Of a stretch of DNA of 64,000 bases, positions 1 to 64,000 are shown in pieces. Position 1 is the first letter of the stretch; every line of letters starts with the position of its first letter. The notes under the pieces were generated by a model, which was not told the DNA's origin, searched no databases, and saw only the letters and a program-made list of their open reading frames with translations. Both the position numbers and the translations under genes were made by a program. The stretch lies in NCBI GenBank assembly GCA_027451745.1, contig DAIDIP010000010.1, positions 1 to 64,000 of the forward strand. The letters run 5' to 3'. The stretch is from Candidatus Melainabacteria bacterium (GTDB taxonomy: Bacteria; Cyanobacteriota; Vampirovibrionia; Obscuribacterales; Obscuribacteraceae).

Positions 1-56
1 TACGGCGTTATTTCTCACCTCCTTCTTTTATGCATTCCGATCATATGCACCTCGGC

Positions 57-473
57 TTACCCGAGTCGAGGCGCACCGTATGTAATATCGGTGGCCCAAA
101 CTTGATTTGATCTGTCTATTCTTAAACCTTTCAATAAGTATGGGTATTTTTTGTGTTCTTTTCTGGGCTTACTCGTGTTTGGTTTTGGTGCTAATCCCTC
201 TATGCCCATCAAGCACATTAATCGCCTAATATGCTTACGATTACCTTTGCGCCCTTTTTGCCTCAACCAGCGCGTCATACGCCTTGTTCCGTAAAAGGGA
301 TGCTTTGTATATTGCATGTCTATCATCTTCATTAACTCCAAGTTATTGTCACTGGTTTCAGCTTCTTTGTAATACAGTGTAGAGCGGCTCATGCCAAGCA
401 ATTTGCATCGCCTGGCAATTGATAATTTTGGATTGTCTTTTTTTACAGCCACTTCTTTTTCTTCCCGGCTCAT
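57..473 (-). pseudogene. IS3-family transposase OrfB, N-terminal fragment
   Basis: The 138-residue frame carries the HTH_21-like region (SIARRCKLLGMSRSTLYY near residues 18-35), the conserved HPFYGTRRMTRWL segment, and the start of the rve integrase core, WATDITY, whose Asp is the first D of the DDE triad. Family OrfB proteins are usually about 270-290 residues, so the second Asp and the Glu are lost. The reading frame ends in GAPRLG, which is not family sequence. Its ATG overlaps the OrfA stop as ATGA, as is common in IS3 elements. It is non-functional as a transposase. Confidence 0.85.
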
Positions 474-748
474 TTGAGTCCGGGAATTTGCGCTAAAAAA
501 TCGCGTTCTACTTCTAGCTGCCCTATCTTCTTGTAAAGCTTAGCCATCATTTCATCATTGGTCTTAGCGTTTCCTTCTTCAAAAACTTTCGCTGCCTTTT
601 CCAGCACCAGCTTTTTCCATTTGTGAATAACACTAGGATGAACTCCATACTGAGCCGCTAACTCGGGAATTGTGTGATCCCCCTTTATTGCTTCTAAAGC
701 AACCTTGGCTTTAAATGCCGCATTGTGTTTTTTTGCTATTTTTTTCAT
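470..748 (-). CDS. IS3-family transposase OrfA (helix-turn-helix subunit)
   Basis: A 92-residue protein from the ATG at 748, preceded by a GGGAGCAGAAC ribosome binding site. It has the family pattern: basic N-terminus, AAFKAKVALEAIKGDHTIPELAAQYGVHPSVIHKWKK helix-turn-helix, then a leucine-zipper-like heptad region ending EVERDFLAQ. A further upstream ATG in frame would add 20 residues but lacks family similarity. OrfA normally binds the terminal repeats and is fused to OrfB by -1 frameshifting. Because OrfB is broken here, OrfA may only act as a binding or inhibitory protein, if it is expressed at all. Confidence 0.85.
   Translation of the reverse strand: MKKIAKKHNAAFKAKVALEAIKGDHTIPELAAQYGVHPSVIHKWKKLVLEKAAKVFEEGNAKTNDEMMAKLYKKIGQLEVERDFLAQIPGLK
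494..500 (-). promoter_or_regulatory. Programmed -1 frameshift heptamer TTTTTTA
   Basis: On the coding strand T TTT TTA lies in the correct zero-frame phase for X XXY YYZ slippage (Phe-Leu codons near the OrfA end). The -1 frame from this point is open into OrfB (FSANSRTQMSRE). This is the usual way IS3 elements make the OrfAB fusion. Seen in sequence; not tested. Confidence 0.6.
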
Positions 749-951
749 TTTGTTCTGCTCCCTTTCTAGTTGATTTATGAGCAGAACCCTCATTTTACAC
801 GCTCTCAAGAGGTGGCCCGAAATTCGGGGTCCACTTCTGTATTCGAATCATCCCCGCTGTCCCTCGGGAACTTCTGGAGCAATCTCTTGAGATTTCCCTT
901 TCTATTTCTTTTTTCTATTTTGGCATGGTAGAACCCCCATGCCCGACCCTG

Positions 952-995
952 ATCTCACAAAAATCTCACAAAAATCTCATTTCTAGCTCACAAAT
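952..995 (+). promoter_or_regulatory. Operator: four 11-bp direct repeats (TCTCACA box), site 1
   Basis: Four consecutive 11-mers begin ATCTCACA, ATCTCACA, ATCTCATT and AGCTCACA, exactly in phase with one helical turn. They lie about 55 bases upstream of the TrbL-like gene, with AT-rich -10-like TTAAGCTTAAAT after them. The 11-bp pitch is the geometry of PhoB/OmpR-family boxes. This is the longest of seven such sites in the window. Confidence 0.7.
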
Positions 996-1051
996 GAAAC
1001 TTAAGCTTAAATGTAAGTCGGATCGTTTAGTGAATTTCCAATTACAACCAT

Positions 1052-4000
1052 ATGGTTAAGCATTCAATTATTAGCTCGAAAGATCCCCGAACAACAAAAA
1101 GGCTCAAAGCTGCTTTGTTGGTTTTATTTTTGATTTTTTCCCATTTGGCGACGTTATCTGCTTCTGTTTCAGCTCAACCTTGGCGATCTCCTAATGGTGG
1201 AAGATCTAGAGCTCCTCGTCCGCCATCTGGACCAATAAATCCAGGGACCGGTGGTGTTGGCTCTATTCCAGCTCCTGGAGATGGGGGAATAACAGATCAG
1301 GTTCTTCGTGAAACAAATCAGCTTAAGGCTCTATCTAGTTTAATCCAACAGGAGGCAGAACAAGATCGACAAGATCTTACCAGTATAAATCAAGGACTTA
1401 ATACACCAACTGCTGTTAGTGATCTACTAAATGCAGATAATGATCATAGTGTTGCTCCGGGCTCGTTAGGTGAACAAGTATTTGATGGCTTGAAAGCTGT
1501 AACCTATTACACAGTCGGGGGTGGTTGGGTACCTAAACTTGGTTGGTTAGTAGCTAAATACATGCAGCAAGCGGTATCGGAATGGATTGGTCCAACTATC
1601 GGTCACTTTTTGATTTCTCGGATGATTGCGTTTAAAGACAGCCCAGATGTTAGTTATGACAAAAATGGTTTTTCGACCCAAATGCGTAGGTTAAATCATT
1701 TAGTACGTAATTTCTCCTACGATCTACTTCTTCTGTTCTTTATTATGGCTATTTGGCGTGCATGGAATGGCGCTATTTGGGGTAATGGTCGCATGTGGGG
1801 GGCAATAGGCAGGATTATTGCGGCAAGCGCCTGCATAATTGCATGGCCTGAAATTTATCACTACACAATAATGGTAGCTAATTATGCAAGTAATTTATTC
1901 TTGCAAGATATGGTTAACAGACCTCAAGAAATTGGCGATGCTGTTGTGAAATTCTTCTTCGATGCGGTGGCTTTTAAAGGTATAAATTCAACCAATTCAA
2001 TGATTCCATTTGATTGGGTATTTGAACTAGTAGTTAACATGGCGATTGGTTTAGCTACTATAGTCTCATTAGGTGCATATTTTGTCGAAAAAGCTATTCA
2101 ATTAACCATAATAGTAATGGCCTATGTATTTGGTCCTCTTTTTCTAGTGTGCCTCGCCTCACCTGATACTGAATCCTATACATCTAGTTTCTTGCGGTTA
2201 TTTGTAGAAGCTACGATGTGGAATTTTATTTGGGGAGGACTCACAGAACTTTTAGTGTATGTAGTAAACCAGGGACAAACTACTGGCTCGCCGTTTGCAC
2301 AAATATCACAGGCAGCCGGCTCAGTAACAGGTGATCCGCAAAATCCTTGGTTTATTTTGCTCCTGGTATTGGGCATATTACAAGCCATGTTACAAGTCCC
2401 GGGTTATCTATCTAAAGGACAGCTAAGAGCCCAAGGCGGTATTCTGGAAATGGCATTTGCTGCTGCCCAATTGCAACGCATTATAGGAATGTTTTATGGA
2501 ACTGGTGGTCTCTATACAGCGCTAAGGCATGGTCTTTCAAATCAAAATCTCAGCTCGTATCATCGTCCTATCAATACTAGCAGTGGTGCGGGGACAACTG
2601 CAGGACAAACACTAAATGGCTTGTCTGGAGCAGGACCTTCACCATTTCCATTGACGAGTGGTGCTGGCACTACTTCAGGCGCAACCGCAGCACAACAATT
2701 GCAATTGCAAGCAGCACGCAGACAACAAATGCAACAAGGCGTGCCTTTAACTGGACAACCGCTGCAAGCTCAAGGTGCAGCGACTGTCGGACAACGTATA
2801 CAACAAGCTTTGGGTGCTGTTGGTGCTGCTGTTAGCGGAGCAACCGTAGCACCAGCGGGTGGTTCGGTAGCTTATGCCGGCGTAGGATTAGGAAATGTAG
2901 CAAGCCCACGGGGTGGAAATATTGCACCTATGGTTGTAACCCCGCATGATGAGGATGCTGATGTTCCAAGACCAGGTCCATTAAACGTGGGCAGATTGAC
3001 AGGTGTACAGACATTACAGAACCAAGCAGCAATTTTTGTGCAAGAAGACGTTAAGAAACGCGGTATTGCTACTGTAGGTGAGAATAGTTTTGACAATAGA
3101 AACAGAATTAGCTTAAAAACCGCAGGTACCATCGAACGAGTCCGACTACGAGCCGGTGCTACTCCAACAGAACGTGCGGAAGCTTTAACTGCAGCATCCT
3201 TAATGAGATGGATGGGAGACGGAAGAGGTGGAGTTGAAGTTGGAGCAGCTGGCAACCTGTGGTGGGACATGGTCACCAGCGCCAAAATGGGGATTCCCAA
3301 CTATGTTCCAGGACCACTAGGACAAGCTTTAGGCGCGGCTGTGGCGGCAGTCAATCCATTTGGTCGAACAGATGCATACGGGCATGTTAAACAAAGACCT
3401 CTTGATCGTTTTGCTATGTGGTTAAGCAGAGGCAAAATGACACCAGGCTTCAAGAGTGCCATGGAGCTCAGAGAAGGCGTTACAAAAAGTCATTTTATGT
3501 TCGACGGTATAAATGCATATTTTGCTGGTGATAGAAATAACGCCATTGCTGGTTATATGACCGATACATTTGGTCCATGGAATGGTCCTGCACATACGCC
3601 ACAAGAAGGAATGAGACCAGCAAGAACTAATAGAGAAATGGCAATATATCGCTTGACTAATGGACAAGCGCTTGCTGGTGGTACAAATAACAACTTAATT
3701 GATGCTATGGGTCAATTAAGAAGCTGCGGCATTGATGATAGTCTTGTTACTAACCGAATTGTGGCATCTCATCCAACCATACTGCGTTTGGGCAAAACAC
3801 CAAAGAGTTTAGCAATTCCCGCAGTAACCAATCTGGTACGTGAGGTTGCAGCTAATCATTTTGGTGAAGATGCTACAAGAATGACTGGTGCGGAGTTACA
3901 CTACTTCTATGAAACAAGTGTCATGCCTCATCTTCAAGACGATCACGTATTAGCTGCAATGGCAATTGGTAAACATTACGGTAATTATTTTGCTACTGCT

Positions 4001-4138
4001 TCTAATGTTGATTCTTTAGTGCAGGCTAAGCGATCAACATATGGCGCAAGGAAAGATGAGAAGTCTTTTGAAAATTCGCTGAGTGCATTGCGCTTAAATT
4101 CTGATTTCAATAGCTTTACAGGAAGATTACCTTGGTAG
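1052..4138 (+). CDS. TrbL/VirB6-like polytopic membrane protein with large soluble C-terminus
   Basis: A 1028-residue protein. A hydrophobic secretion signal lies at about 18-42, followed by a Pro/Gly-rich linker. Five or more membrane segments lie at about 220-237, 250-283, 320-370, 383-405 and 430-450. The spacing and the VFGPLFLVCL/FVEATMWNFIWGG segments recall the TrbL/VirB6 channel subunits of type IV secretion systems. After residue 460 comes a Gln/Ala/Gly-rich linker (about 500-640) and then a roughly 350-residue soluble region I do not recognise. It is the first gene of a unit with the next CDS (66-base gap) and has the strongest 11-bp-repeat operator upstream. No VirB4/VirD4 ATPase is visible in the window, so a secretion role is an inference. 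Confidence 0.6.
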   Translation: MVKHSIISSKDPRTTKRLKAALLVLFLIFSHLATLSASVSAQPWRSPNGGRSRAPRPPSGPINPGTGGVGSIPAPGDGGITDQVLRETNQLKALSSLIQQEAEQDRQDLTSINQGLNTPTAVSDLLNADNDHSVAPGSLGEQVFDGLKAVTYYTVGGGWVPKLGWLVAKYMQQAVSEWIGPTIGHFLISRMIAFKDSPDVSYDKNGFSTQMRRLNHLVRNFSYDLLLLFFIMAIWRAWNGAIWGNGRMWGAIGRIIAASACIIAWPEIYHYTIMVANYASNLFLQDMVNRPQEIGDAVVKFFFDAVAFKGINSTNSMIPFDWVFELVVNMAIGLATIVSLGAYFVEKAIQLTIIVMAYVFGPLFLVCLASPDTESYTSSFLRLFVEATMWNFIWGGLTELLVYVVNQGQTTGSPFAQISQAAGSVTGDPQNPWFILLLVLGILQAMLQVPGYLSKGQLRAQGGILEMAFAAAQLQRIIGMFYGTGGLYTALRHGLSNQNLSSYHRPINTSSGAGTTAGQTLNGLSGAGPSPFPLTSGAGTTSGATAAQQLQLQAARRQQMQQGVPLTGQPLQAQGAATVGQRIQQALGAVGAAVSGATVAPAGGSVAYAGVGLGNVASPRGGNIAPMVVTPHDEDADVPRPGPLNVGRLTGVQTLQNQAAIFVQEDVKKRGIATVGENSFDNRNRISLKTAGTIERVRLRAGATPTERAEALTAASLMRWMGDGRGGVEVGAAGNLWWDMVTSAKMGIPNYVPGPLGQALGAAVAAVNPFGRTDAYGHVKQRPLDRFAMWLSRGKMTPGFKSAMELREGVTKSHFMFDGINAYFAGDRNNAIAGYMTDTFGPWNGPAHTPQEGMRPARTNREMAIYRLTNGQALAGGTNNNLIDAMGQLRSCGIDDSLVTNRIVASHPTILRLGKTPKSLAIPAVTNLVREVAANHFGEDATRMTGAELHYFYETSVMPHLQDDHVLAAMAIGKHYGNYFATASNVDSLVQAKRSTYGARKDEKSFENSLSALRLNSDFNSFTGRLPW

Positions 4139-4204
4139 CAATTAATTATAGCAGTGAAGATACTCACGCAACAACAAAAATTTTTTCGCAGTAGAGGAAA
4201 GATT

Positions 4205-5701
4205 ATGGGATTCGAAGATAACAATCAAAGAATTGGAGAACAACTAGGTAAAGAGACACAACAAAAACCTGAAGGTCCTTCTGCCTGGCATGATGAGCTT
4301 TTGGCTTATGCGCAATTACCCAAAGACGACCCCAAGGTAAAAACACCCGCTAAACCAGCTGATGGCTGGGGAACTGTTCATTTAGGGCTATTTCCAAATA
4401 CAGAAGTAAATAAACTACCTGATCCTTCCAAGAGGGTCAAATACAGTGAGATGGTTGACGGTAAAGAAGTGGAAGGTTATAAATTCATTGATAGTGGAAA
4501 AATCCCAGGACAGGAAATTGACTATACAACAACCTGGTATTGGTCTTTAGATGAAAAATTAGCCAAAATAGAAACGCATTATCGACAGCCCGGGGATCCA
4601 CACTCAACTACGGGATTTAAGCCCACAGATGACAAGTTTTTTCCAACTTATGCTAACCAAAATATAAGTACTGTCAGCATAGAACCTACGGTAAATGAAG
4701 GACAACAAGGGTATTACAGGAATGTCTTTACATTTCCAGTAAAAGATCCCAAATCGAACCATTATCTTGCAATAGAATCGAGATGCTTTGTCCGTGCAGA
4801 CGGAAAAACAGTTTCTTCAGAAGAAATTTTGGACGAAGGTGATCCTAGTATCCGAGAGGATGACATTAAATACCGAGCCTTTCATCACAAAACTGTTTTG
4901 CGCTATAAAAATATACAGCTAGATGAGACGTTCAAGCAAATGTCTGGGACCGAATTAAAAGGTTATGCGCAATACGATGGTGAAACTGGTGATATATTGC
5001 GAGACTGTGAGATCACGAATGATGGTAAATTCATCAGTCAAACAATTTACGATCGTGGCAGCACAGAGCCAAAAAAAATTGAATGTAGTTATGACGCTGA
5101 AGGAAATCCAAGTATAAGAACAGAATATGATCTAGACTCCAATAAAATTAGACGTTTAGTCGAATACGGTCAAGATGACAACAAGTTGGTAATCAACAAA
5201 GAAACAAAATATGGCTATCTTGGTGATGATCGCAACCTAGTTACACAATATGACAGAACCGGTCAGATAGGGCTAAGCAGAGCAGTGGTAATTCCCGAAA
5301 ATAACGGCGAGCCTGATAAAATAGAAACATTGCTTACTTTCCTTCCAGACACCAAGCAAATCACTATCGAAACGTTTAACGTAGCAGACAGAAAACTATC
5401 GGCAATAGTTACACTGGGCCCAGACACTAACGGCGCTTATAGAACTGAAAGCGTTAAAATACCAGTAGAAGGTGCGTTGATAGGACAATTTCATGAGATT
5501 ACCTATAAAGATGGCAAATTACCGTTTATAACAGCAGCTGATAGTTCGGGTAAACAAGCAATAATTGGATTGCAAGGAATGTTTAAAACTAAGAACGGTA
5601 AAACTGTTTCTTCATCAGCCGTGCAGAAAATATTCGGGGATAATCGCACCAGGGCCCAGCTGCAACAGACGCTTTCAGAGCTACAGAAACTGCAAAAATA
5701 G
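4205..5701 (+). CDS. Hypothetical protein with YD-like beta segments
   Basis: A 498-residue protein started at the ATG at 4205, because GAGGAAAG sits just upstream; the earlier ATG at 4154 has no such site. The N-terminus is hydrophilic without signal peptide or membrane segment. The middle (about 240-420) is a run of short beta-rich units such as YAQYDGETGDI, CSYDAEGNPS and TQYDRTGQIGL, reminiscent of YD/RHS-like or MORN-like antiparallel sheets, though no exact family motif is met. It lies 66 bases after the TrbL-like gene with no operator of its own, so it is probably co-transcribed and may be a substrate or accessory of that membrane protein. Function unknown. Confidence 0.7.
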   Translation: MGFEDNNQRIGEQLGKETQQKPEGPSAWHDELLAYAQLPKDDPKVKTPAKPADGWGTVHLGLFPNTEVNKLPDPSKRVKYSEMVDGKEVEGYKFIDSGKIPGQEIDYTTTWYWSLDEKLAKIETHYRQPGDPHSTTGFKPTDDKFFPTYANQNISTVSIEPTVNEGQQGYYRNVFTFPVKDPKSNHYLAIESRCFVRADGKTVSSEEILDEGDPSIREDDIKYRAFHHKTVLRYKNIQLDETFKQMSGTELKGYAQYDGETGDILRDCEITNDGKFISQTIYDRGSTEPKKIECSYDAEGNPSIRTEYDLDSNKIRRLVEYGQDDNKLVINKETKYGYLGDDRNLVTQYDRTGQIGLSRAVVIPENNGEPDKIETLLTFLPDTKQITIETFNVADRKLSAIVTLGPDTNGAYRTESVKIPVEGALIGQFHEITYKDGKLPFITAADSSGKQAIIGLQGMFKTKNGKTVSSSAVQKIFGDNRTRAQLQQTLSELQKLQK

Positions 5702-5765
5702 GCTACAAACAAACAAGATTATAAAGCGGTACAAATGGGGATTTACACGTATATAGGACAAAGAA

Positions 5766-5787
5766 AGCTCACAATTATCTCACACCC
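5766..5787 (+). promoter_or_regulatory. Operator: 11-bp direct repeat (TCTCACA box), site 2
   Basis: AGCTCACAATT is followed immediately by ATCTCACACCC, and TTTAAAATA, a plausible -10, follows about 20 bases later. The site lies 64 bases upstream of the 386-residue gene. Same layout as site 1. Confidence 0.65.
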
Positions 5788-5850
5788 GTTCGTTACGATT
5801 TAAAATAGCTCGCCGGACGGAGGGATCCGTTAAATAAGTGGTACTTTGCA

Positions 5851-7011
5851 ATGACAAAAGTAGTCAAAATCGCAATTTCTATAAGCATATTTTTTATATG
5901 CAGCTACGCTACAGCTTCTTTTGCTCAAGGCAATACAGACATTACTAACCCCAATGGACTTTATACTCCAGCTGGAACAGCTCCTCCACAAGGAGCTCCT
6001 CCGCCACCAGGGGATGGTACACAATCAGCAAATACAATACCTGGAGACAAGTTAAAAAACACACAACCAGTACCGCGTGGCAATCCTTCTTCTTCACCTA
6101 AAACAGGAACCAATTTCCCCACGCAAACGTTATCGCCAGCTCCTAGGGTAAATGTCACTGTAGATGAAGGTCCACGTGGACCAAACGAACCTGCTCGCGG
6201 TTCAAGGATACCCTGGACTTTTCAGCCAAATGAAATTCCAAGCAGTAAATTAGGACAGGTAGAATCAAAATTAGGATTAGCCGCAGGAACGTTAACCAAT
6301 GCCTCTACACCATATCAAAATATTACTGCTAGCCCTGAGCAAATAGAAGCAGCACAGAATGTGCTAAACCCCCCAGCTGGCAATGATGGCATGAATCCAA
6401 TGGGGTACAGAGGAAAACCAATGCCTGATGATACTATTCGCGGCAAAGAAAGAACCGTGATGTCCTACATCTCAAAGGATCATCCTGGACCTAGTTCTTC
6501 TAGATATAGCTCCAGCAACTATGCGCGATTGAATCCTATAGATCCAGTTCGTTTTTATAGTCGCTATTTAGTCAAAAAAGGCGTTGTTGTAGCTTGTATA
6601 GAGCTTATCATTGCAGCCTGTTTTATGATATTTGGGCATCAATATGCTGGCAGCAAAGCAATAATAGCAGGTGGAGGATTAATGCTTTTATTAATGGCTT
6701 ATACAATATGGAAAATAGATATGTTTAACACACTAAATGCAAGAGGTCCTGGACAGGCCGTTAACTTAGCCGGCTCAGTGCTAGATGGCAGCGCTCCAGA
6801 TTCGTTCGATCCGTATAAACCTAATCCTGTTACTCCCGATGAGCAAGTCTTGCAGAGTCATACTTATGAAGGCGACTATACGTTGAGCGAAGATACAAAG
6901 AATGCCCAAAGCGGTGGTGGAAATAAGGGACAGGCTAATTTACCTATTGCAAACTCATTTGCTACAAATCGTTCCGGATTAACACTGAGTCCTCTAGGGG
7001 CACAACATTGA
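5851..7011 (+). CDS. Exported proline-rich protein with a two-helix membrane anchor
   Basis: A 386-residue protein. Residues 1-25 form a classical signal peptide (charged start, hydrophobic core, AxA-like end SFA before QG). Residues 30-210 are Pro/Gly/Ser/Asn-rich and probably disordered. Two adjacent membrane helices lie at about 241-263 and 268-288, separated by a short polar turn, and a 95-residue hydrophilic tail follows. The signal plus helical hairpin recalls VirB2/TrbC pilin-type subunits, but the long linker and tail are not typical, so no family is assigned. First gene of a unit with the 1157-residue protein (47-base gap). Confidence 0.65.
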   Translation: MTKVVKIAISISIFFICSYATASFAQGNTDITNPNGLYTPAGTAPPQGAPPPPGDGTQSANTIPGDKLKNTQPVPRGNPSSSPKTGTNFPTQTLSPAPRVNVTVDEGPRGPNEPARGSRIPWTFQPNEIPSSKLGQVESKLGLAAGTLTNASTPYQNITASPEQIEAAQNVLNPPAGNDGMNPMGYRGKPMPDDTIRGKERTVMSYISKDHPGPSSSRYSSSNYARLNPIDPVRFYSRYLVKKGVVVACIELIIAACFMIFGHQYAGSKAIIAGGGLMLLLMAYTIWKIDMFNTLNARGPGQAVNLAGSVLDGSAPDSFDPYKPNPVTPDEQVLQSHTYEGDYTLSEDTKNAQSGGGNKGQANLPIANSFATNRSGLTLSPLGAQH

Positions 7012-7058
7012 TGGATGCGCGTTTGCGATAGAAACTATTTCGAGGTGAAAACAAAATT

Positions 7059-10000
7059 ATGGGCGGCGATATTCCTAGCCAAAAAACCGGACAATCTAAA
7101 AATGCAGAAGATAGTTTGCTGAGGCGAATTAATGGTGATACTACAGGCAGTGATTCTGGCGAGGAAAAGGAAAAACCCAGTGCTTTGGATGCTTTTCGTA
7201 GCGAGCTTATCAAAACAACAGCCCCCGTACTTTCGGTGGCATTTCTTCGAGCTCCTTTAGGAGACGCCGATGTCACTAAAGCTCAAGAAGGAGCATCTGA
7301 AAGTAACAAGAAAATCATGGGTGACTTGGCAGTTATTAAAAACAAAGGTGCGTCCGTCGATAGTTTGAGCAATTTGCGCGAAAGGCTCAATACTGATTTA
7401 CAAACAAGAGTGGATGCTTTGCGCACTCTAGCGAGTAATGACAAACTTCCAAACATGGAATCTAGTCTTCTAAAATCCTTTGAATTTAACGCAACTACAA
7501 AATTTAGGGGTAATACATTAGCGCAAAACGTGGCTATTTTAGATGCAGTAGCAGATAGGTTAAAGAAAAGCGGCAACCCAGAACTTGTACAATTGGGCAA
7601 AGATTTTGCTCCCCCAGCGGTTTGTTCTCTTGCAATAAAAGGAGCGCATATTCCCGCCGACAATCGGAAGCTAAGAGAAGATGTTCAAAAAGCTCTTGTG
7701 ATACCAATTAATGCACCCGCTGAAACTCTGCAATCAAGATTTACTGAACAGGCACTTTCTTATTTGAGTGGACGAGATGTTCTAGCCCCTGTCCAAGCAG
7801 TATTTGGTCAAGCCTTTAATTTAAATCTGCGAATGCTCAAGAATGACGGCAGCGCAGCAGAGCAAAATAGAATTGCCGGGCTTTTGGGATTGTCCCCAGA
7901 CGAAGCAAAAGTGGTAAACGAACGCTATATTCAATCTCAAAAAGCAATGACTGACGCATTAGCAGTGTCGCGTAGCACAACTGCGGCCCGAGTATCTGTA
8001 GATAGTAAAACAGCTAGTGGTGCTGATAAAGGTGCAGCCGGTAGGGTTGTGTTAAGTGGAGGGGATACAACTGTATCCAATCCAATCCTTGAAGAACCGA
8101 AAGTCAAGGACTTTCTTTCATTGGGAACTAGAAGTGATGCTCAAAAAATTGTAAGTTCCAAAATGATTGATTATTTACCGAAGCGTTTTTTAGACGGTCA
8201 TGGATCGCTGAAAGACTTCAACAATGACGAGTTAAAAAGCTTTGCCGACGGGCTCGGATTAAAATATGATCCTGACAAAACGAAGGACAGAGCAAAGTTG
8301 ACAGCCACTTCAACAGAAGAAGAAAAAGCTAACGTCAATGTTTACGAAGCAATGAACAAGCTGTATCAAAAGTATGCTGATGCTAAAGAACATATAGGCA
8401 CTTCTGGTGGCGGAAGAGGAATAGTTGGACAAGGCATAGACGTAATTGCAGAAGAGGCTGAAGAAGCAACCGGCATACCAAAATGGGTTTATGCAACCGG
8501 AGCGGGCGTTACAGCGGCTGTAGTAGCAGCAGGGTTCTTTGCACGAGCAATCGGATTAGATAAAATAGCTGGCTTTGTCGCACCCAAGATTGCTCAAGCC
8601 ATGAAAGATCGCAACGAGGCAAAGAAGGCTGAATATAAAGGACAAGATGCTGAAAATGTAGTCAAACGTTTGAAAAATAAAATAGGCGATTCTGTCACTA
8701 CTTACGATGCGCTAGAAAAACGCCTTAATTTGCCGACATGGCAAAATGATTTGGCAAAAACAGACGGTGAGAAAGCTTATCTTGCACATCTGAAAGATGA
8801 GGTTTCTCTGCGCGCTTCAGAAGCCAGAGAACAGGGCAACCAAGGATCTCAATCTGTTAAAACATTTTTACAGTCAGAACTAGATAGAGCTGGAACAATG
8901 AAATTGTCTGAAGGTTCAGGACGAAGATTCTCTCTTCGTCGAGGAGCCACTACCGATGGGTCAGTCTCGAGCAAATCAAAAGAATCTGAAATCACTCCAG
9001 AACAAAAAGCTGAAGCTGATAAAGCAGAAATGAGACGCAGTGTTATGCTCAATCTTTTGCGGAGTGGACAAGATAAAGGCCTTCCCATTACCTTTGAAGA
9101 AGGAAAGGACTCTGTCGAAGAGCATCTGAAAGATTATGAAAGTATCTACCTTACAGGAGCGAATGAGGCGCAAAAGGAATCCTATGCTGACTTAAAAAAT
9201 GAGGTGAGTACTTTAGCACATGGTACTATTATTGGTGATCATATAGTTGCGCAATTAGAGCCGCATGCAGACGCCTTCTCGAGGTTTCAAACTGAAGCCC
9301 TTAGACTCCTTGGTACTGCAGGTGCAGGGGTTGATCTAAACTCTACTGATCCAGCCGTACACAAAGTAGCAGGAGCGCAGTTGTTGCTTCTAGCTAGCAA
9401 TCCAGCAAGATTGCAAGTAAGCGACGAGGCCAGAGCACAAATCATTGATAAGGTCGTAAATCCGCTGTTAAATGCAACAGCTCCAACGCAGACAGTAGAG
9501 GCTTCTGTGAAAGAATTGGCAGCAACTCCAATTACAGCCATGTTATCTCGTCAACGCACACTAACAAATGCTCAAGAAAAAGCAATGTGGGAAAAATATT
9601 ATCGGCAAGCCTTTACCGGTATGCACGAAACACATGGAACTGCGTTCAATCGCGATGGCGCAACATTTGTAGATCTTGAAAGAGATATAGATTCAGAAAT
9701 AAATGCGAATAGCGGTGCAAATAGTAGAATTGACGCTTTGAAAACCATAAAAGCGGACATTGCAGAAGCAAGACGTCCTATTAAAGAACGCCGCGATAAG
9801 ATTGCAAAAATCGAAGTAAAAATGGATGCTTGTTGGGTAGATCCAGCTGATCATAGCCAAGGCTTTCTACCAGGACAGCAGCGTGTACATAAACGACTAG
9901 AAAGAGAAAAGCAGACCCTCCAACAAGAATTGATAATGCTTGAGAAGCCAAGGCCAAAACCTGCAAAAGGCCAAAGCCCACCATCACAACCACAAGATGA

Positions 10001-10532
10001 TGGAAAAACAGTTGCTGAAGTTTTGGCAGGTAAATTACCTGCACCACGAGAAATGGCTGTATTGCGTAATCTTGCTAATCAAGCTGGAAGCGCCGAGATC
10101 ACCTTAAAGCTCAGTGCTGGTTTGGATCCAAAAGTTAGTGCAGTGGAAATAAAATCTGCCGGAAACACTGAAAGTATGGGGCTAAGCAAATTCAGAGATC
10201 GCATTGTCGACTCTTACAAATTAGCTGGAAATGAAGAGGCGGCACGCGAAGTTCGTGGGCTTACAGACAGACAATTTGAGCAAGTCCTCACAGACTCATC
10301 TAGGGGACTTGATCTAGTCTCTATAGAGCAACGTGGAACAGAAACCGATGCACGAAGTGGAGTTCTGGGTAAATCAGGCACCACAGGAAGAGTTTTTGTG
10401 ATGAAATGGATAATCGGCAGCAGTTTATCTGTTTTGGGTGTTGGAGCTACACAATTAATGCGCCAACGACTTGAGCAAAATAATATTCAACCCGATTTAG
10501 GAGCTGGGCTGCATGCTGGACCAGGGGCCTAA
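7059..10532 (+). CDS. Large hypothetical protein, mostly helical, two membrane segments
   Basis: A 1157-residue protein preceded by GAGGTG about 11 bases before the ATG. It has no signal peptide. Hydrophobic segments lie at about 475-504 (VYATGAGVTAAVVAAGFFA) and near the C-terminus at about 1110-1132. The remainder is rich in Ala, Glu, Lys and Gln and looks like long helical or coiled-coil regions, with a basic Pro-rich stretch near 960-985 (KPRPKPAKGQSPPSQPQ). I recognise no domain. It follows the exported proline-rich gene closely with no operator of its own, so the two are probably one transcript and may form part of the same envelope assembly. Confidence 0.7.
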   Translation: MGGDIPSQKTGQSKNAEDSLLRRINGDTTGSDSGEEKEKPSALDAFRSELIKTTAPVLSVAFLRAPLGDADVTKAQEGASESNKKIMGDLAVIKNKGASVDSLSNLRERLNTDLQTRVDALRTLASNDKLPNMESSLLKSFEFNATTKFRGNTLAQNVAILDAVADRLKKSGNPELVQLGKDFAPPAVCSLAIKGAHIPADNRKLREDVQKALVIPINAPAETLQSRFTEQALSYLSGRDVLAPVQAVFGQAFNLNLRMLKNDGSAAEQNRIAGLLGLSPDEAKVVNERYIQSQKAMTDALAVSRSTTAARVSVDSKTASGADKGAAGRVVLSGGDTTVSNPILEEPKVKDFLSLGTRSDAQKIVSSKMIDYLPKRFLDGHGSLKDFNNDELKSFADGLGLKYDPDKTKDRAKLTATSTEEEKANVNVYEAMNKLYQKYADAKEHIGTSGGGRGIVGQGIDVIAEEAEEATGIPKWVYATGAGVTAAVVAAGFFARAIGLDKIAGFVAPKIAQAMKDRNEAKKAEYKGQDAENVVKRLKNKIGDSVTTYDALEKRLNLPTWQNDLAKTDGEKAYLAHLKDEVSLRASEAREQGNQGSQSVKTFLQSELDRAGTMKLSEGSGRRFSLRRGATTDGSVSSKSKESEITPEQKAEADKAEMRRSVMLNLLRSGQDKGLPITFEEGKDSVEEHLKDYESIYLTGANEAQKESYADLKNEVSTLAHGTIIGDHIVAQLEPHADAFSRFQTEALRLLGTAGAGVDLNSTDPAVHKVAGAQLLLLASNPARLQVSDEARAQIIDKVVNPLLNATAPTQTVEASVKELAATPITAMLSRQRTLTNAQEKAMWEKYYRQAFTGMHETHGTAFNRDGATFVDLERDIDSEINANSGANSRIDALKTIKADIAEARRPIKERRDKIAKIEVKMDACWVDPADHSQGFLPGQQRVHKRLEREKQTLQQELIMLEKPRPKPAKGQSPPSQPQDDGKTVAEVLAGKLPAPREMAVLRNLANQAGSAEITLKLSAGLDPKVSAVEIKSAGNTESMGLSKFRDRIVDSYKLAGNEEAAREVRGLTDRQFEQVLTDSSRGLDLVSIEQRGTETDARSGVLGKSGTTGRVFVMKWIIGSSLSVLGVGATQLMRQRLEQNNIQPDLGAGLHAGPGA

Positions 10533-10562
10533 GTAGAGCTACTGTAGTCGTTTTACGCCTTA

Positions 10563-10584
10563 ATCTCACAAATATCTCATGCTT
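10563..10584 (+). promoter_or_regulatory. Operator: 11-bp direct repeat (TCTCACA box), site 3
   Basis: ATCTCACAAAT is followed by ATCTCATGCTT, then TTGAACAC and a TAAACT -10-like element. It lies 60 bases upstream of the 2503-residue gene. The core is nearly identical to site 5 at 25102-25123 on the other strand (TCTCACAAATATCTCAT, then CTTGA). Confidence 0.7.
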
Positions 10585-10644
10585 GAACACTAAACTAAAG
10601 TTAGGGTCCAAGTATAAATTTCCAAGGCACAGTTCCCGTTAATT

Positions 10645-13600
10645 ATGGCTGAATATGAATACAATCAGTCTCCTAATCCTGGTGTAGAAGACCCAGACAC
10701 TTTAAAACGTTTGCAAGACGATAGTAATAGTAGACCCAAGGATGGTCCGGAGCAAAATTCGAGCAAGCTCAGTAATGGTGATATCAATAGTGCACCAAAA
10801 TATAGAGACCAAATAGCAGCTCAAAAAATGCTTGAGATTTTGGCACAAAAAACCGACGGTCAAAAGCAAAACCAAACTTTTATTTATAGCATGGTTATCA
10901 GCAAGGCTGATTTTGGTCCGAAGGTTGCTGAGCGAGTAGCCACAGAAATGGCAGAGAATAAAATTGCTAAAGAAAAAATTGCTAAATATGACGATCTAAG
11001 CGAAGGGGAGAAGAAGACAGTAAAAGATGAGTTGTTTAAAGGAATGGATCCAAAATTAAAAGAACAACTTGTTCTCCAAGGGAAAAAAGACATTTTTCAA
11101 AACAAGCAAGCCGAATTATCCCGGGCAATGAAGGAACATGTTTTAGAGACTATAAAACAAGAGTCTGAAAAAGGGGAGTTTGGTGAATATAGCAGAATCG
11201 CCTATACCGCCTATGTAAATGAAATAAACAAGCAAGTAAATAGTGCAGCAAAGCGTATAGTCGATCAAGAATTACGCTTTCCAAAATCAACCTGCCCCAT
11301 AAAGTTGCCTGAGGATCAAAATGGTCCTTACAGCATAGACAGACTGCGTGTTGCTATTACAACTGGCAAAGTTCAATGTAAGCTACCCGATTATGCTAAC
11401 GATAAAAATTCAGCTCCAGGCGCTCAAGAGCGAGATGATTTAGTACTTGCAGAAAATTTTCTGGATGAAACCAAAATTATATTATCTGAAGTTGATGCAC
11501 TAAACCAAGTAAAAGCGATTAAGGATCAACTTACCTGGATCTTCGAAGGTAAGCCTCCTGCTGGTCTGATGCCTTCTGTGGATTTACAAAAAGATGGAAA
11601 TAATATCCCCCTGGCTCGAGACTATGTTCAAAATGCCTTACCTTTGGAAGTATTACTAGAACAGGTTAACGATCACGCTAGAGCCATATCAGCTATGACT
11701 GATCCACAAGTGGCTGGTGCGTTTGATTCCGCATTGCTTTCTCAGCTTTTAAATAATTTTCCAGGGAAGATAACACAAACCGAAAATGGTTTGAAAATCA
11801 TTCCAGATTATCCAAAAACATTAGCAGATACAGATGAGAATCGGACAAAAAAAATAGCGCTAGAAAAATGGGTTGACAAAGTACATCAGCCCTTACAACA
11901 AATATTGAAAGCGTGTGACTTTGCTAACCGTTATCCAGATCGCGTTTGCTATTGGGCACGTGTTCCGGCTCATGGTATCGATACCGCTACAGGAAAGGAG
12001 TACAATCGGATTCAATTTAGATACAATGCTGAGCCTGTCAAAGTACAAGTGGTACTTCTTGATGGAACAACAGGAACCGAAGATCGTATTAAGGTTACTA
12101 CCACTAAACAGCTCCAATCGATAGGTTTGCTACCTGAAATATTTGGTGCTACAGATATAGGCAAACCCATAACGTCTGGTCGAGTGACTATAAATGGTAA
12201 TAATTTAGATTCAGACGGCACTGAAATTGGTCTTAAAGGTAATCATATTCGATTAAGTAAGGACGGCATGGTCCAGGTAAAAGCTGGTAATAATAATTCG
12301 GCATCCATTGAGTTAAAAGACGCAAGCGGAAAAACATACAAATTAAAGCCTGGCGATAGCAAATGGTACGATATACTGCCTGGTATCTCGCTTAGTGTGG
12401 GGAATGAAAAGGTACAAATACACAATGATACACGGCTCTACAAGCCTACAGATACTATTGCTGTCAAAGATAGTTATGGAACACCACATTTGGCGCGGGC
12501 TGAAGAATTACCAAATCGCATGCGTATGGATGCCGCTTCAGAATTCATGTCTGAAGCCGTCCCTGTAGCAGTTGATATTGGGTTTACTGTTACTGGTTTA
12601 CTTGAACTCAAGGCTTTAGCAGTGGCTGGTCGAAGAGTTGCTCAATTGACGGCAGAGGTGGTGGCAGAAAGAGCTGCTTTAGCAGCAGCTAGAGATCTTG
12701 CTGTTCGTGAAACCTTTGTTATATCTACTGCTGAAATTGGTGCATTATCAAATGCAGCTACTTTTACCGAAGAAGCTGGGCTTGCTATGACTGGTTTGAC
12801 AAGCGCACGTGCTAGCACTTCGGTAGCTGAGCGCTTAGCAGTAGAAGGACTTTCTTCTTCTGCATTTGCAGCTACAAGAACATCTGCAACAAAACATTTA
12901 CTCTTGGGAGTGCCGGGACTATTGCGTCATTCTTTAGAAGACAAACTAAATGAATTAAGTCCTTATAGATTAGGTTCCTGGTTATATACAGGACGAGGTT
13001 TATTCATGGCAGCAGACATCTGGGCATCCACCGGATGGGCTAGTGGCGTGGGCAAAGCTTGGGAAGGCATGTGGGCAGCTAGCCCAGAGCTAATCAAAGT
13101 AGCCTCTGCTGCTAGCCCTTTTTTAAAGACGGCAAGTGCTATAAATGGTGGCATTTTGAAATTAGCTGATCTCTATTATGTGCCCCAGACAATTATGGAA
13201 ACAAAGCGCGAGATTAATTTATTTGCCAGAACAATTCAAGATAGCGATGGTAAGGAAGTCAAAGCTCTCATCGACGCACAAAAACGTTTAGGCAGTCTAG
13301 AGACTAAACCACTTGAACATAGACTAGCTGAACATCTAGTGGGTCTTTTACACAAAGATGATAGAGAGCAAATTCAAACTGCATTGAATAACTTATCGAA
13401 AGAAACGCTCAGCTCTAGTGAACTTGACGTCAAATCCAATCAGTTAGCAAATGTTTTTCTATACAATGGTGCCACCAATCAGGAAAAACTCATTGCCGCT
13501 CTTGGACTACTCAAGCTTCGCTTTCGAGAAGACGGTTCTTTGCCAGAAGTGTTGGCGAGTGAAATAACAGATGGACAGTCCACTGCAATTCTTACTTTGC

Positions 13601-16600
13601 CAGAAGTTAGAAGTTTTTTGGCAAACTTCACACCAACGAAATTTTCTGACGCATCGAAAAAATCAATGGAAACCAATTTTCATGAAGCTATTGATAGTAT
13701 AGCAGGAACACTAAAACCAACAGAAAAAGATTTGCTCATCGGCCAAACAATAGATGCGTTGAACCGCGAGAACAATGATCCTGTTAGGCAGCAACAAATT
13801 AATCACTTGGCTAACAAGTTTAAAGATCTGTCTAGTCCAAGCAATGTGCGGATTATCTCAGGTATCGGATTATTGATGCTAAATACCGATAAGTCGGAAG
13901 GAGGAGTGAAAGAATTACTCGGTGAACGCCAAGGTTTTTATGTGAGTGTCAGAGATAACGATAGAGATAGGTTGGTAGAGCAGAATTATTGGGACATTAG
14001 TGAAGAAACTGCTAGAAAACTTAGTATGTCTCGCGATGAATTTAACGAAGCTGGAAGTACAGCCAAGATAGAAACGATTAAAGAAATAAAAGAACTCGTT
14101 AGTGCGCCAGAGGTTATTTACTTCTTAAGACAAGAACTTGGTCGAACGAGAGAGACTCCAACAGGAAAAGATTCATCTGAAGAACAGGCTTACCCTGCAT
14201 ATGCCCACTCTTCTGATGATAGACTGACTGTGGCTGATGTTCTGCTAAATTACGGACAACTCGAACCTGAAGAGCATGGCAGAATTTGTCTTGAAATAGC
14301 AAAAGACCCAAGTTTGAATCCTGCTAATCAAGCGCAGTCATTACTCGCAAGTGATAAACATCGAGTTGCCCAGGTCCTATTGACACATATACAAAGAGGA
14401 CAATCGGTTGCAAAAGATCTTAGAGAACAACACTTAGCCGACAAAGCAAGAGCGGCTGTAACTGAAAGTCTTACTGATGCAAGAAAAGACGCTGAAATAA
14501 TAATTAAAAACCAAGCGATAGATCGGAATCTGCGGGCTTTGGCTGTTGCTACTTTAAACGCGACGTGCTCTGGAGTGATACCCGAAAAACCTTTGCGGCC
14601 AGTGGATATAGTTCAAAGAGCGACAAAATTGAGCAAGCTTGAAAAAACTTGGCAGAGTTGTATCAGTGAAAACAATGGAAAAGCGACTAACAAGTTCGCT
14701 GATAGTTACTTCAAAGGTTTAGTAGATCAGCTGCACGACAAAAAAACACAGTCTGAAGGTGGGTTTCAAGCAGCTAAGATTGTTCTACAAATGAATGATG
14801 TTGGAATTATAGCTTTGGCCCCAGCACAGAAGCAGGAGGCACTCAATGAGGTGATGCTTACTCTTTATGCAACTGAGCCGCAAGGAAAAAATCCATTCGT
14901 AAAGAATACCAGGTTGAATATAAGTCCAGAAAAGCGAGAGAATGCTAGAGAATCTATGGGCATTCTGTCCAGTCATTTTAAAGACATTAGCGATCAACAA
15001 AAATCTCAACTAAGATCGCACATTACGGCAATTCTTAATCTTCCAAATCAAGAGAATCGGGAAGACTCAGAAGCAGATCCGATTGGAGAATCAGATTTAA
15101 AAATGTCCGCTTTGTCTAACATCAAAGCCATATTTGCTCAAGCTAGCTTAGATGAATGCAAATCTTTGGCGGATAGTCTCAAAAAAGATATTCACTCCTT
15201 GTCTGTACCTAGTATCACCGAGAATAACAGATTCAGATCCATTCATTCTCAATTACTTGAAACAGAAATAAAAGAACTCAGTCAGCTAACTTTGTCACGG
15301 CAAGAAAATTTGGCCTTGCGCAATGACATTACCGGATTTTTAAAAGAAATTGTTTTGGCTGAACCATTACCAGCTCAAAGCAATATAAGGCTAGGAGCTC
15401 TTCAAGCTTTAAATGTACTGAGTCCCGTTAACGGGCTTTCTGAAATCTGTTCGAGTTTACTTGGAGACGAAAGCAATATAGCTGTAAGAGAAGAAGCAGA
15501 GAATATCCAAAAACTTATTGGTCATGAAGATCCATATGTATATCATACTGAATATTTACGCTCCAAAAGAGGAATACAAAATGCATTCGAATCGGTTAGA
15601 TTAACCGATTCTGAGCATTTCCTCACCAGTGATCCTTTAGGGAGAATTCCTTCGCATTTACTGGCTACAGATTCTGGAAAAGTCCGCTTAGGAAATAACT
15701 GGTCGGATACACAAAAGCTCGAAATATTAGAACAATGCATAAACGGTCTAGGTGACCGCGCTCTTGCTGGAAGATCAACTAAAGATATTATAGAGAATGT
15801 AAATGCTTTAGCATTCTTGATGTCATCAGGGGGACATCCTGTAGCAGCTCCGTTCAATTTAAAGGCTATGGAATTAGCTGCCCGAAATTGGCAGCGTTTA
15901 AGAGAAAGTGACAATCTTGAAATCAAAAAAGTAACGGCACCCTTAAGCATGTTGCTCGTACTGCATGCTCCTGCATTGCCCTATCCAGAGCGCCATCAAG
16001 CCCTGCAGGAGTTTTTGAATAATGATATATTCTCTCCAAAAGAAAAAGCTACAGTACTAAGCATGGTCCTTGAACAAGAGTTCCATAGAACTCCTCACAA
16101 TATTGCCAATTCGAGATTTAAAGAAAGTCAAGACTATCAATTAGCAGTTTTGCATGCACTGGAGCCACTACAAACAACAGAACAAATTCCGCTGCTCGCG
16201 GCGATTATAGATGAAAAACCAAAATCATCTGTTGAAAAAGATTCTTCAGGACAGGTGTATAAAGTGAATTACCCCGATGGAGGATATAGATCAGTACAAA
16301 TACAGGATGGAAAAATAACTGCATTATCTATTAAACGCGGCGCTGGTTCAGAGGAAAAATGGATTTTAGATGTTGCCTCAGGAAATTATTTTAGGGAAAA
16401 TGATTTAAAAGAAAAGAAACAACCCTGGGCTTGTACACTGCAATTGTATGAGAATGGTGACCTTGTGGTGATAGACAAACCAAATCCAATCGCTGGTAAA
16501 GGACTCGAGAATTACGAACATTCTCAATTATCAACACTATATTCAATCGGAAGAGGAATGCAAAAATCTCCTGCTGGAACTGCGATCACTCATTTTGGCA

Positions 16601-18156
16601 GTAAAACAACTTACACTCGAGATGGGTCCACGATCTTAGAAGTACCATTAGGCAAGCAACCTTTAGAGGAGCAAGTACTCAGATATAATCCGTCTTTAGC
16701 TCATACAGATTCAGATTTTTGGGTACAAGTCACATACGCAGACGGAAGCACACGATCACAAGAATGTGATGGAAAAGGACGAGGCTTCCAAAGCCCTCAA
16801 TTCAAGCCTGTTGTAGCTGTTAACAAAGATGATTATGACGAATTAACAAGATCTGATCCATTCCAATTTCCTAGAGAATGGCAAAGAGAGCGTCCGCTGT
16901 GGTTCGACAACCTGAGTATTGTTCGTTATCTTGACTCGACAGGATTTGATAGAACAACTCACTCGTTTTGGCGAACAGATTTATCCAATGATGGAAGAAC
17001 TTACCAAACAAAAATCAAAACTGACGGCAGTAAAATCATGGAGAGCACTGCAAAAGCAGACGATCTTTCTCGGCTCCCTGGAAGCCATATAATACTAGCA
17101 ACAGCAGGCAATGATAGCAATGCTGCACATCCCATGCCATTAGTTCACGAACAAGCTTTGTCAATGTTAGCCAAACTCTCTCTAGGGCTGGGTCCTGAAC
17201 AGTCGGTAAATCTAAAGGCTAACAACTTTAATCTAAATAGGCAAACACTTATAGAACGATATAGTTCCGCCAAATTAGCAATAGAGTCGAGCAAGAATAA
17301 CAGTCTTATTGAATTCAAAGATCAATTTATTAGTCAACGAAATGAGTATACTCTTATTGACGCACAAAAGCGCGATTTATATGCGAAAACAGAAGCAGAC
17401 AAAGAGTTGGGCTACTGGTGGCTTGTTGGTTACTCTGCTGATTATGATAAAGCATCTAGGAATGCGCAGGTTCGCGCCGAACAACAACTCCGTCGATTAC
17501 AATCTGATGCAAATTTTGGTTCGAATCGAACCAATGTAACTGGACAACAAGCAAGAACAGCTCTTGCATATCTTGCCATCAGCGATCGTGGTCCTATAGG
17601 CCAAAAGGCAATAAAAGCCATAGGAGAAATATGCGAAGGTAATAGCTTTGGTTCAGGTCCAATGCGGGAGATTGTAGCACGAGACTTAATAAGTGAGCCC
17701 ACTATAGGTACAGCTAGTAGAAGAGTGCTGTTCGAGTCTTTAAAAACTCATGTAGCACGCTACAATACTGCAGCTTCACAAGCAAAGGCAGCTGAATTAA
17801 TTTGCAAAGCCTTAGAAATAGAGTATCAAACGATGCCCAGCGAACTTAGTAATCCTTTGTATAAACAAAGCGAGTCGCTACAAGTAGACTGTATTAAGTT
17901 TCTGAAGGAACAAACTCGATATAACGAAAGCAGTATTGCTTCGGTGAGAGCTCTGTCCGAGTTATCTCCTAGCAAAGCTATTCGTGACGCTGCAGGAGAA
18001 TATATGGCTATATCAAAGAAAATATCCAAAGAATCTAAAACGAAACAGAATGGCTTATCTGGTGGCACAATTATATCTTCGACTAATTCCAAGAAAGCAA
18101 GCGCTCAAAGCCTAAACAAACATGCAGCCTCTTTGCCCAAAATAACAATCGACTAA
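10645..18156 (+). CDS. Giant hypothetical protein (2503 aa), lineage-specific
   Basis: One uninterrupted frame of 2503 residues. The hydrophilic N-terminus (1-480) is highly charged. Residues about 500-600 form a beta-rich domain that looks loosely FHA-like but lacks the Ser/His signature. Ala-rich amphipathic or membrane-associated helices lie at about 635-690 and 780-850. A long alpha-helical region (about 870-1750) has HEAT-like spacing. Residues about 1855-1930 and 2010-2040 contain YPDGGYRSVQ- and YADGSTRSQE-type beta repeats, and the C-terminus is again helical and HEAT-like. There is no signal peptide. It has its own operator and ends overlapping the next, convergent gene by 4 bases. 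Size and repeats suit a structural or surface-associated protein; function unknown. Confidence 0.75.
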   Translation: MAEYEYNQSPNPGVEDPDTLKRLQDDSNSRPKDGPEQNSSKLSNGDINSAPKYRDQIAAQKMLEILAQKTDGQKQNQTFIYSMVISKADFGPKVAERVATEMAENKIAKEKIAKYDDLSEGEKKTVKDELFKGMDPKLKEQLVLQGKKDIFQNKQAELSRAMKEHVLETIKQESEKGEFGEYSRIAYTAYVNEINKQVNSAAKRIVDQELRFPKSTCPIKLPEDQNGPYSIDRLRVAITTGKVQCKLPDYANDKNSAPGAQERDDLVLAENFLDETKIILSEVDALNQVKAIKDQLTWIFEGKPPAGLMPSVDLQKDGNNIPLARDYVQNALPLEVLLEQVNDHARAISAMTDPQVAGAFDSALLSQLLNNFPGKITQTENGLKIIPDYPKTLADTDENRTKKIALEKWVDKVHQPLQQILKACDFANRYPDRVCYWARVPAHGIDTATGKEYNRIQFRYNAEPVKVQVVLLDGTTGTEDRIKVTTTKQLQSIGLLPEIFGATDIGKPITSGRVTINGNNLDSDGTEIGLKGNHIRLSKDGMVQVKAGNNNSASIELKDASGKTYKLKPGDSKWYDILPGISLSVGNEKVQIHNDTRLYKPTDTIAVKDSYGTPHLARAEELPNRMRMDAASEFMSEAVPVAVDIGFTVTGLLELKALAVAGRRVAQLTAEVVAERAALAAARDLAVRETFVISTAEIGALSNAATFTEEAGLAMTGLTSARASTSVAERLAVEGLSSSAFAATRTSATKHLLLGVPGLLRHSLEDKLNELSPYRLGSWLYTGRGLFMAADIWASTGWASGVGKAWEGMWAASPELIKVASAASPFLKTASAINGGILKLADLYYVPQTIMETKREINLFARTIQDSDGKEVKALIDAQKRLGSLETKPLEHRLAEHLVGLLHKDDREQIQTALNNLSKETLSSSELDVKSNQLANVFLYNGATNQEKLIAALGLLKLRFREDGSLPEVLASEITDGQSTAILTLPEVRSFLANFTPTKFSDASKKSMETNFHEAIDSIAGTLKPTEKDLLIGQTIDALNRENNDPVRQQQINHLANKFKDLSSPSNVRIISGIGLLMLNTDKSEGGVKELLGERQGFYVSVRDNDRDRLVEQNYWDISEETARKLSMSRDEFNEAGSTAKIETIKEIKELVSAPEVIYFLRQELGRTRETPTGKDSSEEQAYPAYAHSSDDRLTVADVLLNYGQLEPEEHGRICLEIAKDPSLNPANQAQSLLASDKHRVAQVLLTHIQRGQSVAKDLREQHLADKARAAVTESLTDARKDAEIIIKNQAIDRNLRALAVATLNATCSGVIPEKPLRPVDIVQRATKLSKLEKTWQSCISENNGKATNKFADSYFKGLVDQLHDKKTQSEGGFQAAKIVLQMNDVGIIALAPAQKQEALNEVMLTLYATEPQGKNPFVKNTRLNISPEKRENARESMGILSSHFKDISDQQKSQLRSHITAILNLPNQENREDSEADPIGESDLKMSALSNIKAIFAQASLDECKSLADSLKKDIHSLSVPSITENNRFRSIHSQLLETEIKELSQLTLSRQENLALRNDITGFLKEIVLAEPLPAQSNIRLGALQALNVLSPVNGLSEICSSLLGDESNIAVREEAENIQKLIGHEDPYVYHTEYLRSKRGIQNAFESVRLTDSEHFLTSDPLGRIPSHLLATDSGKVRLGNNWSDTQKLEILEQCINGLGDRALAGRSTKDIIENVNALAFLMSSGGHPVAAPFNLKAMELAARNWQRLRESDNLEIKKVTAPLSMLLVLHAPALPYPERHQALQEFLNNDIFSPKEKATVLSMVLEQEFHRTPHNIANSRFKESQDYQLAVLHALEPLQTTEQIPLLAAIIDEKPKSSVEKDSSGQVYKVNYPDGGYRSVQIQDGKITALSIKRGAGSEEKWILDVASGNYFRENDLKEKKQPWACTLQLYENGDLVVIDKPNPIAGKGLENYEHSQLSTLYSIGRGMQKSPAGTAITHFGSKTTYTRDGSTILEVPLGKQPLEEQVLRYNPSLAHTDSDFWVQVTYADGSTRSQECDGKGRGFQSPQFKPVVAVNKDDYDELTRSDPFQFPREWQRERPLWFDNLSIVRYLDSTGFDRTTHSFWRTDLSNDGRTYQTKIKTDGSKIMESTAKADDLSRLPGSHIILATAGNDSNAAHPMPLVHEQALSMLAKLSLGLGPEQSVNLKANNFNLNRQTLIERYSSAKLAIESSKNNSLIEFKDQFISQRNEYTLIDAQKRDLYAKTEADKELGYWWLVGYSADYDKASRNAQVRAEQQLRRLQSDANFGSNRTNVTGQQARTALAYLAISDRGPIGQKAIKAIGEICEGNSFGSGPMREIVARDLISEPTIGTASRRVLFESLKTHVARYNTAASQAKAAELICKALEIEYQTMPSELSNPLYKQSESLQVDCIKFLKEQTRYNESSIASVRALSELSPSKAIRDAAGEYMAISKKISKESKTKQNGLSGGTIISSTNSKKASAQSLNKHAASLPKITID

Positions 18157-18578
18157 CGATCGGTATTATCTTTTGACTCGTCAGCTTGTTTTTTATCGTG
18201 TCGCTTTTTGTTTTCTTGTAGCAATTGTCCTAATTCTTCTGCCACAGCTCGCATTTTCAAGAACTCTTGCTCCACTAAATATTTTGCTGGTACTGAATGT
18301 GGATCGACATAAGTTCCTTCCATCATGCCAGGAAGGTGCCACTCGCAGGCTTCGCCAAATTCTTCTTCTTCAATTCTATCGGCAAAATATTCTTCGAGAG
18401 CTGCAGCATCTTTAGCATCGTCATCAACATTATTGTCATTGGCAATATTTTGTGCCTGTTCTTGTGTATTTTGCTCGGCAAAAACATTATTGTTAGCCGA
18501 ATTGGCGCCACTTGCTTGCCCAGGCTTAGGCTTGGGTCGGGGCGGCGGAGCCATTGGTGGTGGTAGTGATTCATCCAT
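18153..18578 (-). CDS. Small acidic protein with proline-rich N-terminus
   Basis: A 141-residue protein. Residues 3-20 are almost all Pro with Ala, Arg and Lys (PPPMAPPPRPKPKPG), residues 25-75 are Asn/Asp/Glu-rich and probably disordered, and the C-terminal half is a charged helical segment. It has no signal peptide and no recognised domain. It is convergent with the 2503-residue gene, and the two stop codons overlap. The 11-bp-repeat operator at 18655-18678 faces this gene, so it is probably expressed with the giant proteins and could be a small partner or regulator of them. That is an inference from shared control and position only. Confidence 0.65.
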   Translation of the reverse strand: MDESLPPPMAPPPRPKPKPGQASGANSANNNVFAEQNTQEQAQNIANDNNVDDDAKDAAALEEYFADRIEEEEFGEACEWHLPGMMEGTYVDPHSVPAKYLVEQEFLKMRAVAEELGQLLQENKKRHDKKQADESKDNTDR

Positions 18579-18654
18579 ATTAATATCTTAGTGCAATTAT
18601 AGCCCTATGGTCAGTAATTAATGCCCTTACCATACATACGACTAGCCTACACAT

Positions 18655-18678
18655 TTCCTGTGATATTTCTGTGAGGTG
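18655..18678 (-). promoter_or_regulatory. Operator: 11-bp direct repeat (TCACA box), site 4
   Basis: On the minus strand CTCACAGAAAT is followed by ATCACAGGAAA; the TCACA cores are exactly 11 bases apart. It lies about 80 bases upstream of the start at 18578. It is weaker than sites 1-3 but has the same phase and orientation. Confidence 0.55.
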
Positions 18679-18825
18679 AGGACGGCTGTGATTGTTGATT
18701 AAATGTCTGCTCTTTTCCGAACCTTTTCGCGCGTTTCAGCGTTTATATATTGAACGATTTTGATTCTGACATTTCTTGACAGCATAATACATTTGTATTA
18801 GGCTGTAATACAATAGGTAAACATT

Positions 18826-19089
18826 GTGATTACTAAATATGTTGATCATGAACTATTCAAAAACAAGATAACTAGAAAAGATGCGGACTTCGTGCTGAGA
18901 TCACAAGTATCCATATGGGAAGATATTGGTCCTAGTAAGCGGGGGCTAATGTTTACAGGATTTGATTCAAATGGAAGGCTGCTAGAAATTGCTGTTGAAT
19001 ATTTCGACGAGGATGATATTGAACTGATTTTTCATACAAAAGATGCGACACCAAAACGTCGAAAACTATTTGAAAGGATAAAGTCATGA
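18826..19089 (+). CDS. BrnT-like toxin (RelE-superfamily RNase candidate)
   Basis: An 87-residue protein started at GTG 18826. Its C-terminal half (GLMFTGFDSNGRLLEIAVEYFDEDDIELIFHTKDATPKRRKLFER) follows the BrnT pattern: a beta-strand pair followed by an 'I...ARKAT..E...Y' type tail, here HTKDATPKRRKLFE. BrnT proteins are small RNases neutralised by BrnA antitoxins. The downstream gene overlaps by 4 bases (ATGA), as in toxin-antitoxin operons, with toxin first as in brnTA. The N-terminus is divergent, so the family call is moderate. Confidence 0.55.
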   Translation: MITKYVDHELFKNKITRKDADFVLRSQVSIWEDIGPSKRGLMFTGFDSNGRLLEIAVEYFDEDDIELIFHTKDATPKRRKLFERIKS

Positions 19090-19421
19090 GTAGGGATCGT
19101 GAGAAAAAATTGACCGAAAGAGCCTTGAAAACGCGAGCTGCAGCCCACGAGCGAATTGTTAAGGATGCCACTATTCAATTTCGTTTAGATGCAAACAATA
19201 TGGGAAAAATTCTTCGTTTAGCAGACGATAAAAAAATGGGAGTTGGAGTATTAGCACGCATGTGGGTCATCGAAAGGCTAAATAAGGAACTCGGTATTAT
19301 TAATCAAGAAGTCCTCGCTAATCAATCGTTGAGTGAAAGACTGGCACAATTACAAATACAAATTGACTCGTTGTCCAAAATTATTCAGAGCTCCAGCTCA
19401 AAACGCGCAAAAGCAAGTTAG
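19086..19421 (+). CDS. BrnA/CopG-like antitoxin partner
   Basis: A 111-residue protein overlapping the upstream toxin-like gene by ATGA. It contains IQFRLDANNMGKILRLADDKKMGVGVLARMWVIERLN (about 37-75), the pattern of BrnA-type and ribbon-helix-helix antitoxins (strand, helix, GVG/T turn, RMWI..RL helix). The basic N-terminus and coiled-coil-like C-terminus (SERLAQLQIQIDSLSKII) suit dimerisation and toxin binding. It probably represses its own operon, but I see no clear operator between 18690 and 18826. Confidence 0.6.
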   Translation: MSRDREKKLTERALKTRAAAHERIVKDATIQFRLDANNMGKILRLADDKKMGVGVLARMWVIERLNKELGIINQEVLANQSLSERLAQLQIQIDSLSKIIQSSSSKRAKAS

Positions 19422-19577
19422 TTATTTTTGTATGAACTGTAACTTAGGAAGCCGTTTGCAACTTAGTAAACAAGCCATCCGGTAAATTAATTGGATTTGA
19501 GGATCAATCTCAAGTGCTTGAAGATTATTAAAGCCTCGGTTAAACTTCGGCCTATTGAATATTTGAGGGGTAATTAT

Positions 19578-21149
19578 ATGGCAGTTTTCCTGGGCATTGA
19601 CATAGGCACCTCTTCTACAAAAACACTGGCAGTTGATGAATCGGGCAAAATATTAGCCGAAGCAAATAGCAGCTATCCTTGCCATCATCTACAGGCATTG
19701 TGGAGCGAGCAAGATCCAGAAGACTGGTGGCAAGCCACTATCACCACTATTCAAGCGGTGATGAAACAAGCCAATTTAAAACCTGATTCTGTAAAAGCTA
19801 TTGGTTTATCGGGTCAAATGCATGGAGCTGTATTTTTAGACGAACACAATAAAGTTATAAGACCAGCAATTCTTTGGAATGATCAACGCACATTTCAAGA
19901 ATGCGAACAAATTGAACGCTTAACGGGCGGCCGCGCAAAGCTCATTAAACTTGTCGCAAATCCGGCTTTAACAGGTTTTACTGCTCCAAAAATTCTTTGG
20001 TTGCGCAATCATGAGCCTAAAAACTTTGACAAATTGCGCAAAGTATTACTGCCCAAAGATGAAATACGCAGACGTCTAACTGGTGAATTTGCTACAGATG
20101 TAAGTGATGCCAGCGGAATGTTATTGCTTGATGTAGCCAAACGTACATGGTCAAAAGAGTTATTAACCATGTTAGATCTAGATGCAAAGTTATTTGCCCG
20201 ATGCTATGAATCGCAAGAAATAACAGGACAATTAACGCAAGAAGTTGCTCAATTGTTAGGATTAACTACAAAGTGTGTGGTTGTTGGTGGGGCGGGAGAT
20301 TGTGCAGCTGGTGCTGTTGGCAATGGTATTGTCAAACACGGATTATTGTCTACGTCTATTGGTACATCTGGCGTGGTTTTTGTTCATAGCGACAAAATGG
20401 AAATTGATCCAGCCGGACGTTTGCATACTTTTTGTCATGCAGTGCCTGGCAAATGGCATATGATGGGAGTGAATTTATCAAGTGGTGGTTCGTTAGAATG
20501 GTTCTCCAAAAAACTTTGTCAATTTGAAATTGAAACAGAAGCCTTCGGCAAAGACAAAACATTTGAAAAGTTAGTCAGTGAAGCAGAAGTTGTGCCAGCT
20601 GGCAGTGAAGGGTTATTTTTCTTGCCATATTTGTCAGGCGAAAGAACACCACATGCAGACCCCGATGCTAGGGGATGTTTTATAGGACTAAGTTTAAAAC
20701 ATGGACGTGGGCATATGACGCGCTCAATATTAGAAGGGGTTGCTTATTCTTTGCGAGACAGTCTAGAGATTATCAAAGAAATGGGTGTACCAATAGATGA
20801 AATTCGTGCTGGTGGCGGAGGTGCACAAAGTCCATTGTGGCGCCAGATAGAAGCCGATGTGTTTGCGTGTGATGTAGTTAGCCTAAAGGCAGAAAAAGGA
20901 TCAGCCTTTGGTGCTGCATTACTAGCCACTGTGGGTGGTGGCGCATATAAATCTATTGAAGAAGCATGTGAAGCGACAATTGAAGTTGTAAGTAAGACGA
21001 ACTTTGATAAAGAAGCTGCAAAGACCTATCAACGCGGTTTTAGTATTTATCAAGACCTTTATCATAGTTTGAAAAATGATTTTAAGCGCATAGGACAAAT
21101 GACAAAAGATTTGCAGCATAAACATCCAGAGAAAGTCGCTGTAAAGTAG
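19578..21149 (+). CDS. xylB: Xylulokinase
   Basis: A 523-residue FGGY-family sugar kinase that phosphorylates D-xylulose to xylulose 5-phosphate. I chose the ATG at 19578 because GAGGGG lies just upstream and the protein then begins with the family's ATP-site strand GIDIGTSSTK. Further family signatures are LSGQMHG (near residue 74), ILWNDQRT, LLPKDEIRRRLTG, GGAGDCAAGAVGNG, and the C-terminal FGGY motif region IRAGGGGAQSPLWRQIEADVF. Length is normal for XylB. It lies upstream of xylA with a 114-base gap, together a complete xylose-entry route; no transporter or XylR regulator is visible nearby. Confidence 0.92.
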   Translation: MAVFLGIDIGTSSTKTLAVDESGKILAEANSSYPCHHLQALWSEQDPEDWWQATITTIQAVMKQANLKPDSVKAIGLSGQMHGAVFLDEHNKVIRPAILWNDQRTFQECEQIERLTGGRAKLIKLVANPALTGFTAPKILWLRNHEPKNFDKLRKVLLPKDEIRRRLTGEFATDVSDASGMLLLDVAKRTWSKELLTMLDLDAKLFARCYESQEITGQLTQEVAQLLGLTTKCVVVGGAGDCAAGAVGNGIVKHGLLSTSIGTSGVVFVHSDKMEIDPAGRLHTFCHAVPGKWHMMGVNLSSGGSLEWFSKKLCQFEIETEAFGKDKTFEKLVSEAEVVPAGSEGLFFLPYLSGERTPHADPDARGCFIGLSLKHGRGHMTRSILEGVAYSLRDSLEIIKEMGVPIDEIRAGGGGAQSPLWRQIEADVFACDVVSLKAEKGSAFGAALLATVGGGAYKSIEEACEATIEVVSKTNFDKEAAKTYQRGFSIYQDLYHSLKNDFKRIGQMTKDLQHKHPEKVAVK

Positions 21150-21263
21150 TTCGATAGTTTTAAATGCAATTTAGGCTAATTAAATTTGTTGCATCTGGGC
21201 AATTGTTAAGCAATAAGCAAGATAGAATATTGACGCTTATTCCATCCCAGTGAGGCAAATAAA

Positions 21264-22502
21264 ATGACTAAAGTAATTGCTGATCAATTTACCCCTAAAA
21301 AGGAAGACCGTTTTACGTTCGGACTATGGACTGTCGGTAATCGTGGTGGAGACCCATTTGGTGATCGGGTAAGGACAGCATTAGCGCCACCATATATAGT
21401 GAAGAAACTTTCCGAGCTTGGTGCATATGGTGTAAATTTACATGACAATGACTTAGTGCCATTTGATGCTACGCCAGCTGAAACAGACAAAATCGTAGCT
21501 GAGTTTAAAAAAGCATTGAAAGACTATGATATGAAAGTGCCAATGGCTACGGTCAATCTTTTTTATCATCCGATTTTCCGTGATGGTGCTTTTACTGCCA
21601 GCAATGCCAAAATAAGAGCTTTCGCTATACAAAAAACCATGAAAGCCATGGACCTGGGCGCCGATCTAGGCGCATCAGTTTTTGTGCTTTGGGGTGGAAG
21701 AGAAGGTGTTGAAGTAGACGCAAGCAAAAATGCTTTGGATGCCCTTAAATGGTACAGAGAAGGCATAAATTATTTGTGCGAATACAATGCTGAACAAAAA
21801 TACAATTTCAAATTTGCTTTAGAAGCTAAACCAAACGAACCACGCGGTGATATTTATTTAGCCACAACCGGTCACATGCTTGCTTTTATTGAAACCCTGG
21901 ATCAGCCAAAAATGGTAGGCGTAAACCCAGAAGTGGCCCATGAACAAATGAGTGGTCTCAATTTCTATCATGGCATTGCCCAAGCAATTGATGCAGGCAA
22001 GTTGTATCACATTGATTTAAATGATCAAAAACCTGGTCGCTACGATCAAGACTTACGTTTTGGCAGTGAAAGCATTAAGCCTATGTTCCATTTGGTCAGA
22101 CTATTAGAAGAGTCTGGCTATAAAGGCTCACTGCACTTTGATGCCCATGCTTATCGCACTGAAGACGAAGAAGGTGTCTGGTCATTCGCTCTAGGTTGCA
22201 TGCGTACTTACAATATTCTGAAAGAAAAAGCACGCCAATTTGCTGGCGATCCAGAGATTCAAGAATTGCTTAGAGATATAAAAGCTGCTGGTGGTACTGA
22301 TGAATATGGCTTAAATAAATACAGTAAAGATAAAGCAAGCAAACTCAAGGCTGCCACTTTTGATACTGAAGCATTGGCTAAACGTGGTTTGCCTTATGAA
22401 AAATTAGATCAGCTTACAACTGAGTTAATACTTGGTGTGCGCGGAAGCGCTGCAAATTCAGATCAATTGAGATCTCAAGTTAAAGCCGGAGCCAGAGTGT
22501 AG
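21264..22502 (+). CDS. xylA: Xylose isomerase (class I, actinobacterial type)
   Basis: A 412-residue metal-dependent TIM-barrel enzyme converting D-xylose to D-xylulose. The N-terminus [18 protein letters not shown] and the length are of the short class I type known from Streptomyces and relatives, not the longer E. coli type. Visible active-site residues are His60 and Asp63 (LHDNDL), Glu187 and Lys189 (EAKPNEP), Glu223 and His226 (NPEVAHEQ), Asp251, Asp261 and Asp263, and Asp293. The GTGAGG site upstream supports the ATG. It partners the preceding xylB. The actinobacterial-type sequence in this background suggests past transfer. Confidence 0.94.
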
Positions 22503-22506
22503 TGGA

Positions 22507-22773
22507 TTATTCGTAGTGTGTCCACATACGCAAAACTTTAACTGTATGTTCTCGCTTTAAGACCTGATACACCAATCGATGCTTTATATTTATCCGACGC
22601 GAATAAGCGCCGGTAAGGTCGCCTGCGAGTTTTTCGTAAGGAGGAGGTTTGGAGAAAGGATCTTTACTTAAAAGGCTGATCAATTGCTTTGCTTTTTCTT
22701 GCAGCTTAGCTCGCGAAAGCTTTTTAGCATCTTTGACAGCCGCAGCTGTATAAACAATTTTCCAATCTACCAT
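22507..22773 (-). CDS. yoeB: YoeB/Txe-family mRNA interferase toxin
   Basis: An 88-residue protein of the RelE superfamily. It has the YoeB pattern: WKIVYTAAAVKDAKKL at the start, FSKPPPYEKLAGDLTGAYSRRINIKHRLVY in the middle (acidic and Arg catalytic positions), and the C-terminal HYE tail, where the His-Tyr pair completes the active site. Such toxins cleave mRNA in the ribosomal A site. It overlaps the upstream yefM-like antitoxin gene by 7 bases and ends 4 bases from the convergent xylA stop. Confidence 0.88.
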   Translation of the reverse strand: MVDWKIVYTAAAVKDAKKLSRAKLQEKAKQLISLLSKDPFSKPPPYEKLAGDLTGAYSRRINIKHRLVYQVLKREHTVKVLRMWTHYE

Positions 22774-23009
22774 TGAAGAGTCTTTTCACACTCTTCAACA
22801 GGTGTTTTCATGCCTTCAACAATAGATTCTCTCATTCCAGGCACAGATAAGAGATAAAGCGTTTCTTCTACCGCGCGCCATTCATCCTCGCCGATAATCA
22901 CAGCATTGCCACGCTTGCCCGTAATCATGATTGGTTCGTGCGTTTGTGCTGCCTCGTCTACTAATTTGTATAAATTATCCCTGGCTTCGCTAACACGCAT
23001 ACTACGCAT
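22767..23009 (-). CDS. yefM: YefM/Phd-family antitoxin
   Basis: An 80-residue antitoxin and autorepressor. The N-terminal Phd/YefM DNA-binding fold is clear: MRVSEARDNLYKLVDEA, HEPIMITGKRGNAVIIGEDEWRAVEETLYLLSVPGMRESI. The acidic C-terminal tail (VEECEKTLQW) would occlude YoeB. I chose the second ATG because GGAG then sits 8 bases upstream; starting two codons earlier is also possible. It is co-transcribed with yoeB, with a paired CGTACG operator just upstream. Confidence 0.88.
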   Translation of the reverse strand: MRSMRVSEARDNLYKLVDEAAQTHEPIMITGKRGNAVIIGEDEWRAVEETLYLLSVPGMRESIVEGMKTPVEECEKTLQW

Positions 23010-23030
23010 AATCATATCTCCATCACTTTA

Positions 23031-23055
23031 AATAGCGTACGCTATTTCGTACGCT
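23031..23055. promoter_or_regulatory. YefM-type operator: two CGTACG palindromes
   Basis: A perfect palindrome AATAGCGTACGCTATT (23031-23046) is followed by a second, shorter CGTACG core (23048-23053), with centres 12 bases apart. The pair of long and short palindromes just upstream of the antitoxin start matches the known YefM-YoeB operator plan, although the core here is CGTACG rather than TGTACA. Confidence 0.65.
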
Positions 23056-23080
23056 CAGTCAAATTAATAAGAGCGAATCA

Positions 23081-23108
23081 AAGATCTAGCGCAGTTGCGC
23101 TAGATCTT
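23081..23108. repeat. TAGCGC-type short palindrome, copy 1
   Basis: A perfect 13-bp inverted repeat with a 2-base centre: arms AAGATCTAGCGCA and TGCGCTAGATCTT. This is the longest member of the repeat family found beside the GC-rich islets. It lies about 400 bases upstream of the islet gene at 23508. Confidence 0.75.
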
Positions 23109-23507
23109 AAAGGAAAGATTAATGTGCAAAAAAGCAATGAGTTTAGACTAAGTTTTGAATTGGCGCAAAGCCTTGGCTTCTGGGTATGAGCTGCAGGTGG
23201 CAGCTTCCGCATGCTTACAAGCGCACTTATGCTTCCTGGTTGATTCCAATCCAAGAGTTTAGTAGTTCGAGAAGTATTGATTTAGACTTTTCTTTTATGA
23301 GAGTTTAAAGATGTTTTTATCGCGTCCCTTTCCATCGGTCGGCATCATTTAATTACTGCTTCCGCAACTTCAGCATGCATCTTGCATCTATTGCAAGATG
23401 AGAAAGGAGGGCTTCGGAGTTGATAGTAGGCGAGATTCTCAGCAACGAGCGTAATTAGTAGTTGAGTCGGATGACCCCAAGGCTGCTAACTAGAAAGGAT
23501 GGCGGCT
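23109..23507. other. Non-coding leader of islet A
   Basis: No gene seen. The stretch holds small hairpins (CATCTTGC...GCAAGATG near 23380-23402) and GAAAGGAGG at 23402-23410, followed by a TTG-initiated 12-codon frame that is too short to call. Composition shifts from AT-rich to GC-richer towards the islet gene. Confidence 0.4.
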
Positions 23508-23789
23508 ATGTGGGACTCTGTTCTGTCCGGATTGCGCGAGTGGGAAGAGGAGACCGTGGGAGTGATCAGCGAGGCGTTCAAGTACCAGCGGCGACATGGT
23601 ATCGTCTTCGCAGCGATCATCGCTGTGGTGGTCGCGGTGCTCCTGCTTTCGCTGCAACTCATTCTCCTTACAGGCAAAGTCATCGGGCTGGTCATCCTGG
23701 CAGTCATTTGGGTCGCCAGCGCGAGCTACAGTCGTTACGGAACCCAGTCGGGGAGTGAGTTACACCCGGCTCGGCATCGCCACTCATAA
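23508..23789 (+). CDS. Small single-span membrane protein (islet A)
   Basis: A 93-residue protein. I chose the ATG at 23508 because GAAAGG lies 8 bases upstream; an in-frame ATG three codons earlier touches that site. After an amphipathic N-terminus (MWDSVLSGLREWEEETVGVISEAFKYQRRHG) comes a 35-residue very hydrophobic span, probably one or two membrane helices, and a short hydrophilic tail. GC-rich codons differ from the neighbouring yefM and DUF4388-like genes. It stands alone between a TAGCGC palindrome and a strong terminator. No family recognised. Confidence 0.6.
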   Translation: MWDSVLSGLREWEEETVGVISEAFKYQRRHGIVFAAIIAVVVAVLLLSLQLILLTGKVIGLVILAVIWVASASYSRYGTQSGSELHPARHRHS

Positions 23790-23860
23790 GTGCATCCATG
23801 CGCAACTCATCATGAACAGCGTGGGCACTAACAAGATCGCAGGAAGCAAAGGACACCCTG

Positions 23861-23910
23861 GGTCGCCATCATCATGAAGAGCGATGGCGACCTTCACTTT
23901 TCACTTTTTT
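23861..23910 (+). terminator. Intrinsic terminator of islet A
   Basis: A 10-bp stem, GGTCGCCATC with GATGGCGACC, followed on the plus strand by a T-rich stretch (TTCACTTTTCACTTTTTT). It serves the small membrane protein gene. Confidence 0.75.
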
Positions 23911-24006
23911 GACAAGTCGAAAGGAGGAATTGGAAAGCGCGCAGTCCGAAGACTAACACTTTCGTCCAGAGTCTCTAATTCTTTTTGTATTTCTTGTGCT
24001 TTTGTT

Positions 24007-24960
24007 TTATGGACGAACAGCAAAGCTACCAATTACACTCAAACGATTGAGAAATCTATGATGAGTTCGTGTCACTTTAGGCAAGAATTTGTCCATTTGA
24101 ATTATATTGGCTGAGCCAGTAAAGCCCGACATACGCTCTCTGTCCATGCGCAATAAATAGAAAATATTCAACACATCATATTTGTCTGTAGATTTAGATT
24201 TGCTGAAGTCTCTATCACCCAATCCAGACAAACTGAATGAATATTGATTGACTTCAACCACATTTTGGCATGGCAAAATACAAGCTTGAATGCGTTGATC
24301 AGGCTTCTTGTTGAGATATTTATAAACAGTGGCTAGGTCTGGTTGCAGCCATCCTTTAACGCTGCAGTGAATGCCAACCATTTTGCCTGCAAAAATATAG
24401 ACCATATAAGTTGAATCGTCTTTTTTGTCAGTCATAACTATGCAGCCTGGCACATTTGATTCAACAAGTTGAGCCAACACTTCATCAAAGAATTTGGTGG
24501 GCGGCATATCTGGCTCTTCAAATGTTGGTCCATGAAATAACGATGATGCAGCAATAACAAGCTCATCTTTTAATCCGTAAACGTCAACTGTTTTTTTATT
24601 GCCTTGTAAATCTCTCAATGCCCGCTCATAAGCTTGATTTTCAAAAAGATAGTTTTTAAGATTTTTTTGTCCGTACATACAACCAAGGATGCGCCCACGG
24701 AAAATAAGAATGCCTGAGCGCGATTTGCTTTTATCAGATTGAATGATAAGACAGCCAGATTTTTGATTAGCTTCTAAGGACAAAAGTAAATTACTGTAGC
24801 CATTAATAGACGCGCCTTTTAAAAGAACATCTGCGGTCGTTTGTGGTGCAGGCAATAAATTGGTGGCTCTGCGGCTGATTCCCCAATAAGGAGTACTTTT
24901 AGAAAGTTGTTTTTTCAAGCGTCTTCTAAAGATTTTGACTTTTTCAGAAGTAAATATCAT
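24007..24960 (-). CDS. DUF4388-like (PATAN-type) protein
   Basis: A 317-residue protein. I chose the ATG at 24960 because GGAG lies 7 bases upstream; a TTG 24 codons earlier would add a hydrophobic stretch but has no such site. Residues about 50-105 (GYSNLLLSLEANQKSGCLIIQSDKSKSRSGILIFRGRILGCMYGQKNL) follow the DUF4388 pattern: 'L..LL..L..N.KSG.L.V' then a strand pair with GRI. A second, weaker copy of that fold may lie near residues 165-235 (FDEVLAQLVESNVPGCIVMTDK...YIFAGKMVGIH). Such domains occur in cyanobacterial and myxobacterial signalling proteins. The gene has an 11-bp-repeat operator, linking it to the giant-protein regulon. Confidence 0.65.
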   Translation of the reverse strand: MIFTSEKVKIFRRRLKKQLSKSTPYWGISRRATNLLPAPQTTADVLLKGASINGYSNLLLSLEANQKSGCLIIQSDKSKSRSGILIFRGRILGCMYGQKNLKNYLFENQAYERALRDLQGNKKTVDVYGLKDELVIAASSLFHGPTFEEPDMPPTKFFDEVLAQLVESNVPGCIVMTDKKDDSTYMVYIFAGKMVGIHCSVKGWLQPDLATVYKYLNKKPDQRIQACILPCQNVVEVNQYSFSLSGLGDRDFSKSKSTDKYDVLNIFYLLRMDRERMSGFTGSANIIQMDKFLPKVTRTHHRFLNRLSVIGSFAVRP

Positions 24961-25101
24961 ATATGTGTCTCCAACAAAGAGTATGGAATAGTAAGTAATT
25001 GAGCCGCCCAGAAGGAGCGTCAAAAGAACCAATCAAAAGGACTAAATAGTAAGTTCTCCAATAAGGGAGTATTTATGACTTCTATAGAAATTCTAAATGT
25101 C

Positions 25102-25123
25102 AAGAATGAGATATTTGTGAGAA
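25102..25123 (-). promoter_or_regulatory. Operator: 11-bp direct repeat (TCTCACA box), site 5
   Basis: On the minus strand TCTCACAAAT is followed by ATCTCATTCTT, then GACATTTAG and TCTATAGAA. The core matches site 3 almost base for base. It lies about 140 bases upstream of the chosen DUF4388-like start. Confidence 0.68.
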
Positions 25124-25125
25124 AA

Positions 25126-25145
25126 AGCTAGCGCCAGCTAAGCTA
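25126..25145. repeat. TAGCGC-type short palindrome, copy 2
   Basis: AGCTAGCGCCAGCTAAGCTA, an imperfect inverted repeat directly beside operator site 5 and 45 bases before the islet B terminator. Unlike most copies, it lies at the 3' side of the nearest islet gene. Confidence 0.5.
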
Positions 25146-25189
25146 TATGTAAAAGTCAAGAGAAAGACTAGAAAGTGAAAAAGGTCGAA

Positions 25190-25230
25190 AAGGCAGTAAG
25201 CGCACCAGAGATGGTCACGCTTACTGCCTT
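25190..25230 (-). terminator. Intrinsic terminator of islet B
   Basis: A perfect 13-bp stem, AAGGCAGTAAGCG with CGCTTACTGCCTT. On the minus strand a T-rich tail (TTTTCGACCTTTTT) follows. It ends the 306-residue gene. Confidence 0.8.
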
Positions 25231-25285
25231 TTGCTTAAGTATAGCCAGGCTTGATAGGTGTCCGAAGATCAAAGGTCGGTTCGAC

Positions 25286-26206
25286 CTATTTGCTATCCTT
25301 CCAGTCATCGGAAACTGGCGGCGCGTCGAAGTATGTACTGTCCACAGCAAGAACCATAGAGGGATCATCTGGAAAGCCAAACGACTCCCGCCAACGCTCG
25401 AACAACCAATCAAATTCTTCGGCGGTGGCAATCTGTCTGGGACGAGGCATCATCCACTCCCAATCGACCGTGGACCCGTCGCCCTTGGTCATGGGCTCAG
25501 GGGTCTCGCCAATGATCAGGATAGCTTGAGAGCCATTGCCACCTTTCTTGGTGATTGCCTTTCGGGCAACAGCAAGGAATTGATCGAATTTGCCCGCCTC
25601 AAGAAGGAAGCCGATTTCGGCAAAATCGGCTGCACTCAGGTCCATGGTGTCCCTAATTGTTCGTTTGCCGCCGGACCTGATAAGTTCTTGGGCCTCGATT
25701 TCCTCCAGGATGAGAATTGCATTGGGCTTATCGCTACGCCGGTAAGCCACCATCGCCGGCTGCTGCCCAGACTCCTTGATGCAGATGCCAAAGCCCGGCG
25801 GCCATGCGGCTGGGTTGAGAAACAATTCGGCAACCGTGACTTGGCATGTGTCGAAGTCGAGATAGGCCTCCAGTCTGGTCCACTTGGTCATCTTTGCGAT
25901 CAGTGTGTATGACCGCCATCTTCTCTTTCCTTTGAATTGGAGTCCCTTCCAGATTTCTACAATGAAGATTTTCATCTTCTGTTTAAGAGTCTTGATTGGG
26001 TACTCCCTCATGGGGCGCCAGACAAAACTAAAATCGCTTGCATTGTCTGGAGTCTGAATTTGAGACTCGATGCCCTGGACCAACTGTCCAGACTCATAGC
26101 CCCCACGACCGCCCCTGCCTCGATTGAAAGGATCGTTGCCATCGCTGAAACGGTCGTCGAGATTGCCCGTGCCACCCTGACCCGAACCACCAATCTTGTG
26201 AGCCAT
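25286..26206 (-). CDS. Hypothetical protein with Gly/Arg-rich N-terminus (islet B)
   Basis: A 306-residue protein with no recognised domain. Residues 1-40 are Gly/Arg/Asp-rich and probably disordered (GGSGQGGTG, RGRGGRGG). The rest looks globular, with alternating strands and helices. A basic segment near 75-100 (KTLKQKMKIFIVEIWKGLQFKGKRRWRSY) could be amphipathic or nucleic-acid binding. It has no signal peptide. AGGGCAGGAAC precedes the ATG. Codon choice is GC-rich, unlike the backbone genes on both sides, and the gene stands alone with its own terminator. Confidence 0.65.
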   Translation of the reverse strand: MAHKIGGSGQGGTGNLDDRFSDGNDPFNRGRGGRGGYESGQLVQGIESQIQTPDNASDFSFVWRPMREYPIKTLKQKMKIFIVEIWKGLQFKGKRRWRSYTLIAKMTKWTRLEAYLDFDTCQVTVAELFLNPAAWPPGFGICIKESGQQPAMVAYRRSDKPNAILILEEIEAQELIRSGGKRTIRDTMDLSAADFAEIGFLLEAGKFDQFLAVARKAITKKGGNGSQAILIIGETPEPMTKGDGSTVDWEWMMPRPRQIATAEEFDWLFERWRESFGFPDDPSMVLAVDSTYFDAPPVSDDWKDSK

Positions 26207-27152
26207 CTGTGTGTTCCTGCCCTTTGGGCGTTAGAGACGTGAACGGCATATTATTGAGCTGGAGCAAGTTCACAACCAAGTTTTCTTCTCGTCACTCCAA
26301 AAGTAACGATATCGAAAGAAGAAATGGTTGCAAAAATAGCTGCGGCTTAACTTCCAAAGAATGAGTTGTCAGTAAATTCTGTTTATTTGTAGCAAATTGA
26401 GTGGCCAATTAGCAAATGGATAAAAATGGCAGTTAAGGCTTGATGATATGCGACTGCTCCTGCCTCTTTTCACAATCATTAGACTGCCAGGAGAATCTTT
26501 TGAATTAGCCTTATCAATAATTTGGCCAAATAATGGGTCTTTAGAACAATTAAAATCCGCCAATCAGGTAGATTAAATAAACTGCTTTACAAGCGAGTGA
26601 ATTGCGCTAGCCTATATACATTACTAGACTAAGAAGCGCAATGGCGCGAGCTTTCGCGAAGCTATCTACAGTTAGCGTAATTGTAAATTGAACTTTTTAA
26701 TTATTAAACTGTGTCTTAACTCTTATGCACGTCTGTGCGAACCACAAAGCTTGGCAATGACGAAAGTCTCTGCCCGTGGCGAATCGTACTGGTATATATG
26801 AACTGTATGCTGTTTTTGGACACGTTTTTTCGACATACAAATATAAATATTTGCTTGTGATGTCAGCAGTGAAAAATTAAATTGAAAGTGTATTTAACGA
26901 ATTCTTCCGAATTTTACGCAGGACTCTTATTTAGTAGACATCATTCCTAACAGTCATTCTCCACAAACGCTTTTTTAGCGTTGTGAAGAGAACGGCTATT
27001 GAAAGGAGGTCTTGAAGTCTGGTCCGATATACTGCGCATCGGAAAAATAGTTGAGTACGTGGGTAGATTCGAGTGGCGGCATTGTTCGATATGGAATCGA
27101 CAATAACGCTCGAAAACCCGGCTTGAGTGAACATAACTCGGGGATAGCATCA
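26207..27152. other. Long non-coding gap between divergent islets B and C, with TAGCGC repeats
   Basis: AT-rich gap between two divergent GC-rich islet genes; no convincing gene. Two repeat elements lie inside: TGCGCTAGCC at 26603-26612, and a GCGCAATGGCGCGAGCTTTCGCGAAGC-type cluster ending in TTAGCG at 26636-26680. Each could serve as the upstream repeat of one neighbouring islet. GAAAGGAGG at 27000-27008 is followed by a 12-codon TTG frame, as in islet A. A 67-80 codon frame on the minus strand near 26931-27200 has no support. Confidence 0.45.
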
Positions 27153-27593
27153 ATGTCCAAATCGTCTGCACTCGCTCCTTTGGCGGCAATCGCTAAGCTT
27201 CCTGAAATCACGGTTCAACAGCTTCGGGAAGAACTTCAGAGGGCTCAACATGTCCTCTGCAATCTGGTAAGCGCAGGCACACGTGCCTGTGACCGCCTCA
27301 TCCGTGTGGCAGAAGGGATCTATGGCACGATCCACGAACGACTCACAGCGCTTGAGATCGAAGGTCTCGAGCTGCCCTCCTGGGACGCCCATGCCACCCA
27401 CGGCCCGGCCAAGTCTCTCATCCTGACGCTGGATGCCCTCTTTCGGGTTCATCCTCAGGTCCTGCCGCTCTTCCTACCGGTGACCAACGTCGCCATCAAA
27501 GAAAAAGGCGGTTCAACCATGGCGTCCTCGCCTCGATCGGGCAGCTCCGGTCTGGCTGGTCTCACAGCCTCGGATGAGATCTGGGAGCCGTGA
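27153..27593 (+). CDS. Hypothetical helical protein (islet C, gene 1)
   Basis: A 146-residue protein from the ATG at 27153, where GC-rich coding begins; an in-frame ATG at 27051 would add 34 unlikely residues. Helices are predicted by eye through PLAAIAKLPEITVQQLREELQRAQHVLCNLVSAGTRACDRLIRVAEGIYGTIHERL, and the tail is Ser/Gly-rich. No family recognised. It is followed by a 14-bp-stem terminator and then a tRNA gene. Confidence 0.55.
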   Translation: MSKSSALAPLAAIAKLPEITVQQLREELQRAQHVLCNLVSAGTRACDRLIRVAEGIYGTIHERLTALEIEGLELPSWDAHATHGPAKSLILTLDALFRVHPQVLPLFLPVTNVAIKEKGGSTMASSPRSGSSGLAGLTASDEIWEP

Positions 27594-27633
27594 TTGCTCA
27601 GCGGTAATGTGTGACAATCGGTTGTTTCGTCTG

Positions 27634-27667
27634 ATTCGGAAAGACGCCGTGTAGCGTCTTTCCGAAT
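27634..27667 (+). terminator. Long-stem hairpin after islet C gene 1
   Basis: ATTCGGAAAGACGC pairs perfectly with GCGTCTTTCCGAAT (14 bp, 6-base loop). It lies between the 146-residue gene and the tRNA starting 4 bases later. There is no T-run, so it may also act as a processing signal for the tRNA. Confidence 0.6.
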
Positions 27668-27670
27668 ACT

Positions 27671-27745
27671 GGCGCCCTAGCTCAACTGGCAGAGCATCTC
27701 TCCTTGTAAGGGAGAAAGTTGTGGGTTCGAATCCCACGGGTGTCA
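27671..27745 (+). tRNA. tRNA-Thr(TGT)-like
   Basis: 75 nt. The acceptor GGCGCCC pairs with GGGTGTC (two G-U), with discriminator A. T8-A9 and a GCTC/GAGC D-arm follow. The anticodon stem is extended to 6 bp, with loop CTTGTAA giving anticodon TGT. The T-arm is GTGGG TTCGAAT CCCAC. CCA is not encoded. The extra base pair in the anticodon stem is unusual. GTA (Tyr) is the alternative register, but the short variable loop argues against Tyr. Confidence 0.7.
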
Positions 27746-27826
27746 TACCGGATGTTCAATCAATCGGTTGGATCGATGATTGCATCCGGTGTCATGTCAG
27801 AGTTTTCACTTCGAGGTTACATCACG

Positions 27827-28918
27827 ATGCGCGGACAAGTTCACGGGGAAGTGGGACACAACGGACACAAGACCAAGGTCCACGGTGCGCCTCAGGTCGT
27901 TACCACGGGGGGGAGGACGAATCGAGTGCCGGTTCGCACGCGGGTGGTGTTCCCAGGCGATCGCAACAACAAGAGCATCAAACCGCCTGCGCAAGCAGCT
28001 AAAGGAGGCAGCGGAGAGACGACGACACGACAAGACACGCTCCCAGTCGCCGCGACCAAGAGTTCCTACACCACGATGGTCGAGGCCGTCGCCGCCCTCT
28101 GGGTTCCGAAAGCGGCCGACGCAGCCGGCTGGAGGAGATTCGCCCAGTCCGTGCTGGGACTCCCGATCGTCGACTCCGGCTTCGTCGCCACCCTTCGTCT
28201 GCTGGTGGATCGGCTCAGGGCGAAGGGCTGGATGGTCGACCCTATGGCCATCCTCGCCTACCCATCTGGCGAGCCTCTGTCGGCGGAGCTGATGGTCAAG
28301 ATACTGGCGGCGGCCACAGGGATGGCGGCGCTCAGCGACGATCCCATTGGGCTCAAGGCAGAAGCGTCCAGGCTCAGCAGGGCTGTCAGAGCATTGAAGA
28401 CGCCTGAACCGGGCAAGCCTGGTCAGTGGAGCCGGTTCATCGAGTGCGTCTGCGCCCTGCCTCTCAATCCCGGTGGCTTCGTCGGGGTACTCAATTTGAT
28501 CCTCGACAAACTCCAATCTGGGAAGTGGACGATCGACCTGGAGTCCCTGCACGATTACCTGGCGGACAAGGGCGACAGGTCGGGAGAACTCCTTGTCTTG
28601 CTGCTGGAGGTAGCAACCGAAGAACAGCGAGCAGTGCGTCCGACGCGCGAGCGCACCCTCAAGAGGGGCACCGGACCCAAGCATTTCAGGCGCGCATTGT
28701 CGGACGACGAGGTGGACGCGTGTTCCACCACAGTTCACACCAACCGTAAGGAGAACCCGGTGAAGCGCAAAGCCCGAAACCGGGTCCCGCTTCCGGACGT
28801 GTCGAGTCATCGACGAGTGGCAGCAAGAACAAAGGCAACAACAGCCTCTGTCTTGGCGCAGCTTGACGAGGACGGAGGGGACCGGACGACGGCGTCCATC
28901 AATCAGGTCTCGGCGTAA
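27827..28918 (+). CDS. Duplicated-domain hypothetical protein (islet C, gene 2)
   Basis: A 363-residue protein from the ATG at 27827, with GAGG about 10 bases upstream; earlier in-frame ATGs run back into the tRNA. The body holds two copies of a roughly 65-residue unit: the first has WRRFAQSVLGLPIVDSGF, LRLLVDRLRAKGW and DPMAILAY, the second WSRFIECVCALPLNPGGF, LNLILDKLQSGKW and DLESLHDY, each followed by a helix (ELMVKILAAAT and ELLVLLLEVAT). N- and C-termini are basic and probably disordered. It is strongly GC-rich (43 of 60 bases G or C at 28081-28140). No family recognised. Flanked by two tRNA genes. Confidence 0.65.
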   Translation: MRGQVHGEVGHNGHKTKVHGAPQVVTTGGRTNRVPVRTRVVFPGDRNNKSIKPPAQAAKGGSGETTTRQDTLPVAATKSSYTTMVEAVAALWVPKAADAAGWRRFAQSVLGLPIVDSGFVATLRLLVDRLRAKGWMVDPMAILAYPSGEPLSAELMVKILAAATGMAALSDDPIGLKAEASRLSRAVRALKTPEPGKPGQWSRFIECVCALPLNPGGFVGVLNLILDKLQSGKWTIDLESLHDYLADKGDRSGELLVLLLEVATEEQRAVRPTRERTLKRGTGPKHFRRALSDDEVDACSTTVHTNRKENPVKRKARNRVPLPDVSSHRRVAARTKATTASVLAQLDEDGGDRTTASINQVSA

Positions 28919-28943
28919 CCAACACGCCAACAACAACAACCCA

Positions 28944-28968
28944 GGGGCGACATCAGTGATGTCGCCCC
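28944..28968 (+). terminator. 11-bp GC hairpin between islet C gene 2 and the split tRNA
   Basis: GGGGCGACATC pairs with GATGTCGCCCC around a 3-base loop. There is no following T-run; the tRNA begins 8 bases later. It may be a terminator or an RNA-processing hairpin. Confidence 0.6.
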
Positions 28969-28975
28969 GAACATG

Positions 28976-29107
28976 GAGCCCTTAGCTCAGCGGTAGAGCA
29001 CTCTTGTCCCTGGATAAGCAGAATTGTGGGCCGCGCCAAGCTAGCAATTCTCTGCTTAGAAGAGGGTCCAGCAAGAGAGGTCCGGAGTTCGAATCCTCGA
29101 GGGTTCC
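28976..29107 (+). tRNA. tRNA-like gene with ~60-nt hairpin insertion in the anticodon loop
   Basis: The acceptor GAGCCCT pairs fully with AGGGTTC, with T8-A9 and a GCTC/GAGC D-arm. The anticodon stem CTCTT pairs with AAGAG at 29073-29077, followed by variable loop AGGTC and T-arm CGGAG TTCGAAT CCTCG (one A-C mismatch). The anticodon loop is interrupted by about 60 nt (29010-29069) that folds on itself (AAGCAG...CTGCTT; CTGGA...TCCAG). GTCC occurs at both edges; joining there would give loop GTCCAGC. A G at -1 opposite C73 recalls tRNA-His, so amino-acid identity is unresolved. Far too short for a group I intron. Confidence 0.55.
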
Positions 29108-29181
29108 CTGGGAAAGCGCGTAACTCACAAAACCTGTATGGGACCAGGTTTCGGCGCGGCAATCCCAATTGGAGAAACCTT

Positions 29182-29406
29182 ATGAATACGAGTAGCGGCA
29201 TGATTTGGAGCGGCAGATTCAGATCCAGCGCACTCGCCGCAATTCTCACGTTCTCTTCTCGAACCTTCGGATATCCATCTCGCCCAAATTATCCAGACCA
29301 GCGTTTGGTGGGCGAGATGCAGCGGCGAAGCGCCAAACATAATCGCGCGAAGCTCTCGGCATACTATGTCAAGTCGAGCGACCGTCGCCATAAAACAATG
29401 AGGTGA
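29182..29406 (+). CDS. Small basic hypothetical protein (islet C, gene 3)
   Basis: A 74-residue protein; GGAG lies 7 bases before the ATG. It is rich in Arg, Ser and Lys (RRSAKHNRAKLSAYYVKSSDRRHKTMR at the C-terminus), without signal peptide or known motif. A small nucleic-acid-binding or structural peptide is possible but not shown. It lies downstream of the tRNA and upstream of a 15-bp terminator, with GC-rich codons like its islet neighbours. Confidence 0.45.
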   Translation: MNTSSGMIWSGRFRSSALAAILTFSSRTFGYPSRPNYPDQRLVGEMQRRSAKHNRAKLSAYYVKSSDRRHKTMR

Positions 29407-29501
29407 CGACGTCCGCGCCGGCTCTTTACTCCCCAAATCCGAGGAGAACAATTCTCGCGCGCCCCCCGGGCTGGCTTATCTCGGAAAGTTAAAGCGCCAT
29501 T

Positions 29502-29539
29502 ACGAGGCAGTGTTGACCTTTCGATCAACACTGCCTCGT
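29502..29539 (+). terminator. 15-bp terminator closing islet C
   Basis: ACGAGGCAGTGTTGA pairs perfectly with TCAACACTGCCTCGT, followed by GACTTTCTTTCCTT. It marks the return to AT-rich backbone sequence. Confidence 0.78.
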
Positions 29540-29729
29540 GACTTTCTTTCCTTATTCCACTTTGTATTTTCTGATGACCTTGTGAGACTCCCCCTATGCT
29601 AATTCATCTTTTTTGACTTTTAAATCTTTTTGACGCTTGATTTTGCCGTATACTTTCAAAGAAGAGAAAATTATTGTGTATATTGTGCGTGCTAAAATTT
29701 CTGCAAACCACTCCAGCAGGCAAATAACT

Positions 29730-30668
29730 ATGCAAGCAGTAGGCACCCTCAACGAAATCGTAAATAAAGTAGTCAAAGAAACTATTGAACAATTTGCCGA
29801 TACAAATTTGCAAGCCAGTGATTTGGCTGTTTCTTTAATAGACTTTACTAATCAAATAGGCTTAGAGCAGAGTCAAGGAAAGGCTAAACCAAGTATTAGC
29901 CTAGACACAATATCTATTGCCAACCATCGCGGGGAAGAGCCAATATTTCCTGCTAGTATTGTCAAACTTTTTTATTTGGCAGCCGTTCACAGATGGCTGG
30001 AAGACGGAAAACTAAAAGATACTGAAGAACTCAAACGTGCTTGTGCAGACATGATCATCGAGTCGTCAAATGATGCTACACATTATGTTTTAGATTTACT
30101 AACAGGCACTACAGCAGGACCTGAGCTGTCTGAGCAAGATATGGCGCAATGGGCAGAAAAACGCAATGCTGTTAATAAATATTTTCAGTCTCTTGGTTAT
30201 AAGAATATCAATGCCAATCAAAAAACGTGGGGAGATGGTCCATACGGGCGTGAACGGGTGTTTGTTGGCAAAGAAAAAGAAAATCGCAACAAGCTAACTA
30301 CCAATGCAGCAGCGCGCTTAATGGCTGAGATTGTCACTAGTCAATGCATCAACGAAAAAAGAAGCAAAGTAATGCTGGATCTTTTAGCACGTGATTTTAC
30401 TAAACCATCAGATGATGTTGATAATCAAGCTACAGGTTTTATGGGTGGCTGTTTGCCCAAAGGGTCCAAATTATGGTCTAAAGCTGGTTGGATGAGTACC
30501 GCAAGACACGATGCTGCTTATATAGAGTTGGAAAATGGTATTAAATTTATTCTTGTTGTTTTTGTTAGTAACCATGCTAGAGATTATTGGATATTGCCTA
30601 CAATCGCAAAAAAAACAATTCGTGCGTTAGAATTATTGCATGGTGTCCAACCGTGTAAGTTACGTTAA
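29730..30668 (+). CDS. Class A beta-lactamase-like serine hydrolase
   Basis: A 312-residue protein from the ATG at 29730. Penicillin-recognising signatures are present: the SxxK motif as Ser76-Ile-Val-Lys79 (FPASIVKLFYLAAVHRWLEDG), an SxN-like Ser113-Asn114-Asp115, and a KTG-like Lys251-Ala-Gly253. There is no signal peptide, so a cytoplasmic or atypically exported enzyme is likely; class A lactamases and DD-peptidases are normally exported. With the NlpC/P60 gene 33 bases downstream it may act in peptidoglycan fragment turnover. True beta-lactamase activity is not implied. Confidence 0.75.
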   Translation: MQAVGTLNEIVNKVVKETIEQFADTNLQASDLAVSLIDFTNQIGLEQSQGKAKPSISLDTISIANHRGEEPIFPASIVKLFYLAAVHRWLEDGKLKDTEELKRACADMIIESSNDATHYVLDLLTGTTAGPELSEQDMAQWAEKRNAVNKYFQSLGYKNINANQKTWGDGPYGRERVFVGKEKENRNKLTTNAAARLMAEIVTSQCINEKRSKVMLDLLARDFTKPSDDVDNQATGFMGGCLPKGSKLWSKAGWMSTARHDAAYIELENGIKFILVVFVSNHARDYWILPTIAKKTIRALELLHGVQPCKLR

Positions 30669-30701
30669 AATGCTTGATTTAAGTATAATTTTGGTTTGTT
30701 A

Positions 30702-31610
30702 ATGAGTGAATATTTTGTCGTTAAAAATGTAGCAAACATGATGAAGAAAGCGGATCCAGATTCGGCGCTAGATTCACAAGCAATTGCTGGCACAATTGTT
30801 CACGCAGAAAAAACAGAAAATGATTATTGTTATGTACAAACGCCTGACTTGTATCATGGTTGGATTGCAAAATCACGACTAACAGAGGTTTGGGATCGTT
30901 CTGCTTATGAGACTATTTGCATAAAAACTTTATTTGCTCAAGTTTTTTCAAAACCTGATGAAAACTCGTCTTTGCTTACTAAATTGGTTATTGGTACACG
31001 TCTAGCAAAAACTAATAATGACGTTGATCCATTTGTTGAAATAATATTGCCAGACAAACAAAAAGCTTATGTGCATAAGAACTGTATTTCTTTGTGGTCC
31101 AAAACATTTGCCAATGAATCTATTTTTGAAGAAAAATGGTTGGCAAGCAACAGTGATGAACGCACACAAATGATTGCCAAATTAGGCAAACGAGCTGTAG
31201 ATCTGGCTAAGCACTTAATGGGCACTCCATATTTATGGGGCGGCAGTTCGCCTTTTGGTATGGATTGTTCAGGAATGACACAGCTTACCTACAGACTAAA
31301 TGGTGTGCAATTATTGCGTGATTCTTATTTGCAATGGGACGATAAACGCTTCGTTAAGATTGCCGAAGGAAAAGCGTTAGATGAAGCAGAGCTGCAAGCC
31401 GGAGACATAGTAGTGTTTGACATCAAACAAACAGGGAAAGTAGATCATATAGGTATCGCATGTGGTGATGGTACTTTTATACAAACGCGTGGTGAAATGA
31501 AAGACAGTGGCGTAGTGATTGACCGCTGCTCAGATTTATACTACAAACGAGCATATACAGGCGCAGCCCGGCTCTCAGAACTTGCTGTTATCGATATAAG
31601 CCATGCTTAG
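30702..31610 (+). CDS. NlpC/P60 peptidase with SH3-like domains
   Basis: A 302-residue protein from the ATG at 30702. Residues 1-135 hold two SH3b-like beta domains, and residues 160-300 are an NlpC/P60 papain-like domain with Cys189 in MDCSGMTQL, His249 in KVDHIGIACGDGTFI, and the PYLWGG motif. The architecture matches YkfC-type gamma-D-glutamyl-L-diamino acid endopeptidases that recycle muropeptides in the cytoplasm, and there is no signal peptide. It lies directly after the lactamase-like gene, so the two probably form a cell-wall recycling pair. Confidence 0.85.
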   Translation: MSEYFVVKNVANMMKKADPDSALDSQAIAGTIVHAEKTENDYCYVQTPDLYHGWIAKSRLTEVWDRSAYETICIKTLFAQVFSKPDENSSLLTKLVIGTRLAKTNNDVDPFVEIILPDKQKAYVHKNCISLWSKTFANESIFEEKWLASNSDERTQMIAKLGKRAVDLAKHLMGTPYLWGGSSPFGMDCSGMTQLTYRLNGVQLLRDSYLQWDDKRFVKIAEGKALDEAELQAGDIVVFDIKQTGKVDHIGIACGDGTFIQTRGEMKDSGVVIDRCSDLYYKRAYTGAARLSELAVIDISHA

Positions 31611-31693
31611 GCAATTGGCATTGCTTGCATTTGCACAGACAGCAACAAAAAAGCCAAACAAAGATTGTAAGTGACTGTCAAAAACTGTATTTA

Positions 31694-31740
31694 AGTCTAC
31701 CTGCCACGGTATTTATGAAATATATTGTGGCAGGTAGACT
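31694..31740 (-). terminator. 14-bp terminator of islet D
   Basis: AGTCTACCTGCCAC pairs perfectly with GTGGCAGGTAGACT. It sits directly against the stop codon (31743) of the minus-strand islet gene, and an A/T-rich tail (AAATACAGTTTTTGACAG on the minus strand) follows. It is symmetrical enough to stop the NlpC/P60 transcript from the other side as well. Confidence 0.7.
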
Positions 31741-31742
31741 CA

Positions 31743-32345
31743 TCAATTATTAGCGGCATCGCTCACAAGATCGATGTAACAGTCTGGTGCGCAAGGGGTA
31801 TGCAGAACCCAAAACTCGCCCCTGGTTGGCTTCCCGTTGACTTTGGCATGTTCAATCCTCTGGATTTCGGCTTCAGATCCAGGCAGGAACATCGTCAAGT
31901 ACCAAAGAATTCCTTGCGACCTGAGTTGGCAAAAACGGTATGCCGGAGGGACCGTTTTTGGAATTCGCTCTTTAAAGGCCAGATTAAGTGCCAGCGGCTT
32001 TTCGCTGCTATAGAGCACTTGAACGGGCTGAAAGAGCCAGCTAGGCAATTCGGTGCAGTTTGCTTCAGCCTGCATGCTTGTACCAATGTGTTTACTGAGC
32101 AGGAGAACAAGCATTGGTGGCAGGTTTTCTGGCGGGGCTGGAACTCTCCAACCAGCCTCCCAGAGTTCGGCACTGGCTGGTTCGTTGAGCTGAAGCCAGT
32201 GGTAAAGAGTATCACGACTTTGCGCTGTGAGCATAAAGCGTGCGGGCAATCTTGAATTGAGAACGGCATAATCTTTCGCTGACACAGACGCATCACTGCT
32301 CGTATCAGCAGCCTCGTTGCCAGCAATAGGAAGATCTGGTTTCAT
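31743..32345 (-). CDS. Hypothetical protein (islet D)
   Basis: A 200-residue protein with a clear AAGGAG site before its ATG. The N-terminus (1-25) is acidic and probably disordered; the rest looks globular, with Trp/Leu/Pro-rich segments (LYHWLQLNEPASAELWEAGWRVP, ENLPPMLVLLLSKHIG). There is no signal peptide or known motif. The codon use is GC-rich, unlike the AT-rich NlpC/P60 and larE genes on either side. A single-gene unit with terminator and an upstream TAGCGC repeat 270 bases away. Confidence 0.6.
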   Translation of the reverse strand: MKPDLPIAGNEAADTSSDASVSAKDYAVLNSRLPARFMLTAQSRDTLYHWLQLNEPASAELWEAGWRVPAPPENLPPMLVLLLSKHIGTSMQAEANCTELPSWLFQPVQVLYSSEKPLALNLAFKERIPKTVPPAYRFCQLRSQGILWYLTMFLPGSEAEIQRIEHAKVNGKPTRGEFWVLHTPCAPDCYIDLVSDAANN

Positions 32346-32684
32346 CGCTGCTCTCCTTGTTACGCCAACACGGTACCAACCGCGATGGCTAGTGCCGAAG
32401 AAACGAGGAAATAAATCCAGATGAGGCTAAAAAACTCCCAAAACAATAAAGAGAAAACATCTAATATCTACATGGCTTACGGTAATGAGATCAAGTATTA
32501 GTTTTTTGGAGACACTTTGCCGAATGGCACTAAGTGGAAGACAATGGCGATATATAACCTTATCAACACATTTAAATACTTGTTAATCAAGTATATTAAT
32601 TTATTGAGTAATGCTTGCGCTAAGCGCGCTAACGCTTGATTTCTTCGTGCTGAATCTATTTTAAAAATGTCCTAAAATAAGGTT
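32346..32684. other. Non-coding spacer of islet D
   Basis: No gene seen. AT-rich; it holds the islet promoter region (minus strand), the TAGCGC-type repeat near 32613, and, near 32660-32684, the start region of larE. Confidence 0.5.
32613..32635. repeat. TAGCGC-type short palindrome, copy 4
   Basis: GCTTGCGCTAAGCGCGCTAACGC: overlapping inverted copies of GCGCTAA/TTAGCGC. It lies about 270 bases upstream of the islet D start. Confidence 0.6.
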
Positions 32685-33509
32685 ATGGATTTAAACGTAT
32701 TAAACGAAAAAGAATCTCTTTTGCGCAGTCAGTTGCGTTCTCTTGGAAGTATTGTGATTGCTTACTCCGGTGGTGTTGATAGTTCGTTGCTGTCATATTA
32801 TGCGCGCCTGGAATTGGCAGACAAGGCTGTGATTGTTATTGCTATATCCCCCAGTTTGGCAGAGGATGAACTTAGATTTGCTCGGCAACAAGGCTGGCAA
32901 TTCAATTGGCATGTAATTGAAATCAAAACAGATGAAGTTGAAAAAGCTGAGTATAAAGTCAACAATGAGATGCGCTGTTATTTTTGTAAAACAGAGCTGT
33001 TTAATTGTATGAAAAAAATAGCACAAGAAACAAACATAGCTTATTTGGCTTACGGGGCTAATCTTGATGACATAGCTGACTTTAGACCTGGACATCAAGC
33101 AGCAGCTGAATTCAAAGTTTTGAGTCCATTGCAAACCGCTGGACTAAGCAAAGAAGAAATTCGTTTTCTTGCCCAACAGGCTGGGTTGCCTAGTTGGGAT
33201 AGGCCGCAAGCAGCTTGCTTGTCTTCGCGTTTTCCTACTTTTACACCAATTACCGTAGCGAAACTATCACAAGTAGATAAGGCTGAATCCATAGTAAAAG
33301 AATTTGGTGTAAAACAAGTCAGAGTGCGTCATTATGAAGATGTAGCCAAAATTGAAATTGGTCAGGACGAACTTGCTCTATTTTTAGCTAATCCAAATAA
33401 TGAGCTTAGAGTAAAAACAAAATTGCAAGAATTAGGTTACAAACAAATCATAGTAGAGCCAGAAGGATACAAACAGGGATCAGCAAATATAATTAGACAA
33501 TCTAACTGA
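32685..33509 (+). CDS. larE: LarE-type sacrificial sulfur transferase
   Basis: A 274-residue PP-loop ATPase with SGGVDSS at 28-34. LarE supplies sulfur to the nickel-pincer cofactor of lactate racemase from its own cysteine; Cys178 in PQAACLSSRFP lies where the sacrificial cysteine is expected. An additional CYFCK pair (98, 101) is present. Followed 62 bases later by larB. No larC or larA is visible in the window, so the pathway would have to be completed elsewhere in the genome. Confidence 0.88.
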   Translation: MDLNVLNEKESLLRSQLRSLGSIVIAYSGGVDSSLLSYYARLELADKAVIVIAISPSLAEDELRFARQQGWQFNWHVIEIKTDEVEKAEYKVNNEMRCYFCKTELFNCMKKIAQETNIAYLAYGANLDDIADFRPGHQAAAEFKVLSPLQTAGLSKEEIRFLAQQAGLPSWDRPQAACLSSRFPTFTPITVAKLSQVDKAESIVKEFGVKQVRVRHYEDVAKIEIGQDELALFLANPNNELRVKTKLQELGYKQIIVEPEGYKQGSANIIRQSN

Positions 33510-33571
33510 TCATTCCGTATCGAAATACGCAGCAAACACCCATCATTTGTGCTTACAACCAGGTAAAAACA

Positions 33572-34333
33572 TTGGATAAAGATAAAGTAGTAAAACTATT
33601 AACACAGCTTTCTCAAGGTGATGCAAGCGTTGAAACTGTTTATAGTGAAATGCAACATCTGCCTTTCAAAGATTTGGATTTTGCTCGAGTAGATACTCAT
33701 AGGGCGCTAAGACAAGGATTTCCAGAAGTTATATTTTGCCTCGGCAAAACACCAGAACAGATAATAGCTATAGCCCTAGAGCTGACCAAAAATCATAATA
33801 TTATTATTGGCACCAAATGTAGTGCAGAACAAGCAAAGTTTATAAAAGAAAAAATGCCAGAAGTAAGTTATTTCGCTCAAGGCAATATTTTGTTCTGGGG
33901 AGAATTGGCTGGCAAACCAAAGTTAGATTTTACAGTCAGTATAGTAACAGCAGGAACAGCTGATCTACCTGTTGCTGAAGAAGCAAGTATTTATTTGCAG
34001 GCAGCAGGAGTTGCTGTCAAAAGACAAAATGACATTGGCATAGCTGGATTGCATCGTCTAATTAATGTTTTGCCACAACTTAAAGACTGCTCTGTGTGTA
34101 TTGTTGTGGCTGGCATGGATGGAGCATTACCAGGCGTTGTGGCTGGTTTGCTTGCCATACCAGTCATCGCTGTGCCAACATCGGTTGGTTATGGCGCCAG
34201 TTTTTCTGGTGTTACACCATTACTTACTATGCTTAATAGCTGCGCATCTGGAGTTACTGTAGTAAATATAGACAATGGCTTTGGAGCAGCAGCAGCAGCT
34301 CTGCGTATCATGCAAATCATGCATAAAAAGTAA
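33572..34333 (+). CDS. larB: LarB-type nickel-pincer cofactor synthase (PurE-like)
   Basis: A 253-residue protein from a TTG start at 33572, with CCAGG about 10 bases upstream; no ATG suits the family N-terminus. The N-terminal helical part (LTQLSQGDASVE) precedes a PurE/AIR-carboxylase fold with TAGTADLPVAEEA, VAGMDGALPGVVAGLL and VPTSVGYGASFSG. LarB carboxylates and hydrolyses nicotinate adenine dinucleotide, the first step of the cofactor. It is paired with larE. Its stop lies 9 bases from the convergent khpA stop. Confidence 0.88.
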   Translation: MDKDKVVKLLTQLSQGDASVETVYSEMQHLPFKDLDFARVDTHRALRQGFPEVIFCLGKTPEQIIAIALELTKNHNIIIGTKCSAEQAKFIKEKMPEVSYFAQGNILFWGELAGKPKLDFTVSIVTAGTADLPVAEEASIYLQAAGVAVKRQNDIGIAGLHRLINVLPQLKDCSVCIVVAGMDGALPGVVAGLLAIPVIAVPTSVGYGASFSGVTPLLTMLNSCASGVTVVNIDNGFGAAAAALRIMQIMHKK

Positions 34334-34341
34334 AAGGCGAA

Positions 34342-34683
34342 TTAAGCAATTTCAATATCAATACGTTTATCGTAGCGACTAGCAGCAGCACGAATGAGTG
34401 TGCGCAATGCTGATATTGTGCGTCCATCTTTGCCAATTAAACGTCCGGTAACAGATGGGTCACAAGTTACAGTCACTCGGCTACGTCCTGGATGTACTTC
34501 TTCTCTTTCGAAATGGAGAGTACCCATGTCATTATCACGGGCAAGTACTCTAAAAATGTATTCGGCCAATTCTTCAGGCGCAGTCGAGTTGCTTAACTCG
34601 CTTTGGCCGTAGTTTGACCAGCGGCGTCTTTTCTTAAAAGGCTGGCCACCATGTCGCTTAGTTGTGCTCCGGTTTTCGTCCAT
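34342..34683 (-). CDS. khpA: KhpA-type KH-domain RNA-binding protein, extended
   Basis: A 113-residue protein; the C-terminal 75 residues are a single KH domain with the GRLIGKDGRTI loop (GxxG), the usual KhpA length. The additional N-terminus (about 35 residues, very basic: KRHGGQPFKKRRRW) is encoded almost wholly inside the 3' end of rpsP in another frame. No start codon lies between the rpsP stop and the domain, so the overlap of about 90 bases seems real. KhpA with KhpB binds RNA and affects cell division and translation; the rpsP-khpA order is widely conserved. Confidence 0.82.
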   Translation of the reverse strand: MDENRSTTKRHGGQPFKKRRRWSNYGQSELSNSTAPEELAEYIFRVLARDNDMGTLHFEREEVHPGRSRVTVTCDPSVTGRLIGKDGRTISALRTLIRAAASRYDKRIDIEIA

Positions 34684-34847
34684 TTTTCCACAGCTTCTCT
34701 GTTGACTTTGAGTTCTTTTGTCTTAGGGTTGTAATAGCCAAGTTCTTCGATTGGCATACCATCGCGGCGTTTGCGATTATCAACAGCTACTATTCTATAA
34801 TGTGGTGCTTTAGGAGCGCCGGCTCTTTTTAATCTGATTTTAACCAC
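34593..34847 (-). CDS. rpsP: 30S ribosomal protein S16
   Basis: 84 residues from a GTG at 34847 with AAGGAA 8 bases upstream; this gives the family start VKIRLKRAGAPKAPHYRIVAVDNRKRRDG, and an upstream frame extension has no similarity. The LGYYNPKT and EAVEKWTKTGAQLSDMVASLL segments are typical of S16. Length is normal. Followed by overlapping khpA. In many bacteria this pair follows ffh; here ffh lies 5 kb upstream, beyond a large inserted gene. Confidence 0.95.
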   Translation of the reverse strand: MVKIRLKRAGAPKAPHYRIVAVDNRKRRDGMPIEELGYYNPKTKELKVNREAVEKWTKTGAQLSDMVASLLRKDAAGQTTAKAS

Positions 34848-35058
34848 AAGAAATTCCTTATTTATATCTGTCACTGCCTGCAACATGCGTCAAAGGCAGC
34901 AGAGCGCAATAAACATAAGTTCATTGCAAGAGAGATTTATTTTAGCAGCCATTTGGCTACCGGCTGCTGCGAGCTATTAATTCTTAATAGAAATTGTCTT
35001 AGTTGTTGCTGGATGCAAAGAGACAGGGATGCCCAACAGCAGGAAGATTGATTTTTGT

Positions 35059-38000
35059 TCATTTATGCATCGCACTGTATACAGATTGATTGATGCTTTG
35101 GATAACTGGTTCGGGCATGCCTTTTCGGTATATTCTATTGACGCCCTTTAAAGCAGTTCTGACTGTGGAGTCAAGGCGGTCGTCGGTAATAAGGTCAATT
35201 ACCACCTTTTGCAATTCGTTGCTGGTATTGGCATCCTCGTTAACAGTTACATTGCGTCTTTGTAATTCCTTGGCAATGGCATTTAAAGCTAAGTCTTGTG
35301 CTTGGTCAGCTGAGTCTACCGGGCGATGGGCAGCGGTGTCTTGATTTAAGCTTTTTGACCTGGATTTTGGTAATTCCGATTTAACTTTTGGCACTGTTTC
35401 AGCTTCAACTGCATGCACTCTAGCTGCATCAGTTCTTGCTTTAGTTAATTCAGCGTCATTTTGTGCTGAACTGTCTGGTATCTTGACACTGCTGGCGACA
35501 CTAGATCTTGCAAGCGGATCTTTAAAATCTTCACCTAAAAGTTGTCCGATTTTTTGCCCCCGTATCGAAGCTACCAATTCATCTATTGTTTCTGTACTTA
35601 ATAGATCTTGTTCAATATTTTGTACAGCATTTTTAATGCGGTCAACTACATACAATTTATCTTGAGGTATTCCATCAGTTGCTTTTTTCCATTCATTTTG
35701 AACTATAGATTTGATAGATGTGCGATCAATTTTGCAATCAATTTGTAGTCCCGAATCAGTAGTTAACCGCAACCTATCAACACCTACTCTCTCCACCTGA
35801 TGCCCTGATTTGTTACCAGCATTACTCTGTAAAGATTGGGTACTTACGATTTGCCTGGGAACAGAAGGCACACCAACTTTAGGAGCATTGACTTGTATTT
35901 GTGATGGTTGACCAGACCTTCTTGCTAAGTCTAATGCAATAGTAATGCTCTCTCTCACATGAGCCCTTACTCTGAATTTTATTACATTCTCGACTGCTGT
36001 TCTTAAATTATTAGCTGCAGTGTCATAGCCACCACTTTCTTTGAATGCCCCTATAGTAGCTTCAGTTTGTACTCTGGCGGAATGAGCGGCTGCTTCTCGT
36101 TCTAGATAACTAACAGCACCATTAAGACTGCGTCCAAATTCTTGGAACGCTGGTTCGTTAGACTGTAAGAGACTATCTCTGTATTGCGCCACAGCTCTTC
36201 TTGTTTCATTGGGTGGTAGTACTTCTTTTGGTGGCAATGGGTGCTGTGCCTCATTGCGTTTGGTGCTTGGTTTAAAAATACTGTCAATAAGGTTCTGTTT
36301 GTCTGTCGTATTTAAAACATCATCTCGTTTTACAATAGAATCCCAGTGAAGATTTGAACGAACAACTTTAGCGGCCTTATCTGCGGAAGAAGATCTATAC
36401 GATAATCCACGTCCGTCAACTATTCTGTTTTCGGTAACATCTGGAGTGTAATAATCTCCTGTTTTTGTATTTCTTACTACTATGTCAGCTTTTATATGAT
36501 CGCGAGCAGAGCCCTTGTCTGAGAGTTCTACTACCCATCCTTCTTCCGTAAGAGTCTTTCCGCTTGGTCCTGTAACTTCATCCAGAGCAGACTGAAATCT
36601 TTGACCAACCTGAGACTCACTCCTTTGTGATGGAGTTTTTATGCGTGGAAGTGCAGGCGCCTCTGGTTTAACAGTAACGCGACTAAGATCACTGGGTCTT
36701 ATACTTGCAGCACCCATACCGCCAGGTCCTTCTGGTCCAGGAGTCATGTCACGAATATTACTGTTGAATGGGCGGGGGATTTCCATCACGCTAGGAGTTC
36801 TTGAAGATGGGCTGGTTTGTGGTTTAGGCATGCCAGTATTAGCATGCGGTTCGTGAATGGGGGCTGGGTTGGTTTTCAACCAATCTAAACCTTTCTTGGT
36901 TAAACCTGCACCATGTTTGATAATTGGTCCCATAACTGGGCCCATAATAGCGCCGCCTACCAAGCCTTGCCTGGCGTGTTCCAAAGGATCTTCTCCTTTA
37001 ACTAGTCCTCTTGCTCCGCCGATTAGAGCACCATCAATACCACCAGCGGTAGCATATCCCAAGCCCTGTTTTGCGGCTTGTTTAGCAATATAAGTTGTTT
37101 GTTTGGCACTAAGGTTGAAAATTTCTGCTGGAGTCTTTTCAGCTAAGTCTTTAAGCAGAGTTTTGCTTGCCAGAATGCTGCGCCATATTGTCGACTTTTC
37201 TGCAGTTATTACTAATTGTTTGACTTCTGTAACAGCTAATTGTTTGATAGCCTTGCTTTCTGCTTGTATCAAGGTTCTCGCCAGAGCGTTACCAGGCATT
37301 AAAGGCATACTCGTTAGAGCTGCTATGCTGGCATCTTGTAATACATCAGGCATAGTATAGGCTTCACCTGTAACAGAAGTACCAGATTCCAAAAATTTGG
37401 TCATCGTCTTTCCGGCTGCTCCTGCGGCCATCGGTGCCACTACTGGAATTGCAACCAATGAACCACAGAAAGTTTCAGGAGCAGCACTAGCACATGCTAT
37501 GATGGCAGATACAGCAGCGGTGGCTGAAACAATATCAGATATTCCTTCTATGCGGCCTTGATGAGCTTGGCTCATTTTGTCGAGATTATCACTAACAAGC
37601 TCTAAAGATTGTCCCAAGTGCTTTGTACGATCCTGATAAGCTTTGGCAAAATCCACATTGTTGCCTTTGAATTCAGATAGCGCCAGCAAGCTTTGAGTGA
37701 CTTGTCTGGCCTTTTCTAAATTGGCTTGGGTTGCCTGACTTGTGGCATCGGAATCCATAAACATTCCGCCCCAACCCCCAGGTGTACCTATGTGTCCAAT
37801 TAGACTGTCTGCAGCACCGCTAACAAGCCCTTGCTTGCCTTGCTGATTACCCAAAACAATATCTAGTTTTGTTACTTCATGACGCAAGCGTTCTACGAGC
37901 TGGCGGCGACTGGCACTCTCTTGGGTTTCTATGTCTGTACGCAATTGACGTTGTTCTGGAGTGAGTTTATCTAGATCTTTGGCAGCAAAAATTTCTGGAT

Positions 38001-39021
38001 TTTTAGATCTAATATGATCTACAGTAGCCAGAGTTCTGAACTTGTCGTAGTCGCTAATATTGTAAGGATTCCGAGAACGTATATCTTCTAAGAATTTTTT
38101 ATCGTCAACACCAAACCAATGACTATCCTCATGCCAGTGATTTCTGTCATATTCTGCTTGAAGTTGGTCTATATGATTTGCTACAGCGTCGCCAGTGCGT
38201 AAAACTTTTTGCAAGTCTTGCTGCTCTCTATAAATTTTTTGTTGCTCAGGAGTTAATTGATCTACAGGAGTTTTTAGCCTGACTTCAAGAGAACTCGGAC
38301 GGCGCATCGATTGATCCCATTGGCGCTCGTGTTCTATAGCTTGCCATTGTGCATATTGTCTTTGTTGTTCCGGTGAAGAAGTTGCCAGCAAAATTCCTTC
38401 TATGTACTTTTGCTCTTGAGCCTCAAATGCAGCTTTGTCCATTGTTGGTAGATTATTTAAAGAAAAAGGATCTGCTTTACGTTTATCTGCTTGCGCAAGA
38501 CCATTAAATGGAAGTGAATCAGCTAAAAAATTGTCTTGCGAATAATTTCTTTGTCGGTTTGCTTGAATTTGTTCGGCGCGTTGACAAATATCGATAAGAT
38601 TCACATTGCGAGAATCAGGACGATACAAATCCTCGGGATTAGCAAAAGGATTATTCGGATTATTATTTTCTGTGCCAAAACCTAAAAGACGTTCTCTGGG
38701 ATCATAGCCACGCTCTCTTAAATCTTGACTGATATCATGCAGAGCGTCCCTGGCATCATTCAAGCTCATAGTATTTATGCGCTGTGGCGTTAATTGATCA
38801 TAGGCTGATTTTATTTGATGAGTATTAGTGATTTCAACTTTGGGCAAAACTTTATTGTAGTTTTGGACCCCATGTCCGTTATTAGCAAAACCAGTTCCAG
38901 GTTGAGAAGGATTTGCCGCACCAGACGCGGGAAGACACTCATGGACGACTCTAGCTTGATTTTCGATATCTTGCTTTGCAGCAGGCTTGTGGTTTTCTGG
39001 CGATTTATCCCCTGGAGACAT
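35059..39021 (-). CDS. Giant hypothetical protein (1320 aa) with central hydrophobic region
   Basis: A 1320-residue single frame with a weak ribosome binding site. The N-terminal 480 residues are very charged and helical (Gln/Arg/Glu-rich). A hydrophobic segment lies at about 490-540 (ISDIVSATAAVSAIIACASA), and Gly-rich membrane-active-looking helices at about 645-715 (YATAGGIDGALIGGARG, QGLVGGAIMGPVMGP). Such central regions recall the pre-toxin translocation segments of polymorphic toxins. Residues about 820-910 look like a compact alpha/beta domain (DIVVRNTKTGDYYTPDVTEN), and the C-terminus is basic. I recognise no family. It has the shared 11-bp-repeat operator and breaks the usual ffh-rpsP linkage. 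Confidence 0.7.
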   Translation of the reverse strand: MSPGDKSPENHKPAAKQDIENQARVVHECLPASGAANPSQPGTGFANNGHGVQNYNKVLPKVEITNTHQIKSAYDQLTPQRINTMSLNDARDALHDISQDLRERGYDPRERLLGFGTENNNPNNPFANPEDLYRPDSRNVNLIDICQRAEQIQANRQRNYSQDNFLADSLPFNGLAQADKRKADPFSLNNLPTMDKAAFEAQEQKYIEGILLATSSPEQQRQYAQWQAIEHERQWDQSMRRPSSLEVRLKTPVDQLTPEQQKIYREQQDLQKVLRTGDAVANHIDQLQAEYDRNHWHEDSHWFGVDDKKFLEDIRSRNPYNISDYDKFRTLATVDHIRSKNPEIFAAKDLDKLTPEQRQLRTDIETQESASRRQLVERLRHEVTKLDIVLGNQQGKQGLVSGAADSLIGHIGTPGGWGGMFMDSDATSQATQANLEKARQVTQSLLALSEFKGNNVDFAKAYQDRTKHLGQSLELVSDNLDKMSQAHQGRIEGISDIVSATAAVSAIIACASAAPETFCGSLVAIPVVAPMAAGAAGKTMTKFLESGTSVTGEAYTMPDVLQDASIAALTSMPLMPGNALARTLIQAESKAIKQLAVTEVKQLVITAEKSTIWRSILASKTLLKDLAEKTPAEIFNLSAKQTTYIAKQAAKQGLGYATAGGIDGALIGGARGLVKGEDPLEHARQGLVGGAIMGPVMGPIIKHGAGLTKKGLDWLKTNPAPIHEPHANTGMPKPQTSPSSRTPSVMEIPRPFNSNIRDMTPGPEGPGGMGAASIRPSDLSRVTVKPEAPALPRIKTPSQRSESQVGQRFQSALDEVTGPSGKTLTEEGWVVELSDKGSARDHIKADIVVRNTKTGDYYTPDVTENRIVDGRGLSYRSSSADKAAKVVRSNLHWDSIVKRDDVLNTTDKQNLIDSIFKPSTKRNEAQHPLPPKEVLPPNETRRAVAQYRDSLLQSNEPAFQEFGRSLNGAVSYLEREAAAHSARVQTEATIGAFKESGGYDTAANNLRTAVENVIKFRVRAHVRESITIALDLARRSGQPSQIQVNAPKVGVPSVPRQIVSTQSLQSNAGNKSGHQVERVGVDRLRLTTDSGLQIDCKIDRTSIKSIVQNEWKKATDGIPQDKLYVVDRIKNAVQNIEQDLLSTETIDELVASIRGQKIGQLLGEDFKDPLARSSVASSVKIPDSSAQNDAELTKARTDAARVHAVEAETVPKVKSELPKSRSKSLNQDTAAHRPVDSADQAQDLALNAIAKELQRRNVTVNEDANTSNELQKVVIDLITDDRLDSTVRTALKGVNRIYRKGMPEPVIQSINQSVYSAMHK

Positions 39022-39121
39022 ATTTGCGCTTCTTATTAAAATTGTTTGGTAAGTGACAAAATTGTCTGGCTGTAAAGTAAGTCGACACTGGATTTAAACC
39101 CATTTTTAATAGAATAATTTT

Positions 39122-39144
39122 TTACTGTGAGATTATTGTGAATA
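39122..39144 (-). promoter_or_regulatory. Operator: 11-bp direct repeat (TCACA box), site 6
   Basis: On the minus strand TTCACAATAAT is followed by CTCACAGTAAA; the TCACA cores are 11 bases apart. TATTAAAAAT about 20 bases later could be the -10. It lies about 100 bases upstream of the 1320-residue gene. Confidence 0.62.
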
Positions 39145-39281
39145 ATGCCTTTCCCGGACAAAGTTAATGTCTAAATCAGAATGATAAAAACAAAAAGCAA
39201 CGACAAAAAATAAAAGACTATAACGTGAAGTGGATAAAAAAGAGACAAGAAAAATACAGAGACTATAAAAACTAAAACGGA

Positions 39282-39328
39282 CAGACACCCGTGCATATAA
39301 ATGGGATGAGTATGCACACGGGTGTCTG
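39282..39328 (-). terminator. 12-bp terminator of islet E
   Basis: CAGACACCCGTG pairs with CACGGGTGTCTG, with an inner CATA/TATG extension across a 2-base bulge. On the minus strand CCGTTTTAGTTTTTATAG follows. Confidence 0.78.
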
Positions 39329-39369
39329 CCGCTTGTAGCAACTGGTTTGCGCTTGGGCATTGTCGCGTC

Positions 39370-39816
39370 TTATTCGTCGGCGGACTGCGGTTGAGCAAAG
39401 TCTTCGTCACGGAATGACGTAGGCCGCTCCCTCGCCTCAGGATCGTCCCCCTCTGTAGCCGCATCATGAAAGATGCAGTAATAGGGATTGTTTTGGTCTT
39501 CACTTGGCCCCATAATGGTTACGTCGTTGCGTGGTAGGGCGAGTGGATTTGTTTCATCCAAGTCATAGCCCTGGTATGCTAGCCATTGAAGGTACAAATG
39601 TTCTGGGCTGCCGAGGAAATACTTTCTTCCATCAACAGTCCAGATACGTCTACCTTCGTAACGCGAGATGGCAGCGGTTGTCTCATAGGTGTCGCCACTT
39701 TTATAGACTGCGCACACCGGACGATCATCGCCCACTTGATCGCCTGCCCATCGAAACATGTAACGGTTAATGGGCAGGAAATATGGCGGCACCTGTGGTT
39801 GCAATTGGTCCCCCAT
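39370..39816 (-). CDS. Hypothetical protein (islet E)
   Basis: A 148-residue protein with CAGGAG 8 bases before its ATG. It is rich in Tyr, Asp and Pro; segments such as RPVCAVYKSGDTYETTAAISRYEGRRIWTVDGRKYFLGS look like a compact beta domain, followed by an acidic disordered tail. No signal peptide or known family. GC-rich codons contrast with the 1320-residue gene and ffh. A stand-alone unit with its own terminator and a TAGCGC repeat 400 bases upstream. Confidence 0.6.
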   Translation of the reverse strand: MGDQLQPQVPPYFLPINRYMFRWAGDQVGDDRPVCAVYKSGDTYETTAAISRYEGRRIWTVDGRKYFLGSPEHLYLQWLAYQGYDLDETNPLALPRNDVTIMGPSEDQNNPYYCIFHDAATEGDDPEARERPTSFRDEDFAQPQSADE

Positions 39817-40247
39817 ATTGATTCTCCTGTATTTCTTGGGAGCGCTACAGTATTCTCTGAACCCAATTCAGAGCTTGCTAGCGCGGGGCATGTTTATCTG
39901 CACTATGTGGGGCAAACGATTCGCTAGACACACAGTCTACTGTTTGATTTGAATTTAGATAAAAATTTTTCGGTGCGACTTTATTTTAATAGATACAATC
40001 ATGAATACAATGGAGCCTAAACCTTTTGCTATCGACTATTCAAGAGATGAGTAAGAGAACTTTTTGGCAGAGCATAATGACTTAAGTGAAATTCATTCTC
40101 GACTTTATCCCTAAAGTCCCATGGAACATAACTAATAGGGCTTTTTGAAGAAATTTGTCTATTGTGTATTCTTTCAGATAAGCGCTTTTTCAAGTGTTAA
40201 ATTGAGTTCGTCTCAATGCGCCAGCTGCGCTAGGTTTGCCTTTTTAA
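39817..40247. other. Non-coding upstream spacer of islet E
   Basis: No gene. The near part (39830-39930) is GC-richer leader with AGCGCTAC and CTTGCTAGCGCG; the far part is AT-rich and ends with the TAGCGC-type repeat beside the ffh stop. Confidence 0.5.
40218..40234. repeat. TAGCGC-type short palindrome, copy 5
   Basis: GCGCCAGCTGCGCTAGG, a short inverted repeat centred on CAGCTG, about 14 bases from the ffh stop codon. Confidence 0.5.
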
Positions 40248-41807
40248 CTATTTCTTTTTCTTTTTATAGTAGCCGCCGCCTGGTCCACCAAAAGGAAAAC
40301 CAGGAATATTAGCGCTGGGGCGTTTATTACCAGGAGTTTGCATATTGCCTAATTGTTTGGCCATTTGTTGGGCTTTCAATCTATTGGCAGGTGTATCCAT
40401 AGCAGCTAGATCGGTTGCATTTGGGGCAGCGCCACCACCAAATAATCCACCAGCACCACCTGCCAATCCGCCCAGTCCGCCAAAGCCGCCTAATAGCTTG
40501 CTGAATTGTTTGAACATGGTGCGCATTTTTTCAAATTCATTGAGCATTTTCCCAAGCTCGTTTTCTTTTAGACCAGAACCTTTAGCAATGCGACGTCTGC
40601 GACTCATGTCGACAATTTGAGGCTTAAGTCTTTCTTCTTTGGTCATAGAGTTATAAGCTGTTTCGTAGCTTTTCATCATGGTTTCACCTTGGCTAGCGAT
40701 TTGCTCTTGTTGGCTTGAACTCATACCAAGCATGCCGCCAACACCCATCATTTTCATGATGTCACCCATGGAGCCCATCTTTTTCATCATGCCTTGGGCT
40801 TTGATGAACATCTCCAAAGTAAATTCGCCTTGCATCATTTGTTGGGCAACTTTTTGCGCCTCTTTTTCATCAATGGCTTGCTGAGCCTTTTCTACCAGGC
40901 TTACTACATCGCCCATTCCTAGTATGCGACTGGCCATACGATCTGGATAAAAGGCTTCTAGATCTTGTAATTTCTCACCTGTACCAATAAATTTAACTGG
41001 CTTACCAACAGCTTCGCGCACAGACAAAGCTGCTCCACCACGAGCATCGCCATCAATTTTGGTGAGAATGATACCACTCACATCAAGTTGAGTATTAAAA
41101 GTTTCAGCTACATGCACAGCTTCTTGCCCGGTCATAGAATCAACCACAAGCAGTTTTTCTTTAGGCTTGAAGGCTCGTTCTAAAAGCAAAACTTCTGCCA
41201 TAAGCTCGGTATCAATTTGCAATCGTCCGGCAGTATCTAAAATGACCGGACTTAGACCTTCTTGCTTAGCTAAAGCAATAGCGGCTTTACTAATATCAAA
41301 AACATCACTACCTGATTCTTGGGCAAAAACTGGCACATCAATTTGTTTGCCTAATGTTTTTAATTGTTCTATTGCGGCTGGTCTTTGAATATCACAAGCA
41401 ACTAAAAGTGGCTTATTGCCTTCATTTTTAAGCTTGAGAGCTAATTTGGCACAGGCCGTTGTTTTTCCTGAGCCCTGTAAGCCTAACAACATTACTATTG
41501 CTGGGGCATTAGCGTCTGCGTTTATATCTATTGGAACATTTTCGCCACCTAATATGGTGACAAGCTCATCATGAACAATTTTGATAAATTGTTGTCCAGG
41601 CGTAACAGATTGGACAACATCTGCACCTAAAGCTTTTTGGCGGACATTACTAATAAAAAGCTTGACCACTTTCAAGCTAACATCTGCTTCCAGAAGTGCG
41701 CGACGCACTTCGCGTATAGCTTCTTCTATATGCTCAGCATTAAGTTGGCTGTCGCCACGGATGGCATTAAAAGCGGCGCTTAAACGATCAGTTAAAGTAT
41801 CAAACAT
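40248..41807 (-). CDS. ffh: Signal recognition particle protein Ffh (SRP54)
   Basis: A 519-residue SRP GTPase that with 4.5S/SRP RNA delivers nascent membrane proteins. N-domain helices lead into the G domain with GLQGSGKTTACAKLA (about 108-122), DTAGRLQID, TKIDGDARGG and GTGEKLQDLEAF. The Met-rich M domain spans about 325-440 (FIKAQGMMKKMGSMGDIMKMMG; MSRRRRIAKGSG). The tail after 440 is Gly/Ala-rich and ends in five Lys, longer than in most Ffh proteins. The usual rpsP neighbour lies 5 kb downstream. Confidence 0.97.
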   Translation of the reverse strand: MFDTLTDRLSAAFNAIRGDSQLNAEHIEEAIREVRRALLEADVSLKVVKLFISNVRQKALGADVVQSVTPGQQFIKIVHDELVTILGGENVPIDINADANAPAIVMLLGLQGSGKTTACAKLALKLKNEGNKPLLVACDIQRPAAIEQLKTLGKQIDVPVFAQESGSDVFDISKAAIALAKQEGLSPVILDTAGRLQIDTELMAEVLLLERAFKPKEKLLVVDSMTGQEAVHVAETFNTQLDVSGIILTKIDGDARGGAALSVREAVGKPVKFIGTGEKLQDLEAFYPDRMASRILGMGDVVSLVEKAQQAIDEKEAQKVAQQMMQGEFTLEMFIKAQGMMKKMGSMGDIMKMMGVGGMLGMSSSQQEQIASQGETMMKSYETAYNSMTKEERLKPQIVDMSRRRRIAKGSGLKENELGKMLNEFEKMRTMFKQFSKLLGGFGGLGGLAGGAGGLFGGGAAPNATDLAAMDTPANRLKAQQMAKQLGNMQTPGNKRPSANIPGFPFGGPGGGYYKKKKK

Positions 41808-41950
41808 GAGTTGTTAGTAGAAAGAAGTAAAGCGAAAGACGGCGATGAGACATCCGAGCTGAACAAAGAGGAATACACGTTTGAGTCGAATACAGAAAAT
41901 GAGTTATGTTGCTACAGCTTCAGACAGCGCTTATTTAGTATAACCTGGGC

Positions 41951-42334
41951 TTATCTTATTAGTTTAATCTCAATATCAATATTAAGCTTAGTCCAATGTT
42001 TATCTGCGGTAATAGCCGGCTTTTTCAAAGTGTAAGCAAGGGCTAGGCAGGCCCTATCACCTAACGATAACCCAACAGCTTGTGTGGTTTTAACCAGGAT
42101 AGCAGCTTGATAAGCCGCTTCTTCGTCAAAAGCAATAATGCGCAAACTCAAATTGCTTATAGTGGTGAGAGCAAGTTTTTCAGGCATGCCATATTTGACA
42201 AGTTGCGCGATTACTTCTGAAAAATTGACAGTACTCATTACTGCTCTGCTTAAATAACCCTCCACGGCTTTACTTCCTGGCTCTTCTCGTAAAAGAGCAA
42301 GTACAGCTGAAGCATCCAGAACAGCCTCATTCAC
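41951..42334 (-). CDS. vapC: VapC-type PIN-domain toxin
   Basis: A 127-residue PIN-domain RNase with all four acidic positions visible: Asp7 (VLDASAVLALL), Glu40 (VNFSEVIAQL), Asp93 (LSLGDRACLALA) and Asp111 (AITADKHW). It overlaps the upstream antitoxin gene by 8 bases, as usual in vapBC. Likely cleaves tRNA or rRNA when freed from its partner. Confidence 0.9.
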   Translation of the reverse strand: MNEAVLDASAVLALLREEPGSKAVEGYLSRAVMSTVNFSEVIAQLVKYGMPEKLALTTISNLSLRIIAFDEEAAYQAAILVKTTQAVGLSLGDRACLALAYTLKKPAITADKHWTKLNIDIEIKLIR

Positions 42335-42575
42335 TGGCTGCCTCTTTGCGCCTATCTTTTATTAGGCTCTCAGTCAAATTAATATCTGCTTGTATGTATT
42401 GTTTAACCAGCTTGCGGGCGCGCTTTAATGCATTGCGCATATTAGAAATATGCAATTCATCTTCATCCATGCGCAAAATGACTTCATCACCTGCTTTAAT
42501 GCCTAACATTTTTCGGTAGGCGGCTGGAATTACCAGTCTGCCATTTTCATTTATTTTTGCTCGATGTTCATACAT
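42327..42575 (-). CDS. vapB: AbrB/MazE-type antitoxin paired with VapC
   Basis: An 82-residue protein. The N-terminus is a SpoVT-AbrB swapped-hairpin DNA-binding domain (AKINENGRLVIPAAYRKMLGIKAGDEVILRMDEDELHIS). The charged C-terminal helix and tail (LKRARKLVKQYIQADINLTESLIKDRRKE) would wrap the PIN toxin. A palindrome 20 bases upstream of the start is its likely autoregulatory operator. Confidence 0.87.
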   Translation of the reverse strand: MYEHRAKINENGRLVIPAAYRKMLGIKAGDEVILRMDEDELHISNMRNALKRARKLVKQYIQADINLTESLIKDRRKEAASE

Positions 42576-42595
42576 TTGTCACAGACCCACGAAAG

Positions 42596-42620
42596 TGTCA
42601 TGATTTATTATATCATGACA
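42596..42620. promoter_or_regulatory. Likely VapB operator palindrome
   Basis: TGTCATGAT and ATCATGACA form 9-bp arms around a 7-base AT-rich centre, 20 bases upstream of the antitoxin ATG. The centre probably includes the -10 element. Confidence 0.65.
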
Positions 42621-42630
42621 TTCAAGATAT

Positions 42631-42651
42631 CCTAGCGCGGCTAGCGCTAAG
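42631..42651. repeat. TAGCGC-type short palindrome, copy 6
   Basis: CCTAGCGCGGCTAGCGCTAA, close to the family consensus CTAGCGCNGCTAGCGCTAA. It lies 540 bases upstream of the structured RNA candidate in islet F. Confidence 0.65.
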
Positions 42652-43172
42652 TAAAAGCAGAAATTAATACAGAAAGAATCTATAAATTATGACTAAAGAA
42701 CCTACACATTGAACATACAAATAGCAGCGACTGTCGTTGACAAGTTGAGACAAGTCCGTCTCCATCAGGTTTAAAGCGAATATGCACAATATTGGCAGAT
42801 AGCTGTCCAAGGATTTCAATTACTTGTTTATTGAACAAATAAGTTGATTTTGCTAACAGTAATTTGCCAAATTTAAAGAGTCTTCTCCCCGATAACCATG
42901 AAAGATAAAGCCTCACCCTAGTTTTTCTTGATTAGTGCTAATTTATTGCGTTGCTATTGCGACGTAAATGAAGTGGCCGTGATTAATGTAGTCAGGTAGA
43001 GTTAAGACCCGTTTTGTTAAGGCAACTAGTAAGACTCCGTAGGTAAGGCAATAGTAAGGTAATCCAATAAGTAAGGCGGCTGTTGGTGCTGGCAGTTGCA
43101 TTTTCATCGGACTGCAACTACCAGTCGGAGTCGGTTGTTGTGCTGGTTCGAGTCCGTATTTGAATCGTAACA
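42652..43172. other. Non-coding part of islet F, direct repeats and hairpin
   Basis: No convincing gene. A minus-strand frame at 42680-42916 (78 codons) has no start signal worth trusting. Between 43017 and 43080 the motif TAAGGCAAtAGTAAGG recurs two to three times, and CAGTTGCA...TGCAACT forms a hairpin near 43095-43122. Promoter and direction are unclear. Confidence 0.4.
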
Positions 43173-43256
43173 GCTAGGGGAAAGGGACAATTTCACAAAA
43201 GACTGTGAAGTCCCCAGCAAACGCACCCACCTTGAGACCGGTCCCTTTCCCCTAGC
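43173..43256. ncRNA. Structured RNA candidate closed by a perfect 16-bp stem (islet F)
   Basis: GCTAGGGGAAAGGGAC pairs perfectly with GTCCCTTTCCCCTAGC, enclosing 52 bases that include a TTCACA...TGTGAA inner hairpin and a single-stranded AAACGCACCCACC-like stretch. No protein frame fits. The layout (long closing stem, open centre) is that of a regulatory or packaged RNA. Strand is not decided, although a terminator at 43349 on the plus side suggests plus. Confidence 0.5.
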
Positions 43257-43348
43257 AAAACTTCCCTCAATCTTTTCTCTAACCAGGAGATGCCTATGCA
43301 AAGATAAAAACACGGGTAAAAAGCCTGATGAAGAACACTGAAAACAGG

Positions 43349-43386
43349 GTGATAGAGGACTTGGGGATAGACGAGTCCTCTATCAC
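43349..43386 (+). terminator. 13-bp terminator of islet F
   Basis: GTGATAGAGGACT pairs perfectly with AGTCCTCTATCAC, followed by ATTTCTTGCGCTATTCTTTGATTTTTG. Between it and the structured RNA lies only a 4-codon frame (ATG CCT ATG CAA AGA TAA) behind CAGGAG. Confidence 0.7.
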
Positions 43387-43449
43387 TATTTCTTGCGCTA
43401 TTCTTTGATTTTTGTCCTTTTTTGTTCTTTTATTTTTTCAGCAATTTTT

Positions 43450-44751
43450 CTAACTGGCTGGCACTGCCACTAAAGCGATGTCATCAAGACTATCTGCTAT
43501 TTCAGGAGAATAAATCAACCAGCTGGTTTGATAGTTGCCTTTTACCATGGCACCAATTGGTAAAGACAGAGCAGATAAATCGTGCACTTTTCCATCTTCT
43601 CCTAATACCATAATACTGGCTTGCTGTTGAGCACTACCTGGCTCATGCTCATAAGGGCGAAAATCTGTAGATTCCACACCGACATAATAGTCTGGATCAA
43701 GTCCTTTTTCCTTTGCCACAAGACAGGCTTTATTGTGCACATCTTTTATAAGGGTAGGATCGTTTGCAGGAATGCGATAAGCTTTAAACAATTGTCTATT
43801 TAGAAAACGCTTAGCGAGATCAGCTAAGACTACATCATTTGCTTCGCACCAGCGCTTGATGTGATACATCAATAAAACATCATCAAGCAGCAGATATTTT
43901 TCTACACTAATATTTTTATCAAAAAGCCAGGCTTGCATAGTGTCGTCCATAAAACAACTGTCTTTTTTTGTTTGCCAGGCAAATTTGGCTCTTTTTACTA
44001 TGCTGGCTAAATGTCCGCGTGCAGCTAGATTTTTTTTGTGCGAATAGACTTGAACATACATGGCATAGCGGGCAAAGAGATAATCTTCTACGGCTGTTTG
44101 TCCTTTTTTACCAACAATTAAAATGCGGTCTTCCTTTTCATCTACTGCTAAAGCACTAGCAATACGATGTAAGGCAAATTGTCCGTATGCTGTGCCTGTC
44201 ATATAACTGTCTCGCAAAAGATAATCGCAACGATCACAATCAAGTTGGCTAGATATTAATTGAGAAACATACTTGGGAATATATTTTTTTTGCAAAACCT
44301 GTACAACACTTTGGGCTAAATTTGGAAATTCTTTGTACGATTCTAAAATCTTATGTACTTGAGTGTCGCCAGCAATGATGCGACAACTCCAATCTTCATG
44401 ATGGTAATTGATAATTTTTTCAGTAACATGACTAAATGGACCATGACCAATATCGTGCAATAAAGCAGAAACTAAAATAAGAGGTGCGTATTGATTTATT
44501 ACACTTTGACTGGCAGTAATACTATTTAAAAACTTATAGGCAACATACATTGCTCCAATGCTATGAGTAAAGCGTGAGCCTTCAGCGCCTTGAAAAGTAT
44601 AAGAAGTTATTCCTAATTGTTGAATCCTTCTTAGGCGTTGAAATTCTTTGCTATCTATTAGATCAATTATGAGACGTTGTTCCGGGATATCCCCATCAAG
44701 AACAATATCTTGGTGAACAGGATCTAAATATGTTCGTTTGTGCGATTTCAT
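43450..44751 (-). CDS. HD-domain phosphohydrolase (dGTPase/SAMHD1-like)
   Basis: A 433-residue protein of the HD superfamily like YwfO. Metal ligands are visible as His63 (FTHSIGAMYVAYKF), His99-Asp100 with His103 (LLHDIGHGPFSH), and an Asp in the DCDRCDYLLRDSYMTG helix (171-176). Relatives hydrolyse dNTPs or other nucleotide phosphates. N-terminal DPVHQDIVL and RLRRIQQLG segments are typical. Its start is 14 bases after the 193-residue membrane protein gene's stop, so the two are probably co-transcribed. Confidence 0.87.
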   Translation of the reverse strand: MKSHKRTYLDPVHQDIVLDGDIPEQRLIIDLIDSKEFQRLRRIQQLGITSYTFQGAEGSRFTHSIGAMYVAYKFLNSITASQSVINQYAPLILVSALLHDIGHGPFSHVTEKIINYHHEDWSCRIIAGDTQVHKILESYKEFPNLAQSVVQVLQKKYIPKYVSQLISSQLDCDRCDYLLRDSYMTGTAYGQFALHRIASALAVDEKEDRILIVGKKGQTAVEDYLFARYAMYVQVYSHKKNLAARGHLASIVKRAKFAWQTKKDSCFMDDTMQAWLFDKNISVEKYLLLDDVLLMYHIKRWCEANDVVLADLAKRFLNRQLFKAYRIPANDPTLIKDVHNKACLVAKEKGLDPDYYVGVESTDFRPYEHEPGSAQQQASIMVLGEDGKVHDLSALSLPIGAMVKGNYQTSWLIYSPEIADSLDDIALVAVPAS

Positions 44752-44764
44752 TTTGCACTCAAGA

Positions 44765-45346
44765 TTATTTTTTTGATTTATCGCTGGTCTTTATTGGTGA
44801 ACTTACTTTAGAAGATTCACTGTTTTCATGATTTTGAAACACAGGCATGATTAGTGATATCCAGGCAAAAAGTATTATGCCACCAAACAAAAGTCTTGAA
44901 GATTCATGCAAATTTTGAAAAGCTTCGTGAATACCGACACTATTGTGGATATATGGCAATAAATGTTCCATCTCTGGAGATACGACAAAAGCAAAATTAA
45001 AAGCACAAAGACAGCACACAGCAGTAGCAATATACTGAACCAGCTTGAATCTTGTATATCGGCGAGAAAAAAAGCTGTCTGCCGCTTCAGCGATTAATAA
45101 GGCAACGCCAGCTATGGCTATAATTTTGCTGAAATTCAAAAAAACAGGTGCATTAGTCGTAGCAGCAACTGAAGCAGCTACACCCTTTGCTTCAGCGGCT
45201 TTAACTAAAGTTATGGCCGCAAATACTATTGCTGAGCAACCAGCAAAAAGAATAGATAAAGAAGTGACTCGCAGTATGGCGCCTATTTTTAGGATAAAGG
45301 CAAATTTAGTACGAGACTGTTCGACAATTAAAGTTGGGGAGGGCAT
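44765..45346 (-). CDS. Predicted membrane protein, four helices
   Basis: A 193-residue protein. Hydrophobic spans lie at about 20-48, 70-88, 97-118 and 155-172 (LLFGGIILFAWISLIMPVF); the C-terminus is polar and Lys/Ser-rich. No motif is recognised. It precedes the HD phosphohydrolase gene in the same direction. Part of its N-terminal coding sequence is repeated beyond the adjacent islet (see direct repeat). Confidence 0.65.
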   Translation of the reverse strand: MPSPTLIVEQSRTKFAFILKIGAILRVTSLSILFAGCSAIVFAAITLVKAAEAKGVAASVAATTNAPVFLNFSKIIAIAGVALLIAEAADSFFSRRYTRFKLVQYIATAVCCLCAFNFAFVVSPEMEHLLPYIHNSVGIHEAFQNLHESSRLLFGGIILFAWISLIMPVFQNHENSESSKVSSPIKTSDKSKK

Positions 45347-45675
45347 AAAACACCAATAGAAAAAGTAATAAAAACAAAAGCAATTATACCTGTTTAGAAA
45401 AAGACATTTGCTTTATTAGTGAAGGTGCAAAAAGAAGGTGCATGAGGTCCGAGCATTGGTTGCGCTCGGACCTCATGGCAACAACAAAGTCATCCATGGT
45501 TGAAGAACTGCTGTTCATCCTGTCTTAGTCCTCGATAATATGGGCAGGCGAAATCGCCTCAGACGTGTGTCCATGTCCGGGGAAATATCATCCGCCCAGG
45601 AAACAGTGGCCCACGACTACTTCGACACCGATGATACCGACAGTTTGACTCGCAGTATTGAGTCTATTTTTGATA
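45265..45675. repeat. Direct repeat flanking islet G
   Basis: TGACTCGCAGTAT occurs at 45265-45277 and 45646-45658; the similarity continues with CTATTTTT five bases later in both copies. The first copy lies in the N-terminal codons of the membrane protein gene, and the islet remnant lies between the copies. Confidence 0.6.
45441..45477 (-). terminator. 14-bp terminator-like hairpin of islet G
   Basis: CATGAGGTCCGAGC pairs perfectly with GCTCGGACCTCATG; a moderately T-rich tail (CACCTTCTTTTTGCACC) follows on the minus strand. Confidence 0.65.
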
Positions 45676-45811
45676 TTTTCAGATTGTAAGGGTATTTATA
45701 AACAATAGTGCCACTTAAACGGTGCAACACTGAGACTTGTAAAGACATACGTTAATTGGCTTAGCAAAGATTTACTGCTAACAATTTTAGAAATTAACTC
45801 TATGCTTCTTA

Positions 45812-45831
45812 TCTAGCGTAGCTAGTGCTAA
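45812..45831. repeat. TAGCGC-type short palindrome, copy 7
   Basis: TCTAGCGTAGCTAGTGCTAA, one base off the perfect inverted form in each arm; 112 bases upstream of glgP. Confidence 0.6.
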
Positions 45832-45943
45832 ATACAATCCAAGTAGTAAATTCGTTTTTGTCCTTTCTTGCTTATCTCATGCAAAAGACTAATCGGGGGT
45901 TTAGAATTAAGCGGGTATAACGAAATAAATTAAGGAGTCGTTC

Positions 45944-48526
45944 TTGAAGCCAATTCACAATATTGAAGTAATCCCCTTTTTACCACCAGTTCTGGAGCCT
46001 CTGCGCGAGCTCGCCTTCAATTTACGCTGGAGTTGGGAACATGAAATTATCAAATTATTTGCTCGTCTTGATGATGCATTATGGGAATCATGTGGGCATA
46101 ATCCAGCCCTAATGTTGGGTCTGATTAGCCAAGAGCGTTTACATCATAGAGCTAATGATGCTGGTTTTATTAGTCAGCTGCAGCGCGTTTATCAAAAGCA
46201 TCAAGAATATATGCGCAATGAAAACACCTGGTATAAGCGGCAATTTAAACCATCTGGCGAAACAATAGCTTATTTTTCTGCTGAGTTTGGACTATCTGAA
46301 GCTCTGCCTATATATTCAGGAGGTTTGGGAATTTTAGCTGGCGACCATATCAAAGCTGCCTCAGAATTAGGCTTGCCTTTGGTTGGCGTAGGTATTGTTT
46401 ATCAAGAAGGATACTTTAGACAGTATCTTACTCAAGATGGCTGGCAGCAAGAACGTTATCCAATGAATGATTTTTATAATCTGCCCCTTATACAAGTAAA
46501 AGAGAAAGATGGTAGCCCTGTAGTTATCTCAGTCGATTTTCCTGGACGCAAAGTATATGCTCAAGTCTGGCAAGTACAAGTAGGGCGTGTTCCGTTATAT
46601 CTTTTAGATACTAATATTTCTTTGAATAGTCAGCAGCAAGATCAAGACATCACAGATGCTCTTTATCATGGCGATTCTGAATTGCGTATGAAACAAGAAA
46701 TTATCCTTGGTGTTGGCGGTATCAAAGCACTTAATGCCTTAGGCATACATCCTACAGTTTGTCATATGAATGAAGGACATTCTGCATTTTTAGGATTAGA
46801 GCGCATTAGGATGCTTACCAGAGATCACAAAATACCATTTGCTCAAGCTAAAGAAGTAGCTGCTGCTGGACAAGTTTTTACAACTCATACTGCAGTTCCA
46901 GCTGGTATTGATAAATTCAGTGTTGAACTTATCGATAGATATTGGGGACCTTATTACCCAGAAGTTGGTATATCACAAGAGGAATTCCTTGCTCTTGGAC
47001 GCGGCAATAACCAAGACCCTAATGAGCCTTTTAGTATGGCATTGTTAGCCATTAATCTTTCTTCCAAAAGAAATGCTGTAAGTAAAATACATGGCGATGT
47101 TTCACGCAAATTATTCAAAGACGCATGGCCACAAGTACCGGTCAATGAAATTCCTATTAGTCACATTACAAATGGTATACATGCTAGATCTTGGATATCA
47201 GGCGAAATTTGCGAATTGTATGAACGATATCTTGGTCCACAATGGTATGAAGATGTTACCAATGAAAGAGTGTGGAAACGAGTAGAAGAAATTCCTGATG
47301 AGGAGCTGTGGAGAATACACGAACATCGCAGACAAAGATTAGTCAGCTTTTGCCGTAATCGCTTTCGCAATCAATTAGAAGAACAAGGTGCTCATCCAGC
47401 TGAATTAAAAGAAGCCTTGGAAATATTAGATCCAAGTATTCTTACTATAGGATTTGCTAGACGTGTGGCAACTTATAAACGGGCAAATTTGCTATTAAGA
47501 GATCCAGAAAGATTAGCTGCACTTTTAAATAACAAAGATTATCCAATACAACTTGTTTTTGCTGGCAAGGCTCATCCAGAAGATAATCCTGGCAAAGAAC
47601 TGGTTCGCCAAATAGTGCGTTTTTCTCGTCAAAAAGATATTAGGCGTCGTTTTGTCTTTTTAGAAGACTATGACATGAATGTAGCTAGGTGGATGGTTGG
47701 TGGTGTAGATGTTTGGTTGAATACACCAAGACGTTTTCTTGAAGCCAGCGGCACAAGCGGCATGAAAGTAGCCTTCAATGGTGGGCTTAATCTCAGTATC
47801 CTTGATGGTTGGTGGGATGAAGCCTATGAAAGCGATGCCGGCTGGGCAATAGGCAAAGGCGAAGTTTACGACGATAGCCAATACCAAGATGAAGTGGAGT
47901 CCGGTGCTCTTTATGATCTGCTTGAAAAAGAGCTCATACCTGGCTTTTATGATCGAGATCAGGAAGGATTGCCGCGCGCCTGGATCAATCGTATGAAAAC
48001 ATCTATGCGTAAATTGTGTCCTGTATTCAACATTGAACGTATGGTGCAAGAGTACGCTTTTAACATGTATGTGCCAGCAGGGGCTCGAAGCAAAGACTTT
48101 CTTGCTAATGGAGCGGAGCGAGCCAATAAATTAGTTGATTGGCAAAACAAAGTTCATCATCTTTGGTCACAATTACAAATAGATGCTGTTGAGTCATCCA
48201 ATAATAGAGTTATAAAAGTTGGCGATGACTTAATTGTGCGGGCCTGGATAAAGCTGGGCGATTTAACGCCTGATGATGTTTCAGTACAGATTTATCATGG
48301 CTTAATTGATACTGATGGTGATATCACTGATGGAGAAGTTTTGCCTATGCAAGTTACGGACGAAAAGAAAGGTGCCTTAACTTTATTTTCAGGCACAATT
48401 AAATATTTCAAGAGCGGCCGTCATGGTTACACAATAAGAATATTGCCGCATAATGGCGACCTCAGTTCACCTTTTGATAGCAAGCTTATTCTTTGGGCCA
48501 AAGAACCTATAAGCGTTACTGCCTAA
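45944..48526 (+). CDS. glgP: Alpha-glucan phosphorylase (GT35, DUF3417 type)
   Basis: An 860-residue protein started at TTG with AAGGAG 8 bases upstream. It releases glucose 1-phosphate from glycogen-like glucans with pyridoxal phosphate. The N-terminal 120 residues are the DUF3417 region (EPLRELAFNLRWSWEHEI) that marks the AlgP/MalP-like bacterial and archaeal subfamily. The catalytic core follows with YFSAEFGLSEALPIYSGGLGILAGDH, HMNEGHSAFLGLER, ARRVATYKRANL, and the PLP lysine in EASGTSGMKVAFNGGL near residue 610. Length is normal. It stands alone, flanked by islets G and H. Confidence 0.94.
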   Translation: MKPIHNIEVIPFLPPVLEPLRELAFNLRWSWEHEIIKLFARLDDALWESCGHNPALMLGLISQERLHHRANDAGFISQLQRVYQKHQEYMRNENTWYKRQFKPSGETIAYFSAEFGLSEALPIYSGGLGILAGDHIKAASELGLPLVGVGIVYQEGYFRQYLTQDGWQQERYPMNDFYNLPLIQVKEKDGSPVVISVDFPGRKVYAQVWQVQVGRVPLYLLDTNISLNSQQQDQDITDALYHGDSELRMKQEIILGVGGIKALNALGIHPTVCHMNEGHSAFLGLERIRMLTRDHKIPFAQAKEVAAAGQVFTTHTAVPAGIDKFSVELIDRYWGPYYPEVGISQEEFLALGRGNNQDPNEPFSMALLAINLSSKRNAVSKIHGDVSRKLFKDAWPQVPVNEIPISHITNGIHARSWISGEICELYERYLGPQWYEDVTNERVWKRVEEIPDEELWRIHEHRRQRLVSFCRNRFRNQLEEQGAHPAELKEALEILDPSILTIGFARRVATYKRANLLLRDPERLAALLNNKDYPIQLVFAGKAHPEDNPGKELVRQIVRFSRQKDIRRRFVFLEDYDMNVARWMVGGVDVWLNTPRRFLEASGTSGMKVAFNGGLNLSILDGWWDEAYESDAGWAIGKGEVYDDSQYQDEVESGALYDLLEKELIPGFYDRDQEGLPRAWINRMKTSMRKLCPVFNIERMVQEYAFNMYVPAGARSKDFLANGAERANKLVDWQNKVHHLWSQLQIDAVESSNNRVIKVGDDLIVRAWIKLGDLTPDDVSVQIYHGLIDTDGDITDGEVLPMQVTDEKKGALTLFSGTIKYFKSGRHGYTIRILPHNGDLSSPFDSKLILWAKEPISVTA

Positions 48527-48858
48527 TTACAAACAAATAGCTAGCAATTGCTGTGTTAAGCAATTAGCGCAACCTCGCTAATCTTAGTGCACAGCATTAA
48601 TTTATTAATTGTGGATAAATTATTCTATTGGACTGAGCTTCTCGTATAAGCAATCGATATTTCGTATCACTATTTACAGCATTAATCGTAGCTTTAGACT
48701 GGTTGACAAGCATTGCTTCAACTCATCTACAAGTGGCACTTTATAGTAATCGTCGTTTCTCCACTTCTTCACAAACTCACAAAGCCCAACACATCGCCAA
48801 CCCGACAGATCAATAAGCTTCGCAACAGTGCACAACAGCACCTGGAAAGGAGATCTTT
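48527..48858. other. Upstream spacer of islet H
   Basis: No gene. AT-rich to about 48700 with the TAGCGC repeat at 48564, then a TTGACA hexamer (48703-48708) with TCTACA about 17 bases later as possible promoter, then a GC-richer leader into the islet gene. Confidence 0.45.
48564..48581. repeat. TAGCGC-type short palindrome, copy 8
   Basis: TTAGCGCAACCTCGCTAA: TTAGCG and CGCTAA arms around a 6-base centre; 38 bases after the glgP stop. Confidence 0.6.
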
Positions 48859-49293
48859 ATGGGCGCGCAAACTCTCCCAGAAGCTCGCCCGAGCTTCGGT
48901 CTCGTCATCCTCAACGAATACACTGAAGCATCGCCCGCTTTCCCGGCAATCCCCGAACCGATCATCTTGCCCATGATCGGTCACAAAGAACCAACCATCG
49001 TCAGCATGGACGAATTCCGTCAGCAGCTCGATCTGCAAGCAATTATCAATGCTCGGCGCGAGCAGATTGAGACGGAATATTCAGTGAAAATCCCGCCCCG
49101 ACAATTCGATTCAATCATGGACGAATTTTCGTGGTTGCGGCTTGCGCATCACGCACTATGGCGCGTGTCGGTTGAATTTACTTGTGATGGCGGATGGGGA
49201 CGGCATGAATGGATTCTCACTCGCTCGTTTGACCAGCTGGTCAAACTGCTTGCTGACTACAGAGTCGTTCCCAAATCTGCCCCGACCGTTTAG
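48859..49293 (+). CDS. Hypothetical protein (islet H)
   Basis: A 144-residue protein with a very good GAAAGGAGATCTTT leader before its ATG. Residues 55-100 are helical and charged (FRQQLDLQAIINARREQIETEYSVKI), and residues 105-140 contain Trp-rich beta segments (LWRVSVEFTCDGGWGRHEWILTR). No signal peptide or known family. GC-rich (35 of 60 bases at 48901-48960). A single-gene unit whose terminator abuts the stop of the convergent glycosyltransferase gene. Confidence 0.62.
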   Translation: MGAQTLPEARPSFGLVILNEYTEASPAFPAIPEPIILPMIGHKEPTIVSMDEFRQQLDLQAIINARREQIETEYSVKIPPRQFDSIMDEFSWLRLAHHALWRVSVEFTCDGGWGRHEWILTRSFDQLVKLLADYRVVPKSAPTV

Positions 49294-49309
49294 CCCTCTG
49301 CCCTTCGAT

Positions 49310-49351
49310 AGGGACAATGGCATGGAAGCCATTGTTCTCTACCGTTTTTTT
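49310..49351 (+). terminator. Intrinsic terminator of islet H
   Basis: AGGGACAATGGC pairs with GCCATTGTTCTCT (one G-U/mismatch), followed by seven T. The last base of the stem lies in the stop codon of the minus-strand glycosyltransferase, so islet and backbone gene touch. Confidence 0.8.
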
Positions 49352-50160
49352 GCTTTGTATAAATCACGCAAATAAGTAATTTTTTTTCGCACATAATCTT
49401 GATAAATTGCATTCGCTTTCAAACCTGTTCGTCCATCAAGAAAGCCACCACGAACAAAATAGCGATAAGAGAAAGTCCAAATAGGATGAATAAGCTCGTT
49501 TAATTTGCTGGTGCGCCATGAGCTCATATTATGATTGCTGTCAGTCTCTTTTGAATCTCTTTTTCTATTTTGTCGACTATAAAATTCTTCAGCAGATAAT
49601 TGTGCATAGCGATCAAGGGTTGAAGCGTAATGATCAAAATCGGTATATGAATAATGCAACAGGGGTGAATTCAGTCGGCCAGCAGAGCCTTCTACTTGCA
49701 CCGATTCATGCACTTTCCGTTCAACAAATTTTCCTTTTCCTTTTTTGAACAATCGCAATTGAGCATCGGGATAAAAACCACCATGCTTGAGGGGCGCATC
49801 ACCAATATAAAGCAAACGAGGTATGTGATAACCATCACGCAATTGAGAGTCGCGAGCATTAAGGAGATTGGTAATTTCTTTTGCTAGGTCCTGGCTGACT
49901 ATTTCATCAGCGTCAAGACTCAAAATCCATTCTTGGCTAGCTAGAGACAAGGCAAAGTTTTTTTGCGCGGCATACCCAAGCCACTGCTGATAGTGGCATT
50001 GGGCTCCATATTGCTTGGCTGTTTCTATGGTTTTATCTGTTGAACCAGAATCTACAAGAATGATTTCAGAAGCCAGGCTTGATATAGCCTTTAAAGTTCT
50101 CTCTATAATGCGTTCTTCATTATAAGCAATTATGACTACAGATAAAGGCAGCGTTTTCAT
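49339..50160 (-). CDS. Family 2 glycosyltransferase (WaaE/KdtX-like)
   Basis: A 273-residue GT-A fold enzyme from the ATG at 50160. The nucleotide-sugar site is clear: LSVVIIAYNEERIIERTL at the start, ILVDSGSTDKT (DxG) and WILSLDADEIVS (DxD). The C-terminal FVRGGFLDGRTG and YVRKKITYLRDLYK segments match the LPS-core WaaE/KdtX-type subfamily. No membrane span, so probably a peripheral enzyme of cell-surface glycan synthesis. No other glycan genes lie near. Confidence 0.87.
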   Translation of the reverse strand: MKTLPLSVVIIAYNEERIIERTLKAISSLASEIILVDSGSTDKTIETAKQYGAQCHYQQWLGYAAQKNFALSLASQEWILSLDADEIVSQDLAKEITNLLNARDSQLRDGYHIPRLLYIGDAPLKHGGFYPDAQLRLFKKGKGKFVERKVHESVQVEGSAGRLNSPLLHYSYTDFDHYASTLDRYAQLSAEEFYSRQNRKRDSKETDSNHNMSSWRTSKLNELIHPIWTFSYRYFVRGGFLDGRTGLKANAIYQDYVRKKITYLRDLYKAKKR

Positions 50161-50197
50161 AAGCAATGCTCTACAAACAGCAGCATCCTTCCTTTCA

Positions 50198-51430
50198 TTA
50201 ACGACGAACTCTCATAATGTGATTAGTATTATCAATATCTACCCGTAAATCCCCAAGAAAACTATTACCTAAAAGGGGATAAGGGATACCAGAACTCTCA
50301 GTAACAGAAATAGGCACATCATTTTTTATAACAGAACCCAGACGCATATGGGGAATGTTAAACTTCCAAGATCTAGTAGTACCAGCAACGCCAGCATCCA
50401 TTCCTTCTTCAGCATCTTCAGGAATACTGAAACCAAGGGTCTTAAATTGTGCATAGGAGAAAGCACAGTGAGAAGCACCGGTGTCATAAATCATTGGCAC
50501 CATTTTATTATTGACTTCTACATTTACAATTATTTCTTTGCCCCAATTAGTAAAAGGTATCACGCTGCTTTCGCTTGCAGAGAAGCTTTTAGCGGCATTT
50601 TTCTTTCTAAAGGTGATTGTTCCACTGGTATTATCAGGAGAATTATCCATACTAAGGGTGAAGTCTCTAAAGAAAGATTCACCAAGCAGCGGATGTTTGG
50701 GAGTGGAGGTCGTAGCATCCTCTTGCACATGCAGGGGGAAATTCTTGCGTTCGATTGGCCCAACTTTTAAAGCGACATTCAGCACCCAAATTTTTTGTGC
50801 ACCGCCATCGCCAACACCATGACTGGTTCCCACATGTTTTCCTTCCGGGGCTCTAATACCCAATTGCTCCAATTGGCTTTTAAAAACAACAGTAGATTCT
50901 GCTCCAGAATCAAAAAACATATCAATTGGACGACCATTAATGTATGTACTGACTACAAGATTTTGTCCATCTCTTTGATAAGGAATTCTTACAGTGTCAG
51001 GAAGATTAGTAAATTCAGCACTCTCAGTGCTTGATTGTGCTGGTTGTGCGGCTATTGTGGATCTAGCAGCTGCTGCCTGTTGTTGCATATTTTTATAATA
51101 GGCGGGATCTAAGTATGTTAAGGCTGCTTGAGCACTTTTAGCTGCAGGAGTATTCGGGCAACGTTTGATACATAAAGAATAAGATTGTTTTGCCAGGCTA
51201 AATTCTTTCATGTGATGAAAAGTCAATCCTTGATAGTAAAGGGCATTTGCATCATTTGGATTATTTCTTAAAGTTAAAACAAAGTGATTAAGCGCGTTAT
51301 GATAATCACCTTTGTTATATAAAGCTATGCCTTTGTCCATTTCAGTAACAGCTAAAGTCGGCAAACACAAATAGCTAAACTGACATAGTACTAAGCAGAT
51401 TGAATAAAGGATAAAGGATGGGTTTCTCAT
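50198..51430 (-). CDS. Exported TPR protein with two retropepsin-like aspartic protease domains
   Basis: 410 residues from the ATG at 51430; an upstream TTG frame would overlap the acyl-CoA dehydrogenase-like gene. A signal peptide (about 1-28, FILYSICLVLCQFSYLCLPTLA) is followed by two to three TPR units (DKGIALYNKGDYHNALNHF, ALYYQGLTFHHMKEFSLAKQSY). Two retropepsin-like lobes follow, each with its own catalytic loop: MFFDSGAESTVV near residue 170 and MIYDTGASHCAF near 310, and each ending in a PLLG/SF flap-distal motif. Having both lobes in one chain would allow an intramolecular active dimer, whereas bacterial family members usually have one. Confidence 0.78.
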   Translation of the reverse strand: MRNPSFILYSICLVLCQFSYLCLPTLAVTEMDKGIALYNKGDYHNALNHFVLTLRNNPNDANALYYQGLTFHHMKEFSLAKQSYSLCIKRCPNTPAAKSAQAALTYLDPAYYKNMQQQAAAARSTIAAQPAQSSTESAEFTNLPDTVRIPYQRDGQNLVVSTYINGRPIDMFFDSGAESTVVFKSQLEQLGIRAPEGKHVGTSHGVGDGGAQKIWVLNVALKVGPIERKNFPLHVQEDATTSTPKHPLLGESFFRDFTLSMDNSPDNTSGTITFRKKNAAKSFSASESSVIPFTNWGKEIIVNVEVNNKMVPMIYDTGASHCAFSYAQFKTLGFSIPEDAEEGMDAGVAGTTRSWKFNIPHMRLGSVIKNDVPISVTESSGIPYPLLGNSFLGDLRVDIDNTNHIMRVRR

Positions 51431-51479
51431 ATTTTGAATTCTAAGCAGCACCGTGTTTATTAGTATTACATTTCTAATT

Positions 51480-52613
51480 TTAAATACCAAGTAGCTGGCT
51501 CAATAAGACCTTCTCTTCTTCGTTCGAAGTATCAAATGTTTCAAGCATCTTGCTTTCCAAATAGAAGCGTATCAAAGTAGAATCATTATTTTGTAGAAAC
51601 GGCAAAATAATTTGCAGGCTTTCACCAGTATGATGGCGGGCAATTTTTGTAGCATAAGTTTTTGCCATGGTCGAATAACGTATAAATTTGTCTTTGTTTT
51701 CATCTTTACTGCAAGCAGCGCGATATATCAAAAGACGAGCCGCACTTGTATCGACTGCAGTATCAGCCAGCTTCCATTGTATGGCTTCTGATTTAGAGAG
51801 CTGTTGCCCATTGTGCTCACCTATCTTGGCATAATCGGTGCTTGCTTTTAGTGCATGTTCAACCATACCCAAAGCCGCAGCGGCCAATATAATTTTGACT
51901 ATAGCGTGGGCGAAAGCCAGCCTTTCTTTGTCTAAGTCTTCTATTTCTCCTAAAAGGGCTTTTTTATTGAAAGAATAGTTTTCAAAATTAATGCTAGCCA
52001 AAGATAAGGCTTCTAGTCCCATAGGCGAATGTTGTCGGGTAATTTTAATTTGAGGTGATGATAAATTATCGACAATAACCAAACCCTTATCAGTGGATAC
52101 AAGCATTAAACAAAGTTGGTCCGTTTGTGATGAACCCGGCGCGGAAACGATAGAATTGATTGGAATATTTATTTTTTGACCGGCAACAGTGAGATTGTCA
52201 TTTTGCATCGTAGCTTTTGTGCTTGAATTACCCAACCCAGAATACGCCAATGTACCTATCAATGAGCCTTGAGCAAGCTTAGGCAGGAAGGTAGTTTTTT
52301 GGCTTGCAGAACCATATGTTTTAATAAGCTCAATTGCGGCAATATGATATGCAAAATAAATGACAATGCTTGCTTCATAATGGGCTAATGCTTCAGCTAA
52401 AAGAACTATTGGCAATAGAGTATATTCTTTACCACCATAAGAATTTAGTATATTCAACGAAAGATAGCTTTGTTGCGCCAACAGTTTAAAGATCGAGCCA
52501 ATGTCAGTTTTTCCACTGACAAGGGCTGGGGCCAAAGGAGCAATTTTATCTTTGGCAAATTTCTCAAATTCTTCTTTGAGTTTCAGGTCTTCTTTAGTAA
52601 GAAATGTGTTCAA
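51480..52613 (-). CDS. Acyl-CoA dehydrogenase-like protein, probably atypical
   Basis: A 377-residue protein with the acyl-CoA dehydrogenase fold order: N-terminal helices (LKEEFEKFAKDKIAPLA), a middle beta domain (GTLAYSGLGNSSTKATMQNDNLTVAGQKINI), and C-terminal helices (DKERLAFAHAIVKIILAAAALGMVEHALKASTDYA). The usual C-terminal 'YEGT' segment with catalytic Glu is absent, replaced by LPFLQNNDSTLIRFYLESKMLETF. The FAD-contacting 'T.P..GS' region is also diverged. So it is likely a family member with another activity, or one without dehydrogenase function. It starts 77 bases from the divergent flavin reductase gene. Confidence 0.75.
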   Translation of the reverse strand: MNTFLTKEDLKLKEEFEKFAKDKIAPLAPALVSGKTDIGSIFKLLAQQSYLSLNILNSYGGKEYTLLPIVLLAEALAHYEASIVIYFAYHIAAIELIKTYGSASQKTTFLPKLAQGSLIGTLAYSGLGNSSTKATMQNDNLTVAGQKINIPINSIVSAPGSSQTDQLCLMLVSTDKGLVIVDNLSSPQIKITRQHSPMGLEALSLASINFENYSFNKKALLGEIEDLDKERLAFAHAIVKIILAAAALGMVEHALKASTDYAKIGEHNGQQLSKSEAIQWKLADTAVDTSAARLLIYRAACSKDENKDKFIRYSTMAKTYATKIARHHTGESLQIILPFLQNNDSTLIRFYLESKMLETFDTSNEEEKVLLSQLLGI

Positions 52614-52690
52614 TTTTTAAAACTTGTGCTAGTAGCGTATTGCATAATTATAGACTAAGCTGAAAGGACGAAACAGAGATAAATGTCATT

Positions 52691-53317
52691 ATGATTGTTA
52701 TTCCCAAAGAAATTGACCCAAAAGATTTATATAAATTACTTATTGGTTCAGTATTACCAAGACCAATAGCCTGGGTTTCGAGCATTTCAAAAGAAGGTGT
52801 GCCTAATTTAGCTCCATTTTCGTTTTTTACAGTTGCTAGCACTGTGCCGCCAGTGCTTTGTTTTGCGCCACAATATAGCAAAGTAGAAGAAAAAAATGGC
52901 AAAACAATTCCGGTACCAAAAGATACTCTAGCTAATATCAAAGAGACCAAAGAATTTGTTGTAAATATAGTTAGTCATTCATTGGCAGAAAAAATGAATC
53001 AAAGCAGTGCGCCTTATGCACATAATATAAATGAGTTTGAAAAAGTAAATTTAGCGTCAAAACCGGCTACACATATAAAACCGCCCCTAGTGGCAGGCTC
53101 TTTAATAAACATGGAATGCAAACTTTATGACATAATCGAGATAGGACATGGATTGCTTGGCGGCAACCTGATTCTGGGTGAGATTATTTGCATACATTTG
53201 AATGATTCAGTTTATAAAAATACGCACATTGATCTTGATGTATTAGATCCAGTAGGACGCTTATCTGGCAATTTATATACAACAATAAAAGATCGCTTTG
53301 AGTTGGAAAGACCATAG
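52691..53317 (+). CDS. Flavin reductase-like (DIM6/NTAB) FMN-binding protein
   Basis: A 208-residue protein of the flavin reductase-like split-barrel family. The N-terminus YKLLIGSVLPRPIAWVSSISKEGVPNLAPFSFFTVASTVPPVLCFAP is the hallmark, carrying the FMN-phosphate contacts. Family members reduce or store flavin. The divergent acyl-CoA dehydrogenase-like gene next to it also binds flavin, suggesting a joint redox role, which is only an inference. Confidence 0.88.
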   Translation: MIVIPKEIDPKDLYKLLIGSVLPRPIAWVSSISKEGVPNLAPFSFFTVASTVPPVLCFAPQYSKVEEKNGKTIPVPKDTLANIKETKEFVVNIVSHSLAEKMNQSSAPYAHNINEFEKVNLASKPATHIKPPLVAGSLINMECKLYDIIEIGHGLLGGNLILGEIICIHLNDSVYKNTHIDLDVLDPVGRLSGNLYTTIKDRFELERP

Positions 53318-53406
53318 CGGAAATCAACTAAGACAGAACGCCATAAAATAGAGTCTGCCTTAGTTTGAAATGATTTATCGAAAAGGATGAAAAGATAAAA
53401 AGAAAA

Positions 53407-53441
53407 GCCGACAGAGTCCGCACGTAGCGGGCCCTGCCGGC
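53407..53441 (-). terminator. 15-bp terminator of islet I
   Basis: The stem GCCGACAGAGTCCGC/GCGGGCCCTGCCGGC is best paired on the minus strand (two G-U, one mismatch), where TTTTCTTTTTATCTTTTC follows. Confidence 0.72.
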
Positions 53442-53469
53442 AAAAGATTGTTGTCTCTCCTGTTGAAAG

Positions 53470-53724
53470 TCATACTGTGATCAACGTTCCATTCAGCCAT
53501 TCAGTAGTATCCCCTTTGCTCATTTCGGCGATGATCCTCTTCATCACCGACGCGACTTCGTCTCTGTCGCCCGTTCCCAACGCTGCAAACAGCGCTTTCT
53601 GTTCGGGAATGAACAAATCGGGGTACCTGGTGCCGAAAGCGAGAAGGTGCTCAGCAGCGCTGTCGAAGTCCCCGGTGACTAGCGCTTGCATGAACTGCCA
53701 GAACACCGTGTGAATCGTGGTCAT
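53470..53724 (-). CDS. Small helical hypothetical protein (islet I, gene 2)
   Basis: An 84-residue all-helical-looking protein (TVFWQFMQALVTGDFDSAAEHLLAFGTRYP; FIPEQKALFAALGTGDRDEVASVMKRIIAEM). CTGGAG precedes the ATG. A better AGGAGG site about 100 bases further upstream opens an overlapping frame from TTG (about 47 codons), possibly a translated leader. No family recognised; GC-rich codons. Follows the GLPATATW-repeat gene by about 110 bases in the same direction, so probably one transcript. Confidence 0.58.
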   Translation of the reverse strand: MTTIHTVFWQFMQALVTGDFDSAAEHLLAFGTRYPDLFIPEQKALFAALGTGDRDEVASVMKRIIAEMSKGDTTEWLNGTLITV

Positions 53725-53833
53725 TTTGAAGCTCCAGAATTTCAGGAAGCTCGAACGCTCGAACGCATTGGCGATGGCTCATTGTCTCGGACAAAGATCC
53801 TCCTGTTAGATACAAGCTATCTCTTACCTGTAC

Positions 53834-54202
53834 CTACCTACCACGGAACTTTCCCAGATTGTGCAGCCTGCGCCTTTCTGCAACCGACTTGATGGGGTCG
53901 GAACTCTTGGGCTTGGGCAAGCTGTCATTGTCCCGGTTAGCTTCAATCGCCTTCCTAATCTCTTTCCAGGTGGCGGTGGCGGGCAGCCCGATTTTGACAG
54001 CAGCTTGTCGCCGCTCCTCCTCTTCAATCTCCTCCCAGGTAGCGGTGGCGGGCAGCCCGAACTCATCAGTAGCCGCACGACGCGCGGCTACTGCAATGTC
54101 TTCCCAGGTAACGGTGGCGGGCAGCCCATACCAGGCTGCTGCAGTTTCTCTTGCCTCTCTTCGGCTTACCATCTCCGGCTCCAGCCATCTCGACTGTCGC
54201 AT
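53834..54202 (-). CDS. Triple-repeat GLPATATWEEI protein (islet I, gene 1)
   Basis: 122 residues from the ATG at 54202, with GGAAGGAG 6 bases upstream; an earlier in-frame ATG lacks this. It contains three tandem units of about 23 residues with the core GLPATxTWEDI/EEI/KEI (about residues 26-90), each a short turn then a charged helix. The tail is basic (SVAERRRLHNLGKFRGR). The regular spacing suggests a small helical repeat or adaptor; I recall similar GLPxTATWEE repeats in hypothetical proteins of candidate-phyla genomes, but cannot check. GC-rich codons. Confidence 0.65.
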   Translation of the reverse strand: MRQSRWLEPEMVSRREARETAAAWYGLPATVTWEDIAVAARRAATDEFGLPATATWEEIEEEERRQAAVKIGLPATATWKEIRKAIEANRDNDSLPKPKSSDPIKSVAERRRLHNLGKFRGR

Positions 54203-54415
54203 TCTGACTCCTTCCGATGGTAATTCACCGCTCCAAATCAGCCTAGCGCAAAGCCAGTGCCCACATGCCCTCACCTCTGAGGGACTTACAGCTCACACTA
54301 ACAAAGACACTACGCCAACTCAGGTACCAAAACGAGAAATGAAACTAACACCCAAATCCTGCTATTTTTAGGTGGACAAAGTCAAGCCCGCCCGAAAATA
54401 GCCCAGAAACTTCCA

Positions 54416-54443
54416 ATTTTATCCTGACAACCGATCCTGTCAA
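54416..54443 (-). promoter_or_regulatory. Sigma70-like promoter of islet I
   Basis: On the minus strand TTGACA, a 16-base spacer and TAAAAT, about 215 bases upstream of the first islet I gene. It is the clearest islet promoter in the window. Confidence 0.55.
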
Positions 54444-54520
54444 ACCAGGTATCAAAAGCCCAAATTCCAGGTACTGCTTGCTCTATATATGTTTGAAAAA
54501 TTTAATTCAAGCATCATCAA

Positions 54521-54539
54521 TAGCGCAGCGCGCCGAGCA
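54521..54539. repeat. Weak TAGCGC-like element, copy 9
   Basis: TAGCGCAGCGCGCCGAGCA, GC-rich with GCGC pairs but without the mirrored CGCTAA arm; included because of its position 320 bases upstream of the islet I start. Confidence 0.3.
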
Positions 54540-54655
54540 CTTTTCTTAAGAGTACCTCATTTGTCTTCGCTCAATAAATTGGTATTGCTTTGTCACTTGC
54601 CCAAAGGAAAATTTGATTTTTTTGAAAAATCGTCTGAATATTTAGGTAGCACAAA

Positions 54656-55447
54656 TCACGTTAATATCTGAGTCTGCTTGCTACTAACCCGCTTAAAGAC
54701 CGCAATCATTCGAGGTGAATTTTCTTGGTCAAAGGCTTGTTTGAGATTAAAGTCACCAAGCAAGGCTACCACTCGCCATTGTTTGCCCATATATTTAATG
54801 AGTTCTTCTATGGAGAGAAATCTTTGCACCTGAGCGTCGTTGATAATTTTTGTGGCTTCGCTAGCTTTATCAATGAATTCATAAACAAAAGAAGTATGCA
54901 AAAGATCTTCTTCAAAATGCCATTCTCGCAAAACGTTAAATAAGAAATGTCTATCTTCAGCCTGGCAATTATCACTGTATGACTTAGGTAGACGATGAAT
55001 ATTTAGTTGATCAAATACCACCAAATCATTTGTATACTTTTTGACCCAATCGTAGAATAATTCACGATCAATATTGTCTAACAAATAAGTATGACTAGAC
55101 ATCATACAAATGCTGGAATCAAAATTTTGATTGAGGTTAATAGCCTCGAAAGATTCATTCACTAGCTTTAATTGCGAACAACTGCGTTTAGCAATGTTTA
55201 AAGCAATCTTTGATTTATCGAGCAAAGTGACATCAAAGCCGTGTTTTACCAGAGGTATGGCATGTATACCAGCACTGCCACCCAAATCAATAATAGTTTT
55301 GATTTTAGACGAGCTAGCAAATATATCAAGCAAGAATTTTACTTCTTCAGATTCACTGGCTTTTTTGCCTAGACAAGCATCCCGCCATAATGTGTAGAAC
55401 TCGGCGAGGTCATCATGAATTCTTGGCTCTATTAGTGTACTTTTCAT
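54656..55447 (-). CDS. SAM-dependent methyltransferase (class I)
   Basis: A 263-residue protein with a Rossmann methyltransferase core: motif I IIDLGGSAGIHAIPLV (about 57-72), the acidic end of strand 2 in VTLLDKSKIAL, and motif IV-like ICMMSSHTYLLDNI. N-terminal and C-terminal helices are unlike common subfamilies; the substrate is unknown. It is transcribed alone and has an 11-bp-repeat operator at 55505-55527, linking it with the giant-protein genes. Confidence 0.82.
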   Translation of the reverse strand: MKSTLIEPRIHDDLAEFYTLWRDACLGKKASESEEVKFLLDIFASSSKIKTIIDLGGSAGIHAIPLVKHGFDVTLLDKSKIALNIAKRSCSQLKLVNESFEAINLNQNFDSSICMMSSHTYLLDNIDRELFYDWVKKYTNDLVVFDQLNIHRLPKSYSDNCQAEDRHFLFNVLREWHFEEDLLHTSFVYEFIDKASEATKIINDAQVQRFLSIEELIKYMGKQWRVVALLGDFNLKQAFDQENSPRMIAVFKRVSSKQTQILT

Positions 55448-55504
55448 TTACCTGTGCTTCCTGGTAAAGCGGCTAAAAATCCTCATGCTTTTACTTTAAG
55501 ACTT

Positions 55505-55527
55505 AGCTGTGAGATCCATGTGAGCAA
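55505..55527 (-). promoter_or_regulatory. Operator: 11-bp direct repeat (TCTCACA box), site 7
   Basis: On the minus strand CTCACATGGAT is followed by CTCACAGCTAA; cores exactly 11 bases apart. It lies about 60 bases upstream of the methyltransferase start and 22 bases from the purN stop. Confidence 0.65.
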
Positions 55528-55548
55528 AGGAAATTATGAAAGACGATT

Positions 55549-56145
55549 TTAATCCAAGCTAATCTTTCCAGAAGCAATATTTTTGAGGGTTTCGACTAAT
55601 AAAATGTGTTCTTGTTGAAGCACACGAGCAGCCAATATCTGTGCTGTATCGTTTTCCAGTACTGGTACAGTGCATTGAGCAATAATATTGCCTTCATCAT
55701 AGCGTTCGTTAGCATGATGAATAGTTATGCCAGTTTCTTTTTCTCCAGCATTAATTACTGCCTCATGAACACGAATGCCGTACATGCCTTTGCCACCATA
55801 TTTAGGCAAAAGTGCAGGGTGTATGTTTAAAATGCGTTTGCGATAAGCGTTGACTACCAGCTGACCAACCAGTTTCATATAGCCAACTAATAGCACCAAA
55901 TCAACTTTATGATCTTGCAATTTGGCTAAAATGGCTGCATCTAGAGCATCAGGATCTTTGTGCGTGGCATAACTTAAATGACAAGTTTCTATGCCATGCT
56001 CTTTGGCAAATTGCAAAGCAACTGAATCTTTGTTGTTGCTTACAACTATAACTGGGCGAGCAAACAACTCTCCTTGTTCGCAGGCGCGAACAACAGCTTG
56101 CATATTGCTTCCATTGTGGGAGGCGAGAAAACCAAGATTGAGCAT
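55549..56145 (-). CDS. purN: Phosphoribosylglycinamide formyltransferase 1
   Basis: 198 residues from the ATG at 56145. It transfers a formyl group from 10-formyl-tetrahydrofolate to GAR in purine synthesis. Signatures: FLASHNGSNMQAV (phosphate loop), the catalytic Asn-His pair in ILNIHPALLP, GGKGMYGIRVHEAVINAGEKETGITIHHANERYDEGNIIAQ with catalytic Asp. Length is normal. No other pur genes nearby. Confidence 0.93.
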   Translation of the reverse strand: MLNLGFLASHNGSNMQAVVRACEQGELFARPVIVVSNNKDSVALQFAKEHGIETCHLSYATHKDPDALDAAILAKLQDHKVDLVLLVGYMKLVGQLVVNAYRKRILNIHPALLPKYGGKGMYGIRVHEAVINAGEKETGITIHHANERYDEGNIIAQCTVPVLENDTAQILAARVLQQEHILLVETLKNIASGKISLD

Positions 56146-56336
56146 GGGAATATTTTGGCACAATACAAGAATTGTCTTAGCTGTTATGTCAACAAATCAG
56201 CAAAGGTTTACGAGAGCCTAGACAAGTGAAAATGATTGCAATTTTTTCACCGACGCATGCCTGTTTGCATATACAAGTTATAATAATAGCCCTTTCCAGC
56301 CCTTTCCGACATTCATTTGCCTGTTGATATTGATCT

Positions 56337-56469
56337 TGCTAATGAATCTAATGAATGTGGTATAAGAAGGCCAGTCCTCATCCTAAACTTTAGGCTGATA
56401 AAAATATCAGGAGCAAAAAGCTGTTATTGAAACTTGGTTGGAACAGCTTTTGCTCCTGATATTTTTATC
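56337..56469 (+). ncRNA. Putative small RNA: promoter followed by a 28-bp hairpin
   Basis: TTGCTA (56337) and an extended -10 TGG-TATAAG (56358-56366) are followed about 30 bases later by an inverted repeat with 28-29-base arms: GATAAAAATATCAGGAGC... at 56397 and its complement ending at 56469, with a 16-base loop and one bulge. A smaller CCTAAACTTTAGG hairpin precedes it. No reading frame. Long AT-rich arms fit a stable antisense-type RNA or a small inverted-repeat transposon remnant. Confidence 0.5.
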
Positions 56470-56682
56470 ATTGGATTATTGTGCCAACGACAACTTACTC
56501 TAGATAAAATAGTGGAGCAGAGTCAAGCTAACGGCACTCTTATCTACCACTGGCTGTAGAAAGTCTGCAAATCTAATTTGGGCATAGACAATAGTAACTT
56601 TTAAAGAGCTGATATTCTCAAACTCAGCCATTCGATTTAATAATGAAAGGTCAAATAGGGGTCATTAAATCAACTGTTTGAG

Positions 56683-56700
56683 GTTAGCGTAGCTAGCGCA
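56683..56700. repeat. TAGCGC-type short palindrome, copy 10
   Basis: GTTAGCGTAGCTAGCGCA, at the 3' side of islet J, about 90 bases before its terminator. Confidence 0.55.
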
Positions 56701-56791
56701 AAAATATACGAACTTTGATGTTAAGGATTGCCGTGTTGCATCACGTATTGCCAGTGCCGATGCGTAGATCAAAAATAAAAAAGGAAATGGC

Positions 56792-56831
56792 AAAGAAAGT
56801 GCGCGATGATTGTCCATCGCGCACTTTCTTT
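56792..56831 (-). terminator. 17-bp terminator of islet J
   Basis: AAAGAAAGTGCGCGATG pairs perfectly with CATCGCGCACTTTCTTT around a 6-base loop; on the minus strand GCCATTTCCTTTTTTATTTTTG follows. It is the longest perfect terminator stem among the islets. Confidence 0.82.
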
Positions 56832-56856
56832 GAGTGTAAAAACTCACGAACTCAGA

Positions 56857-57309
56857 TTAGCTCTGCCGAGGCGGCAGCAGAGCCAGCAGTTCGTTTAGGA
56901 GATCCTTGGACTTCTCCAAAAAGTCCTTGGCTGCGACGAGATTGCGCTGGGAGCTGCCAGGACAGTAGAATCCATCCCGCAGCCGCAGCCGTCGATTGAC
57001 AACCCGCAGTCGCATAATCGCCTCTTTGACACCGTCTAGAGCGTTGGTGAAAGTGTTACGCAGCACCTCCACTCCCATTTCTTCTTTAATGGGGGCCGCC
57101 AACCAGATTTCGCAGGACTCGATCTGCTTGTGGGCTTCGCCTACAAATCCCCACAGGATCAACCCCTCTTCTGTGTATTGTGTGTGTGTGTCCTGATTTG
57201 GCGAAAGCGAGCGCAAGATCGCTGCCATCGCCATCCCCAGCTCGTTCATAGCGCGACGATACTGTTTCAGGGCCGAGTCCTGCAGACTCAGCAACTCTTC
57301 GTGATTCAT
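56857..57309 (-). CDS. Helical hypothetical protein (islet J, gene 2)
   Basis: A 150-residue, apparently all-alpha protein (LSLQDSALKQYRRAMNELGMAMAAILRSL; VEVLRNTFTNALDGVKEAIMRLRVVNRRLRLRDGF; NLVAAKDFLEKSKDLLNELLALL), perhaps a four-helix bundle. Gly/Thr-rich GGGGGTGTT precedes the ATG, a weak ribosome site. No signal peptide or family. GC-rich codons. Separated from the next islet J gene by that gene's own terminator at 57359, so it is probably its own unit. Confidence 0.6.
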   Translation of the reverse strand: MNHEELLSLQDSALKQYRRAMNELGMAMAAILRSLSPNQDTHTQYTEEGLILWGFVGEAHKQIESCEIWLAAPIKEEMGVEVLRNTFTNALDGVKEAIMRLRVVNRRLRLRDGFYCPGSSQRNLVAAKDFLEKSKDLLNELLALLPPRQS

Positions 57310-57358
57310 AACACCCCCAACATTGTCAAGGTTTTCACTGCGAAAGAAAGGAGCAAAA

Positions 57359-57387
57359 CCGGTAGACAGGATGTGCCCGTCTACCGG
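57359..57387 (-). terminator. Terminator between the two islet J genes
   Basis: CCGGTAGAC pairs with GTCTACCGG, followed on the minus strand by TTTTGCTCCTTTC. It ends the 96-residue gene. Confidence 0.65.
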
Positions 57388-57418
57388 TCAAAGGTTTGCG
57401 GTGAGGTGCGGGCGGGGG

Positions 57419-57709
57419 TCAAATTCGACGATACCCACCAGCGCACCGTTCGTAGCGATCGCCTCGATCGCCCATGGTCGTCCCGCTGCCTTCGTCAATA
57501 TAATCAGCCCAGTCCTCTTTGCCGAACCGGGGCAGCACCCGCTTCTTGGTGCTGTGGTCCGACGGCGTGGGTTTGCCGGTGCGCGTGGTCTCCTGAGTCT
57601 TGGGGACCAGCTTGCTTCCTCTCTTGATTGAGACGCTGGCTTGCGCAGCAGGACTGACAGTGGTGGCGGGCTTGTTGTTCGCCGGGGTCTTGGTCTTGGA
57701 CTGCGACAT
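57419..57709 (-). CDS. Small basic, disordered hypothetical protein (islet J, gene 1)
   Basis: 96 residues; AAGGAGG lies 5 bases before the chosen second ATG of an ATGATG pair. The first 60 residues are Lys/Thr/Ser/Pro-rich and probably disordered (SKTKTPANNKPATTVSPAAQ), and the rest is charged with Gly, Asp and Arg. A basic nucleic-acid-binding peptide is conceivable. No family recognised. Own terminator. Confidence 0.52.
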   Translation of the reverse strand: MSQSKTKTPANNKPATTVSPAAQASVSIKRGSKLVPKTQETTRTGKPTPSDHSTKKRVLPRFGKEDWADYIDEGSGTTMGDRGDRYERCAGGYRRI

Positions 57710-58170
57710 CATGTCCTCCTTCTTTCTGTCGTTCTAGTCTCTAATCCTGTGATGTGTGGTCCCCGTAACGTCGCCTTGAGCCTTTGCTACGCGCTGTGCG
57801 CAGTTCGGAACACACAGAAGATAGGTTACCTGCTCGCGATGAGCAGAGAGGAAAGACCTTTCTTGGGATTCTGTGTTGCTTTCGGAGACGTTGGATTGAC
57901 TAAATAGATTGGAGACATCCTAAACGTGACAAATCTCTTGGGGCTAAAGCAAGCTTTACTTGGTAAACATAAATTAATTCGAAATATATTAATCGTACGT
58001 CTTTTGCTGTATGGTACTTCTTTTTACAATTCGCCAATTCTTAAAACACTAAAAATTTAAGCACAGTAGACCCTATTAAATACTTGATAACCAGCTAGCG
58101 CAGCTAGCGCTATGCGCTCGTAGATTCAAAAATTATTCTGACCTAAGCTAGCGTTTTTTTAAGTTATGGG
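57710..58170. other. Upstream spacer of islet J
   Basis: No gene. GC-richer leader to about 57900, then very AT-rich sequence up to the TAGCGC repeat at 58092 and a second CTAGCG at 58147, just before the glycosidase-like gene's stop. Confidence 0.5.
58092..58112. repeat. TAGCGC-type short palindrome, copy 11 (best consensus)
   Basis: CAGCTAGCGCAGCTAGCGCTA, matching the consensus TAGCGC-AGCTA-GCGCTA. It lies about 380 bases upstream of islet J gene 1; GCGCT follows shortly after. Confidence 0.65.
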
Positions 58171-59853
58171 TCACTGAGCAGAAGTAAATTCAATACTGCC
58201 AACTAAAAGATCTTTGCCAATTAACTGCGGTTTATTTGGGATGGCGCGGCAATAATTCAATTTTTCATTGCTTTGATCATCAACAATTGCTAGATACACT
58301 TCGTATTTACCTGGCTTAAGTAGCGGGGCTTTCAATTCTTCATCGCTTGAATTAATTTGTTCGCCCAACCAATCACAAGTTGATGTAGCGGGGGTGCGGC
58401 GCATCAAAGCTTTTGTTTTGCCTTGAGCATCTCTAAATTCTAATTGAATTTTATAGCTGCTTGGTACACCTTTATCCATTTCACGACTTAAGCGCTTGGC
58501 TGAAGCAGCACCGGTATTAAAAAAGGCAAAATGAATTGGCAATGTTTTGCCTGTCCCTACAGTAGCGGGGATGGATATTTCTTGCAATACAAGCTGATAG
58601 CCTAAGTGTAAACGCATTTGGGTAAGCCAGTCTTTTATAGCTTGGTCATTAGAATTGAAAAGTTCAGCTGGTATTTCAGCAAAGCTTAAACCATCATCAA
58701 AAGCATTTTTAGTTACTTTAGCCAATAATGGTTTGATAGCATCAGAGCCAATAGCGGGGGTGAATTGATAACCAGAAAGAGTATCATTTTTAAATTTCAA
58801 CAATAAGCGGTAATCATCAAAACCACGTTTGTCATTTTTGACATTTTGACGGGTTATATAAACTCTCTCGCCATAGCGATAGACCAAATAGTCAGAAATT
58901 TCGTCCAAACAATCTTGTCCTTTTCTATTAGGCAAAGGTGGGTCAAGATCAAAGTTTAGATGTTGCTTTTGGAATGCTTTTGGAAAAACATCGGCTGCAT
59001 ATTTCCAATGATTAACTAATTGACGAGGATTCATACCAAATGAAGTTTTGAGCTTTGTTTCTAATTCATTGTAAGCGTCTTTGTTTCCGGCAAATTCAGG
59101 CACAACTTTTGTGCTGCCCATTACGCCACCGCCAGTAATACCAATACTTTGAAAATTAGGATTTTTGTCATAGCGTCTGCCTAATTCATTTATAAAGTTA
59201 GTCCATTTAGCTAAATAAGTGCCATCCCAGAATATTGGCATTAGATGAGGCTTTCCATCTTTTCCTGTATAAGTTAAAGATTGTGTGCCGGCATCAAATA
59301 CCCAGTCGGGTGTATCTGAACTAGATACAATTTCTTTGCCTTTTGCTGAGGTTGATTCAGCGGCTTTTTGCTCAGGGACGTCCATTCCGCAAGTGGAGAT
59401 GCGCAGAATTAATTGCTTATTGTGTTTTGCACAAAATTGCAAAAGTTCGTCAATGATTTTCCAGTTAAAATTCGTTTCTTCTGGCTCTAGTATGCGCCAA
59501 GGTAGGGTACAAGAGATGCCACTAAGTTCTGGTTTGCTCAATAAGTGACTAATGTAGGTAGTGTCTTGGCATTTGTCAAAATCAATAGTGGCAAAAAGAC
59601 CGACATCTTTATTGGCAATTGGTTGTAATCCTTCAATTTCAGTAGTTTTAAAGGACTTCTTTTTGATAAGTCTGTCTTGCTTTTCATTTAAATAAGACTT
59701 TTCGTGGATTGGATTTAAGTATTTAACTATTTCGCTGCCATTAGGCATTGTCATAGCTGGTTTTATATAAAAGAACTGTCCAAAAATAGAAATAGAAGCG
59801 GCTATTATTGCAACTGTTTGGGTCTTATTGAACTGTTTCATATTTAAATTCAT
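58171..59853 (-). CDS. Exported TIM-barrel glycosidase-like protein with DUF4832-type C-terminus
   Basis: A 560-residue protein. A hydrophobic stretch near 12-28 (VAIIAASISIFGQFFYI) is a signal peptide or anchor. Residues about 75-330 resemble a GH-A clan barrel (GISCTLPWRILEPEETNFNWKIIDELLQFCAKHNKQLILRI; TNFINELGRRYDKNPNFQSIGI), and about 350-555 resemble DUF4832 followed by a beta domain (PGKYEVYLAIVDD). Such proteins are seen next to polysaccharide genes, but no clear catalytic Glu pair is identified. Transcribed alone. Confidence 0.7.
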   Translation of the reverse strand: MNLNMKQFNKTQTVAIIAASISIFGQFFYIKPAMTMPNGSEIVKYLNPIHEKSYLNEKQDRLIKKKSFKTTEIEGLQPIANKDVGLFATIDFDKCQDTTYISHLLSKPELSGISCTLPWRILEPEETNFNWKIIDELLQFCAKHNKQLILRISTCGMDVPEQKAAESTSAKGKEIVSSSDTPDWVFDAGTQSLTYTGKDGKPHLMPIFWDGTYLAKWTNFINELGRRYDKNPNFQSIGITGGGVMGSTKVVPEFAGNKDAYNELETKLKTSFGMNPRQLVNHWKYAADVFPKAFQKQHLNFDLDPPLPNRKGQDCLDEISDYLVYRYGERVYITRQNVKNDKRGFDDYRLLLKFKNDTLSGYQFTPAIGSDAIKPLLAKVTKNAFDDGLSFAEIPAELFNSNDQAIKDWLTQMRLHLGYQLVLQEISIPATVGTGKTLPIHFAFFNTGAASAKRLSREMDKGVPSSYKIQLEFRDAQGKTKALMRRTPATSTCDWLGEQINSSDEELKAPLLKPGKYEVYLAIVDDQSNEKLNYCRAIPNKPQLIGKDLLVGSIEFTSAQ

Positions 59854-60041
59854 ACCTAAGCTTTTGAGTCCACGAACATTACACCGGGGTTGCCATGGGC
59901 AAACTTTATTCTTTTCACTGTAATTAGCGATTTGGGATTAGCGACAATGTTAGTATGCATGCAAATGCTACTATGCTTGGGCAGAAAATAAATTGTTTTG
60001 CTTATTTTTAAAAAGTCAAAAAGTTTTATGGGGTATCCGAC

Positions 60042-60794
60042 TTGGGTTTAGTTTATCTAGGGCATAGCGCCGTTAGATTCGAAGTTAAGGGGCTGAATAT
60101 ATATGTCGATCCTTATTTTCACGATCCAGTTCACTGGGAAAAGCTGCCGCCTGGCAACATGATTTTGTTTAGTCATGGACATTTTGATCATGGCGTAATG
60201 ATGGCCGAAGAGCTTTATAAAGCCTGGCGCTGCCCAATAGTTGGTCCAAGAAATTTAATTCGCTGGTTGGCGCGAAAGTATAAAAAAACAATCCCAGTTA
60301 AAGCTTTTGTGCCACTAAATCATAATCAGAGCACAGTTGTTCAAGGTGTGAAGATAAAAGCAATTTCTGCTTCTCATCCATTAAATCGATTAGGAAAAAC
60401 AATTCTGACAATATTTGCCCGCAGCGCTGCACCTGGCAAGCCTGTGAATGGCTATTATTTTGACGGCTATTATCATGCAGGCGATACGGTTTATTCAGAT
60501 GATATTGTCAAAGCATTAAAAGATTTGCCAGTGCATACAGCCTGCTTGCCAATTGGTGGTAAATATGGCGTGGCAAATCCACGTGAAGCGCTGCGCTTAG
60601 CTGAAGATATTGGGGCGCAAAGATTAGTGCCCTTGCATTGGCAAGCATTAGTACATCAAATTCATTTTCGCTATAAATCGTCTGATCTAGTTAAGCTAGC
60701 AAAGCAAAAAGACACCGAAGTAGAAATTTGTCCTTTGGCTATAGGTGAAATGCTTGAATTGGCAGCCGCACATGTGCTTGTGAAAAAAAATTAG
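60042..60794 (+). CDS. UPF0173-type metal-dependent hydrolase (MBL fold)
   Basis: 250 residues from a TTG start with GGGG about 8 bases upstream, which gives the family N-terminus VYLGHSAVRFEVKGLNIYVDPYF. The metallo-beta-lactamase motif is His45-Gly-His47-Phe-Asp49-His50 (SHGHFDHG). Further ligands: YHAGDTVYSD and PLHW. Family members hydrolyse small esters or phosphodiesters; the substrate is unknown. Followed 14 bases later by the MntA-like gene. Confidence 0.83.
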   Translation: MGLVYLGHSAVRFEVKGLNIYVDPYFHDPVHWEKLPPGNMILFSHGHFDHGVMMAEELYKAWRCPIVGPRNLIRWLARKYKKTIPVKAFVPLNHNQSTVVQGVKIKAISASHPLNRLGKTILTIFARSAAPGKPVNGYYFDGYYHAGDTVYSDDIVKALKDLPVHTACLPIGGKYGVANPREALRLAEDIGAQRLVPLHWQALVHQIHFRYKSSDLVKLAKQKDTEVEICPLAIGEMLELAAAHVLVKKN

Positions 60795-60808
60795 ACATAT
60801 AATAGAGT

Positions 60809-61219
60809 ATGTCAATGAATTTTATAAATTTATCTATCGAGATTATAAAAGAAGGTTTTCCGAATGTTGTAGGTATCTGGCTATTTGGCAGTGTCGCAGC
60901 ACAGACCGCTTCTGCAAATAGCGATATTGATCTGGCCGTCCTTCTTCCTCAAAAAGCGAATAGCATAGAGCTGTGGAAATGTGCACAAAAAATAGCCAGC
61001 AAACTTGGTAAAGAAGTAGACTTAATAGATTTACTAGAAGCTTCAACTGTATTACGCTCCCAAATAATGCAAGAAGGAAGCAATATATTTTGCGCAGATA
61101 AATTTAAATGTGATTTGTTTGAAACAGAGTCTCTAACTGACTATTTGCGATTTTCAGAAGAACGTAAAGAAGTTTTAGAGGCTATCAAATCTCGAGGCAC
61201 GGTGTTAGGCGATGGATGA
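60809..61219 (+). CDS. mntA: MntA-type nucleotidyltransferase antitoxin
   Basis: A 136-residue minimal nucleotidyltransferase with GS (Gly27-Ser28) and Asp39-Ile-Asp41 (FGSVAAQTASANSDIDLAVLLP). In the HepT/MntA system this enzyme adds AMP units to the HepT toxin and so silences it. It overlaps the downstream hepT by 8 bases. Confidence 0.85.
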   Translation: MSMNFINLSIEIIKEGFPNVVGIWLFGSVAAQTASANSDIDLAVLLPQKANSIELWKCAQKIASKLGKEVDLIDLLEASTVLRSQIMQEGSNIFCADKFKCDLFETESLTDYLRFSEERKEVLEAIKSRGTVLGDG

Positions 61220-61619
61220 TGTTTTGGTCAATAAAGCAGCCATAATTGAGCGTTGCATAAAAAGAATCAAGGAAGAATATATAGGTCACGAAACTGATTT
61301 TGATCAAGATTTTACACGTCAGGACTCAATTATTTTGAATCTACAGCGAGCCTGTGAGGCTGCCATTGATATGGGCATGCGTTTGATCAAAATCAAAAGT
61401 GCAGGAATTCCGCAAAGCAGCCGCGATATATTTAGTTTGCTTGAATCAGCCAAGATAATTGATAAGTCTCTAAGCCAATCCCTACAAGCGATGGTAGGCT
61501 TTCGCAATATAGCCATACATGATTATAGAAAAATGGATCTTCTAATTGTGCGCCATATCCTTAAAGAAAAACTGGATGATCTTTCTAAATTTGCCAAGAT
61601 AGGCTTAAAATCAGGATAA
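61212..61619 (+). CDS. hepT: HepT-type HEPN RNase toxin
   Basis: A 135-residue HEPN (DUF86) protein with the catalytic RX4HXY motif as Arg98-Asn-Ile-Ala-Ile-His103-Asp-Tyr105 (FRNIAIHDY). The Tyr is the known site of AMP addition by MntA. Normal length. Its stop lies 22 bases from the islet K terminator. Confidence 0.87.
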   Translation: MDDVLVNKAAIIERCIKRIKEEYIGHETDFDQDFTRQDSIILNLQRACEAAIDMGMRLIKIKSAGIPQSSRDIFSLLESAKIIDKSLSQSLQAMVGFRNIAIHDYRKMDLLIVRHILKEKLDDLSKFAKIGLKSG

Positions 61620-61641
61620 GAAAAAGGTCTAAAAGACAAAA

Positions 61642-61675
61642 AACCCGGGAAGCAGCTTGCGCTACCGCCCGGGTT
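61642..61675 (-). terminator. Terminator of islet K
   Basis: AACCCGGG pairs with CCCGGGTT, with an inner GTAGC/GCTGC helix; on the minus strand TTTTTTGTCTTTT follows. It lies directly between hepT and the convergent islet gene and could end both. Confidence 0.75.
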
Positions 61676-61714
61676 GTGGTGAGTTTGACTTTGCGCAACA
61701 TCTAGTTGACACGC

Positions 61715-62254
61715 CTAGGCTTGGCGCGGGTCGAGCAGGACGACCCCGACGGGCACCGGCCTTTTGCCGATGAGACGATTGTAGCGCAGCAGTCGCAGTG
61801 CTTCCACGCCTGGGAAGTATTGTGGTGGCATAATGCGAATTTCTTCGCCCGCCATCCAAACATGTCCACCGTACTCGTCGCGGCGTTGGGCTTGCGGGAG
61901 GATCAGCAATTGAGAGGCTACAAGAAGCAGGCGATCCCATTCCACACCAGCCGGAACCCAGACAATGTCGAAGTCACCTGGGTGTTCCTTGCTGGAAACG
62001 AGGCTACCGCCAACGTACAGGTACTTGCAGCCGGAGACTCCAAGGAGTTGCGCCAGTTTGCGCATTTTAGCGATCAACTCACGGCGGACGTCGTTGGTGG
62101 CGAACTTGGTCTCGAAATCGTCCCAACTGACAGCATATGTTCCTGGGCGCAAGAGCCCCTTTTTGAATCGCGACGGCAACTCCCAATGGATCCATTGGGA
62201 CTCTGCCTCTTGAATCAGGCGCTGGATGTTGATGCGATCACTCAAGGCTTTCAT
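61715..62254 (-). CDS. DUF6932-like nucleotidyltransferase-fold protein (islet K)
   Basis: A 179-residue protein, ACAAGGA upstream of the ATG. Residues 75-105 (YLYVGGSLVSSKEHPGDFDIVWVP) give a GGS...DFDIVW pattern, like the GS...DxD of nucleotidyltransferases and the DUF6932 family. The rest is mixed alpha/beta with basic helices. It is the only islet gene with a suggestive family and sits next to the MntA/HepT pair, itself a nucleotidyltransferase system, perhaps by chance. GC-rich codons. Confidence 0.6.
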   Translation of the reverse strand: MKALSDRINIQRLIQEAESQWIHWELPSRFKKGLLRPGTYAVSWDDFETKFATNDVRRELIAKMRKLAQLLGVSGCKYLYVGGSLVSSKEHPGDFDIVWVPAGVEWDRLLLVASQLLILPQAQRRDEYGGHVWMAGEEIRIMPPQYFPGVEALRLLRYNRLIGKRPVPVGVVLLDPRQA

Positions 62255-62464
62255 GGACAGTCCTTGTAACGGGGTTAAGGTTGGACGCTAATCACTCTGT
62301 TGTTGATGGAAGTCCAAGTTTTTCAAGGATGAAGGTAACGCGCGCTGGCACATTGCGTTGCTCATCTTCGAAGAAAACCGGCACACGGATAGCTGAGATA
62401 ATCAGGGTTCGACTAGCTAGTTCTTTGCCGCCAGGAACTCCGGTGGAGCTGGTGAGGTGTGGTT

Positions 62465-62495
62465 AAGTACTTGCCTCACGATTAGGCAAGTACTT
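62465..62495. terminator. 12-bp hairpin beside islet K
   Basis: AAGTACTTGCCT pairs perfectly with AGGCAAGTACTT around a 7-base loop. There is no strong T-run; it may end the short plus-strand frame just before it. Confidence 0.5.
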
Positions 62496-62764
62496 GGTTT
62501 AATTTGGTATGGAGAATGGCTCTGGTTTTCTGTTTCGGGTTTGTGGGCAAGAAGCGATATATTACTAACATCCTGTTTTTGCCATTTAAAAATCAAGTCT
62601 GGTTTTATTAGCCTGGCAAATCTTTATGGACAACAAAATTAAGCACTCTAAAAGACTTAAAAGCTGGCATGACTGACCGATAAGAAAGTTTAGAGCAGAA
62701 TGAATAAGCTGAATCTTGATAACTTCTCATCTATAAAAACGCACATTAAATCTCCCTTTGCAAC

Positions 62765-62783
62765 TTAGCTAGCCTCCGCTAGG
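62765..62783. repeat. TAGCGC-type short palindrome, copy 12
   Basis: TTAGCTAGCCTCCGCTAGG, a diverged member with CTAGC and GCTAG arms; about 510 bases upstream of the islet K start. Confidence 0.5.
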
Positions 62784-63020
62784 TATTGTTTTATGGCAAT
62801 CGAAATCATCAAAAAATTAAAGCAAAACGACACAAAAAGCTAATTCTATTTTTGATGGCAAATGGAAGAGACTGATATTAAACACGAATGCAAACAAAGA
62901 TGTCGCAATCGAATTTTTTGCACTATGCTTCTTGCCTGGCTATTAGAGTAAGAGGCTAGATAATTTACAATTCGGCAAGATTAGGGCGCTATTTTCGGGT
63001 ATGAAAGAACTTAGCGCCGG

Positions 63021-63026
63021 TATAAT
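63021..63026 (+). promoter_or_regulatory. TATAAT -10 element upstream of dnaK
   Basis: A consensus TATAAT 67 bases before the dnaK ATG, without a good -35 at 17 bases. No CIRCE inverted repeat (TTAGCACTC...GAGTGCTAA) is present, so HrcA control is not indicated here. Confidence 0.5.
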
Positions 63027-63092
63027 GCGCATGGGAACATAGGCAAAGTAATAAATAAGTTGCCAATATCAAAAATGAATGGGTAGGGCAAA

Positions 63093-64000
63093 TGGGTAAA
63101 GCAGTCGGTATAGATTTAGGGACAACAAATTCAGTAGTTTCAGTGATGGAAGGCGGTAAACCAACCGTTGTTTCTAACGTAGAAGGCGGACGAACAACCC
63201 CATCAGTAGTTGCATTTACTAAATCAGGTGAGCGCTTAGTTGGACAACTTGCTCGCCGTCAAGCTGTTCTAAATCCAGAGAATACTGTTTACTCCATTAA
63301 ACGTTTTGTTGGTCGAAGATTTTCAGAAGTAGACAATGAAAAACGTATGGTGCCTTATAAAGTCAAAGAAGGCGACGATGGTGGCTGTAAGGTTCAAATT
63401 CAAAGCAAAGATTTCACACCAGAAGAAATCTCAGCTATGATTTTGCGCAAATTAAAAGAAGACGCAGAAAAATATTTAGGAGAAAAGGTTACTAGCGCAG
63501 TTATTACAGTGCCAGCTTATTTTAATGATTCGCAAAGACAATCAACAAAAAATGCCGGCACAATTGCTGGGCTTGAAGTTATGCGTATCATTAACGAGCC
63601 AACAGCAGCAGCATTGGCTTACGGATTAGATAAAAAAGAAAACGAAGTTATTTTAGTGTTCGACCTTGGTGGTGGTACTTTTGACGTTTCTGTTTTAGAA
63701 GTAGGCGATGGTGTTTTTGAAGTTAAGTCTACTTCTGGAGACACTCACCTAGGTGGAGACGATTTTGATCATTGCATAGTTTCATGGGTTGCTGATGAAT
63801 TCATGAATTTAGAAGGCATTGATTTGCGCAAAGATAGACAAGCTTTGCAGCGCCTTACTGAAGCAGCTGAAAAAGCAAAAATAGAACTTTCATCTGTAAT
63901 GGAAACTAATATTTCTTTGCCTTTCATCACAGCTGATGTAAGTGGTCCTAAGCATTTAGAGATGAAGCTTACTCGGGCTCGTTTCAATGAATTAACTCAT
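63093..64000 (+). CDS. dnaK: Chaperone DnaK (Hsp70), cut by the window end
   Basis: The first 302 codons of an Hsp70 ATPase domain; the frame is open to the window end. The ATG at 63093 gives the family start [25 protein letters not shown]. Further motifs: [49 protein letters not shown] and [13 protein letters not shown], all with intact nucleotide-binding residues. grpE and dnaJ are not visible upstream; whether they follow is unknown. Confidence 0.96.

What the first reader, a model, noticed from the sequence alone, without database searches (positions are those of the whole stretch)
1052..18156. Candidate envelope or secretion system: TrbL-like channel plus giant proteins under one operator
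A VirB6/TrbL-like polytopic protein with a large extra C-terminus, an exported proline-rich protein with a helical-hairpin anchor, a 1157-aa protein with two membrane segments and a 2503-aa repeat protein form three adjacent units sharing the 11-bp-repeat operator; the 1320-aa protein with a toxin-like central hydrophobic region joins by the same operator. No ATPase, coupling protein or pilus genes of a classical type IV system lie here. This could be the pore and substrates of a lineage-specific system.
Basis: inference. Interest (0 to 1): 0.65.

Follow-up and report, generated by a model that had tools for sequence, protein, structure and literature searches.

The report
Satellite secretion-channel module with giant proteins
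In a non-photosynthetic relative of cyanobacteria, a spare copy of a secretion-channel protein travels with a membrane-anchored exported protein and giant proteins under one shared on-switch; the matching engine is encoded elsewhere in the genome, so this looks like an add-on cartridge for a type IV secretion machine rather than a machine of its own.

Summary
All ORFs are where stated, and the 11-bp-repeat operator is real and sharper than described: CTCACA-N5-CTCACA with a TANNNT -10 hexamer exactly 9 nt downstream at 13 of 13 sites, an OmpR/PhoB-type activator box replacing the -35. The TrbL call is supported by structure, not by sequence: no Pfam TrbL match, but the best solved-structure matches of the AlphaFold model are R388 TrwI/VirB6. 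No ATPase lies in this locus. The genome does carry an order-wide conserved type IV operon on contig C14: VirB4, VirD4-type coupling protein, a VirB8/DotI fold, and a VirB6-like paralogue of the window protein. These ATPases are not under the operator. Orphan VirB6-like genes recur in other Obscuribacterales; in one genus the order giant - weakly hydrophobic protein - hairpin protein - VirB6-like matches the window's order reversed. Best reading: a dispersed satellite module of a lineage-specific type IV secretion system, comparable in kind to the multiple long-tailed VirB6 paralogues of Rickettsiales. That it docks on the C14 ATPases, and that the giants are substrates or scaffolds, is inference.

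The parts
954..992 (+). four-repeat operator (CTCACA-type, 11-bp period) before the VirB6-like gene
   Evidence: last double site 976-992, TAAGCT at 1002-1007
1052..4138 (+). VirB6/TrbL-like polytopic protein, 1028 aa: N-terminal hydrophobic segment, membrane core about residues 140-476, ~500-aa C-terminal extension
   Evidence: Foldseek top hits TrwI/VirB6; C14 paralogue 35%
4154..5701 (+). 515-aa soluble protein without an evident signal peptide, second gene of the first unit; an ATG 17 codons in may be the true start
   Evidence: no relatives found in the fetched loci, no family
5768..5784 (+). operator, with -10 TACGAT at 5794-5799
5851..7011 (+). 386-aa exported Pro-rich protein with C-terminal helical hairpin; N-terminal motif shared with exported proteins of the C14 T4SS operon
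7059..10532 (+). 1157-aa protein with two weak membrane segments; sits where a 761-803-aa protein sits in genome G038
   Evidence: no sequence homology detected
10565..10581 (+). operator, with -10 TAAACT
10645..18156 (+). 2503-aa giant; relatives of up to several thousand aa carry HEAT, FHA and TPR domains
18659..18675 (-). operator for the 141-aa gene 18153-18578 (-)
25105..25121 (-). operator before the 24007-25032 (-) ORF, 341 aa
39126..39142 (-). operator, 105 bp before the 1320-aa gene
35059..39021 (-). 1320-aa protein with hydrophobic centre, same regulon
   Evidence: no family, no relatives in the fetched loci
55508..55524 (-). operator for a possible methyltransferase gene 54656-55447 (-)
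   Evidence: Pfam match just below its cut-off

Best explanation
The locus is a dispersed satellite module of a type IV secretion system specific to Obscuribacterales. Shown: a VirB6-like membrane protein with a long C-terminal extension, an exported Pro-rich hairpin protein, a protein with two weak membrane segments and a giant HEAT-type protein form a unit whose gene order recurs (reversed) in another genus of the order, and whose promoters share an OmpR/PhoB-type activator box replacing the -35. Shown: a core with VirB4, VirD4-type ATPase, VirB8-fold protein and a VirB6-like paralogue is encoded elsewhere in the same genome. Inferred: when the activator is phosphorylated the module is made as a set; its VirB6-like protein joins or replaces the core's own, using the core's ATPases, while the hairpin protein, the 1157-aa protein and the giant build a dedicated envelope extension or are carried through it, together with other non-exported large proteins of the regulon such as the 1320-aa one.
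For: VirB6 fold: six best Foldseek PDB hits are TrwI/VirB6 or the R388 stalk/IMC complex, prob 0.92-1.00. C14 paralogue beside ATPases with P-loop_TraG (1e-17) and T4SS-DNA_transf (1.9e-17) domains. VirB8/DotI fold of the C14 204-aa family (E 4e-6). Operon conserved across the order; VirB4 in 52 of 53 genomes. Orphan VirB6-like modules with hairpin protein and giant in G038 and with hairpin protein in G035. Motif shared by the 386-aa protein and the T4SS operon's exported proteins. Regulon.
Against: The ATPase operons lack the operator. The window VirB6-like protein is very divergent (end branch 4.9) and might be specialised or decaying. No Pfam TrbL match and no profile match to the genome's own conjugative TrbL; Foldseek E-values are only 0.01-0.1. 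The 386-aa family's usual order-wide copy sits beside an RpoB homologue, not in the T4SS operon. The 1157- and 515-aa proteins have no detected relatives. The C33 orphan in G038 has no hairpin gene beside it, and the G036 orphan has none near.
Confidence: 0.6

Rival explanations
1. A regulated cell-envelope or attachment assembly that borrowed a VirB6-like membrane scaffold and no longer exchanges anything with a T4SS.
For: ATPase operons lack the operator; the 386-aa family's usual copy is outside the T4SS operon; giants carry scaffold-like HEAT/TPR/FHA domains.
Against: Orphan VirB6-like genes keep the family's invariant residues and recur as modules; the exported motif is shared with T4SS operon proteins.
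Confidence: 0.22
2. A set of secreted effectors or polymorphic-type toxins with an accessory channel protein, acting on neighbouring cells or prey.
For: Large non-exported regulon proteins, hydrophobic centre of the 1320-aa protein, CAP and thioredoxin-like domains in other regulon members; Vampirovibrio, in the same class, is proposed to attack algae with a T4SS (PMC4451040).
Against: No toxin or effector domain found in the window proteins, no PADLOC match, no immunity-gene pattern noticed.
Confidence: 0.12
3. A decaying duplicate left after rearrangement; an IS3-like element lies at 57-808, at the contig end.
For: Long branch of the VirB6-like core; transposase fragments adjacent.
Against: Intact ORFs of 1028 to 2503 aa and intact promoter boxes; the module recurs elsewhere.
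Confidence: 0.06

Closest known systems
Rickettsiales rvh T4SS (PMC2653234; Anaplasma VirB6 paralogues, abstract of PMC7648143)
   Same: several divergent VirB6 paralogues with long variable extensions, T4SS genes dispersed over the genome, a second VirB4
   Different: kinship not tested; here the extra VirB6-like gene sits with a hairpin protein and a giant, under its own operator
R388 TrwI/VirB6
   Same: fold of the membrane core
   Different: 10-13% identity; 1028 aa with a large extra C-terminus; not in a tra/trw operon
Vampirovibrio chlorellavorus T4SS (PMC4451040)
   Same: T4SS in the same class of non-photosynthetic cyanobacteria
   Different: that one is T-type, partly plasmid-borne and conjugation-like; closer in kind to the two conjugative sets on contig C1 here (L005, L006) than to C14
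PhoB Pho box (PMC3978041)
   Same: two direct repeats of 11 bp; here the box replaces the -35
   Different: other repeat sequence (CTCACA); activator not identified

Membership tests
VirB6/TrbL family | VirB6 fold of the polytopic core | tested here: met
   top hits TrwI/VirB6, prob 1.00, but E 0.012-0.1 and TM-score about 0.45 to target; model pLDDT 77
VirB6/TrbL family | sequence match to Pfam PF04610 | tested here: not met
   only the conjugative TrbLs on C1 match, so the protein is called VirB6-like, not a Pfam TrbL member
Type IV secretion system (this locus) | VirB4 ATPase and coupling protein in the locus | tested here: not met
   ORFs of the locus
Type IV secretion system (same genome, C14) | VirB4, VirD4-type ATPase, VirB8, VirB6-like | tested here: met
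Type IV secretion system (same genome, C14) | pilin (VirB2) and outer-membrane core (VirB7/9/10) | not tested
   the 143-aa conserved protein has no family; no structural test made
Rickettsiales rvh T4SS | common descent of the extended VirB6 paralogues | not tested
   no Rickettsiales sequence was compared; resemblance in organisation only
OmpR/PhoB-type promoter box | 11-bp direct repeats at fixed distance from the -10, in place of the -35 | tested here: met
OmpR/PhoB-type promoter box | identified activator | not testable with these tools
   candidate OmpR-type regulator and kinase beside a regulon gene on C29 (L009 9445-12086)

The most novel reading that the evidence does not exclude
Obscuribacterales run a type IV archipelago in which interchangeable cassettes (VirB6-like channel with long tail + exported hairpin protein + membrane protein + giant HEAT/FHA/TPR protein), each with its own switch, plug into one shared ATPase core to display or deliver proteins of 2500 residues or more.
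Probability: 0.25. Interest if true: 0.8.

Novelty: new variant of a known kind. Interest (0 to 1): 0.6.

Why it matters
It points to a conserved T4SS across an order of non-photosynthetic cyanobacteria; the literature searches made here showed no description of it in this order. It also offers a second lineage, besides Rickettsiales, in which VirB6-like proteins have multiplied and grown long tails, so the open question of what VirB6 extensions do could be compared across phyla. The operator gives a ready list of co-regulated candidate partners or substrates.

Tried and rejected
Pfam, NCBIfam and PADLOC scans of the window proteins: nothing. Profile comparison with the genome's conjugative TrbL and an hmmsearch of the PDB with the family profile: nothing. 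Homology of the 1157-aa protein to the 761-803-aa proteins of G038 by hhalign: none detected, so only position and weak hydrophobic segments are claimed. Upstream regions of orphan modules in other genera: no CTCACA double box was seen, and apart from one 11-bp TTGTTACA repeat in G038:C33 nothing clear was found, so the operator is not shown to be conserved with the module. One clade of all orphan VirB6-like proteins: not found; two changes at least. Operator-like matches at C3:132415 and C11:40486 lie inside genes and were dropped.

Full report
Organism and setting. The window is contig C10:1-64000 of a 3.0-Mb, 76-contig genome. Relatives of its VirB6-like family found in named genomes are almost all labelled Candidatus Obscuribacterales, Melainabacteria or Cyanobacteria, so the window comes from this non-photosynthetic cyanobacterial order.

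What is there. None matches Pfam or NCBIfam above a cut-off.

The operator. CTCACA-N5-CTCACA repeats occur 11 times in the window against 1.09 expected, and 30 times in the genome with one mismatch against 5 for the reversed pattern. A weight matrix separates the sites from background in the contigs scanned (best double site at each promoter 20.9 or more, background 14 or less; overlapping secondary sites inside the window's four-repeat array and the C18 array score 15.6 and 16.0). A TANNNT hexamer lies at exactly positions 10-15 after the box in 12 of 12 sites chosen without it, and in a 13th found with it on contig C6, upstream of another large protein without an evident signal peptide. Two direct repeats of 11 bp are the form of the PhoB box (PMC3978041); here the box takes the place of the -35, which is the geometry of OmpR/PhoB-type activation (established knowledge). 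An OmpR-type response regulator and a histidine kinase lie beside the C29 regulon gene and are a candidate, no more. Regulon members outside the window include C18 CAP-domain, thioredoxin-like and 793-aa genes, C18 431- and 424-aa genes, C29 261- and 1168-aa genes and a C35 570-aa gene.

The VirB6-like protein. It has a 35% paralogue on contig C14. An alignment of 38 sequences gave an AlphaFold model of the core, pLDDT 77. Its best PDB matches are TrwI/VirB6 chains of the R388 system, prob 1.00, E 0.012 to 0.08, 10-13% identity. This is support by fold with weak E-values; sequence profiles do not connect the family to Pfam TrbL, to the genome's own conjugative TrbL or to PDB sequences.

Where the engine is. 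The C14 paralogue lies beside a VirB4-type ATPase, a VirD4/TraG-type ATPase and a 204-aa protein. A model of the 204-aa family, predicted on the 211-aa relative from the same genus, matches IcmL-like, DotI, VirB8 and CagV structures, best E 4e-6. The operon, with exported proteins and a very conserved 143-aa protein, is repeated in nearly all loci read from the order, and VirB4 is found in 52 of 53 genomes. A second VirB4 cluster lies on C17 and two conjugative sets on C1. No operator lies before the C14 or C17 ATPase operons.

The module recurs. VirB6-like genes away from the ATPase operon occur in G038 (C290, C246, C33), G035 (C80) and G036 (C11). In G038 the order is giant, 761-803-aa protein, hairpin protein, VirB6-like (complete on C290; partial on C246, C254 and C33); the window has VirB6-like, 515, hairpin, 1157, giant, the same order reversed. 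The giants are homologous (155-425 of the window protein, E 1e-8 to 1e-9) and the hairpin proteins are homologous; the 1157-aa protein is matched by position only. The Pro-rich N-terminal motif of the 386-aa protein is shared with exported proteins of the C14-type operon.

A caution. The 386-aa family has a usual copy in most genomes (44 of 53 match the profile, some through the shared motif only). In the loci read, that copy sits in a conserved cluster with an exported TPR protein and a full-length RpoB homologue, not with T4SS genes. Its role is therefore not proven to be secretion.

Mechanism. Shown: shared promoter architecture, VirB6 fold, recurrence, an ATPase core in the genome. Inferred: the activator turns the set on; the VirB6-like protein enters the inner-membrane complex of the C14 core in place of, or beside, its own; the hairpin protein, the 1157-aa protein and the giant extend or use that channel. 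The Rickettsiales systems, with several VirB6 paralogues that carry long extensions and with scattered T4SS genes (PMC2653234), are the nearest comparison in organisation; kinship was not tested.

Verdict. I rate the satellite-module reading 0.6 likely.

Noticed in passing
L222 (G000:C37) 6261-9938 and the equivalent loci L223-L230, L232-L234: A full-length cyanobacterial-type RpoB homologue with a C-terminal extension sits, in all twelve loci read with this cluster, between an exported TPR protein gene and the usual copy of the 386-aa hairpin family. Whether another rpoB exists was not checked.
   Followed up: partly
G000:C1, L005 and L006: Two closely similar conjugative T4SS sets lie about 86 kb apart on one contig.
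   Followed up: partly
window 57-808 (-): IS3-like transposase fragments at the contig end, directly upstream of the operator array.
   Followed up: partly
window 22507-23015 (-): YoeB/YefM-type toxin-antitoxin pair.
   Followed up: no
window 41951-42575 (-): PIN-domain and MazE/AbrB-type pair, VapBC-like.
   Followed up: no
L008 6158-8217: Two adjacent regulon proteins share a related N-terminal part but carry different C-terminal domains, CAP and thioredoxin-like.
   Followed up: partly
L007 16023-16454 (-): A 143-aa protein of unknown family, 80-93% identical across the order in most copies, is among the most conserved parts of the C14 operon.
   Followed up: no
L010 8853-8869: A perfect-looking operator with -10 on C19 has no clear gene after it.
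   Followed up: partly
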